Shown: piece by piece, positions 1-36,313 of the stretch | Layout of the letters: the number at the start of each line of letters is the position of its first letter | Position numbering within the stretch: the first letter of the stretch is position 1 | Assembly: GCA_902785785.1 (NCBI GenBank) | Contig: CADAAA010000012.1 | Span: 1 to 36,313, forward strand | Direction: 5' to 3' | DNA: 36,313 nucleotides | From: an uncultured Bacteroidia bacterium | GTDB lineage: Bacteria; Bacteroidota; Bacteroidia; Bacteroidales; UBA932 | Notes under the pieces: generated by a model | Databases searched by the model: none | Told to the model about the DNA's origin: nothing | The model's input: only the letters and a program-made list of their open reading frames with translations | Program-made: the position numbers and the translations under genes

Positions 1-2407
1 CACCGCCACCGTCACCTACAATGGCAAGGCCACCCTCCAGGACTTCCACAGGCGCATTATGATGAACCGCGACGAACTGACCAAGTATCTCGGTTACGAG
101 TATGGCGACGACTGGGTGGATTCCCGTATCGGCATGTACGACTACAAGCACCCTATGTATGACGGCGGGATCATCGACACTGACTGGATGACCGCATACT
201 TCGAGCCCACCTGGAGCCAGCAGCACGGCATCAGCTTCTCCGGCGGTAACAAGAACGGCCACTTCTTCACCTCCCTCAACTATGTGTACGACGACGGTGT
301 CGTCAAGGGAAAGAAGGATGTGTACAAGCGTCTTACCGCCCAGGTCAACGCTGACTACAACCTCTTCAAGTGGCTGCAGGTAGGAGTCAACAACTCCATC
401 GAGAAGTGGAGCACCCAGAGTGTCTCCCAGCGCGGCTACGGCTCCTCCTTCGAGTCCGTGCTCCTTATGGACCCTCTGACCCCTGTCTACTGGACCAGCC
501 CCGACGAGATGTCCCTGTCTTTCAGGACCGTCTACGACGCTCTCCAGGCCGGAACCTCCGACATCAACTACCGCCTGTTCCGTGACGAGAATGGTTGGTA
601 CGCAAACACCAAGTACTCCGACATGGAAGGTAGCGCCCTCGCAAAACGCGACGCCACCGACTCCGACAACGGCGGATTCAACATCAACGGTACCTTCTTC
701 GCCAACCTCAAGCCCATCAAGGGCCTGACCATCACCTCACGCTTCGGCTACCGCCTCAACTTCGGCGTAAGCCACAGCTACAGTTCTCCTTACTGGATCG
801 GTGACCGCGGATCGCAGAAGACCTACTCCATCTCCGCAAACGCTTCCACCGGCTGGTACTACCAGTGGGAGAACTTCGCCAACTACCTGTTCAACATCGG
901 CAGGAACAACTTCACCGTGATGGCTGGTATGTCTTACCGTGAGTCCAACAGCGACGGCGTGAATGCAAGCTCCAGCGGCGAGGATATCCTCAAGTCATAC
1001 GAGCCCAACTTCCGCTATATCTCCTACCTGCTGGACGACGCTCCGAAGAATATGAGCAACGCTCCCAGCAGAAGCGCCTCCCTTGCTTACTTCGGCCGTC
1101 TCATCTGGAACTATGACAACAGGTATCAGATCCAGGCCAACTTCCGCGCCGACGCATTTGACTCCTCGAAACTTCCCGCCAACAACCGCTGGGGCTACTT
1201 CCCCTCGGTCTCCGCATACTGGACCCTCAGCAACGAGCGTTTCTTCAAGGACAACATCAACACCAACGTGTTCAACTTCCTGAAGTTCCGCGCATCCTGG
1301 GGCCGCAACGGTAACATCAGCGTGCTGAGCGGCTATCCTTACACCGCCACCATCTCTATCGGTTCCAGTTCCTACCAGTACCACGTGGATGAGATCGGCT
1401 CCATCAACGGATCCGCCCCCAGCAAGCTTCCCAACCCGAACCTTACCTGGGAGACCTCCGAGCAGCTTGACTTCGGTATCGACGCCCGCCTGTTCAGCAA
1501 CCGCCTGACTTTCACCGCAGACTACTTCAACAAGCAGACAAAGGACCTTCTCTTCAGCGTAAGTATTCCTTCCGAGCTCGGTTTCAGCTCCGTGACCACC
1601 AACGGCGGTAACGTGCTCAACTCCGGATGGGAGTTCGAACTTGGCTGGAAAGACCACATCGGAGAAGTGAACTACGGCATCAGCGCCAATTTCTCCACCC
1701 TGCACAACGAAGTTCTCGCACTTGCAGAAGGATCCACTCCTTCCAGAAGGACCGACGCCAGCTCCTCCAACTATCAGGTCGAGACCGTGTTCGACGTAGG
1801 ATATCCTATCTGGTATATGAACGGTTACGAGTTCAACGGCATCACCAGTGACGGCAAGGCCGAATTCCTCGACGCTAATGGCGAGCCTGCAACAGTCGTC
1901 ACTTCCGCTGACCTTAAATACCTGGGACAGACCACTCCTAAATATACCTTCGGTCTGAACCTCAACCTCGACTACAAGGGCTTCGACTTCGCCCTCTACG
2001 GCTCCGGAGTTGCAGGAAACGTCATTATGCCTATCTTCCACCGTACCGGCTTCAAGAACAACATGAAGTACTACCTCGACGCATACGAGAGCGGCAAGTA
2101 TCCTAAACCGTCCGAGACGGTCGGAAACTACCAGTTCTGGTCTTCCTCCGCAAATGTATTCAAGGGCAACTACTTCCGTATCAAGCAGATGCAGTTCGGA
2201 TACACCCTTCCTTCCAGGATAACCAAGAAGGCATCCATCAGCAACCTCCGCTTCTATGTATCGCTCGACGACTACTTCACCTTCACCAAGTATCCGGGAC
2301 TCGATCCTGAGACCGCTTCTATGAACAACGGCTCCGGCGCTGGCCTTGACTTCGGCTCGTATCCTACGATGCAGAAGATTCTCCTTGGTGTCAATATTAC
2401 CTTCTAA
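1..2407 (+). CDS. SusC-like TonB-dependent outer-membrane transporter, 5'-truncated by window edge
   Basis: The frame is open from base 2 to the TAA at 2405-2407, so the first in-frame ATG at 59 is internal and the true start lies outside the window. What remains is about 801 residues of the TonB-dependent beta-barrel, ending in the typical aromatic C-terminus (GVNITF). It is clearly paralogous to the full SusC at 4415-7537: blocks such as YKRLTAQVNADY, MDPLTPVYW, FRADAFDSSKLPANNRWGYF and NGNISVLSGYPY have close counterparts there. By comparison, roughly 270 N-terminal residues (signal peptide, carboxypeptidase-regulatory-like domain, most of the plug) are missing. The family imports oligosaccharides across the outer membrane with a SusD lid lipoprotein, and that gene follows directly. 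Family and role are well supported. The glycan is unknown, because no glycoside hydrolase is linked to this pair within the window. Confidence 0.95.
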   Translation, partial: TATVTYNGKATLQDFHRRIMMNRDELTKYLGYEYGDDWVDSRIGMYDYKHPMYDGGIIDTDWMTAYFEPTWSQQHGISFSGGNKNGHFFTSLNYVYDDGVVKGKKDVYKRLTAQVNADYNLFKWLQVGVNNSIEKWSTQSVSQRGYGSSFESVLLMDPLTPVYWTSPDEMSLSFRTVYDALQAGTSDINYRLFRDENGWYANTKYSDMEGSALAKRDATDSDNGGFNINGTFFANLKPIKGLTITSRFGYRLNFGVSHSYSSPYWIGDRGSQKTYSISANASTGWYYQWENFANYLFNIGRNNFTVMAGMSYRESNSDGVNASSSGEDILKSYEPNFRYISYLLDDAPKNMSNAPSRSASLAYFGRLIWNYDNRYQIQANFRADAFDSSKLPANNRWGYFPSVSAYWTLSNERFFKDNINTNVFNFLKFRASWGRNGNISVLSGYPYTATISIGSSSYQYHVDEIGSINGSAPSKLPNPNLTWETSEQLDFGIDARLFSNRLTFTADYFNKQTKDLLFSVSIPSELGFSSVTTNGGNVLNSGWEFELGWKDHIGEVNYGISANFSTLHNEVLALAEGSTPSRRTDASSSNYQVETVFDVGYPIWYMNGYEFNGITSDGKAEFLDANGEPATVVTSADLKYLGQTTPKYTFGLNLNLDYKGFDFALYGSGVAGNVIMPIFHRTGFKNNMKYYLDAYESGKYPKPSETVGNYQFWSSSANVFKGNYFRIKQMQFGYTLPSRITKKASISNLRFYVSLDDYFTFTKYPGLDPETASMNNGSGAGLDFGSYPTMQKILLGVNITF

Positions 2408-2421
2408 ATATGATTTGCAAG

Positions 2422-4230
2422 ATGAAAAAAGTCATACTCCCTGTTTGTTTAGCTCTCTCGCTCCTCGCAGTATCCTGCGAGTCGAAGCTTGAGATCCCCC
2501 AGAAGGGTACGGTCAGTACCCTGGAGTTCTATGCTTCCGATGAAGATGCCGAGGCTGCGCTCACCAATATGTATGCTAAATATTTGAGTGTCGCTTCTGC
2601 CAATGGTATCAACAATCCCGAGCTGATGATCCTCAACTACTCCTCTGATGACATCCTTGCTGCCGGCGGTCATATCGATGACCACGACGATTTCCGTATT
2701 TTCTGCGAGTTCCGCTATCCCGAAACGAACGGAATCCTGAAGACCTGCTACGATCGTTACGTGTCTACGATCTATGCTGCAAACCTCGTGATCTCCAACT
2801 TCACCAACGAGAACCGCAACGGCGATGCTCCCAAGTGGGAAAGCGCATATACAAAGCAGTGCGTAGCTGAAGCCCGCGTGATGCGCGCATACATCCATAT
2901 GATGATGGCCATCCTCTGGAACCGCCCTGCCATCATCGACCGTCTGCTCGAGCCCGATGAGCTCCCGATCCAGGCAGAAAGCCAGTCACAGATACTCAAG
3001 TGGGTCATTTCCGAGTGCGAGAATGCCATCGCTTCCGGTGCACTGCCCAAACGCAACGGCACTGCTGACAAGGATGCCACTGCCCGTATGAGCGTCGGTT
3101 TCGCACAGTTCGTAGCAGGAAAAGCTGCCGTATTCGACAATGATATGGCTACCGCCCGTAAATACCTCGGCGACCTCATCGCTTCCGGCAACTATGCCCT
3201 CGCCCCTTCTGAGGAGTACTGGACAAATTTCCACGTCCCCGGAGACGGCAACTGCGAGAAAATCTTCGAGCCCAACTACATCTACGACTCCAACCTCTCC
3301 TTCTGGGACAATGTCAACCGCAGCCGCTGGATGGTAGCGGACGTTCTCTGCTGGCGTACCGACCATCTTGCTTCCATCCCTTCCTGTACTCCTTGCGCAG
3401 GATGGAACGGCGGTGCCATTCAGGAGGACTTTGCGAAGAAGTTCCTGGAGCACGACGGAGACTCTCCTCGCCGCAAGGCCTGCTTCATCACCGAGGACGA
3501 GTGGCTCTACGAAATGGAATGGAACTCCGACAAGAACGATGCATCCCTCGCTGAAAAGAAGGCCGACCCCAAGCGCGGTATCTCCGACGTTACCGGCATT
3601 TACAGCCACGGTCCTTACTTCGAGTGGAAGCGTATGTCCTATGCCAAGCCTTCGAGAATCCTTACCGGCGGCAAGGAATATCAGGGTGACAACATCAACG
3701 CCGTTATGGGCGGAGCCTCCAACCAGGCCAACTTCAATGTTGCCCGCTATGCGGAAGCTCTCCTCCTTTATGCAGAGGCCTGCATCGGAACCTCCGACGA
3801 GGCCAAGGGACTTGCAGCCCTCAACCAGGTCCAGGAGCGTTCCGGCTCCGGCAAGATCAGCAGCAAGCTCACCTTCCAGGACGTGATGGACGAGAAGCAG
3901 TATGAAATGTGGTGGGAAGGCTGCCGCTTCCCTGACCTCGTCCGCTGGGACAACCTCGGAAAGGTCGATATGAAGGCTATCTACAATACGAGTTGGGGTG
4001 GCAAGGGTATCCACAAGGAAGTCCCTACCGTGTTCGACGAGTTCTTCGTAGAGGGCAAGCCCGGATACCAGAAGGAGCATAAGCTCTACACCACTTATTC
4101 TTCCGTCAAGTACAACAACTTCGAGGACAAGTACAAGTATCTTCCTTTCCCTCGCGACAGGAAGGTCAACAACAAGTTCAAGGATGTCCTTGGCTGGGAG
4201 TACCTCAACGTTGCAGAGGAAGGCGAATAG
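2422..4230 (+). CDS. SusD/RagB-like surface glycan-binding lipoprotein
   Basis: This 602-residue SusD family protein is the partner of the SusC ending 14 bp upstream. I chose the ATG at 2422 (MKKVILPVC) over the in-frame ATG at 2410, because it gives a compact lipoprotein signal with lipobox AVSC and acylated Cys19. SusD-type motifs include the VAEARVMRAYIHMMMAI helix, RYAEALLLYAEACIG and the terminal WEGCRFPDLVRW block. SusD proteins sit on the cell surface as a hinged lid over the SusC barrel and bind the oligosaccharide. The C-terminal domain is typical of the family. A terminator-like hairpin follows at 4267-4298, which ends this pair as a transcription unit. The ligand cannot be deduced from sequence. 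Confidence 0.95.
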   Translation: MKKVILPVCLALSLLAVSCESKLEIPQKGTVSTLEFYASDEDAEAALTNMYAKYLSVASANGINNPELMILNYSSDDILAAGGHIDDHDDFRIFCEFRYPETNGILKTCYDRYVSTIYAANLVISNFTNENRNGDAPKWESAYTKQCVAEARVMRAYIHMMMAILWNRPAIIDRLLEPDELPIQAESQSQILKWVISECENAIASGALPKRNGTADKDATARMSVGFAQFVAGKAAVFDNDMATARKYLGDLIASGNYALAPSEEYWTNFHVPGDGNCEKIFEPNYIYDSNLSFWDNVNRSRWMVADVLCWRTDHLASIPSCTPCAGWNGGAIQEDFAKKFLEHDGDSPRRKACFITEDEWLYEMEWNSDKNDASLAEKKADPKRGISDVTGIYSHGPYFEWKRMSYAKPSRILTGGKEYQGDNINAVMGGASNQANFNVARYAEALLLYAEACIGTSDEAKGLAALNQVQERSGSGKISSKLTFQDVMDEKQYEMWWEGCRFPDLVRWDNLGKVDMKAIYNTSWGGKGIHKEVPTVFDEFFVEGKPGYQKEHKLYTTYSSVKYNNFEDKYKYLPFPRDRKVNNKFKDVLGWEYLNVAEEGE

Positions 4231-4266
4231 CGACGGGTTAATCGCACTATTCGAATATAAATCAAG

Positions 4267-4298
4267 AAGGGCGCCGACATGGCGCCTTTCTTATTTTA
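4267..4298 (+). terminator. Intrinsic terminator after first susCD pair
   Basis: GGCGCC (4270-4275), a five-base loop and GGCGCC (4281-4286) form a stem that extends with G.T and A-T pairs. A T-rich run follows (TTTCTTATTTT). It lies 37 bp after the susD stop and ahead of a separate promoter, so the second susCD pair probably has its own transcript. Confidence 0.75.
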
Positions 4299-4308
4299 AA
4301 AATCTTAC

Positions 4309-4316
4309 TATATTTG
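4309..4316 (+). promoter_or_regulatory. Bacteroidota-type -7 element (TATATTTG) for second susC
   Basis: TATATTTG matches the Bacteroidota -7 consensus TAnnTTTG. It lies just after the terminator of the first pair and about 100 bp before the second susC. No good TTTG -33 element is seen. The nearest T-run is at 4287-4289, so the upstream half is weak. A start near 4323 would leave a leader of about 90 nt containing the hairpin at 4344-4373. Confidence 0.65.
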
Positions 4317-4343
4317 TACAACTGACCACTTGTCTTAAATCAG

Positions 4344-4373
4344 CACCGATGGGGTTTAGAGGCTCCGTCGGTG
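4344..4373 (+). promoter_or_regulatory. 9-bp hairpin in the 5' leader of the second susC
   Basis: CACCGATGG (4344-4352) pairs with CCGTCGGTG (4365-4373) over nine positions, one of them a T.G wobble, around a 12-nt loop. It is not followed by a T-run, so it is not a terminator. It ends 41 bp before the susC ATG and could control stability or translation, or serve as a small-RNA target. The function is inference. Confidence 0.45.
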
Positions 4374-4414
4374 GATTGCTTTATCCCATAACCAATATTA
4401 TTAACCACTGATTT

Positions 4415-7400
4415 ATGACAAGCAAACTTTTCCAGAAACTGGCGGCTGTCGTCCTGACCTCCGTCATGTGCCTGATGGGAACGTTGGCCTATGGCCAGAA
4501 CCGTCCCATCAGCGGAACGGTAGTCGACGGCAGCGGGCTTCCGGTCATCGGAGCCACTGTCATGGTCGTCGGGAACAATTCCCTCGGAACGGTCACCAAC
4601 GCTGACGGAGCCTTCTCCCTCAACGTGCCTGCCGGATCGAGCATTACCGTTTCCTGCATCGGCTACGGTACGCAGACTGTCCCCGTGGGACAGCAGAGCG
4701 TATTCAACTTCATCCTCCAGGAGGACAACGAGTTCCTCGAGGAGACCGTCGTCATCGGTTACGGTGTGCAGCGCAAGAGCGACCTCACCGGATCCGTGGC
4801 GTCAGTACGTTCACAGGACCTCACCGACCGCTCGGTCTCCAATGCAGGCGCAGCCCTCCAGGGCAAGGCTGCCGGTGTCCAGGTCTACACCAATTCCGGT
4901 GCACCTGGTGAAGGAGCCCACATCCGCGTCCGCGGTATCTCCTCAAACAGCGGCTCCGGCCTCGGACCCCTCCTCATCGTCGACGGTCTTAAGGTTGACA
5001 ACATCCAGTATCTCGACCCTGAAATGATCGAGTCCATGGAGGTCCTCAAGGACGCCGCCTCTGCTGCCATCTATGGCGCGCAGGCAGGTAACGGCGTCGT
5101 GCTCATCACCACCAAGAGCGGTTCGAAGAGCAAGGACGGCAACATCTTCTACAACTACAAGCACACCATCACTTCACTCGCACACCGCGCCGAAGTGCTG
5201 AACGCCGAGGAGTTCATCGACTGGCAGCACCAGGCCAGCCAGCTCGGTACCCGCGAGGAGCTCATCGGAAGCGGTATGTGGGACGGTGTCACCGATACCA
5301 ACTGGGCTGACGTCCTCTACGGAAAGGGTGTCACCAGGAGCCACACCATCGGTGCCCAGGGCGGTAATGACCGCGGATCCTACTACTTCTCCCTCAACTA
5401 CATGGACGAGGACGGTATGGCCAAGAGCAACAAGGATATGTACAAGCGCCTCACCGCCCAGATCAACTCCGACTACAAGGTCAAGTCCTGGTTCCAGATC
5501 GGAACCAACACTTCCATCGAGCGTTACGAGAAGTCCGACCTCGGAAGCCCGAACGAGTACGGCGGAACCCTCCTCGGAGCCATCATCATCGACCCGCTCA
5601 CCCCGATTTACTTCAAGACCCCCGAGGATATGCCTACCAACATGCGCAGCGCATACGAGAGCGGTTATGTCGTGGACGGCGTCCATTATGACTACAACTT
5701 CTACACGAACGAAGACGGTTACTATTATTCCACCTCCAAGATCGTCGAGGGTGACGGTATGAACCCTCTCATCAACGTCGCACGCGCCTACGGCAAGAGC
5801 GAAGGATGGAATATCCGCGGTACCCTGTTCGCGAACATCACTCCCTTCAAGGGCTTCGTGTTCACCTCCCGCCTCGGCTACCGTATCGCACAGAGCTATT
5901 CCAGCGACTACAGCGAGCCTTACTATGTGAACCCCAAGCACTACTCGCAGAGCTACAGCATCTCCGCCAACTCCTCCCAGAGCTACTACTACCAATGGGA
6001 GAACTTCGCCAACTACAACAAGAGTTTCGGCAAGCATGACATCGGCGCGATGGCAGGTATGTCCTATACCTTCAACGACAGCCGCGGAGTCAATGCCGGA
6101 CTCTCCGGTACAGACCCCCTCAAGGGATACGCCGAGAACTTCCGCTACATCACCCAGGACAACGGATCCGGTACCAAGAGCATCGGCGGAGGAAGCCCCA
6201 GCAACTCCACCCAAATCTCCTACTTCGGACGTCTGACCTATAGCTACGACAGCCGTTACAGCCTCCAGACCAACTTCCGCGCAGATGCCTTCGACTCCTC
6301 GAAGCTTTCCGCAAAGAACCGTTGGGGATACTTCCCGTCAGTTTCCGCAGGATGGACGGTCTCCAACGAACCCTGGTTCAAGGAGAATATAAACCGCGAC
6401 GTCATCAACTTCCTGAAATTCCGCGGATCGTGGGGTGTCAACGGTAACATCTCCGTGCTCAGCGGATATCCTTACTCCACCTCCATCTCCTACAACAGCA
6501 AGACCTATCAGTATCACGTGAACAACAATGTGCTGGACTACGGTTCCCAGCCCGACGGCCTGGCAAATCCCGACCTGACCTGGGAGACTTCCGTACAGAC
6601 CGACCTCGGTCTCGACCTCCGTATGTTCAACAACCGGCTCACTTTCGGATTCGACTGGTTCAACAAGAATACCGAGGGACTGCTCGTCAGGATTTCGCCT
6701 GTGGCTGAGGTAGGTATCTCCTCCACCACCGTCAACGCCGGTTCCGTCAACAACAACGGTCTCGAATTCGAACTCGGATGGCAGGACAATATCGGAGATT
6801 TCGGCTACTCCATCAACGCCAACTTCTCCACTCTCAACAACAAGGTCACCTACCTTGAGCCGACAGTCGGCCACCAGAGCGGTTCGAGCTTTGCCAACTA
6901 CAAGCTCAAGACCTACTTCGAGGAAGGATATCCCGTCTGGTACCTCCGTGGCTTTGAGTATGCCGGCATCGGCCCCGACGGATTCGCACAGTTCTACGAT
7001 GCAGACGGCGAACTCACTTCGAACCCCAGCGACAATGACCTCAAGTACATCGGCAACACCCTCCCGACATTCCAGTACGGTGTAACCCTCCGTATGGACT
7101 GGAAGGGTCTCGATCTCACCGTGTTCGGAACAGGAGCGAGCGGCAACGACCTCGTACCTTGTATCTACCGTACCGAGCATACCAAGATCAACACTCTCCG
7201 CTACTATTACCTGGAGGCAGGAAAGAGTATCCCGACCATCGACAAGATCTACGACAAGATCAACTTCTGGAGTTCATCCGCCACCGTTTTCAAGGGTGAC
7301 TTCTTCAAGATCAAGCAGATCCAGTTCGGCTACACCCTGCCCAAGAAATGGCTCAGCAAGGTCGGCATGAGCGCCGTCCGCGCATTTGTCTCCTTGGATG

Positions 7401-7537
7401 ACTGGTTCATCTTCACCCAATACCCTGGATTCGATCCCGAGGCTGCCACCACCGGAAGCTCCACCGGCCGCGGTCTTGACAAGGGTACCTATCCCAATGC
7501 AAAGAAGCTTTTGCTCGGTGTCAACCTTTCCTTCTAA
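4415..7537 (+). CDS. SusC-like TonB-dependent outer-membrane transporter, full length
   Basis: This 1040-residue SusC/RagA family protein has a signal peptide of about 27 residues (ending LAYG). A carboxypeptidase-regulatory-like domain follows at about 30-105 (PISGTVVDG, GLPVIGATV, SCIGYGTQTV). The TonB-box-like segment TVVIGYG is at 111-117, and the plug domain ends near ITTKSG. The rest is the beta-barrel, with C-terminus GVNLSF. The ATG at 4415 gives the signal peptide directly. Such proteins import oligosaccharides with energy from TonB, covered by the SusD encoded 12 bp downstream. High similarity to the truncated SusC at 1-2407 points to tandem duplication of a susCD pair. Length and domain order are normal for the family. 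The substrate is unknown. Confidence 0.96.
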   Translation: MTSKLFQKLAAVVLTSVMCLMGTLAYGQNRPISGTVVDGSGLPVIGATVMVVGNNSLGTVTNADGAFSLNVPAGSSITVSCIGYGTQTVPVGQQSVFNFILQEDNEFLEETVVIGYGVQRKSDLTGSVASVRSQDLTDRSVSNAGAALQGKAAGVQVYTNSGAPGEGAHIRVRGISSNSGSGLGPLLIVDGLKVDNIQYLDPEMIESMEVLKDAASAAIYGAQAGNGVVLITTKSGSKSKDGNIFYNYKHTITSLAHRAEVLNAEEFIDWQHQASQLGTREELIGSGMWDGVTDTNWADVLYGKGVTRSHTIGAQGGNDRGSYYFSLNYMDEDGMAKSNKDMYKRLTAQINSDYKVKSWFQIGTNTSIERYEKSDLGSPNEYGGTLLGAIIIDPLTPIYFKTPEDMPTNMRSAYESGYVVDGVHYDYNFYTNEDGYYYSTSKIVEGDGMNPLINVARAYGKSEGWNIRGTLFANITPFKGFVFTSRLGYRIAQSYSSDYSEPYYVNPKHYSQSYSISANSSQSYYYQWENFANYNKSFGKHDIGAMAGMSYTFNDSRGVNAGLSGTDPLKGYAENFRYITQDNGSGTKSIGGGSPSNSTQISYFGRLTYSYDSRYSLQTNFRADAFDSSKLSAKNRWGYFPSVSAGWTVSNEPWFKENINRDVINFLKFRGSWGVNGNISVLSGYPYSTSISYNSKTYQYHVNNNVLDYGSQPDGLANPDLTWETSVQTDLGLDLRMFNNRLTFGFDWFNKNTEGLLVRISPVAEVGISSTTVNAGSVNNNGLEFELGWQDNIGDFGYSINANFSTLNNKVTYLEPTVGHQSGSSFANYKLKTYFEEGYPVWYLRGFEYAGIGPDGFAQFYDADGELTSNPSDNDLKYIGNTLPTFQYGVTLRMDWKGLDLTVFGTGASGNDLVPCIYRTEHTKINTLRYYYLEAGKSIPTIDKIYDKINFWSSSATVFKGDFFKIKQIQFGYTLPKKWLSKVGMSAVRAFVSLDDWFIFTQYPGFDPEAATTGSSTGRGLDKGTYPNAKKLLLGVNLSF

Positions 7538-7549
7538 TCTGACAGCATC

Positions 7550-9409
7550 ATGAAAAAAAGTATACTCTTAAGTCTGTCCCTTGCCCTGGCGGCATTTACC
7601 GTCACTTCCTGCAACGAGGACCTTCTGAATATCCCTCAGAAAGGCGTCATCGCCTATGAGGACTTCTACCAGACGGATAACGACGCCGAGTCTGCGCTAG
7701 TCACCGTTTACCATGAGTTTGTCGGCCTTTACGCCAAGCTCACCAGCAATACTCCCTCGTACAATATAGTGTTCAACGCTCCGGGCGACGAACTCTACTG
7801 GGGAGGCAGCAACAAGGACGACCATACGGCGGCACAGGAGATCAACGATTTCCGCGCGACCTACAACAGCAACAACGGTCACATCACCGCATGGTACAAG
7901 AAATGCTATTCTTTGATCTACAAGGCCAATCTCGTCATCGACAACTTCGGTGGAGACCTCGCCGACTCACAGGTCAAGAAGCGTTGCGTGGCTGAAGCCC
8001 GCGTCATCCGCGCATGGGCCCATCTGCAGCTCGCCATCATGTTCGGTACCCCGCCCCTCGTGGACCACGTGCTCCCCGGCGATGCCAAGCCGACCAACAG
8101 TGACCATCAGGAACTTCTGAACTGGATTGCCGACGAGTTGAGGGATGCAGCGAACGACCTGCCTGCACGCAACGGCAAGACCGACAAGGACGGCGCCGTC
8201 AAGATCACCAAGGGCGCCGCTCAGGCTTTCCTCGGCAAGGCATTGATCTTCAACGGAAAATATGCCGAAGCCAAGGAGCCCCTCAAGGCCGTCATCAACT
8301 CGGGCAACTACGCCCTCGTCGACGGCTCCAAGATGCGCGACCTCTTCCACATGGTCTGTGACGGATGCGAGGAGAAGATCTTCGAGCTCAACATGGTTGA
8401 CAATGACTACTATGGCAAGAACGGACGTTGGGACAACCAGGCGAACCAGTCGCTGTTCTTCCGCCAGATGAACTTCTTCCCTGATTTCACCCTTCAGGCT
8501 GTCGGCTGGGGCAACAACATGGCTCCTTCCAAGAAGTTTGTCGACGCCATCCTCGAGAACGAGGCCGGCTCCTATCGTCAGAAGGCTTGGATGTGCACCT
8601 ACGAGGAGCTCCTCACCGAGTTCCCTTACTCAAGGCTGGACACCAACGAAGACGGCACTCCTATGACCAAGGAGCAGAAGCTCATGGAGCCTAAGCGCGG
8701 TCTCGACCTGAACAAGCGTCCCGACCTCTATGCCAACTACGGATGGTATTTCCTCAAGTTCGTCCCCTACAAGTCCGACCTCAACACCAACAGTACCGGC
8801 CCGACTCAGGAGAACAAGACCATCATGCGCTACGCCGAGGTCCTTCTCCTCTATGCCGAGGCCTGTGCACAGACCGGAGACAACGACGGTCTGCAATACC
8901 TGAACATGGTTGCCCAGCGCGCCGGTGCTCCGACCTACTCCTCCCTCACCATGGAGAATGTCAAGAAGGAGAAATGGTTCGAGATGGCATGGGAAGGCTG
9001 CCGCTTCTGGGATCTCGTCCGCTGGGGCGATGCAGAGAAGGAACTGGCCTACAAGAGCCACAGCCTTACCCCATATCTGCGTGACGACTTCTTCATGAAC
9101 TGGGAGATGGCATCCAACGGTTCCGCGGACAAGACCAAGCCTCTCACTCCGGTTCCCGTCACGGTAGGTTCCTATACCTACTATACCTTCGAAGGAATCA
9201 CACGCGGCAAGATCGTGGGCAGCTCCAAAGAAGTTACCGGACGTCCTCACAAGGCTATCGTCATGTGGGATGATGACGGCTACGGCGCCAAGGGCGGCGG
9301 CTTCGTGAAAGGCAAGCACGAGCTCTACCCGTTCCCGTTCGACATCATCGAACTCAACCCTTGGAACGAGGAGACCGGTACCGGTATCAAGCAGAACCCC
9401 GGTTGGTAA
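7550..9409 (+). CDS. SusD/RagB-like surface glycan-binding lipoprotein
   Basis: The 619-residue SusD partner of the preceding SusC starts 12 bp after that gene's stop. The signal peptide MKKSILLSLSLALAAF leads to lipobox TVTSC with Cys21 as the lipid anchor. SusD-type elements include VAEARVIRAWAHLQLAIM, RYAEVLLLYAEACAQ and the WEGCRFWDLVRWGDAEKEL block near the C-terminus. The mature start (NEDLLNIPQKG) closely resembles that of the first SusD (ESKLEIPQKG), again suggesting duplication of the pair. It should bind glycan at the cell surface and close the SusC pore. A strong terminator follows at 9445-9480. The glycan specificity is not visible from sequence. Confidence 0.95.
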   Translation: MKKSILLSLSLALAAFTVTSCNEDLLNIPQKGVIAYEDFYQTDNDAESALVTVYHEFVGLYAKLTSNTPSYNIVFNAPGDELYWGGSNKDDHTAAQEINDFRATYNSNNGHITAWYKKCYSLIYKANLVIDNFGGDLADSQVKKRCVAEARVIRAWAHLQLAIMFGTPPLVDHVLPGDAKPTNSDHQELLNWIADELRDAANDLPARNGKTDKDGAVKITKGAAQAFLGKALIFNGKYAEAKEPLKAVINSGNYALVDGSKMRDLFHMVCDGCEEKIFELNMVDNDYYGKNGRWDNQANQSLFFRQMNFFPDFTLQAVGWGNNMAPSKKFVDAILENEAGSYRQKAWMCTYEELLTEFPYSRLDTNEDGTPMTKEQKLMEPKRGLDLNKRPDLYANYGWYFLKFVPYKSDLNTNSTGPTQENKTIMRYAEVLLLYAEACAQTGDNDGLQYLNMVAQRAGAPTYSSLTMENVKKEKWFEMAWEGCRFWDLVRWGDAEKELAYKSHSLTPYLRDDFFMNWEMASNGSADKTKPLTPVPVTVGSYTYYTFEGITRGKIVGSSKEVTGRPHKAIVMWDDDGYGAKGGGFVKGKHELYPFPFDIIELNPWNEETGTGIKQNPGW

Positions 9410-9444
9410 TATGATGATTGTCATCCCCAGTGGATGACATCTGC

Positions 9445-9480
9445 AAAAGGGGGCCGGCAATTATTTGCCGGCTCCCTTTT
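9445..9480 (+). terminator. Intrinsic terminator after second susCD pair
   Basis: GCCGGCAA (9453-9460) and TTGCCGGC (9465-9472) pair around the loop TTAT. The stem continues through a G.T wobble and three G-C pairs, then A-rich bases pair with the TTTT tract. It ends the second susCD transcript about 40 bp after the stop. Confidence 0.85.
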
Positions 9481-9557
9481 TTATGCCACTTCGCGTGAAT
9501 GGTGGTATTTTGAAAAGAAATGATAATTTCCTTATATTTTTTTCTGCCTCATTTCCC

Positions 9558-9565
9558 TAAATTTG
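9558..9565 (+). promoter_or_regulatory. -7 element (TAAATTTG) in front of a possible small RNA
   Basis: TAAATTTG fits the Bacteroidota TAnnTTTG consensus and lies in AT-rich DNA between two terminators. A start about 7 nt downstream would begin at the hairpin 9573-9587. No clear -33 TTTG is found at the right distance, so support is the -7 box and context only. Confidence 0.5.
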
Positions 9566-9571
9566 CAATGA

Positions 9572-9706
9572 ACCGTGCAAAGCACGGATGGCACGGAACT
9601 AAGATTTAACAGAAAATACTCTTCATGGAGCCCGTTTCGGGCACATTTATTAGTTAATTGGTTTGTGTTAAGGAAAGAGGGCTGCCGGGAGGCATCCCTC
9701 TTTTTA
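9572..9706 (+). ncRNA. Candidate small RNA (~130 nt) between a promoter-like box and a terminator
   Basis: The segment has no convincing open frame. It starts just after TAAATTTG and ends in an intrinsic terminator. CCGTGC (9573-9578) can pair with GCACGG at 9582-9587 around an AAA loop, or with a second GCACGG at 9591-9596, which gives two exclusive hairpins. A third hairpin, GCCCG-TTT-CGGGC, lies at 9630-9642. The terminator stem is 9674-9686/9691-9703. I do not recognise an RNA family. It could be a trans-acting regulator of the nearby susCD genes, or merely a leader for the hydrolase gene, although the terminator and a second promoter at 9741 argue against that. All of this is inference from layout. 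Confidence 0.45.
9674..9705 (+). terminator. Intrinsic terminator of the possible small RNA
   Basis: AAAGAGGG and CCCTCTTT pair outside a C/T mismatch, and TGCC/GGCA pair inside it, around the loop GGGA. T residues follow. It lies 70 bp before the hydrolase gene and is separated from it by another TATATTTG box. Confidence 0.8.
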
Positions 9707-9740
9707 TGAAAAACTTCACCGATATACTATGGGAAAACGC

Positions 9741-9748
9741 TATATTTG
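9741..9748 (+). promoter_or_regulatory. -7 element (TATATTTG) for the alpha/beta-hydrolase gene
   Basis: This is an exact TATATTTG box 29 bp before the ATG at 9778, placing the likely start near 9755 and giving a short leader. No strong -33 element is seen. Confidence 0.7.
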
Positions 9749-9777
9749 TGTTTAACTGACTGATAATCCTCAACAAT

Positions 9778-10680
9778 ATGAAGAAAGCATTCCTTATCAT
9801 GGCGGCATGCGCATTGGCGCTGCTCCAGTCCTGCGGCAGCACGCCCGCAGAGACATTCTCCGAGAAAAAAATCGTCGAAGACGGCGGCAGCGGCCCCTAC
9901 AAGGCTATCATGGTCACCGAGCCAAGCCTCGACGCCCATACCATCTTCCGTCCGGAAGACCTCAGCCCCTTCGGCAAGAAGAATCCCCTCCCCGTCCTCG
10001 TCTGGGGCAACGGCGCCTGCACCAATTCCCCTTGGGAGCATCAGAACTTCCTGAGCGAGATCGCATCGCACGGATTCATCGTCGTAGCTACCGGCTACAT
10101 GCCCGAGGAAGGCAAGCGCAACTACGGACCGCAGTCCACTTCCGCGCAGCAGATCGAGAGCATCGACTGGGCCATCGCCCGCAACGCCGACAAGGAAAGC
10201 CCTTATTACAACAAGCTTGATGTCAATGCGATCGCAGCAGCCGGAATGTCCTGCGGCGGCCTCCAGACCCTCGACAACTCCGCCGATCCGCGCATCAAGA
10301 CCCTCATGATCTGCAACAGCGGCTTGTTCTCCAACCCGGCCGGCGCCGTCCCCGGCATGCCCATGCCCGACAAGGAGAAACTCCAGGACATCAAGGTGCC
10401 TATCATGTACCTGCTCGGCGGCGAGACTGACATCGCGTATGCCAATGGCATGGACGACTTCTCCCGCATCAACCACGTGCCTGCCTTCGCGGCCAACTAT
10501 CCTGTCGGCCACGGTGGCACCTACGGCAAGCCGCACGGCGGAGAGTTCTCCGTCGTGGCGCTCGCGTGGCTGCAGTGGCAGCTCCAGGGCGACAAGGAAG
10601 CCGCCAAGATGTTCCAGGGCAATCCCTGCGGCGTAGCCCAGCGCGAAGGCTGGACCGCCGAGAAGAAGAATATCGACTGA
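9778..10680 (+). CDS. Secreted alpha/beta-hydrolase lipoprotein (esterase-like)
   Basis: This 300-residue protein has a lipoprotein signal (MKKAFLIMAACALALLQSC, lipobox LQSC, Cys19) and an alpha/beta-hydrolase core. The nucleophile elbow is GMSCG with Ser158. Asp218 (GGETD) and His245 (GHGGT) are likely triad partners, and WGNG at 76-79 lies in the expected oxyanion-loop region. Dienelactone-hydrolase-like and secreted esterases of the fold look like this. The substrate, perhaps ester groups on the glycan imported by the neighbouring SusCD pairs, is inference. It has its own promoter-like box and terminator, so it is probably transcribed alone. The anchor puts it in the outer membrane or periplasm. 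The last 12 bases form one arm of a perfect inverted repeat. Confidence is good for fold and low for substrate. Confidence 0.85.
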   Translation: MKKAFLIMAACALALLQSCGSTPAETFSEKKIVEDGGSGPYKAIMVTEPSLDAHTIFRPEDLSPFGKKNPLPVLVWGNGACTNSPWEHQNFLSEIASHGFIVVATGYMPEEGKRNYGPQSTSAQQIESIDWAIARNADKESPYYNKLDVNAIAAAGMSCGGLQTLDNSADPRIKTLMICNSGLFSNPAGAVPGMPMPDKEKLQDIKVPIMYLLGGETDIAYANGMDDFSRINHVPAFAANYPVGHGGTYGKPHGGEFSVVALAWLQWQLQGDKEAAKMFQGNPCGVAQREGWTAEKKNID

Positions 10681-10701
10681 TCAACAGGATCAGTCGATAT
10701 T
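10669..10701 (+). repeat. Perfect 12-bp inverted repeat spanning the stop codon
   Basis: AATATCGACTGA (10669-10680, including the TGA stop) is mirrored by TCAGTCGATATT (10690-10701) with a 9-nt loop. A second, stronger hairpin follows 5 bp later, so the hydrolase mRNA would end in two consecutive hairpins. Confidence 0.7.
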
Positions 10702-10705
10702 GCAG

Positions 10706-10738
10706 ATACCCTGCGGGTGTGTCCCCGCAGGGTATTTT
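10706..10738 (+). terminator. Intrinsic terminator of the hydrolase gene
   Basis: ATACCCTGCGGG (10706-10717) pairs perfectly with CCCGCAGGGTAT (10724-10735) around a 6-nt loop and is followed by TTT. The first repeat array begins about 20 bp further on. Confidence 0.85.
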
Positions 10739-10755
10739 GTTTCGGCATCCCTTCC

Positions 10756-11092
10756 CCGTGCTCGACGGTACCTTCCCGGAGCACGGAACGGGGCCGAAAA
10801 CTGCCGCGGTGCTCGAGGCGTCTCTCTCTGAGCACGAAAGGGGCCGAAACGGCGCATTCGTGCTCAGAAATGGCCTCCGCAAGCACGGCAGGGGCCCAAA
10901 AGCACCTGCGGTGCTCGAGGCGTCTCTCCCGGAGCACGGAAGGGGATGAAAGAGCGCAGCCGTGCTCAGAAATGGCCTTCGCGAGCACGGCAGGAGCCCA
11001 AAAGCACCCGCGGTGCTCAGAACGTCTCTCCCGGAGCACGGAAGGGACCGGGAATGAACAGCCGTGCTCGAAAAAGCCTCCCTAAAGCACGG
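10756..11092 (+). repeat. Array 1: seven 51-bp units with GTGCTC/GAGCAC palindromes
   Basis: GTGCTC begins at 10758, 10809, 10860, 10911, 10962, 11013 and 11064, exactly 51 bp apart. In every unit the second arm (GAGCAC, or AAGCAC in units 3 and 7) begins exactly 21 bp after the first. Each unit is therefore 6-bp arm, 15-nt loop, 6-bp arm and 24-bp purine-rich spacer. Several arms extend to CCGTGCTC/GAGCACGG, and unit 5 reaches 9 bp. Loop and spacer sequences alternate between two types, giving a 102-bp higher-order period. The array lies between the terminator of the hydrolase and the start of the transposase gene. It resembles REP/BIME elements in association and symmetry. I do not know this family. 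Confidence 0.9.
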
Positions 11093-11200
11093 AATGTTGA
11101 AAAATGCGGTGGTAATTGTTACTGAATGAGAGAAAAATATCTTTTTGTCGATAACAAATCTTTTTTTGCCGCATATTAGCCCTGAAAACTATCGAAAACT

Positions 11201-12142
11201 ATGAAAGATTTTACGCAACACTCCAAGATTCCGTTCCGGGAGCAGGAAATCCGATGCGAGATGCAGTTTCGGGAATTGGGAAACTGCTGGCACATCTATA
11301 CGCCGGAACAGTTTCCCATTGTATTTGGAACGAATGATGACTTCAAGGCAGGGATGAACCTTGTAGCAATATGTGCTATTGCTTTCCCTGACGTGAAGAT
11401 ACTGACTTTTGAAATCATGTCCAACCACATGCATCTCTGTGTGTCAGGATTGGAAGAAAGGGTAAAGGCGTTCGCTGCAATGCTGACAAAATTCCTTGAA
11501 CGATATCTGAAAGGGACTTCGCGTCCCATTGATCTCTCAGAATGGAACCGTATCCCCCGACAGATCTCAGACCTGAATGACATACGGAACGTTATCGCAT
11601 ATATCAATAGAAACGGGTATCTGGTCAATCCTGATTCAACGCCCTTTTCTTATCCGTGGGGTGCTAACAGGTTCTATTTCAATCCTGAATTAAGAAGCTT
11701 CCATGGAGTTTCCAATGAATGCCTTTCCCAGAAATATCTGAGAAAGACCTTCCACTCCCGCCTGCTGGACGGTTGCTGTGGATTGGCGACGATAGATGGA
11801 TATGTAAGTCCCGTTTCATTCTGTGACATTTCCGTAGCTGAGCGGTTATTCCGCGATGCACGGCACTATTTCTACAAAGTTTCACACGATATTGAAAGCC
11901 AACAGACCATTGCAGCGGAGCTTGGAGAAAGGATATTCTACACAGATTCTGAGTTGTATGCTTTTGTCATATCTAAATGCAAAACGGAATACAACGTTGA
12001 TTCGCCGCCCCTTCTGTCCCGCGATGCTAAAGTCCTTTTGGCCAAAGTCCTTCATTACGACTATAACGCTGATAACCAGCAGATAGCCCGTATCTTACGG
12101 CTTGATCTGCAGGTATTGGATTCACTCTTCCCTCCCAGATAG
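11201..12142 (+). CDS. REP-associated tyrosine transposase-like protein (HUH/Y1 family)
   Basis: This 313-residue protein has the Y1 transposase signature: the metal-binding HUH motif NHMH (His76, His78) in EIMSNHMHLCVSG, followed by a helix with candidate catalytic Tyr134 in AYINRNGYLVNP, the spacing and context found in RAYTs. A C-terminal helical segment (DNQQIARILRLDLQVLDSLF, 291-310) looks like a helix-turn-helix. RAYTs are single-copy, domesticated relatives of IS200/IS605 transposases that cut and join single-stranded REP hairpins. Here palindrome arrays end 109 bp before the ATG and begin about 12 bp after the stop, exactly what a RAYT would recognise. The gene is visibly lower in GC than its neighbours, with A/T-ending codons, which suggests separate ancestry. 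No TAnnTTTG promoter is clear upstream. The enzyme class is well supported. Action on these repeats is inference. Confidence 0.85.
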   Translation: MKDFTQHSKIPFREQEIRCEMQFRELGNCWHIYTPEQFPIVFGTNDDFKAGMNLVAICAIAFPDVKILTFEIMSNHMHLCVSGLEERVKAFAAMLTKFLERYLKGTSRPIDLSEWNRIPRQISDLNDIRNVIAYINRNGYLVNPDSTPFSYPWGANRFYFNPELRSFHGVSNECLSQKYLRKTFHSRLLDGCCGLATIDGYVSPVSFCDISVAERLFRDARHYFYKVSHDIESQQTIAAELGERIFYTDSELYAFVISKCKTEYNVDSPPLLSRDAKVLLAKVLHYDYNADNQQIARILRLDLQVLDSLFPPR

Positions 12143-12154
12143 TCCTTTGTCCGC

Positions 12155-12541
12155 GGTGCTCGGAAACGCGCCGTCTGAGCACATAGGTGGCAGTGAGAGG
12201 GGCGCCGTGCTCAAAAGCGCCCTCGCGGAGCACGGGGAGGCGTGGGAAGGAGCTGCGGTGCTCGGAAACGTCTCCCCTGAGCACCGAGGCGGCAAAGAAA
12301 GGGGCGCCGTGCTCAGAAGCGCCCTCGCGGAGCACGGGGAGGCGTGGGAAGGGGCTACGGTGCTCGGAAACGCCTCACCTGAGCACAGAGGTGGCAGTGA
12401 GAGGGGTGCCGTGCTCAAAAGCGCCCTCGCGGAGCACGGGGAGGCGTGAAAAGGGGCCGCGGTGCCCGGAATCGCGTCCCCTGAGCACCGAGGCGGCAAA
12501 GAGAGGGCTTCCGTGCTCGAAACTGCCATAGCTGAGCACGG
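12155..12541 (+). repeat. Array 2: eight 51-bp units with GTGCTC/GAGCAC palindromes
   Basis: First arms begin at 12156, 12207, 12258, 12309, 12360, 12411, 12462 (GTGCCC) and 12513, again exactly 51 bp apart. Second arms (GAGCAC) always begin 21 bp later. Odd and even units form two classes in loop and spacer, giving a 102-bp period. Even units are flanked CC...GG (CCGTGCTC/GAGCACGG). Units 3 and 7 instead have CG...CG (CGGTGCTC or CGGTGCCC with GAGCACCG), a compensatory base-pair swap that keeps the stem. The orientation is the same as array 1. The array begins 12 bp after the transposase stop and ends just before the terminator of the starch operon. Confidence 0.9.
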
Positions 12542-12550
12542 GAGAGACGG

Positions 12551-12580
12551 AAAAGGGCCTCCGTATAAGCGGAGGCCCTT
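12551..12580 (-). terminator. Intrinsic terminator of the starch operon
   Basis: The 11-bp perfect stem AAGGGCCTCCG (12553-12563) / CGGAGGCCCTT (12570-12580) is followed on the minus strand by TTTT. It lies 28 bp after the GH97 stop and closes the long minus-strand operon, shielding it from the repeat array. Confidence 0.85.
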
Positions 12581-12607
12581 AGGAGGGAAGCAGAGAGTCC
12601 GGGCGGC

Positions 12608-14848
12608 CTAGAGGGCGCGGAGGGAAACGGCAAAGCCGCCGCCGCGGGCCATCTCCACGGAGATGGAATCCGTGGCGGTGACGTTTCTGCGCGTGATTAC
12701 GTACGCCTGCGGATTCTTCTCGTAGTCGGCGTCAGGGGCGTCGGCGTAGATTACGGCCTCGTAGGTCTTGCCAGGCGTAAGGAAATCGAGGGCGAACTCC
12801 GCCTTGCGGGCGTTCTCGTCGGTCACGCCGCCAACGAACCAGGTGTCGCAGCCGGCACTGAAGGCCTTGGCCGAGCCGGACAGCGACGACTGCTTCGGGC
12901 GGCGAGCAATGACCAGGATGTCGCCCGGCTCGGCGGCCAGGTAGCGCGTTTCGTCCCAGTCGACGGCCACGTCCTTAATGAACTGGAATGCGTCCATGAA
13001 CGGGGCATAATGCTCAGGCGTATCGGCAGCCATCTGCAGCGGTGAGTACATCGTGACATACAGGCCGAGCTGATTGGCAATGGTCGCATTGACATGCGAA
13101 TCGTTGCCGCACCACTCCTTGAGGTTCTGCTCGAAGATACCGGGCGTGAAATCCATGGGACCGCCGTTCAGCCTGGTGAACGGCAGGATAGTCAAGTGCT
13201 CCGGCACGGTGCCGCCGAAAGCCTGGTACTCCGTACCGCGCGCGGACTCGTTGCCAATGAGGTTGGGATAAGTGCGGCAGAGGCCCGTAGGGCGCACCGC
13301 CTCATGGGCATTGACCATGATGTGATGCTTGGCGGCCTCGGTCACTGCATAAAGGTAATGGTTGACCATCCACTGCCCGTAATGGCGCTCGCCAAGAGGC
13401 TGGATATCACCGACATAGCCAGACTTGACGGCATCGTAGCCGTACTTGTTCATGAGCGAGTAGGCAGCCTCCATGTGACGCTCGTAATTGCGCACGCTGG
13501 ATGAAGTCTCGTGATGCATCACGAGCTTGATGCCCTTGGAGTGCGCATACGCATTCAAGGCGTCGATGTCGAAGTCCGGATACGGTGTCAGGAAGTCGAA
13601 GACGTAGTCCTTGTTGCAGTTTGCCCATTCTTCCCAGCCGATGTTCCAACCCTCGACCAGCAGGGCGTCGAAACCATTCGCCGCAGCGAAATCGATATAC
13701 TTCCTCACATTGGCATTGTTCGCGGAATGGCGGCCGTTCGGCGTAGCCGCGGCATAATCGAAGCTGTCAAGCTTGACCGACGCGGCGTTCGTGTAATCCC
13801 AACTGCCGGCGCCGGCGATCATCTCCCACCATACGCCCATGTATTTAACTGGGTGGATCCAGCTGACATCGTCAAGAGCGCAGGGTTCGTTCAGGTTAAG
13901 GATCATGCGGCTCTCGAGCTGTTTCACAGCAGATTCAGCGACCTGGATGGTACGCCAGGGCGTCACGCAGGGAGTCTCCAGACGCCCTTTCCAGCCTTCG
14001 GCGTCGGGCGTCAGGAATGAGCGCAGGTTCTTGCCCTCGGCAAGCAGGTGCATGCAGGGATAATCGACCAGCGCGGCCTCGTGGATGTTGACGTAAAGCC
14101 CCTCCGGGGTCTTCATCTGCAGCGAGGTCTGCACTCCGCCCGTGCTGTAGAGCGTCGTGCTGGAATTGTACTGGTTGGTCCTTGAAGGGAAGACCGAGGG
14201 GATCTCGGAGAGCTTCGAGGTGGCATACTCGTACTCCTGCGAGTCGAAATCGCCCGGAATCCACCATGCGGTGTTGTCCTGCGCGCAGTTGAACTCCGTG
14301 AGTTCCTCCTTGATGACGAAGTGCACCAGCGGCTGGCCTGAAGGGAACTCATAGCGGAATCCAAGACCATCGTCGAACACCCTGAAACGGATGTTCATGA
14401 GCTTGCCGTCATCCTTGTGCCGGAGTTCGAGCAACATCTCATTGTAGTGGTTGCGGATGCTCTTCTCCTCTCCCCAGACAGGCTCCCAGGTCTCGTCGAA
14501 CGTGTCGAAGGAATGATCTACGATCTCAAAACCGCTGTTGAACATGTATGGAGGCAGCTCGTCCGGCTTGAGGATCTCGCTGCCCTTGTATTCCAGACCC
14601 TGGTACTTGACGGTGCCGCGGAGCTCGAAACCGAGTGCGCTAGGCAACATCACGGGCGTATCCTTATAGTTCAGCTCATAGACGGGGGTTCCGTTCCTGT
14701 CCAGATAGACATTTGCAAACAGCATCCCGTCAGGCGAAGAGAGGACAAAAGTCTCGGTGCCGGGGGTATGCGCGACCTGCGCCGGCTGCGTCTTGCAGCC
14801 GGCCAGGAGCGCGCAGGTCAAGGATATTAGTACGATGAACCTTTTCAT
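12608..14848 (-). CDS. susB: GH97 alpha-glucosidase, SusB-like (inverting subgroup)
   Basis: This 746-residue lipoprotein (lipobox LAGC, Cys18) has the three-part GH97 layout: N-terminal beta-sandwich, TIM barrel from about residue 335 (MGVWWEMIAG) and C-terminal beta domain. The catalytic glutamates keep the exact spacing I recall for B. thetaiotaomicron SusB: E447 (HHETS) and E516 (NAHEA) as base pair, E534 (GNESARG) as calcium ligand, and E540 as general acid. The intervals of 69, 18 and 6 residues match 439/508/526/532. Glutamate at the base positions marks the inverting alpha-glucosidase group rather than the retaining alpha-galactosidases. It releases glucose from maltooligosaccharides in the periplasm. 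It is the last gene of the starch operon, 11 bp after the neopullulanase stop, and is followed by the operon terminator. Confidence 0.95.
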   Translation of the reverse strand: MKRFIVLISLTCALLAGCKTQPAQVAHTPGTETFVLSSPDGMLFANVYLDRNGTPVYELNYKDTPVMLPSALGFELRGTVKYQGLEYKGSEILKPDELPPYMFNSGFEIVDHSFDTFDETWEPVWGEEKSIRNHYNEMLLELRHKDDGKLMNIRFRVFDDGLGFRYEFPSGQPLVHFVIKEELTEFNCAQDNTAWWIPGDFDSQEYEYATSKLSEIPSVFPSRTNQYNSSTTLYSTGGVQTSLQMKTPEGLYVNIHEAALVDYPCMHLLAEGKNLRSFLTPDAEGWKGRLETPCVTPWRTIQVAESAVKQLESRMILNLNEPCALDDVSWIHPVKYMGVWWEMIAGAGSWDYTNAASVKLDSFDYAAATPNGRHSANNANVRKYIDFAAANGFDALLVEGWNIGWEEWANCNKDYVFDFLTPYPDFDIDALNAYAHSKGIKLVMHHETSSSVRNYERHMEAAYSLMNKYGYDAVKSGYVGDIQPLGERHYGQWMVNHYLYAVTEAAKHHIMVNAHEAVRPTGLCRTYPNLIGNESARGTEYQAFGGTVPEHLTILPFTRLNGGPMDFTPGIFEQNLKEWCGNDSHVNATIANQLGLYVTMYSPLQMAADTPEHYAPFMDAFQFIKDVAVDWDETRYLAAEPGDILVIARRPKQSSLSGSAKAFSAGCDTWFVGGVTDENARKAEFALDFLTPGKTYEAVIYADAPDADYEKNPQAYVITRRNVTATDSISVEMARGGGFAVSLRAL

Positions 14849-14859
14849 ATCTGGTTTGG

Positions 14860-16770
14860 TTAGAATTCGACAATCAATACCTGGCGGGGACCCACCAGCA
14901 CTTCGGAACTGAAATCAACGCGCTCCCCCGTCATCACGTCCTTGCCGGCGGAAAGCCCGCGGGGCCCGGTGAACTCGGAATACGATGCCCACGGCACGGC
15001 TACGTGGAAAGGACAGTTGTTGGCAAATACGAACACCGCCTTGTCATCCGTATAACGGAAATAGGAGTATGTGTTGTCCCTGCGCAGGAAATGCAGCGTC
15101 GCGCCGTCGTGGACGGCAACGGCGCCCTTGCGCCAGTTGAAGAGCCTGCGCGCGTAGTCGAAGACTTCGGCGCGCACGCCCTCGCGCAGCGGCGACCCGT
15201 CGAAATCGACGTCGCACTCCGCGCGCCCCTCAGACGTGAACAGGTCGAAACTGTCGCCCTTCCACCCTCCGGGGAAATCCACGCGCAGACCACCGTCATG
15301 ATGGGCATAGCTGCTCGGGGTGAACATCTGCTCGTCACCCGAGAATATCTGCGGGATACCGCGCAGCGTGGCGGTCAGCGCCAGCACCATCTTCATGCGG
15401 TCCGGATCGCGCCTCAGCACGTCGCCGATACGGTCCGTGTCGTGGTTCGAGCAGAAGACGAGAATGTTCTTCGGATCGGCATAGAAAGCATCGTTGGCGA
15501 TGGCGTCGAACACCTTGGTGATACCTTCGTCCCAATTCTCATAATCAGTGTTAAGTCCTTGGCAGAAAGCGCTATGCAGGGGGAAATCCATGATAGAAGG
15601 GAGGTTGGAGTTGAATCCGTCGCGGTTCATCGCCCCGTCCTGCCAATAGGCCAGCTGGGCGATGTTGTTGGTCCAGACCTCGCCCACAATGTTGATGTTC
15701 GGATACTCCTTGCGCACCGCAGCGCACCACTGGGACATAGGCACCTTCTCGTTGTACGGGTAAGTGTCCACGCGCAGGCCGTCAAGGTCGGCATATTCGA
15801 TCCACCAAACAGCCCACTGCTTGAAATACTGCAGCAGATAGGGGTTGTCAAGGTTCATGTCCGGCATCGAGGTATCGAACCAGCCGCTCTGCATATTGAT
15901 TTGGTCGATAGTCGCAGAATTGGGATCGTTCTGCATCGCGAAATTGCAGTTGGAATGCGTGTACTCCGGCCACTGATGGACCCAGTCCGCGAAAGGAAGA
16001 TCCTTCATCCACCAATGCGCATCACCGCAGTGGTTGGTCACGATGTCCATGATCATTTTGATGCCGCGCTCATGGCATTTGCGCACGAGCTCGCAGTACA
16101 TCTCATTGTCTCCGAATCGGGGATCGATGCGGTAATAGTCACTGCAGGCATATCCGTGGTAGGACTCGCGCGGCTCATTGTCCTCGAGCAGAGGAGTGTT
16201 CCAGATGGCCGTTGCGCCCAGGTCGGCGATATAGTCCAGATGGTCCATAATGCCCTTTATGTCGCCTCCGTGACGGCCAGTAAGCTTCTCGCGGTCAACC
16301 TTGTCGTCAGTATCAGGCGTATTGTCATTGGTCGGATCGCCGTTGGCGAAGCGGTCTGGCATGATCAGGTAGATCAAGTCGGCGGTGGAGAAACTCTTGC
16401 GTTCGGCAGAGCCTTCGCGGCGCTCCCCTATCTGATAAGGCACCTTGAATGCGTACTGTCCGTCCTTCACGAACGCGACCCAGATCTGGCCCGGAGCCCC
16501 GACCTTGACGTCGACGAACAGGTAGTTCGGACTCTCGGCCTTGTGGACACCCGCCACTTCGGCGTCGCCGAAGATACGGACGTCATAGTCCGAAATGGCC
16601 GGCCCCTGGACGAGAAGCTGGAGGTCGGTCTTCATTCCTGCCCACCAGCACGGGGGTTCCACGCGGGTTACCTGCTCCGGAGTCGCTTCTGCAACTTCCG
16701 GGACCTTCTTTTCCTGTCCGCACGCGCACAGCGCGAGAATGCTGACGGCTGTCATGAGATATCTTTTCAT
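14860..16770 (-). CDS. susA: GH13 neopullulanase/cyclomaltodextrinase-like lipoprotein (SusA-like)
   Basis: This 636-residue GH13 enzyme has an N-terminal immunoglobulin-like domain (about 30-120) of the kind found in cyclomaltodextrinases and neopullulanases. The (beta/alpha)8 barrel opens with DLIYLIMPDRFANGDPTND. Conserved regions are DIVTNH (242-247), GLRVD with nucleophile Asp335, IVGE with acid/base Glu364, and SNHD with Asp444. A signal peptide with lipobox LCAC (Cys17) shows export. B. thetaiotaomicron SusA is similar in size and layout and acts in the periplasm on imported oligosaccharides. Lipidation here could place this enzyme on a membrane instead. It lies between the other GH13 gene (7-bp gap) and the GH97 gene (11-bp gap), so co-transcription is likely. 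The GH13 assignment is firm. The exact SusA equivalence is probable. Confidence 0.93.
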   Translation of the reverse strand: MKRYLMTAVSILALCACGQEKKVPEVAEATPEQVTRVEPPCWWAGMKTDLQLLVQGPAISDYDVRIFGDAEVAGVHKAESPNYLFVDVKVGAPGQIWVAFVKDGQYAFKVPYQIGERREGSAERKSFSTADLIYLIMPDRFANGDPTNDNTPDTDDKVDREKLTGRHGGDIKGIMDHLDYIADLGATAIWNTPLLEDNEPRESYHGYACSDYYRIDPRFGDNEMYCELVRKCHERGIKMIMDIVTNHCGDAHWWMKDLPFADWVHQWPEYTHSNCNFAMQNDPNSATIDQINMQSGWFDTSMPDMNLDNPYLLQYFKQWAVWWIEYADLDGLRVDTYPYNEKVPMSQWCAAVRKEYPNINIVGEVWTNNIAQLAYWQDGAMNRDGFNSNLPSIMDFPLHSAFCQGLNTDYENWDEGITKVFDAIANDAFYADPKNILVFCSNHDTDRIGDVLRRDPDRMKMVLALTATLRGIPQIFSGDEQMFTPSSYAHHDGGLRVDFPGGWKGDSFDLFTSEGRAECDVDFDGSPLREGVRAEVFDYARRLFNWRKGAVAVHDGATLHFLRRDNTYSYFRYTDDKAVFVFANNCPFHVAVPWASYSEFTGPRGLSAGKDVMTGERVDFSSEVLVGPRQVLIVEF

Positions 16771-16777
16771 ATTGGTT

Positions 16778-17992
16778 TTATTTGCAATCGATGGAATATG
16801 ACCAGGGCGCGACGAGGTCCACCTTCACGGTGACTTTGTCCCTACCAGCCTTGCGCCTGTACGAAATGGACTCGGGCGAGACGCTAAGGAGCTTGAACGA
16901 ACCCGCAGGGTCCAGGGCGGGATGGTCGTGACGCAGTTTCGTAAGATATTGATAGAACTCAGTATACTCATTGTCCTTCCACTCCGGTACCGGATCCTTC
17001 TCGAAGAACTCGAAGCGGTGGTCCCAGCCTATCTCCTGGCCGGTGTAGATCAGCGGCTGGGACTCAGGAAGGGTCCAGCAGAGCACTGTCATGGCTTTCC
17101 AGGCGTCGCCCATGCGCTCGAACTCGGTCCCGGACCAGGAATTCTCGTCATGGTTGGACGTGAAGGACAGGCGCTTGGCATTTGCCGGATAGGTCTCTGC
17201 GTTCCAAGCTATATAGCGCGCCAGCGAATCGCCGTCGGCGGCTCCCTGCGCGATATCGTTAAGCAGATGGTGCAGTTTCCAGGCATAGGTAGCGTCGAAT
17301 CCGACCTTGTGCAGCCAGGTCTCCTCGCCCTCCGCGAGGAAATACAGGTAGCGCGGCGACTCGTTGCGCAGCGCGCCAATAGCCATGCTCCAGAACGTAT
17401 CCGGCACCTGGTAGGCCACGTCGCAGCGGAAGCCGTCAATGCCGCGCTTCACCCAGAATCGCATGGCGTTGCGCATTGAAGCACCGACCTCGATATTGCC
17501 ATAGTTCAGTTTGGCGATATCGGTCCAGTCATACTCGACGATGGTATGCCCGAGCGAATCGCGGTAATACCAGTCCGGGGACTCTTCCGTCACCCAGGGA
17601 TGGTCGGGCGATGTGTGGTTGGCCACCCAGTCCAGGATGACCTTGAATCCCTGCTCGTGAGCCGCCGCAAGGAAAGCGTCGAAGTCTTCCAGCGTACCGA
17701 ACTCGGGGTTCACGTCGCAGTAGTCGCGGATGGCATAATACGAGCCGAGCGAGCCTTTGCGCTCAAGCTCGCCGATAGGATATATCGGCATCAGCCAGAT
17801 GATATCGACGCCGAGGGCCTTGAGGCGCGGCAGCTGCTTCTGCGCTGCCGCGAATGTGCCCTCGGGCGTAAACTGGCGGGTATTCAATTCGTAGACGACG
17901 GAGCAGTCCGGCCATTCCCTCTCCGGGACCGGTTTCCTGGCGCATCCGAACGCCAGCGCTGCAATAAGCAGGAAATATAGTATGCGTTTCAT
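16778..17992 (-). CDS. GH13 alpha-amylase family lipoprotein, short form
   Basis: This 404-residue GH13 protein has a lipoprotein signal (MKRILYFLLIAALAFGC, Cys17). The barrel begins almost at once (VVYELNTRQFTPEG), without an N-terminal accessory domain. The catalytic residues are Asp191 (GFRCD), Glu221 (FLAEGEE) and Asp282 (TSNHDEN), and region I is DWVANH (121-126). At about 400 residues it is near the minimum for the family, with a reduced C-terminal beta domain. It probably hydrolyses short alpha-1,4-glucans in the periplasm or at a membrane. The exact product specificity cannot be read. It follows the GH53 gene by 8 bp and precedes the neopullulanase gene by 7 bp, so it is part of the same operon. 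Confidence 0.92.
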   Translation of the reverse strand: MKRILYFLLIAALAFGCARKPVPEREWPDCSVVYELNTRQFTPEGTFAAAQKQLPRLKALGVDIIWLMPIYPIGELERKGSLGSYYAIRDYCDVNPEFGTLEDFDAFLAAAHEQGFKVILDWVANHTSPDHPWVTEESPDWYYRDSLGHTIVEYDWTDIAKLNYGNIEVGASMRNAMRFWVKRGIDGFRCDVAYQVPDTFWSMAIGALRNESPRYLYFLAEGEETWLHKVGFDATYAWKLHHLLNDIAQGAADGDSLARYIAWNAETYPANAKRLSFTSNHDENSWSGTEFERMGDAWKAMTVLCWTLPESQPLIYTGQEIGWDHRFEFFEKDPVPEWKDNEYTEFYQYLTKLRHDHPALDPAGSFKLLSVSPESISYRRKAGRDKVTVKVDLVAPWSYSIDCK

Positions 17993-18000
17993 GCAATCTG

Positions 18001-19239
18001 TTATTGTATGTCTTTCATCCAGTCAATCCCCTCGTGGAGATTGTTGGAATCGGTGAAATCCCAGTAAGAATTGTTCTCCCAGGTACTTCCGTATGCCCAG
18101 GAAGCGGGATAGGTATAAAGTTCCTTTCCGTGTCCTGCGGCTTTGCCGGAGAGCTCGTCAGGAAGGGACTCGGTGCCCCAGGTGATAAGTCCGAGACCGC
18201 CTCCGGCCTTCACATCCTTGGCGAGGGCGCCGAGCCATGCCCGGGCCTTGGCGGGAGTATAATTCACATAATTGCGGGTCTCGTTCCAATCCGGATAATT
18301 GTACGCGTTGTCGCACCAGTCGCCCATCCATTTGCCGTTCACCGTTCCGGTGGTGAAGGTATAAGCCGTCTCAAAGACCATCAAAGGCTTGGAAAAAGAC
18401 TTCGCCAGGGAGGCGAAAGAGCCTCCCGGCAGCCCGTGTCCGATGTCGGAGCCGGGATAGTAGGAAATCGCGACGACATCGTAGTCCGTGGCGCCCGCCG
18501 CCTCCATCATCTGCACGCCGGACACTGCCTTGGCCGGGTCGGCAACGTGCAGGGCGGAGAGGCAGGCGGGATTGTATGCCTCCGCATACTCCCTGACGGC
18601 CTGGAAGCCGTATGCGAGCAGACGTCCGGTGCGGCTGTTGTCCACCACGTTGCGGTTCTTCAGGAACCCGAGGTTCACTTCGTTGCCCACGGCGACGATG
18701 GCAGGATAGATACCCTCCTTTGCCAGCGCGGACAAGCGGTCGTAGACCCAGTCGTGAAGTCTCTGTCCGATCTGGGCATCGTTCAACGACGACCAATCCG
18801 AGGGGAGATTGTTGTGATTCGTTCCGTTCGAGTCGAAGATATCACGGTCCGGCTTGAGCGTAAGAACGATCTCCAGGCCCTGCGCCTTGGCCTTTTTCGC
18901 ATCTGCCAGCACGCGGTTCCAGGTCTGCCAGTCGATGTTCACGCCATTGTACCTCTCGAACGGCACATGGTCGAGCTGAAGCCGCACGCAGTTGGCGCCG
19001 TGGCGGGCCACCGACACGTAGGGGTCGGTCTCCTTGCCGCCTTCGCGGTACTTGAGTCCGACATCCTGCATGTACGATGCGAAGCACATCGTAGTACCTT
19101 TGTAGAACATATCCTTGCCGGGCGTCCGCGCCGGGACTTCCGGCGGTACCGGCCCGGGGTCGGGCTCATGGTTTCCTCCACAAGAGGAGATGCCGAGCAC
19201 CAGGGCCAAAGCGATGAATGAAAAATGACGAACTCTCAT
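18001..19239 (-). CDS. GH53 family endo-beta-1,4-galactanase-like lipoprotein
   Basis: GH53 enzymes cut beta-1,4-galactan. This protein shows CVRLQL after beta-1 and VAVGNEVN with acid/base Glu191. MVFETAYTF carries nucleophile Glu294, and LITWGTESLPDE lies near the barrel end (numbering from an upstream TTG at 19251). I chose the ATG at 19239 (MRVRHFSF) because it gives a clean lipoprotein signal ending GISSC. The ATG at 19248 is also possible. A proline-rich linker follows the lipid anchor. The gene is packed between two GH13 genes (15 and 8 bp gaps) inside a starch operon, where a galactanase is not expected. Either the operon also serves galactan-containing pectin, or this branch of the family acts on something else. 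Family assignment is good. The substrate is uncertain. Confidence 0.85.
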   Translation of the reverse strand: MRVRHFSFIALALVLGISSCGGNHEPDPGPVPPEVPARTPGKDMFYKGTTMCFASYMQDVGLKYREGGKETDPYVSVARHGANCVRLQLDHVPFERYNGVNIDWQTWNRVLADAKKAKAQGLEIVLTLKPDRDIFDSNGTNHNNLPSDWSSLNDAQIGQRLHDWVYDRLSALAKEGIYPAIVAVGNEVNLGFLKNRNVVDNSRTGRLLAYGFQAVREYAEAYNPACLSALHVADPAKAVSGVQMMEAAGATDYDVVAISYYPGSDIGHGLPGGSFASLAKSFSKPLMVFETAYTFTTGTVNGKWMGDWCDNAYNYPDWNETRNYVNYTPAKARAWLGALAKDVKAGGGLGLITWGTESLPDELSGKAAGHGKELYTYPASWAYGSTWENNSYWDFTDSNNLHEGIDWMKDIQ

Positions 19240-19254
19240 ATCAGGCATCAAATC

Positions 19255-21516
19255 CTATAAATCAAACACAACCGAAGAGTGGCCGGGCATGATCAGCGTG
19301 GTACCCTTATCGGCCTTGACGGCTCCGAGGACGGCCACGGGCTTGGAGATGTCGTCAGTGACCGCGATGGACTTCTCTGAAGAACCGCAGTTGTGGACGA
19401 TCAGCATCTTATGCCCGTCGGTCGAAGTCATGTACCACGAAGCTATCGTGCCGCCATTCAGCGGCGAAGCGGTCATAGTACCGTCTGCAAGCGCGGGGTA
19501 GGTATTGCGGACGCGGCTCCAAGCCTTGTACACGTTCAGCAGGCTGTTCGCGTTTTCCTCCTGAGCCTTCACGGATATTGAGCCGGTCACCATATTGTAA
19601 TCGGTCAGGTCGGACTTGTGGTTGTCGGAGAGTCCGAACTTGCACAGATTGGAGAGATCCTTGTCCCACGCCATGGGCTGACGGCGGGAAGGGTCTCCCT
19701 TCTCCGTCTTGCCCCAATAGCCGAGTTCCTCACCCTGATAGATGAAAGGCTTGCCCGGGGTGGTCAGCATCATGGCCGCCGCCTGTTTCTCCTTGTCAGC
19801 ATTCTTTCCAAAGGATTCTGCCGCACGGTCCTGGTCATGATTGGTCATGAAGATGGACGTGACGGCGTCGCCGCGCTGTACCTTATGGTCGTTGATATAC
19901 CCGGTCACACTGCTGACATAAGAGTCTGCGCTGCCTCCGACAGCCCTGGTCAATGCACCGAAATACTCGAATTCGAAGTTGGAGATCAACCCCTTATAGT
20001 ACTGCTTTTCAATATCGTGTTTTTCCCAGGCCTCTCCCACCATGAATATGTCATCGGAATGGCCGGCATCCTTATATGCCTTGTTCACTGCCTGGTACCA
20101 CTGGTCCAGGAAGCGCTGGTTGGCCTTGACCTGGGCCTGGTACACCCACAGTACAGCGTCGAGGCGGAAGCCGTCCACGCCGAGATTCACCCACTTCGTG
20201 GCGGCCTCTACGGTAGCCTTGAAGGCCTCGGACTCTTCGCAGGAAGTATACGGGCCATAGTTGAGATCGGGCATCGAATCACCGAAACTACCCATGTAGT
20301 AAGTCGTTGAACCGAAAGTGATGTCCTGGGGATTCGTGGCCGTAAGGCTGAGCGGCTGTCCTAACGTGATGGCGCTGTTTCCGGCGACACCGCCGAACTT
20401 GCTGCCGTCGGGCCAGTTGCCGCCGCTGACTGTGCGGACGAGGAAGCCCCAGGGAGTATCGATGTCGGCCACCAGTTCAAACACATTGTCTGAGGTCTTC
20501 TTCATGGCGTAATCCCTACCGGGATTGCCGGCATAGATCCAGAGGGAAGCGTCGGAAACACTACCGGTGACAGCCTCATCGGTCTCGGTCACGGTCACTT
20601 TGGAAGGCTTGCCGCCACTGGTCTGCACCTTGAAATGCAGGCGGCCCTTGTAGCCGAGGTCACCGTCTCCCAGGGAGAACCATCCTCCCATTCCGATATC
20701 CTTTCCTCCTCCATAATTGTCTATCTTGCCGGCACTTGCATCCGCAGCGGGATTCTTGGAGAGCACATAGTAGTCCTTGTAGGGACTGTTCTCAGGATCC
20801 GCCTGTACGCTCTTGAACCACTCGTTGTTCTTGCCGCTGTGGTTCAGCACGAAGTCCATGTATATCTTGATGCCCTTCGCATGGGCGGCCTTGATGAGGT
20901 CCTCAAAAGCCTGCTGTCCTCCGTACAGGGAATAGACGGAATTATAGTCATTGACATCGTAGCCGTGGTAAGACGAAGTAGGATGCGCCGGAGAAAGCCA
21001 CAGTGCCGTGACTCCGAGTCCGTCCAGATAGTCTAGCTTGTCCTGGATACCCTTGAAATCGCCCACCCCGTCCTTGTCACTGTCCGCAAAGGAATAAATC
21101 AGCAGCTGGTAGGTGGTCGAGGAGAGTTTTTCTTTCCCCAAGGGGGCAGGATTCGGCACCAGGGGCCGGATGTCGGACCCGGCCTGGGTCACGGTGACGT
21201 CGACCTTCTGCGCTCCGGTGAAAGAGATGGTCCCCTTGCGGTCGTCAGTCCCTTCGTTGGGATCGACGGTCACGGTGACGGAACCGCCGGCAGAGCCGGT
21301 GGTCTTGTCCAGATGGATCCAGTTTGCGGACGGCGCAGCGTTCCATGATGCGGTGGTCGTCACCAGCAGAAGCTTGTTGGACTGATCATCGGCCTTGAAG
21401 CTGATCTCGGTCGGAGAGACCGTCAGCGTCGCCGGAGCGGGCTCTGGCTCCTTTTCCTTGCAGGAAAGCGCGAGGGACAGGAGTGCCGCAATGAGGAGGA
21501 ATCTGGACTTTTTCAT
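19255..21516 (-). CDS. susG: SusG-like surface alpha-amylase (GH13) with BACON and inserted CBM58-like domains
   Basis: This 753-residue lipoprotein starts at 21516. The in-frame ATG at 21555 would run through the terminator hairpin of the gene before. The signal MKKSRFLLIAALLSLALSC gives Cys19. A BACON-type domain (about residues 30-112, LTVSPTEISFKA to VTVTQAG) spaces the enzyme from the membrane. The GH13 barrel follows (YQLLIYSFADSDKDGVGDF), with Asp453 (GFRLD), Glu495 (MVGEAW) and Asp561 (TNHDQD). About 130 extra residues (roughly 275-410) sit in domain B, where B. thetaiotaomicron SusG carries its CBM58 starch-binding module. SusG cuts starch at the cell surface so that SusCD can import the fragments. 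The N-terminal BACON domain differs from the classic SusG, as I recall it. The gene is fourth in line after susC, susD and the SusE/F-like gene. Confidence 0.93.
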   Translation of the reverse strand: MKKSRFLLIAALLSLALSCKEKEPEPAPATLTVSPTEISFKADDQSNKLLLVTTTASWNAAPSANWIHLDKTTGSAGGSVTVTVDPNEGTDDRKGTISFTGAQKVDVTVTQAGSDIRPLVPNPAPLGKEKLSSTTYQLLIYSFADSDKDGVGDFKGIQDKLDYLDGLGVTALWLSPAHPTSSYHGYDVNDYNSVYSLYGGQQAFEDLIKAAHAKGIKIYMDFVLNHSGKNNEWFKSVQADPENSPYKDYYVLSKNPAADASAGKIDNYGGGKDIGMGGWFSLGDGDLGYKGRLHFKVQTSGGKPSKVTVTETDEAVTGSVSDASLWIYAGNPGRDYAMKKTSDNVFELVADIDTPWGFLVRTVSGGNWPDGSKFGGVAGNSAITLGQPLSLTATNPQDITFGSTTYYMGSFGDSMPDLNYGPYTSCEESEAFKATVEAATKWVNLGVDGFRLDAVLWVYQAQVKANQRFLDQWYQAVNKAYKDAGHSDDIFMVGEAWEKHDIEKQYYKGLISNFEFEYFGALTRAVGGSADSYVSSVTGYINDHKVQRGDAVTSIFMTNHDQDRAAESFGKNADKEKQAAAMMLTTPGKPFIYQGEELGYWGKTEKGDPSRRQPMAWDKDLSNLCKFGLSDNHKSDLTDYNMVTGSISVKAQEENANSLLNVYKAWSRVRNTYPALADGTMTASPLNGGTIASWYMTSTDGHKMLIVHNCGSSEKSIAVTDDISKPVAVLGAVKADKGTTLIMPGHSSVVFDL

Positions 21517-21525
21517 AAGTGTAAA

Positions 21526-21571
21526 AATAAGAAAAATAAGGGAAAGCCGGCACACGGGTCGGCTTTCCCTT
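21526..21571 (-). terminator. Terminator-like hairpin inside the operon, before susG
   Basis: The 12-bp stem AAGGGAAAGCCG (21538-21549) / CGGCTTTCCCTT (21560-21571) is followed on the minus strand by a T-rich stretch (ATTTTTCTTATTTTTA). It falls between the SusE/F-like gene and susG, so it may reduce readthrough into the enzyme genes or protect the upstream mRNA. TATTTTTC and TATTTTTA in the tail each differ by one base from a -7 box, so a second promoter for susG is possible. Confidence 0.7.
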
Positions 21572-21586
21572 CATCAAAAGCGTGAA

Positions 21587-24541
21587 TTACTCGACGGTAG
21601 CGGTTCCCGCGTTGAAGTCGAGGGTGACGGTCTTGCCGGCCTCGACCTTGACGCGCTCCTGGTCGCCGCCGTTGCCACGGTAGGCGATCTTGCCGTCGAA
21701 GAAAACGAACTCGCGGGTCCACCAGTCGCTGGTAGCGATACTGCTGTCTGCATACAGGCGGATATCACCCTCGGTGGTAGTCTTGCCGACAACCTTGTCT
21801 CCTTCGATGGTGAATGCCACTGGGTCGGCTTCCCAACCACCGAAGCAGTCTCCCTTGCCGAATACCTTGGCAAGTTCCACACAGAGTTTCTTGTTGTCAG
21901 TGTCGACATAGATCATGTAGACGCCGCTCTCCTCTACGGAGCAGTTGTTGTCTGCCACCGTGTAGCCGGTGTCCTCTCCGAGTCCGGTGAAATCACCGCT
22001 CCACTCCTTGACCGCGCAGAACTTGAAGGGCTTGCCGGCCTCGAGGTAACGGATGGCCCAGAACTGTCCGGCCTTGCCGTTGACGGGGACCATATCAACG
22101 ATATAGTCACCTGCCCAATCCCAGCCGCCGACAGCCTCGCCGATGATGTACATCGTCTCGGGAAGGGCGGGAGCCTCACCAGTGTACTCACCATTGAGAG
22201 TAACGGTCTCAGCCTCAGGGTCATAGACTACAGAGAACTTGGCGTCCTGGGCAAGTTTGATGTTGTCACCGTTGTGCTCGACGGCGAAAGGCTCACCGAA
22301 ACCGGCAAAGGTTCCACCACGGTTGACTGCCCAGTCCTCGTTCTGACGGAGCTTGATCTCAGCAGCGCCAGTAGTCTCGAGGTTGTCATAGACATACTTG
22401 CCGCTTTCGTCCTGGTACATGATGCGGTCAGGAGCACCCCAGCCGTTGATAGTACCGACGACACCCCAGTAGGTCAGCTCGGAACCGGCCTCCAGCACGA
22501 AGAGGACCTCGCTGTCGGGACGGTAGTAGACATCGTAATTGCCGGCGACGCCGGGCTTGATGTTGTCACCGTCCTGGACGGCCTTGACGGCCTGTCCTAC
22601 GGCGGTACGGCCACCGCGGTTCACACCCCAGTCGCTCTTGTAGCGGAGCTTGATCTCATCGTTCTCGGAGAGAGCCACATTCCTGGCGACCAGGAAAAGA
22701 CCTTCCTCCTTGAGGATAATATCAGGAGTGCTGCCCCAGCCGTTGATGGTGCCCACGAGGCCCCAGCCAGTCTCGTCGATGACGACGGTCTCAGCCTCGG
22801 GATCATAGGTCACGATGTAGTTGCCTTCCTCAACGTTGATGTTGGCACCGTTGTGCTCCACAGCGAAAGGCTCGCCGACAGCGACGAACACGCCGCCGCG
22901 GTTGTTGTCCCAGCCGTGATTCTCGCGGAGCTTGAACTCACCGGAGATCTTGGTGACAGGGCTCACCCACTTGCCGTCGCTGAGCACCATGTCGATATCC
23001 TTATCCCAGTCTCCGTTCACACCGATCAGCGACCAGACCTGGCCGTTGGAAACGGTGATGGTGGGAGCATCGGCATCGCTGAGGTCGAGGACTACCTTGT
23101 AGAATCCGGGCTCGAGAGGGATGTTGCTGCCGTTAGGAACTGCAGCGAAAGGCTCGCCGAGTGCCACGAAGTCACCTCCGTAGTTCTCATCCCAGCCGCC
23201 GTCCTTGCGCCACTTGAACTCGGTGGCATCGTTGGCAGTGACATAAGCGCTCCACACGCCGCCTTCTTCAGTGGCAAGGACATCATTGTCCCAGTCTCCA
23301 TTGAGACCGATGATGTTCCAGCCGGTGACAGGCTCCGGTTCCGGTTCAGGCTCATCGCCGCCGATGAGACCGCTCTTGCCGCCGAGGGACTCGACGACCT
23401 TGAAGAGCTGGGCGTCAGGGTTGACAAGGAGGTCATAGGTACCGTCCTCGCCCACTGCGAGGTTCTTGCCGCCGCCTGCAGCAGGATATTCGGTATCAAG
23501 GCTTACCACGAACGGCTCCACATCGCCTTCTGCACCGAAGTTGTCGGTCCAAGCCTGATTCTTGCGGAACTTGAACTGGTCGTTCTTGGTGAGGACGACG
23601 CCCTCTGCAACATGCCAGGTACCGTCCGTGATCATCGCGATATCCTTATCCCAGTTCATCTCGAAGCTGGCGATGGCGCCGATGACGCTCCACTCGGAAT
23701 TCTCATCGTATCCGGGATATGTCTGGAACGCCTCGGACAGGGTGAAGGTACCGGCCTGGGTATCGAGCAGGAGATCATAGTTGCCGTCAGCGGGAACCGC
23801 GAGGTTCTTTCCGCCAGCCGCAGCAGGATACTCGGTGTCGAGACTCATGACGAACGGCTCCACATCGCCTTCTGCACCGAAGTTTTCGGTCCAGCCACCG
23901 TCCTTGCGGAACTTGAACTGGTCGGAAGTTCCCAGCTTGACGTTGCGGGCGACATGCTTGTTGCCGTCAGGAGTCATGTACATGACGATATCCTTGTCCC
24001 AGTTGAATCCGACGGACTCGATGGCACCGGTGATGCCCCAAGGGCTGACATCGGTATATTCGGTCCAAGGATTGCCCTTAGGCAAGGTAACCACGAACGA
24101 GCCGGTGATGTGGCCCTGCGAATCGACACAGCCGTTGCCGCTGCCGTTATCGACGGTACCCTGCAGCATGGCACGGATCAGGAGTTCGAGGGAGACACTG
24201 GCCCCCTCCTCATACCCCATGCCAAGGAGCAGCTTGTTGATAGTGGATGCCGTAGCGGTGATAGTACCTCCGTCCACCGTGGCGGAAACGGTCTTGTTGA
24301 CCGCCTTGCCGTCCGCGCTCAGCAGCACGAGAGTGTGGTTGACGGGAACTTTGTCATTGAATCCCATGTTGAAGGATCCGGGCGTGAACGAGGCGACGAT
24401 GCCGGTCTCGTCCAGGGTATAGGACTGCAGCACGGGGGCGGTAGCCTTGGACGGATCGAAGGTCTTCAGATCCTCCTGGACGCAGGAAGCCGCCATGAGG
24501 GCGAGCACGCCTGCCGATATGATGGATAATATCTTCTTCAT
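21587..24541 (-). CDS. Large SusE/SusF-like starch-binding lipoprotein with about eight repeats
   Basis: This is a 984-residue lipoprotein (lipobox AASC, Cys20). Residues 25-155 resemble the SusE N-terminal domain (APVLQSYTLDETG, NHTLVLLSADG). A chain of beta-sandwich repeats follows, each opening with W-x-(I/L/V)-x-G and a GDWD/NGWG turn: about 168-268, 284-383, 408-498, 503-588, 593-683, 692-783, 797-891 and a divergent one at 896-983. A Glu-Pro linker (397-404) divides the second and third. SusE and SusF of B. thetaiotaomicron have three and four domains in about 390 and 490 residues, so this protein is about twice as long. It presumably holds starch at the surface beside SusCD and SusG. 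Residues 221-249 and 335-363 are nearly identical, which indicates recent duplication or conversion. It lies 12 bp after susD. Confidence 0.92.
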   Translation of the reverse strand: MKKILSIISAGVLALMAASCVQEDLKTFDPSKATAPVLQSYTLDETGIVASFTPGSFNMGFNDKVPVNHTLVLLSADGKAVNKTVSATVDGGTITATASTINKLLLGMGYEEGASVSLELLIRAMLQGTVDNGSGNGCVDSQGHITGSFVVTLPKGNPWTEYTDVSPWGITGAIESVGFNWDKDIVMYMTPDGNKHVARNVKLGTSDQFKFRKDGGWTENFGAEGDVEPFVMSLDTEYPAAAGGKNLAVPADGNYDLLLDTQAGTFTLSEAFQTYPGYDENSEWSVIGAIASFEMNWDKDIAMITDGTWHVAEGVVLTKNDQFKFRKNQAWTDNFGAEGDVEPFVVSLDTEYPAAGGGKNLAVGEDGTYDLLVNPDAQLFKVVESLGGKSGLIGGDEPEPEPEPVTGWNIIGLNGDWDNDVLATEEGGVWSAYVTANDATEFKWRKDGGWDENYGGDFVALGEPFAAVPNGSNIPLEPGFYKVVLDLSDADAPTITVSNGQVWSLIGVNGDWDKDIDMVLSDGKWVSPVTKISGEFKLRENHGWDNNRGGVFVAVGEPFAVEHNGANINVEEGNYIVTYDPEAETVVIDETGWGLVGTINGWGSTPDIILKEEGLFLVARNVALSENDEIKLRYKSDWGVNRGGRTAVGQAVKAVQDGDNIKPGVAGNYDVYYRPDSEVLFVLEAGSELTYWGVVGTINGWGAPDRIMYQDESGKYVYDNLETTGAAEIKLRQNEDWAVNRGGTFAGFGEPFAVEHNGDNIKLAQDAKFSVVYDPEAETVTLNGEYTGEAPALPETMYIIGEAVGGWDWAGDYIVDMVPVNGKAGQFWAIRYLEAGKPFKFCAVKEWSGDFTGLGEDTGYTVADNNCSVEESGVYMIYVDTDNKKLCVELAKVFGKGDCFGGWEADPVAFTIEGDKVVGKTTTEGDIRLYADSSIATSDWWTREFVFFDGKIAYRGNGGDQERVKVEAGKTVTLDFNAGTATVE

Positions 24542-24553
24542 AATCGTATTCTA

Positions 24554-26128
24554 TTAATAACCAGGATTCTGCTTGAGGTTCTCATTGGCAGTGAGATCCG
24601 TGGTAGGAATGGCGAAGATGTTCTTGTCAGCGGAGAAGCTGGTACCGTTGAGGTTGCCGCCCTTCCACTGCCAGTTGTAGTTGCTGCCACCATAGCAGCC
24701 GAAACGGATGAGGTCCATGCGGCGACGGCCCTCGAACCAGAACTCGCGGCTCCACTCGTCGAGGATGTCGTTCAGGCTGTACGAAGCCTTCGTAGCAGCA
24801 TGTGCACGGGTGCGGAGCTCGTTGATAGCAGCGACTCCCTCAGCGGTGGCATTGCCGCCGTTCTGGCGGGCGGTAGCCTCGGCGTAGGTCAGCCAGGCCT
24901 CGGCAGCCCTCAGGAGGAAGAAGTCGGTATCCACGAACTGTGAATCGTGGGTAGGAGCGCCGTCCGAACGGATGTTGGTGAACTTGGCACAGAAGAAACC
25001 GTTCGTATAGGTGGAAACGTCCGTAGCGTCGATGGTACGGCCCTCGCCCCAAAGGAGAGCGCGGTCGTCACCGGCGGCTGCAGCCATCTCGGTGCTGTTC
25101 ACGTTGGGAGCCTCGGTGGTCGGGAAGAACTTCTCGACGAGGTCGCGGCGTGCGCGGTTGCCTCCCCAGGCCTCGGAAGTTCCGGTAGGGATGTCGGCAT
25201 TGGTCGTAGAAGCGATCAGGAACAGGGTGGTACCCCAGCTCGTGGTGGTGAGACCGTCCTGAAGGATAGGGAAAACGGCCTCCTTGGCTGCGGAGCTCTC
25301 GCCGTTGTCGGCCATGAAGAGCATCTGGTATGCGCTGTACTCACCGGCACCGGTGGTATTCAGGGCGTAAGGAGAATCCATGACCTTCTTTGCATAAGTC
25401 GCGGCATCAGCCCAACGGGCAGATCCGGTGTAGACCTCGGCATTGAGATACAGACGGGCGAGAAGGAGCCATGCGGCAGCCTTGTCCACGCGGCCATAAT
25501 TGGCATCGGACGAAGTCTTGGGCTTGGCCTCGGAAAGCGAAGGCTCGATCTCGAGCAGCTCGCTCTCGATGAACTCGAACACCTGTGCGCGGCTGTACTG
25601 CTGAGCCTTCTCGGAGGTGACGGTGGTCACGAACGGGATATTGCCGAAGGCATCCATCGCCAGATAGTAATGAAGGGCGCGGAGGAAACGGACCTCGGCC
25701 GACATAGTCGCATCGTTCTCGGCAGCGACATCGAGATAATGGTTGCAGTAGGTGATACCGGCATAGAGTCGATAGTAGTAACCGCGAAGCATGGGGTGGC
25801 TGGCATCCCATGAATTGTAGCAGAAGGAACTGATACCTTCGTCTCCCCATCCGCAGATGGCCTCGTCGGTAGTAAGCTCGTTGGCATTCCACATCTGACG
25901 GACGAAACCGGTGGTACCGCCGTCGAGACCGTCGATGTCACAGTCGCCGTTGGCGCCGCCGTTGCCGGCGAGGGCGATATTCGCATAGCACTTGTTGAAC
26001 AGGTATGCAGGATCGTCGAGCAGCACGAGGTTCGGATCGATGGGAGTCACGTCAAGGTCGCCGACACAGGCACTCAGGCCGAGCACGACCGCAGCGAAAG
26101 CAGAGATATATTTGAATGTCTTTTTCAT
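24554..26128 (-). CDS. susD: SusD-like starch-binding lipoprotein of the starch operon
   Basis: This 524-residue SusD family protein starts at 26128, not at the upstream ATG 26146. The intervening bases contain AAGGAG seven bases before this ATG, and MKKTFKYISAFAAVVLGLSAC gives a clean lipobox with Cys21. Family motifs include YLFNKCYANIALAG near the N-terminus, AEVRFLRALHYYLAMDAFGNIPFVTTV, AAAWLLLARLYLNAEVYTG and the C-terminal WSREFWFEGRRRMDLIRFG. Length and DAFGNIPFV resemble the classic starch SusD more than the two SusDs at the left of the window. It should form the lid of the SusC encoded just upstream. The neighbouring amylases make starch or maltooligosaccharide the likely ligand. Confidence 0.95.
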   Translation of the reverse strand: MKKTFKYISAFAAVVLGLSACVGDLDVTPIDPNLVLLDDPAYLFNKCYANIALAGNGGANGDCDIDGLDGGTTGFVRQMWNANELTTDEAICGWGDEGISSFCYNSWDASHPMLRGYYYRLYAGITYCNHYLDVAAENDATMSAEVRFLRALHYYLAMDAFGNIPFVTTVTSEKAQQYSRAQVFEFIESELLEIEPSLSEAKPKTSSDANYGRVDKAAAWLLLARLYLNAEVYTGSARWADAATYAKKVMDSPYALNTTGAGEYSAYQMLFMADNGESSAAKEAVFPILQDGLTTTSWGTTLFLIASTTNADIPTGTSEAWGGNRARRDLVEKFFPTTEAPNVNSTEMAAAAGDDRALLWGEGRTIDATDVSTYTNGFFCAKFTNIRSDGAPTHDSQFVDTDFFLLRAAEAWLTYAEATARQNGGNATAEGVAAINELRTRAHAATKASYSLNDILDEWSREFWFEGRRRMDLIRFGCYGGSNYNWQWKGGNLNGTSFSADKNIFAIPTTDLTANENLKQNPGY

Positions 26129-26145
26129 TGCTGTACTCCTTTTCA
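26129..26145 (-). promoter_or_regulatory. Shine-Dalgarno-like AAGGAG before susD
   Basis: On the minus strand AAGGAG lies seven bases before the ATG at 26128. Shine-Dalgarno sequences are rare in this phylum, so this one is notable and decides the start. It begins just after the susC stop at 26148-26150. Confidence 0.6.
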
Positions 26146-26147
26146 TG

Positions 26148-29100
26148 TTAGAAATTCAGGCTGAGACCCATCAGGAACGTAATCGGCCTCGGATAGAGAT
26201 TGTTGTCGATGCCTCCGAAGACCTCGGGATCGATACCGGAGTATTTGGTGAGGCAGAAAGCATTGTTCACGGTGCCGTAGATACGGCCGCCGATGCCGTG
26301 ATAACGGTCACCCTTGAAGAGCTCGTTGAAACTGTATCCAAGGGTGATGTTGTCACACTTCAGGAACGAAGCGTTTTCAAGGAAATAGTCGGAGAGAACC
26401 CAGTCGTATGACTGCCAGTTCTTTGCGAGGACGCTCTTCGGACGGTTGGAGAGGAAGGTCGAAAGGGCCCAGATCTCGCTGGTGCCGACGTTGCTGGAGC
26501 CGGCGATCATATCGTTGTACACGTAGTTGCCGATGCTGGCGCGGAGAGAGAAGCCGAAGTCCCAGTTCTTGTACTCCAGACGGGATGACAGACCCATCGT
26601 GACGGGAGCCATCGGGCTGTGGGTAAAGTACTTGTCGTTCTCGTTAATCACACCGTCGTTGTTGCGGTCCACGACCATACCCTCGATAGGCAGGCCGTCC
26701 TTGTCGTACACCTGCTCGTAGAGATAGAACGATGAAGCGGGATGGCCGACAGCGTGAGCCTGGGCATTGTTACCCGTACCTGCGGATATGCCTCCGGTCG
26801 GGACGAAATAACCGTCATCTCCACCGATGAGCTCGGTGATCTCGTTCTGGTTGTAGGTGACATTGTAATTCACCGTCCAGAACCAGTCGCGGCTCTGGAT
26901 GATCTTGTAATCCAAAGCGAGCTCGACACCGGTGTTGCGGAGCGATCCGATATTGGTAGTGATCTGGTTGCGGAAGTTGGAACCGGCTGCTACGTAAGCT
27001 GTGTTGATAAGGTCCGTAGTGACACGGTTGTACCAGTCGAGGCTTCCGGTAAGGCGGTCATTGGCGAAACCGAAGTCGAGACCGACATTGGTCGTAGTCG
27101 TGGTCTCCCAGTGGAGGTTCGGGTCATAGGCGGTAGGGCGGAAAAGCTCTCCGCTACCGGTGACAGGATAGAATCCGTTGGTACCGCTGGTCTTTTCATA
27201 AACGGCGAAATAAGGATAGTCGGCGTTCTTGACGTTGAGTTCCTGCTGACCGGTCTGACCCCATCCGAGACGGAGCTTGAGGTCGCTGAGAGCCTCGACA
27301 TCCTTGAGGAAGGACTCCTCCTTGATCTTCCAGGCGAATGCGAAGGAAGGGAAGAGGGACCAGTGCTGACGGAAACGGGACGAACCGTCGTAACGTACGG
27401 TAGCAGTCAGGAGATACTTGTCAGCGTAGTTGTAATTGGCACGTCCGAAGAAGGAAACGAGGTAGTTCTCGGTCTTGAACTCCCAAGGAGTATGGGGACG
27501 TACGGCGCCGGGGTTCTCGTTGTTGGTCTTGGGATAGTAGCCTACGTAGTCGTTATACTGGCTCCTCCAGAAATGCTGCCACTCATAACCGCCCATGATG
27601 TCGAAATGATGACCTCCGTCGAAGTCCTGATTGTACTGGGCGTAGGTGTTGAAGGAAAGGTTGCGCTTGGTAATCTCATCGAAGCCCTCGCTGCCGTAAT
27701 AGATACCGTAGGGGCTGTTGGGAGAAGTCCAGGTATCCTGCTTTCCGTAGGAGAGGTCCGCACCGAAAGTGGCGTGGAGCCTGAGAGCCTCGAAACCGTG
27801 GACCTGATAGTCGACCTCCGCGCTGCCGATGATCGAACGGCTATGTGCGATGTCCTCCTTGAGGTTCAACAAAGAAACCGGGTTAGGGGTGGCGTTACGC
27901 TCCCAAGTGTACGGCCATGTATCGTCGTTGAGCGAAGCTCCGTCAGCCCTCCACTGGAAATAATTCGCGAAGTTGGCGGCGTCAGGAGAAGTCTTGTCAT
28001 AGATGCTCTGGGACGGGTCCATCTTGGTGGCAGCCCAGATAGCATTGCCGTCGGCATACTGCGTCGTGGCGTACATTCCCTTGGCGTTGAGGTTGACGTT
28101 GAGATGATTGTCAAGGAACGAAGGGTTGAGATTGATGGAAGCCGTAGCACGCTGGAAATCTGAAGTCTTCAGGATACCCTGCTCGTCAGTGAAGCCGACA
28201 GAGACACGATAAGGAAGGTTCTTCGTAGCACCGGTGACAGTGACATTGTGGTCATGGCTGATGGCGGTGCGGTAGATCTCGCTCTGCCAGTCGGTATTGG
28301 CAGATCCGAGAGCATTGATAGGATCATCGTTCACACCGGTATACAGGTCGGTGACAAACTTGCGGAACTCGTCGCCGGTCATCACGTCGACCGACTTCTT
28401 GCGCATGCTGGCAGATACGGTACCGTTGTAGGAGACCTGGGGAGCCTGGTTGGCACGGCCCTTCTTGGTAGTGATGATGATGACACCGTTGGATCCGCGG
28501 GAACCGTAGATGGCGGTTGCGGAAGCGTCCTTCAGGACGTTGAAGCTCTCGATATCGGCAGGATTGACCATGGAGAGGAGGTTGGACAGACCCTTGACAC
28601 CGTTGTTGTCCATTGCAAGACCGTCGATGACGATGAGAGGATCATTGGAAGCGTTCAGGGAAGAACCTCCACGGATACGGATGGTGGAGCCGCCACCAGG
28701 AGTACCGCCTCCACTGGTAACGCTGACGCCGGCGATCTTACCGGTCAGCATATCCTGGGCGTTAACGACGACACCCTTGTTCTTGGTGTCAGGTTTGAGG
28801 GCGGTCACCGAGCCGGTGAGGTCGCTCTTCTTGACGGTACCGTAGCCGATGACCACGACCTCGTCGAGGAACTCGCTGTCCTCCTCGAGGGTGATGGTGG
28901 CCGGGACCTCGGATGCCTTGAAGGTAAGGGTCGTGTAACCGATGCAGCTGACCTCGACGATCGCATCGGCGCTCGCGACGTTCAGGGTGAAGTCGCCGTC
29001 AATGCCCGTCACGGTGCCGTTGTTGGTACCCTGCTCGATGACTGTCGCACCGATGACGGGGCCCATGGCGTCGGTAACAACACCCTTCACCTGATATCCG

Positions 29101-29174
29101 CCCTGGGCGAACACAGAAGTGGTCATCAGGCTTAGCAGCATGATGCCCACGAGCTTTGTTACGATTCTATTCAT
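26148..29174 (-). CDS. susC: SusC-like TonB-dependent transporter of the starch operon
   Basis: This 1008-residue protein starts at 29174 (MNRIVTKLVG). The longer open frame to 29234 overlaps the transporter gene upstream and adds a charged stretch before the signal peptide. The signal (ending SVFAQ) is followed by a carboxypeptidase-regulatory-like domain (about 27-98, GYQVKGVVTDAMGPVIGATV) and the VVVIGYG TonB-box region (106-112). The plug carries GGGSTIRIRGGSSLNASNDP and LKDASATAIYGSRGSNGVI. A full barrel follows, with C-terminus GLSLNF. It imports maltooligosaccharides with the SusD encoded 19 bp downstream. It is more distant from the two SusCs at the left than those are from each other. 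The substrate is inferred from the operon. Confidence 0.96.
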   Translation of the reverse strand: MNRIVTKLVGIMLLSLMTTSVFAQGGYQVKGVVTDAMGPVIGATVIEQGTNNGTVTGIDGDFTLNVASADAIVEVSCIGYTTLTFKASEVPATITLEEDSEFLDEVVVIGYGTVKKSDLTGSVTALKPDTKNKGVVVNAQDMLTGKIAGVSVTSGGGTPGGGSTIRIRGGSSLNASNDPLIVIDGLAMDNNGVKGLSNLLSMVNPADIESFNVLKDASATAIYGSRGSNGVIIITTKKGRANQAPQVSYNGTVSASMRKKSVDVMTGDEFRKFVTDLYTGVNDDPINALGSANTDWQSEIYRTAISHDHNVTVTGATKNLPYRVSVGFTDEQGILKTSDFQRATASINLNPSFLDNHLNVNLNAKGMYATTQYADGNAIWAATKMDPSQSIYDKTSPDAANFANYFQWRADGASLNDDTWPYTWERNATPNPVSLLNLKEDIAHSRSIIGSAEVDYQVHGFEALRLHATFGADLSYGKQDTWTSPNSPYGIYYGSEGFDEITKRNLSFNTYAQYNQDFDGGHHFDIMGGYEWQHFWRSQYNDYVGYYPKTNNENPGAVRPHTPWEFKTENYLVSFFGRANYNYADKYLLTATVRYDGSSRFRQHWSLFPSFAFAWKIKEESFLKDVEALSDLKLRLGWGQTGQQELNVKNADYPYFAVYEKTSGTNGFYPVTGSGELFRPTAYDPNLHWETTTTTNVGLDFGFANDRLTGSLDWYNRVTTDLINTAYVAAGSNFRNQITTNIGSLRNTGVELALDYKIIQSRDWFWTVNYNVTYNQNEITELIGGDDGYFVPTGGISAGTGNNAQAHAVGHPASSFYLYEQVYDKDGLPIEGMVVDRNNDGVINENDKYFTHSPMAPVTMGLSSRLEYKNWDFGFSLRASIGNYVYNDMIAGSSNVGTSEIWALSTFLSNRPKSVLAKNWQSYDWVLSDYFLENASFLKCDNITLGYSFNELFKGDRYHGIGGRIYGTVNNAFCLTKYSGIDPEVFGGIDNNLYPRPITFLMGLSLNF

Positions 29175-29199
29175 AAAGCGTTTGTGTGATTGATATAGA

Positions 29200-30525
29200 T
29201 TAGTTTTTCTTTTCCTTGACGGCCAGGACGGCAAGTGCTCCGCAGAGCAGCAGGACGCCCGCGACCACCATCATGCTCACCTGCGCACCACCGACGAGGC
29301 GGAGCACCACGCCGCCGATGGCGGCCGCGATGATCTGCGGCAGGCAGATCGTGCAGTTGAACAGTCCGAGATACTCGCCCATGTGCTCTCCCGTCAGGGA
29401 GTTGGTGAGTATCGTGAACGGCAGCGCCAGCATGGCGGCCCATGCCGCGCCTATGAGTAGGAACGACACGAACAGCGCATACTGATCATGAACGAAGAAT
29501 ACGGATATGAATCCGATGGCTCCGAGCACAAGGCTTACGATGTAAGCCGAACGGTGCGAACGGAACTTGGGGATGAGCAGGGCCCAGAGCATCGAGCCGA
29601 CCGCCTGGACGGCGAAAAGCACGCCCACCCAGTTGCCTGCGGCCTGATAGCCCTCGGACGCGGCATCGGTGGTACCCCAGACCGTGGAAGCGATGGAACC
29701 GTTGGTGTAGGTCCACATGTACAGGAACGCCGACCAGCAGAAGAACTGCACCAGGCCGACGGTCCAGAAAGCCTTCGGCGCATGGGCCAGGAGGCTGAAG
29801 ATGCCCTCGTGCTTCTGCTCCTGCTGCTTCTGCAGGTCGATGCCGTGGAACTCGGCATACTCCTGCGGATTCATCTCCTTGACCTTGGCGAAGGTGTAGA
29901 GGACGCAGAGGATGAGGATGAGCGCTCCGATGTAGAAGCTCCACTTGACGGAGTCGGGCACCACTCCCTCGGGAGCGGTGTTGGCAATGCCGATCCAGGT
30001 GAAGAAGATCGGGAAGAGGTAGCCCACGAACGAGCCGGCGTTGCAAAGGAACGACTGTATGGAGTAGGCCTTGCCCTTCTGCTCCTCGTTGACCATGTCG
30101 CCGACCATCATCTTGAACGGCTGCATGGCGACGTTGATGGAAGTGTCGAGGAATATCAGGGAGAACAGGCCGAACCACATGGCTCCGTTGAGGCCCAGAA
30201 GCAGCCGCGAGCTGAAGCTCAGGCTGCCGGCGTTGGGCAGGAAGAGCATCACCAGCACGGCGACGATGGCTCCGACGAGCAGATACGGCTTGCGGCGGCC
30301 CATGCGGCACCAGGTCCTGTCGGACCACTTGCCGATGAGCGGCTGAACGATCATGCCCATGAGCGGAGGGAGTATCCAGAAGAAGCTGAGCTGGTGCGGG
30401 TCCGCTCCCAGCGTCGCGAAGATTCGGCTGATGTTGGCGCTCTGAAGCGCATAGGCGATCTGAACTCCGAAAAATCCGAAGCTGAGATTCCACATCTGCC
30501 AGAAAGTGAGGTTACGTTTGTTCAT
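29200..30525 (-). CDS. MFS sugar transporter (GPH/SUT-like), inner membrane
   Basis: This 441-residue protein has about twelve hydrophobic segments. The start at 30525 (MNKRNLTFWQMWNLSFGFFG) is preferred over 30555, because the -7 promoter box overlaps the longer reading. The loop between helices 2 and 3, GKWSDRTWCRMGRRKPYL, is the D-R-x-x-x-x-x-G-R-R-x-P signature of GPH and sucrose/maltose cation symporters. A long loop (MNPQEYAEFHGIDLQKQQEQKHE) separates the two halves. It probably moves maltose or glucose from periplasm to cytoplasm, completing the path begun by SusCD. It is the first gene of the nine-gene operon, 25 bp before susC. Family is confident. The transported sugar is inferred from context. 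Confidence 0.9.
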   Translation of the reverse strand: MNKRNLTFWQMWNLSFGFFGVQIAYALQSANISRIFATLGADPHQLSFFWILPPLMGMIVQPLIGKWSDRTWCRMGRRKPYLLVGAIVAVLVMLFLPNAGSLSFSSRLLLGLNGAMWFGLFSLIFLDTSINVAMQPFKMMVGDMVNEEQKGKAYSIQSFLCNAGSFVGYLFPIFFTWIGIANTAPEGVVPDSVKWSFYIGALILILCVLYTFAKVKEMNPQEYAEFHGIDLQKQQEQKHEGIFSLLAHAPKAFWTVGLVQFFCWSAFLYMWTYTNGSIASTVWGTTDAASEGYQAAGNWVGVLFAVQAVGSMLWALLIPKFRSHRSAYIVSLVLGAIGFISVFFVHDQYALFVSFLLIGAAWAAMLALPFTILTNSLTGEHMGEYLGLFNCTICLPQIIAAAIGGVVLRLVGGAQVSMMVVAGVLLLCGALAVLAVKEKKN

Positions 30526-30552
30526 CTTAAACGTTTTAGTGTCATTATGAGG

Positions 30553-30560
30553 CAAAAATA
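30553..30560 (-). promoter_or_regulatory. -7 element (TATTTTTG) of the starch operon promoter
   Basis: On the minus strand TATTTTTG matches TAnnTTTG, 27 bp before the chosen transporter ATG. It predicts a leader of about 20 nt. No convincing -33 element is seen. A regulator-dependent promoter would fit that, and the divergent two-component genes start only 124 bp away. Confidence 0.6.
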
Positions 30561-30647
30561 TGATTTTTTTCGCACGCGTAATATATGGTATCCGACGAAC
30601 GGAGGGTTTTTCGCGACAGACCGCTGGATTTGAACGACGAAATTTCC

Positions 30648-30655
30648 TATATTTG
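30648..30655 (+). promoter_or_regulatory. -7 element (TATATTTG) for the two-component system
   Basis: TATATTTG is an exact match 29 bp before the kinase ATG. A TTTG at 30629-30632 is upstream, but the 15-bp spacing is shorter than the usual 19-21. The divergent starch promoter lies about 90 bp away, so one regulator site could serve both. Confidence 0.65.
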
Positions 30656-30684
30656 TAAAAATACGCCCTAATTCCCCTATCCGT

Positions 30685-31824
30685 ATGCTGTCGAAGTCAC
30701 GGGACGCGCTCATAATCCATCTGTTCGCCCTCCTGCACGCAGGATTGGCGTTCGGATGCCGCGCCCTCGGCCTGACCGACGAGATAGTCCTGACGCTGCT
30801 CACGATGCTCCTCGTCGTGATCATCTGCCTCAGGCGCGGCATGAGCGCCAAGTTCATGGCTATCAGCCTCATACTCGCCAACATCATCGGATTCGGCATT
30901 GCCAAAGGCATTTCCTCGCTGCTGGGCCTGTTCGCCTCAGAGCCTTTGATCGTCAACCCCATCTCGACGTTCATCACGACCGAGATCGTCGGCTGGGGTA
31001 TCTACATGATCGCGGGGCGGCTGTCGCGTGACGGCAAGTTCCAGGTCACGGACAGCAGCGGCGTACGCTGGCTGCTGCTGGCCTTCGTGATCGTCATTGC
31101 CGTCCGCCTGACCATCCTCCTGATCCTGTCAGGAGGCATAGACAGGGAGAACATCGTAGCGAGCATCATCGTGGACTACGTGTTCAGCCTCGGCGCGCTG
31201 ATATTCCTGGCCGAGAACGCCATGCGCATCAATGCGCGGGCGCTCGAGGACAGGGAGAAGGCGCGCCTGGCGCAGTACCGCTACATGAACCTCAGCCAGC
31301 AGGTGAACCCGCATTTCCTCTTCAACAGCCTCAACATCCTGGACTGCCTGGTCTGCGAGCAGAAGACCGACCAGGCGTCAACCTACATCCACAAACTGGC
31401 AGCCATATACCGTTACCTGCTGCGCAATGAGGAGGAGAGGCTGGTCAAGCTCCGCGACGAGATGGACTTCGTGGACCAGTATGTGGACCTGCTCAAGGTC
31501 CGCTTCCCGGAAGGGCTTGACATCCAGATAGATATCCCGGCGGACAGGCTCAACAGACGCGTTGTCCCCTGCTCCGTGCAGCTCCTGATAGAGAACGCCA
31601 CCAAGCACAATGCCGTAAGCGCAGACAAGCCCCTGCAGATCATGGTCAAGTGTGAGGACGACTGCGTCGTCGTGTCCAACACCCTCAACCCCAAGATCTC
31701 CTCCGGGCCTTCCACCGGCCTCGGCCTGAAGTACCTGCGCGAGCAGTACCAGGACGTCGCCGGCAAGACGCCCGTCGTCCGGATGGGCGAAAACGAATAC
31801 ACAGTAGTAATCCCCCTGATTTAG
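30685..31824 (+). CDS. LytS-type sensor histidine kinase, integral membrane
   Basis: This 379-residue protein has about five or six hydrophobic segments in residues 1-175, then a coiled-coil-like linker and a His_kinase (LytS/YehU-type) domain. The phosphorylated histidine is His210 in QQVNPHFLFNSLN. The N-box is SVQLLIENATKHN (Asn304), and the G-box is TGLGLKYLREQY. This family senses cell-envelope or metabolite signals through its membrane part and phosphorylates a LytTR regulator, whose gene begins 6 bp downstream. The N-terminal membrane region has no recognisable sensor domain. Because it diverges from the starch operon, control of that operon is plausible. It could instead regulate only itself or distant genes. 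Confidence 0.93.
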   Translation: MLSKSRDALIIHLFALLHAGLAFGCRALGLTDEIVLTLLTMLLVVIICLRRGMSAKFMAISLILANIIGFGIAKGISSLLGLFASEPLIVNPISTFITTEIVGWGIYMIAGRLSRDGKFQVTDSSGVRWLLLAFVIVIAVRLTILLILSGGIDRENIVASIIVDYVFSLGALIFLAENAMRINARALEDREKARLAQYRYMNLSQQVNPHFLFNSLNILDCLVCEQKTDQASTYIHKLAAIYRYLLRNEEERLVKLRDEMDFVDQYVDLLKVRFPEGLDIQIDIPADRLNRRVVPCSVQLLIENATKHNAVSADKPLQIMVKCEDDCVVVSNTLNPKISSGPSTGLGLKYLREQYQDVAGKTPVVRMGENEYTVVIPLI

Positions 31825-31830
31825 AACCAT

Positions 31831-32580
31831 ATGAAGGCGCTGATCGTAGAAGACGAGAAAATGGCAAGGGACAACCTCGCCAGGACAATCTCCTCCATGT
31901 TCCCCGACATCGAAGTCGTCGGGGCCGCCTCCTCTGTCGCGGAGACGCTACGCTGGCTCCGCGACCCGTCCTGCACCGCAGACATCATCTTCATGGACGT
32001 CGAGCTCTCGGACGGCGACTGCTTCGAGATCTTCCGCCAGGAGAAAGTCACGGCCAAGGTCATCATGACCACCGCCTACGACAGCTACGCCGTAAAGGCC
32101 TTCGAGGCAGGCAGCGTCGACTATCTGCTCAAGCCTATAGAGCCGGCCGCGCTGCGGCGCGCCGTGGAGCGCTGCAGACAGCGGAGCGGAGCGACGGATG
32201 TCGAAGCGCTGCTGCGCGCCATCGGGCGGCCCGAAACGCCAGCCTACAAGGAGCGTTTCGTGGTCAGCGTCGGCGAACGCATCATACCGATAAACGTCTC
32301 TGACATAGCATATTTCTACTCCAAGGACAAATACAATTACCTGGCATCCAACGACGGTTCGCACTACATCATCGACTCGTCTATGGACGCGCTCGCGGAA
32401 GAGTTGGATCCCAAGAAGTTCTTCCGCATCTCGCGCGGCTGCATCGTGGCCCTCGGGGCCATCCGCAGCGTCACCCGCCAGTTCGGCGGGCGGCTGCGGA
32501 TAGAAGCCGAGCCCGGACCACCGTTCGAAATGACGGTGGCCCGGGCCCGCGTCGACGATTTCCTCGCCTGGCTGGAGTAG
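31831..32580 (+). CDS. LytTR-family response regulator
   Basis: This 249-residue response regulator has a receiver domain at 1-118, with acidic residues (VEDE, 6-9), phospho-acceptor Asp56 (IIFMD), Thr80/81 (VIMTTAYD) and Lys101 (LLKPI). The LytTR DNA-binding domain is at about 139-248 (VVSVGERIIPINVSDIAYFY, FFRISRGCIVAL). LytTR proteins bind direct repeats upstream of promoters. It is co-transcribed with the kinase gene (6-bp gap). It ends one base from the stop of malQ, which converges on it with no terminator in between, so antisense overlap of the two transcripts is likely. The starch operon is the nearest candidate target. Confidence 0.95.
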   Translation: MKALIVEDEKMARDNLARTISSMFPDIEVVGAASSVAETLRWLRDPSCTADIIFMDVELSDGDCFEIFRQEKVTAKVIMTTAYDSYAVKAFEAGSVDYLLKPIEPAALRRAVERCRQRSGATDVEALLRAIGRPETPAYKERFVVSVGERIIPINVSDIAYFYSKDKYNYLASNDGSHYIIDSSMDALAEELDPKKFFRISRGCIVALGAIRSVTRQFGGRLRIEAEPGPPFEMTVARARVDDFLAWLE

Positions 32581-32581
32581 T

Positions 32582-34636
32582 CTACCTTCCGCTTTCCTTG
32601 ACCATGCGCTTGACCTTGTCGTTGAAGTCCTTCTGCGACAGGAGGTTCTCCAGTGTCAGGTGCATGCGGTAGCGCCAGTAGTAAGGGCAGATCGCCGGGA
32701 CGTTGATACGCTCCTCGGCGGGCTCGGCGTAGCGGAGCTCAGCCGACATGCCGAGCCAGTCCTGCAACGGCAGGATGGTGAACATGGCCGGCGAGGCCAG
32801 GTGCTGCGCGATGATCTGCTCGCAGATCTCGGGCGTGCACTCTGCCGGAGCCTCGCCGCCCCTGCCCAGCACCTCATTGTAGTAGCGCTGGATCAGGCCG
32901 CGGTCTTCCTCCTCCCACCATGCCCGCAAGGGGCTCATATCATGGGTGGAAGTAGTACAAACGCTCATGTAGGGGTACTGCGAAGGAATGGCGAACGTCT
33001 GGTTCGGATTCTTCGGCATGCGCTGGATCTCCAGCGAGAGGATCTTCTGGGCATCCATCACCTCCGGCACGCAAGCCGGGATCATACCCAGATCCTCGCC
33101 GCAGGCAAGCATGCCCGTCGAGCCCAGCAGCTCGGGCAGCTTGCGCATGGCCTGATGCTTCCAGAACTCATTGTGACGGCGGTAGAAGAAGTCGTCATAC
33201 AACTCGTTGAACGACCATTTCTGCCAATCGTTCAGCTTCTTGAACGCCTCCGTGTCGCGGGCGTTGATACGCGGATGCCAGAGGCCCTTGTGGTGCGGAT
33301 CCTCCAGGAACAGCCCGTCGACGGCCAGTCCCCTGTCGGCAATCTCCTGCATGGTGTACGGCATGGCCGGGCTGAAATGCCCCATCAGGCCGCTCTTCTC
33401 CGGCACGGGGATCTCCCAGATGCGGAAGAATCCCAGTATATGGTCGATGCGGAATGCGTCGAAGTACTCCGCCATCTTGCCCAAGCGGCTCTTCCACCAG
33501 GCGTAGTTGTCCTCCGCCATCTTGTCCCAGTTGTAGGTCGGGAATCCCCAGTTCTGCCCGTCCACGGCAAACGCATCCGGCGGTGCACCGCACTGCGAAT
33601 CCATGTTGAACAGGTCGGGATGGCACCATGCGTCCACGCTCGTACGACTGATGCCTATGGGCAGGTCACCCTTGAACACCACGCCCTTTCCGTGCGCATA
33701 GGCGCAGACTTCCTTGAGCTGCTTGTCCAGATGGTACTGCACGAAACAGTGGTAGTCCACCTCAGCCTTATGCGCAGCGTAGTACTCCTTCGCCTTCTTA
33801 AGCGAATACTTGGCGTAAGGGCCCCACTGGGAGAAGTCCGGCGTGCCGTTCTCATCGCGCAGCGCGCAGAAAACGGCATACGGCAGCAGCCAGTGGGCAT
33901 TGGCCGCGAAGAAGTCGCGGTAGTTCTCGCTCGCGAGCACCTTCTCCCCTTCCGGCCCTGCGAACACGGCCTTCAGGAGCTTGGTCTTCGCGGCATTAAC
34001 CTTCACGTAATCAATCTTCTGCAAGGCATTCAGCTCCGCCCGCTGCTTCTTGTACGCGGCTGTCACCTTCACCCCCGCCGCCGGCAGGTTGATGAATTGC
34101 GGATGCAGCGCGAAGGTCGAATTGGCATTGTACGGATACGAATCCATCCACTCATGCGTCATCGTCGTATCGTTGATCGGCAGCAGCTGCAGCACGGTCT
34201 GGCCCGTCATCGCGGCCCAGTCCGCCATCTGCTTCAGGTCGTAGAACTCGCCCACGCCGAAACCGTCGTTGCTCCGCAACGCGAACACCGGGATCGCGGT
34301 ACCCGCTCCCCGGAACCCCGCGCGGTCGAAGATCGCGGTCGAGTGCTCCCGCAGGAAGCCGTTGCCGCCCGCGGGGATGTCGTTCCACGCGTCGCGGAAC
34401 GACGTCTCGCCCCGCGCCGCCTTGCGGCTGTGATGCCGCCACTCCTGCCGCACGACGATCCCGTCGCGGACCACCTCATATGTATAGTCCAACAGCATGG
34501 CCCCCGTGAACTTGTCTATCCCGACAGTCCAGATGCCACCCTCGCAGTACTCCATGGGGTATTTTCTGCCCTGGCAGACCAGATACAGGTTCTCGCCCCA
34601 CTGGGTGCGGTATTCGATTGTGAATCTTGCTTTCAT
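32582..34636 (-). CDS. malQ: 4-alpha-glucanotransferase (GH77, amylomaltase)
   Basis: This 684-residue protein has no signal peptide and is cytoplasmic. Residues 1-100 resemble a CBM20-type starch-binding domain (FTIEYRTQWGENLYLV, WTVGIDK). The GH77 domain begins at about 110 (GTAIPVFALRSNDGFGVGEF). The catalytic residues are Asp398 (AFRIDHILGFFR), Glu514 (ACGEDLGMIP) and Asp566 (TSTHDMSP). The enzyme transfers maltosyl units between maltooligosaccharides and frees glucose, the cytoplasmic end of starch use. Many Bacteroides homologues are nearer 890 residues with two N-terminal carbohydrate-binding modules, as I recall. This one appears to have one. It has its own promoter box at 34707-34714 and is convergent with the response regulator gene. 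Confidence 0.95.
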   Translation of the reverse strand: MKARFTIEYRTQWGENLYLVCQGRKYPMEYCEGGIWTVGIDKFTGAMLLDYTYEVVRDGIVVRQEWRHHSRKAARGETSFRDAWNDIPAGGNGFLREHSTAIFDRAGFRGAGTAIPVFALRSNDGFGVGEFYDLKQMADWAAMTGQTVLQLLPINDTTMTHEWMDSYPYNANSTFALHPQFINLPAAGVKVTAAYKKQRAELNALQKIDYVKVNAAKTKLLKAVFAGPEGEKVLASENYRDFFAANAHWLLPYAVFCALRDENGTPDFSQWGPYAKYSLKKAKEYYAAHKAEVDYHCFVQYHLDKQLKEVCAYAHGKGVVFKGDLPIGISRTSVDAWCHPDLFNMDSQCGAPPDAFAVDGQNWGFPTYNWDKMAEDNYAWWKSRLGKMAEYFDAFRIDHILGFFRIWEIPVPEKSGLMGHFSPAMPYTMQEIADRGLAVDGLFLEDPHHKGLWHPRINARDTEAFKKLNDWQKWSFNELYDDFFYRRHNEFWKHQAMRKLPELLGSTGMLACGEDLGMIPACVPEVMDAQKILSLEIQRMPKNPNQTFAIPSQYPYMSVCTTSTHDMSPLRAWWEEEDRGLIQRYYNEVLGRGGEAPAECTPEICEQIIAQHLASPAMFTILPLQDWLGMSAELRYAEPAEERINVPAICPYYWRYRMHLTLENLLSQKDFNDKVKRMVKESGR

Positions 34637-34706
34637 AACAGAATGCGGTTAGTTTCCGGAGCGGTCACCCTGCTTCGTCCGAAGCCGTCGCGCCCACCTT
34701 GTTGGG

Positions 34707-34714
34707 CAAATATA
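34707..34714 (-). promoter_or_regulatory. -7 element (TATATTTG) for malQ
   Basis: On the minus strand TATATTTG is an exact consensus match, 71 bp before the malQ ATG. It implies a leader of about 60 nt. The third repeat array lies about 110 bp further upstream of this promoter. Confidence 0.7.
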
Positions 34715-34827
34715 GCAAGATTGTCGATTAAAAGGTTTCAATGACTCCGCCTTTCCGGACGAACTCCCCGATTTGCCGGATGAAATGCCCCCACGCCGCT
34801 CCCAACGGTTCAGCCCCCTCCCCTTCC

Positions 34828-35007
34828 GCGCACGTTTTCGCCAATTTCGTGCGCTTTTGCCCTTAAATCGGCCCTTTCGCGCACGTTTTCGCTATTTTCG
34901 TGCGCCAACACGCCCTTTTTCCCGTCTTCGCGCATGTTTTCGCCTTTTTTGTGCGCGAGCAAGCCTGTTTTCCAGCCGAGGCGCACGAATTCGCTGATTT
35001 TGTGCGT
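34828..35007 (-). repeat. Array 3: four 51-bp units with GCGCAC/GTGCGC palindromes
   Basis: First arms begin at 34828, 34879, 34930 (GCGCAT) and 34981, exactly 51 bp apart. Second arms (GTGCGC, last GTGCGT) begin at 34849, 34900, 34951 and 35002, always 21 bp later. Loops keep a TTTTCGC-NNN-TTT pattern, while the 24-bp spacers differ in sequence but never in length. The geometry is that of arrays 1 and 2, although the arms differ. Pyrimidine-rich spacers on the plus strand suggest the array is in the reverse orientation, hence the minus strand. It fills the intergenic region between divergent malQ and the lipoprotein gene at 35039. Confidence 0.88.
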
Positions 35008-35014
35008 ATATTCG
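35007..35014 (+). promoter_or_regulatory. Weak -7-like element overlapping the last repeat arm
   Basis: TATATTCG differs by one base from TATATTTG and lies 25 bp before the lipoprotein ATG. Its first base is the last base of the final GTGCGT arm. It has no clear -33 partner. If real, the repeat array would form the immediate upstream region of this promoter. Confidence 0.35.
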
Positions 35015-35038
35015 CCGAAACGAACAAAGTCTGCCCCT

Positions 35039-35668
35039 ATGCCCAGAGTCACCATCGCGCGGATCGCGGCCGCGCTTTCAATCCTCCTCCTCCTCGCCTC
35101 CTGTCAGCGGAGCGCCATCAGGGACGCCATCGCCTCCCAGCTCCGCCAGTATCCCGAGTCGCGCGTCACGGATATCTACAAGGATTTCTGCCAGGACAAC
35201 CTCGGCCCGGGGCACCTAATCCCCGATCCCGAATCGGCCAGGGCATACCTCCTCTCCGAGCTGCAGGAGTACCGCGAGGACCTCGACAGCGCGCGCTATG
35301 CCAAGCCGCAGCTCCGCTACGTCCCCGTCGGGGACAAGCACAACTACGTCCGCGTGGACCTCTCGGTCGTACTTGACGGCCTCGTCAACGAGGATACCCT
35401 CCTCAACTCCTTCGTCCGCAGCGCCAACGAAGGCCGCACCCTCTCAGAAAAGGCCTGGATAAAGAAATGGAACAAGGTCGCCGCCGTCATCAGGAGCCGG
35501 TTCCCGGACATCCCTGATGCCGCCGCCGAACTCGCCGAACTCGACTCCCTCATCGGCGAAGGCCACCTCATCATGCACCACAGCGAAGCCTTCAGCAAAG
35601 CGTACAACCCCCATTACCGCATCGTCGCCAGCGACATCTTCGAGAAGGAATTGCTTAAAACCTTGTAA
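35039..35668 (+). CDS. Lipoprotein of unknown function
   Basis: This 209-residue protein starts at 35039 (MPRVTIARIAAALSILLLLASC). The open frame runs further back through repeat array 3, but only this start yields a signal peptide, with lipobox LASC and Cys22. I do not recognise the family. The mature part is hydrophilic and mostly helical in character. Conserved-looking blocks are DFCQDNLGPGHLIPDP, AYLLSELQEYREDL, YVRVDLSVVLDG and GEGHLIMHHSEAFSKAYNPH. Two GxGHLI segments (LGPGHLIPD and IGEGHLIMH) might reflect a repeated site. There are no internal membrane segments. Lipidation predicts attachment to a membrane facing the periplasm or surface. It ends 57 bp before tRNA-Ser and has no evident terminator of its own. 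Confidence 0.85.
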   Translation: MPRVTIARIAAALSILLLLASCQRSAIRDAIASQLRQYPESRVTDIYKDFCQDNLGPGHLIPDPESARAYLLSELQEYREDLDSARYAKPQLRYVPVGDKHNYVRVDLSVVLDGLVNEDTLLNSFVRSANEGRTLSEKAWIKKWNKVAAVIRSRFPDIPDAAAELAELDSLIGEGHLIMHHSEAFSKAYNPHYRIVASDIFEKELLKTL

Positions 35669-35692
35669 AAATACTTTTTCTTCGTATATTTG
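35663..35692 (+). promoter_or_regulatory. Canonical Bacteroidota promoter of tRNA-Ser
   Basis: TTG (35663-35665), 19 bp, then TATATTTG (35685-35692) is a full match to the phylum's -33/-7 promoter pattern and the best promoter in the window. The tRNA begins 33 bp downstream. Confidence 0.8.
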
Positions 35693-35725
35693 CAGTCCCG
35701 ACCGGAATCTCCGCCGCGTGGAACT

Positions 35726-35814
35726 GGAGAGGTGGGTGAGTGGCTGAAACCACCGGTTTGCTAAACCGACGTACGGGTAATTCTGTACCACGAGTTCGAA
35801 TCTCGTCCTCTCCG
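35726..35814 (+). tRNA. tRNA-Ser (anticodon GCT)
   Basis: The acceptor stem GGAGAGG (35726-35732) pairs with CCTCTCC (35807-35813), and the discriminator base is G. The anticodon loop TTGCTAA carries GCT at 35760-35762, reading AGC/AGT serine codons. A long variable arm typical of serine tRNAs (around GTACGGGTAATTCTGTAC) precedes the T-arm GAGTTCGAATCTC. CCA is not encoded. The total is 89 nt. Confidence 0.97.
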
Positions 35815-35817
35815 CTG

Positions 35818-35851
35818 AAATCCCTTACAGAGCGTTCTGTGAGGGATTTTT
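35818..35851 (+). terminator. Intrinsic terminator after tRNA-Ser
   Basis: AATCCCTTACAGA and TCTGTGAGGGATT pair with one T.G wobble around a 4-nt loop (GCGT) and are followed by TTTT. It ends the tRNA transcript. Confidence 0.85.
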
Positions 35852-35898
35852 CATAAATAGTGGCCCAAAAAATGTCCCATTTTTGCCGAAAATGTATC

Positions 35899-35928
35899 AA
35901 AAAAAGTTGCTCGCAGGCGGGCAACTTT
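35899..35928 (-). terminator. Intrinsic terminator for minus-strand transcripts entering from the right edge
   Basis: AAAGTTGC (35903-35910) pairs with GCAACTTT (35921-35928). On the minus strand a run of seven T follows. It converges on the tRNA terminator and probably ends the transcript of the partial gene at the window edge. Confidence 0.75.
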
Positions 35929-35961
35929 CGGCGAAGGATTTCGACAAGAACAGCTCGGGGC

Positions 35962-36075
35962 TTACCGTTGGTTTGAAGAGATTACAGAATAATCTCCATC
36001 CGCTTCATTTTCTAAAAGAGGCTTCAGCGGTTCTCTTAGCTCATCGAAAGTTTGGCATTCGCGTAATTGAACCAC
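35962..36075 (-). CDS. Possible small protein of unknown function
   Basis: This is a minus-strand frame of 37 residues from a GTG at 36073-36075 to the TAA at 35962-35964. The frame is open back to 36099 without an ATG. The peptide (VVQLRECQTFDELREPLKPL, then an acidic stretch and SVISSNQR) has a protein-like composition and does not overlap the partial gene upstream. It could be a small gene, the remnant of a frameshifted longer gene, or chance. No family is recognised. Confidence 0.3.
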   Translation of the reverse strand: MVQLRECQTFDELREPLKPLLENEADGDYSVISSNQR

Positions 36076-36109
36076 TGTGTACCCCTTTCGTTTCCACTTC
36101 TATTTGCAC

Positions 36110-36313
36110 CTAAAAGTTTTCCTGTACGTACTGCAGGAGTTTGTCGGATATGGTCATTCCTCCCTGAATATTGCCATTGACTCCGTTCTGAAGGAGTTTG
36201 TCAAATGTCAAAGCGGGGGAGTCCGTCCTTCCCGACAATTTGAAATAGGCGTATCTATTGGCGTTTATGCCAGCTTTGATGCGTTCCCTTTCAACCCAAT
36301 ACTTTTGCTCTTG
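36110..36313 (-). CDS. C-terminal 67 residues of an unknown protein, cut by the window edge
   Basis: On the minus strand the frame is open from the right edge to the TAG at 36110-36112. The visible part is hydrophilic and looks helical: KYWVERERIKAGINANRYAY, then SGRTDSPALTFDKLLQNG and GGMTISDKLLQYVQENF. I do not recognise a family. Base composition is lower in GC than most of the window, and together with the neighbouring tRNA gene this suggests a mobile element, which is inference. A minus-strand terminator lies about 180 bp downstream. Confidence 0.6.
   Translation of the reverse strand, partial: QEQKYWVERERIKAGINANRYAYFKLSGRTDSPALTFDKLLQNGVNGNIQGGMTISDKLLQYVQENF

Follow-up and report, generated by a model that had tools for sequence, protein, structure and literature searches.

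The gene for a putative single-strand nuclease and the two palindrome arrays around it, found in a 36,313-nucleotide stretch of DNA from an uncultured gut bacterium of the Bacteroidales (the window), are best read as a single member of a REP/RAYT-like system that is specific to one lineage and present there in multiple copies, most of which are flanked by a hairpin type of their own: we give this reading a probability of roughly 70%. Comparison of family loci shows that the genes are flanked by arrays that mostly exhibit the same arms on both sides and that these arms are tied to the protein lineage, whilst cognate copies in trans centre on doublets of palindromes, whole units have been gained or lost between close relatives and, at one slot, gene and hairpins have been exchanged together. 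On this basis we regard both the association of arrays with genes and the specificity series as well supported, and infer cleavage and mobilisation from them.

Architecture of the window locus

The left array (10756..11090) comprises seven palindromes of the form GTGCTC-N15-GAGCAC with a period of 51 bp, starting at 10758, 10809, 10860, 10911, 10962, 11013 and 11064, with the last unit ending at 11090; the right array (12154..12541) contains eight palindromes of the same type and period, starting at 12156, 12207, 12258, 12309, 12360, 12411, 12462 and 12513 and ending at 12539. An earlier note on this DNA had claimed seven and eight units with shared GTGCTC/GAGCAC arms, each unit consisting of a 27-bp palindrome and a 24-bp spacer, and all of this proved exact: both arrays keep a strict 51-bp register, and both 6-bp arms are perfect in 12/15 units, with one arm mismatch in the other 3/15. 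The same note gave both arrays one orientation; this is weakly defined for palindromes, and neighbouring units here match better in direct than in inverted alignment. Tandem Repeats Finder scored a period of 102 above one of 51 on these arrays. Helical phasing was considered as a possible reason for the pitch; 51 bp do not divide evenly into turns of 10.5 bp.

The arrays are not a chance occurrence, since the pattern GTGCTC-N14-16-GAGCAC is found 33 times in the 2.36-Mb genome to which the window belongs (G000) and its reversed control not once, and since a scan for palindrome-recurrence seeds returned 34 seeds in positions 1-20000 of the window, all with period 51, compared to none when 40 homologue loci (252,092 bp) were replaced by Markov versions. 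Folding of ten sequences as single-stranded DNA included six units of the window locus, which gave -7.1 to -10.2 kcal/mol with z-scores of -1.9 to -4.3.

As left border of the module we take a terminator-like hairpin followed by TTTTG (10706..10735, plus strand), identified by eye and assigned to the upstream hydrolase gene (9778-10680); it is not among the terminators listed by a terminator scan. The gap between left array and start codon (11091..11200, plus strand) contains TATCTTTTT. The right border is a perfect GGGCCTCCG/CGGAGGCCC hairpin (12555..12578) between the right array and a convergent GH97 glycosidase gene (12608-14848, minus strand). Elsewhere in the window, an orphan array of about four units, some imperfect, is present at 34826..35013 (GCGCAC-N15-GTGCGC, period 51): it has no adjacent transposase in the window, and its arm type is that found around a paralogue in the same genome (G000:C5:136108).

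The encoded protein is related to RAYT transposases

The open reading frame between the arrays (11201..12142, plus strand) encodes 313 amino acids followed by a stop, with the HUH motif NHMH at residues 75-78 (11423..11434, plus strand) and the presumed catalytic Tyr134 encoded at 11600..11602 (plus strand). From these motifs the earlier note had assigned a HUH/Y1 protein. The Pfam Y1_Tnp model matches the window protein by itself only at E 0.1, single-sequence searches of NCBIfam and of PDB sequences were too weak as well, and the Y1 assignment thus rests on the family alignment and the fold. Residues H76, H78, Y134 and N138 are invariant in 38/38 aligned family members including the window protein (42 genes were read, and four with stops or truncation were excluded). 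With the limit set at E 0.1, Y1_Tnp matches 15/38 members, the strongest with 3.5e-4, and the NCBIfam model REP_Tyr_transpos (NF047646) matches 12/38, the strongest with 7.6e-11; the window protein is not one of these 12.

An AlphaFold2 model of the window protein (mean pLDDT 92.7) gave as its top Foldseek match in the PDB the RAYT bound to a REP hairpin (4er8; probability 1.00, E 9e-3), in agreement with the RAYT type proposed earlier; no PDB match fell below E 0.001, and the next matches include several IS200/ISDra2-type transposases among unrelated folds. The C-terminal half is helical, with a conserved NKQIxRILxLD stretch and a possible HTH at its end; it has no significant Foldseek match, with the weak ones including DeoR, sigma-4 and Hin DNA-binding domains. 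The WQ-type and YIxxNP signatures listed in Table 1 of PMC6006769 are mostly missing: W[QETAYH] occurs between HUH and Tyr in just 3/38 members, and residue Y+5 of the YIxxNP signature is Pro in 3/38 and Gly in 21/38. In the window protein itself, Y134 lies 56 residues after H78 and WQ is absent. PHROGs matched 0/38 members at E 0.01, and a PADLOC match of 1/38 members to Cas5b (E 0.005) was taken as chance. We consider the protein to be probably a RAYT-type HUH/Y1 single-strand nuclease-ligase with an added helical C-terminal half.

Palindrome arrays adjoin genes of the family

After removal of nine duplicate loci, and with a threshold looser than that of the seed scan, an array with a pitch of about 51 bp adjoins the family gene at 88 of 103 sampled loci, with arrays on both sides at 53 loci, on one side at 35 and on neither at 15. 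The same threshold finds an array on 146/216 flanks compared to 6/589 windows more than 1.2 kb away (Fisher p 5e-97). With duplicates included, the stricter seeds place arrays on both sides at 47 of 103 loci, on one side at 29 and on neither at 27, with 11/264 control windows positive. Homologues without nearby palindromes, which the earlier note had held to speak against its reading, thus do occur, but as a minority (15/103, or 27/103 with stricter seeds).

The pitch is nearly constant: amongst 139 seed-bearing flanks (stricter seeds, duplicates included) it is 51 bp in 99, 52 in 25, 50 in 9 and 53 in 1, whilst the others show 74 bp (two) or 42, 78 or 81 bp (three). Two units are present on 74 of 153 array-bearing sides and the largest array has 14. 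In centre-aligned units the loop tends to AAAA-nGGCC-TTTT, and a search for a conserved cleavage tetranucleotide in the same alignment found none. GT[AG]G lies within 7 nt of an arm on 10/153 sides, where 10.4 are expected by chance; this canonical REP mark is thus lacking from the hairpins.

The nearest unit lies at a median distance of 127 bp upstream and 26 bp downstream of the matched part of the gene. The motif TATCTTT[GT], picked after ranking 7-mers, is found in 22/110 of the 150-bp stretches upstream of matched genes compared to 3/787 controls. TAnnTTTG is the Bacteroidetes -7 promoter element.

These upstream distances, beside promoter-like motifs, would suit an account in which the palindromes are double-stranded operator or iteron-like sites to which the protein binds with its C-terminal half, be it to regulate its own gene, to silence or to organise DNA, and have been spread by recombination and not by the nuclease. 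The pitch of 50-53 bp on 134/139 sides, with 74 bp on two, is near whole helical turns and would suit it too, as would the helical C-terminal half with its conserved end and weak DeoR, sigma-4 and Hin matches. Those matches are non-significant, however, and the invariance of HUH and Tyr suggests selection on the catalytic site; moreover, doublets dispersed in different surroundings and arrays within coding genes (both described below) point to a mobile unit. An operator role is in our view unlikely, and we retain the REP/RAYT-like reading.

Arm sequences follow the protein lineage

In order to compare arms across a gene, the 58 two-sided loci were scored: upstream and downstream arms of one gene agree with a mean score of 6.38, compared to 1.65 (sd 0.24) when permuted, and this exceeds the maximum of 5000 permutations (2.72). 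A score of 6 is reached across one gene in 37/58 loci and in 5% of cross pairs; amongst the 21/58 loci where it is not reached are some, the window included, in which the script took the spacer-side reading of the same palindrome. Arm similarity also rises with protein identity. Below 60% identity the mean is at background (1.4-1.9; 4315 pairs), rising to 2.1 at 60-70% (97 pairs), 5.9 at 70-80% (39 pairs), 8.0 at 80-90% (6 pairs, two of which score 4 and 5) and 10.0 above 90% (6 pairs), where it should be borne in mind that pairs share members and are hence non-independent. As judged from these scores, arms differ between genes and are mostly common only above about 70% protein identity.

A slot next to hisG provides an individual case. 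Both flanks of this slot are 83-90% identical in nucleotide sequence between G000 and a second genome (G004), whereas the proteins are only 58% identical and the arms are GCGCAC in G000 and CGAACA in G004. In RUG470, a near-identical genome that was reached separately, the downstream flank is 89% identical to that of G000 and the upstream flank is different, with the protein being 91% identical to that of G004 and the arms again CGAACA. Since flanks are shared while protein and arms differ, gene and hairpins have changed together. Co-variation of palindromes with the protein, which the earlier note had proposed to look for, is thus found both in the relation of arms to identity and in this exchange. 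GCGCAC arrays are kept in RUG470 despite the other gene type in its hisG slot.

Fixed-pitch tandem arrays can also arise by slippage, and unit number varies between relatives, so that the arrays might be satellites unlinked to the gene and close to it by chance. We regard this as extremely improbable given the association of arrays with genes, the arms common to both sides of a gene and their specificity for protein lineage. Sampling of chosen stretches across contigs argues in the same direction: 400 kb of G000 contain five arrays, four of them with arms assigned to this genome's own families, whilst two genomes without a family match in the single-sequence search gave 0 arrays in 400 kb (G013) and one array at 48 bp but none at 50-53 bp in 219 kb (G030). 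Array-bearing stretches number 5/20 in G000 compared to 0/20 in G013 (p 0.047).

Copies in trans and turnover of units

The earlier note had held that a lack of copies elsewhere in the genome or in relatives would speak against its reading. Copies do exist: a search of G000 with a three-arm GTGCTC pattern gave 25 hits, and these include five places outside the window locus. Among relatives, RUG470 has the GTGCTC unit at 17 sites (reversed control: 1 hit) including the counterparts of the window locus and of the C1:434471 doublet; the three-arm pattern is absent from the 60 other sampled genomes of the genus. The GCGCAC pattern is present at five other places in G000, one of them in the window at 34828 and common to RUG470; it also adjoins a family gene in G001 and forms two doublets in G019. 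These G019 doublets were considered as flanking a transposase, which was rejected, as the gene between them is menA-like. Hairpins of the TGAACA family lie at 13 further places in G000, and 3/60 other genomes (G010, G067, G072) also contain them.

Doublets of 75-76 bp, each made of two palindromes, recur at dispersed places, and the second palindrome of some (G067, L033) looks like an inverted copy. For a pair of copies in G067, the direct alignment is confined to the 80-bp doublet (89%) and an inverse one extends over 123 bp (76%), whilst two pairs in G000 match beyond the doublet, over 252 and 136 bp. The three compared pairs thus have the doublet as their common core; the reading of it as a cleanly bordered mobile unit is weakened, as matches reach beyond the doublet in two of the three.

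Comparison of the window locus with RUG470 (protein 97% identical; left and right flanks 97% and 91% at the DNA level) reveals a difference in whole units: the left array has 7 units in the window and 3 in RUG470, amounting to 204 bp. The right array has 8 units in both, and judged by eye has diverged more than the gene. An empty site for the C3:150868 array was sought in RUG470, but only some of the flanking sequence could be matched there, at 64%.

Arrays within protein-coding genes

Because 51 bp correspond to 17 codons, arrays can form in-frame protein repeats, and two such cases were identified in G000; they concern unrelated genes, which we name from a reading of their sequences, and two different arm families, both arrays being orphan. 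On contig C10, a GTGCTC array is read in frame as 17-residue repeats; they form part of the linker in a barrel-type protein with a membrane anchor, and relatives in G003, G008 and G024 are without them; in RUG470, repeats of this type lie at a contig end, with the contig stopping inside the array. On contig C9, five GCGCAC units are in frame in an Fe-S oxidoreductase-type protein, where residues 162-300, made up of five 17-residue units and a Ser/Ala/Pro-rich stretch, have no counterpart in G003. The matching parts on either side are separated by 18 bp in G003; in eight homologues, which belong to seven other genomes, the distance is 12-90 bp. Rickettsia palindromic elements are likewise found as in-frame insertions within genes that encode proteins. 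Excerpts of the literature describe RPE-1 within a gene (PMC3733652) and in-frame REPs for subclass 2.4 (PMC6006769); the present cases differ from both in that whole arrays of 17-codon units are involved, in two unrelated genes and from two arm families.

Distribution of the family

The earlier note had described the locus as a self-contained module, which does not stand, as the locus is not isolated: a single-sequence search of G000 gave nine family matches, eight of them listed by place, and a profile search gave ten, with six of the eight listed places exhibiting arrays, of six different arm types. Among the G000 matches listed, the one nearest to the window protein shares 60% identity with it. 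Across 61 genomes, the single-sequence search matched 33, namely G000 itself, 32/36 members of the genus and 0/24 genomes from other families; a profile search at E 1e-10 of 198 genomes across the order matched 5, these being G000, one genus member and three others, the last weakly. In a species-level collection, 80 of 141 loci were kept, labelled Bacteroidales, Bacteroidia, Bacteroidaceae or Candidatus genera such as Cryptobacteroides, and many of these come from ruminant or horse gut. The family looks like a lineage-specific, multi-copy expansion in uncultured Bacteroidales.

A Y1 fold and hairpins at both ends would also be expected of an ordinary autonomous transposon of the IS200/IS605 type that has several end hairpins and moves as one unit; in keeping with this, some genes (L033, L062, L174) lie between doublets that are nearly identical. 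Recent copies are not seen, however, since the closest listed paralogue in G000 is only 60% identical and no two array-bearing G000 paralogues are among pairs of at least 70% identity; no near-identical copy of the window gene is among the places found in this genome. Furthermore, RUG470 has the gene in the same position with the same neighbours, and the hisG slot is common to G000 and G004. We thus consider movement as an ordinary transposon quite improbable and turn to the relationship of the REP/RAYT-like system with those already described.

Relationship to known systems

According to the excerpts of PMC6006769 and PMC8266576 used here, TnpA-REP recognises and cuts single-stranded REP hairpins, and PMC6006769 states that RAYTs presumably co-evolve with the hairpins on which they act. 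With the TnpA-REP/RAYT REPtrons of E. coli, Stenotrophomonas and Marinomonas, as described in these excerpts, the present system has in common the HUH/Y1 core and fold (4er8), a hairpin-flanked gene, several divergent paralogues, gene-specific hairpins and further genomic copies. Cognate hairpins are dispersed in the same genome for the three families counted (5, 5 and 13 other places), and the gene stays in place without near-identical copies, the flanks being conserved in RUG470, yet with cassette exchange in the hisG slot. It differs from the REPtrons so described in that GT[AG]G occurs beside the hairpin no more often than by chance and WQ and YIxxNP are mostly absent; further differences are the arrays, which have up to 14 units on one side at a spacing of about 51 bp, and a protein of 280-321 residues (alignment A1) with a helical C-terminal half. 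Since GT[AG]G is at chance and the protein signatures mostly fail, we take the system to be related to RAYTs but do not count it as a canonical REPtron.

Comparison with TnpA-Y1 subclass 2.6 and class 3 was made by their description in the excerpts of PMC6006769. Subclass 2.6 is mostly found in Bacteroidetes and resembles the present family in its flanking 'atypical secondary structures' without GT[AG]G that have copies elsewhere in the genome. By that description the two differ: members of subclass 2.6 have 179 residues, WQ, YIH[QN]NP and a median of 82 residues from HuH to Y, compared to about 300 residues, 56 residues between H78 and Y134 in the window protein and, usually, Gly at Y+5. As in REPINs (BIMEs), defined in those excerpts, copies in trans frequently consist of a pair of palindromes; unlike in classical REPINs, most neighbouring units here are direct (267/323), and of 151 classified gene-flanking sides 99 are direct, just 31 inverted and 21 ambiguous. 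TIRtrons (TIRYT), in the excerpts of PMC3733652, likewise combine RAYT-like genes with a lack of canonical REPs, but have long terminal inverted repeats where the present family has arrays of short hairpins. Fixed-pitch arrays are not mentioned in the excerpts of PMC6006769, and the words 'tandem' and 'array' are absent from its main text; searches of an open-licence library returned no account of Y1 genes in Bacteroidales that are surrounded by palindrome arrays with a fixed pitch. We regard the system as a new RAYT/REP variant that would work like a REPtron.

Proposed mechanism and implications

By analogy with RAYTs, the protein would act on its flanking hairpins, as the earlier note had suggested. 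It would bind its own hairpin type as single-stranded DNA, and could cut and rejoin near the hairpin edges through Tyr134, by which doublets might be copied or moved. With TnpA-REP as the guide, arms and loop may serve as recognition elements in place of GT[AG]G. The long direct arrays would grow and shrink by whole units, be it through recombination, slippage or the enzyme. Doublets without an adjacent transposase (G019), loci without arrays and the GCGCAC arrays of RUG470, present despite the other gene in its hisG slot, weigh against a REP/RAYT-like reading, as do the loci with an array on one side only, the 21/58 two-sided loci below arm score 6, the two pairs at 80-90% identity with arm scores of 4 and 5, the matches of dispersed copies beyond the doublet, the mostly direct units, the chance-level GT[AG]G, the missing protein signatures, the lack of a PDB match below E 0.001 and that of a significant fold match for the C-terminal half.

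Beyond the individual locus, we see even odds that the family represents a large natural series of nuclease-hairpin pairs that readily switches specificity, with dozens of arm sequences, each tied to a protein lineage and for the most part not retained once identity falls under about 70%, with exchange of gene and hairpins as a cassette at a shared slot, and with arrays that also offer raw material for new protein linkers. One lineage would then supply dozens of enzyme-hairpin pairs at many divergences, making the specificity code directly testable, and the coding arrays, with relatives that are without the insert, would offer a concrete route from a DNA hairpin repeat to a protein repeat.

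Palindrome arrays away from transposase genes

A second, orphan palindrome array is found in the window at 34826-35013, where it exhibits GCGCAC/GTGCGC arms at the 51-bp pitch of the main locus; these arms are those of the arrays flanking the paralogue at G000:C5:136108 (G000 being the genome of the window itself), and the array is also present in the near-identical relative RUG470. Its position is upstream of a lipoprotein-like ORF. The stretch 59-34636 of the window encodes what we take to be SusC/SusD-like pairs, GH13-like genes and an MFS-like transporter, together with a GH97 gene named through database search, and this gene set looks like a starch-use locus.

Doublets of adjacent palindromes were observed at several further sites. 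Two TGAACA doublets of G000 (L307, C11:82678; L310, C4:157383) have 252 bp in common at 87% and are therefore part of a larger repeated sequence. In genome G019, a menA-like gene lies between two near-identical GCGCAC doublets (L096/L099; C11:63974 and 65215), with no transposase there, and a doublet with long TTAACCTTCGGC arms and a 52-bp pitch (L250, near 6840 on G000:C1) was not matched to a paralogue.

Arrays also occur in-frame within coding genes: the GTGCTC array at G000:C10:39608-40195 (L081/L106) corresponds to 17-aa repeats within an ORF of 510 aa, which has a membrane anchor and a C-terminus resembling a barrel, and five GCGCAC units at G000:C9:24991-25221 (L315/L319) lie within a long Fe-S oxidoreductase-type ORF, with no counterpart of these units in its homologues from eight other genomes.

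Variation around the homologues

One homologue (L068, G016:C4) is flanked on both sides by arrays with a pitch of 74 bp rather than 51 bp, and close to another lies a separate ATCCCT/AGGGAT array with a 42-bp pitch (L037, 3661-3787). For a subset of homologues (e.g. L154; L130, L139, L144), upstream motifs were observed: GTGGCGT and GCGTTGG each occur in 17 of 110 upstream stretches. By eye, GCGGGCC-AATTCCCGC-like inverted repeats were seen immediately ahead of some start codons.

At the hisG slot, a single chromosomal place holding a family gene in several genomes (L031, L119, L120), related genomes differ in both transposase and hairpin type, the two being swapped together.
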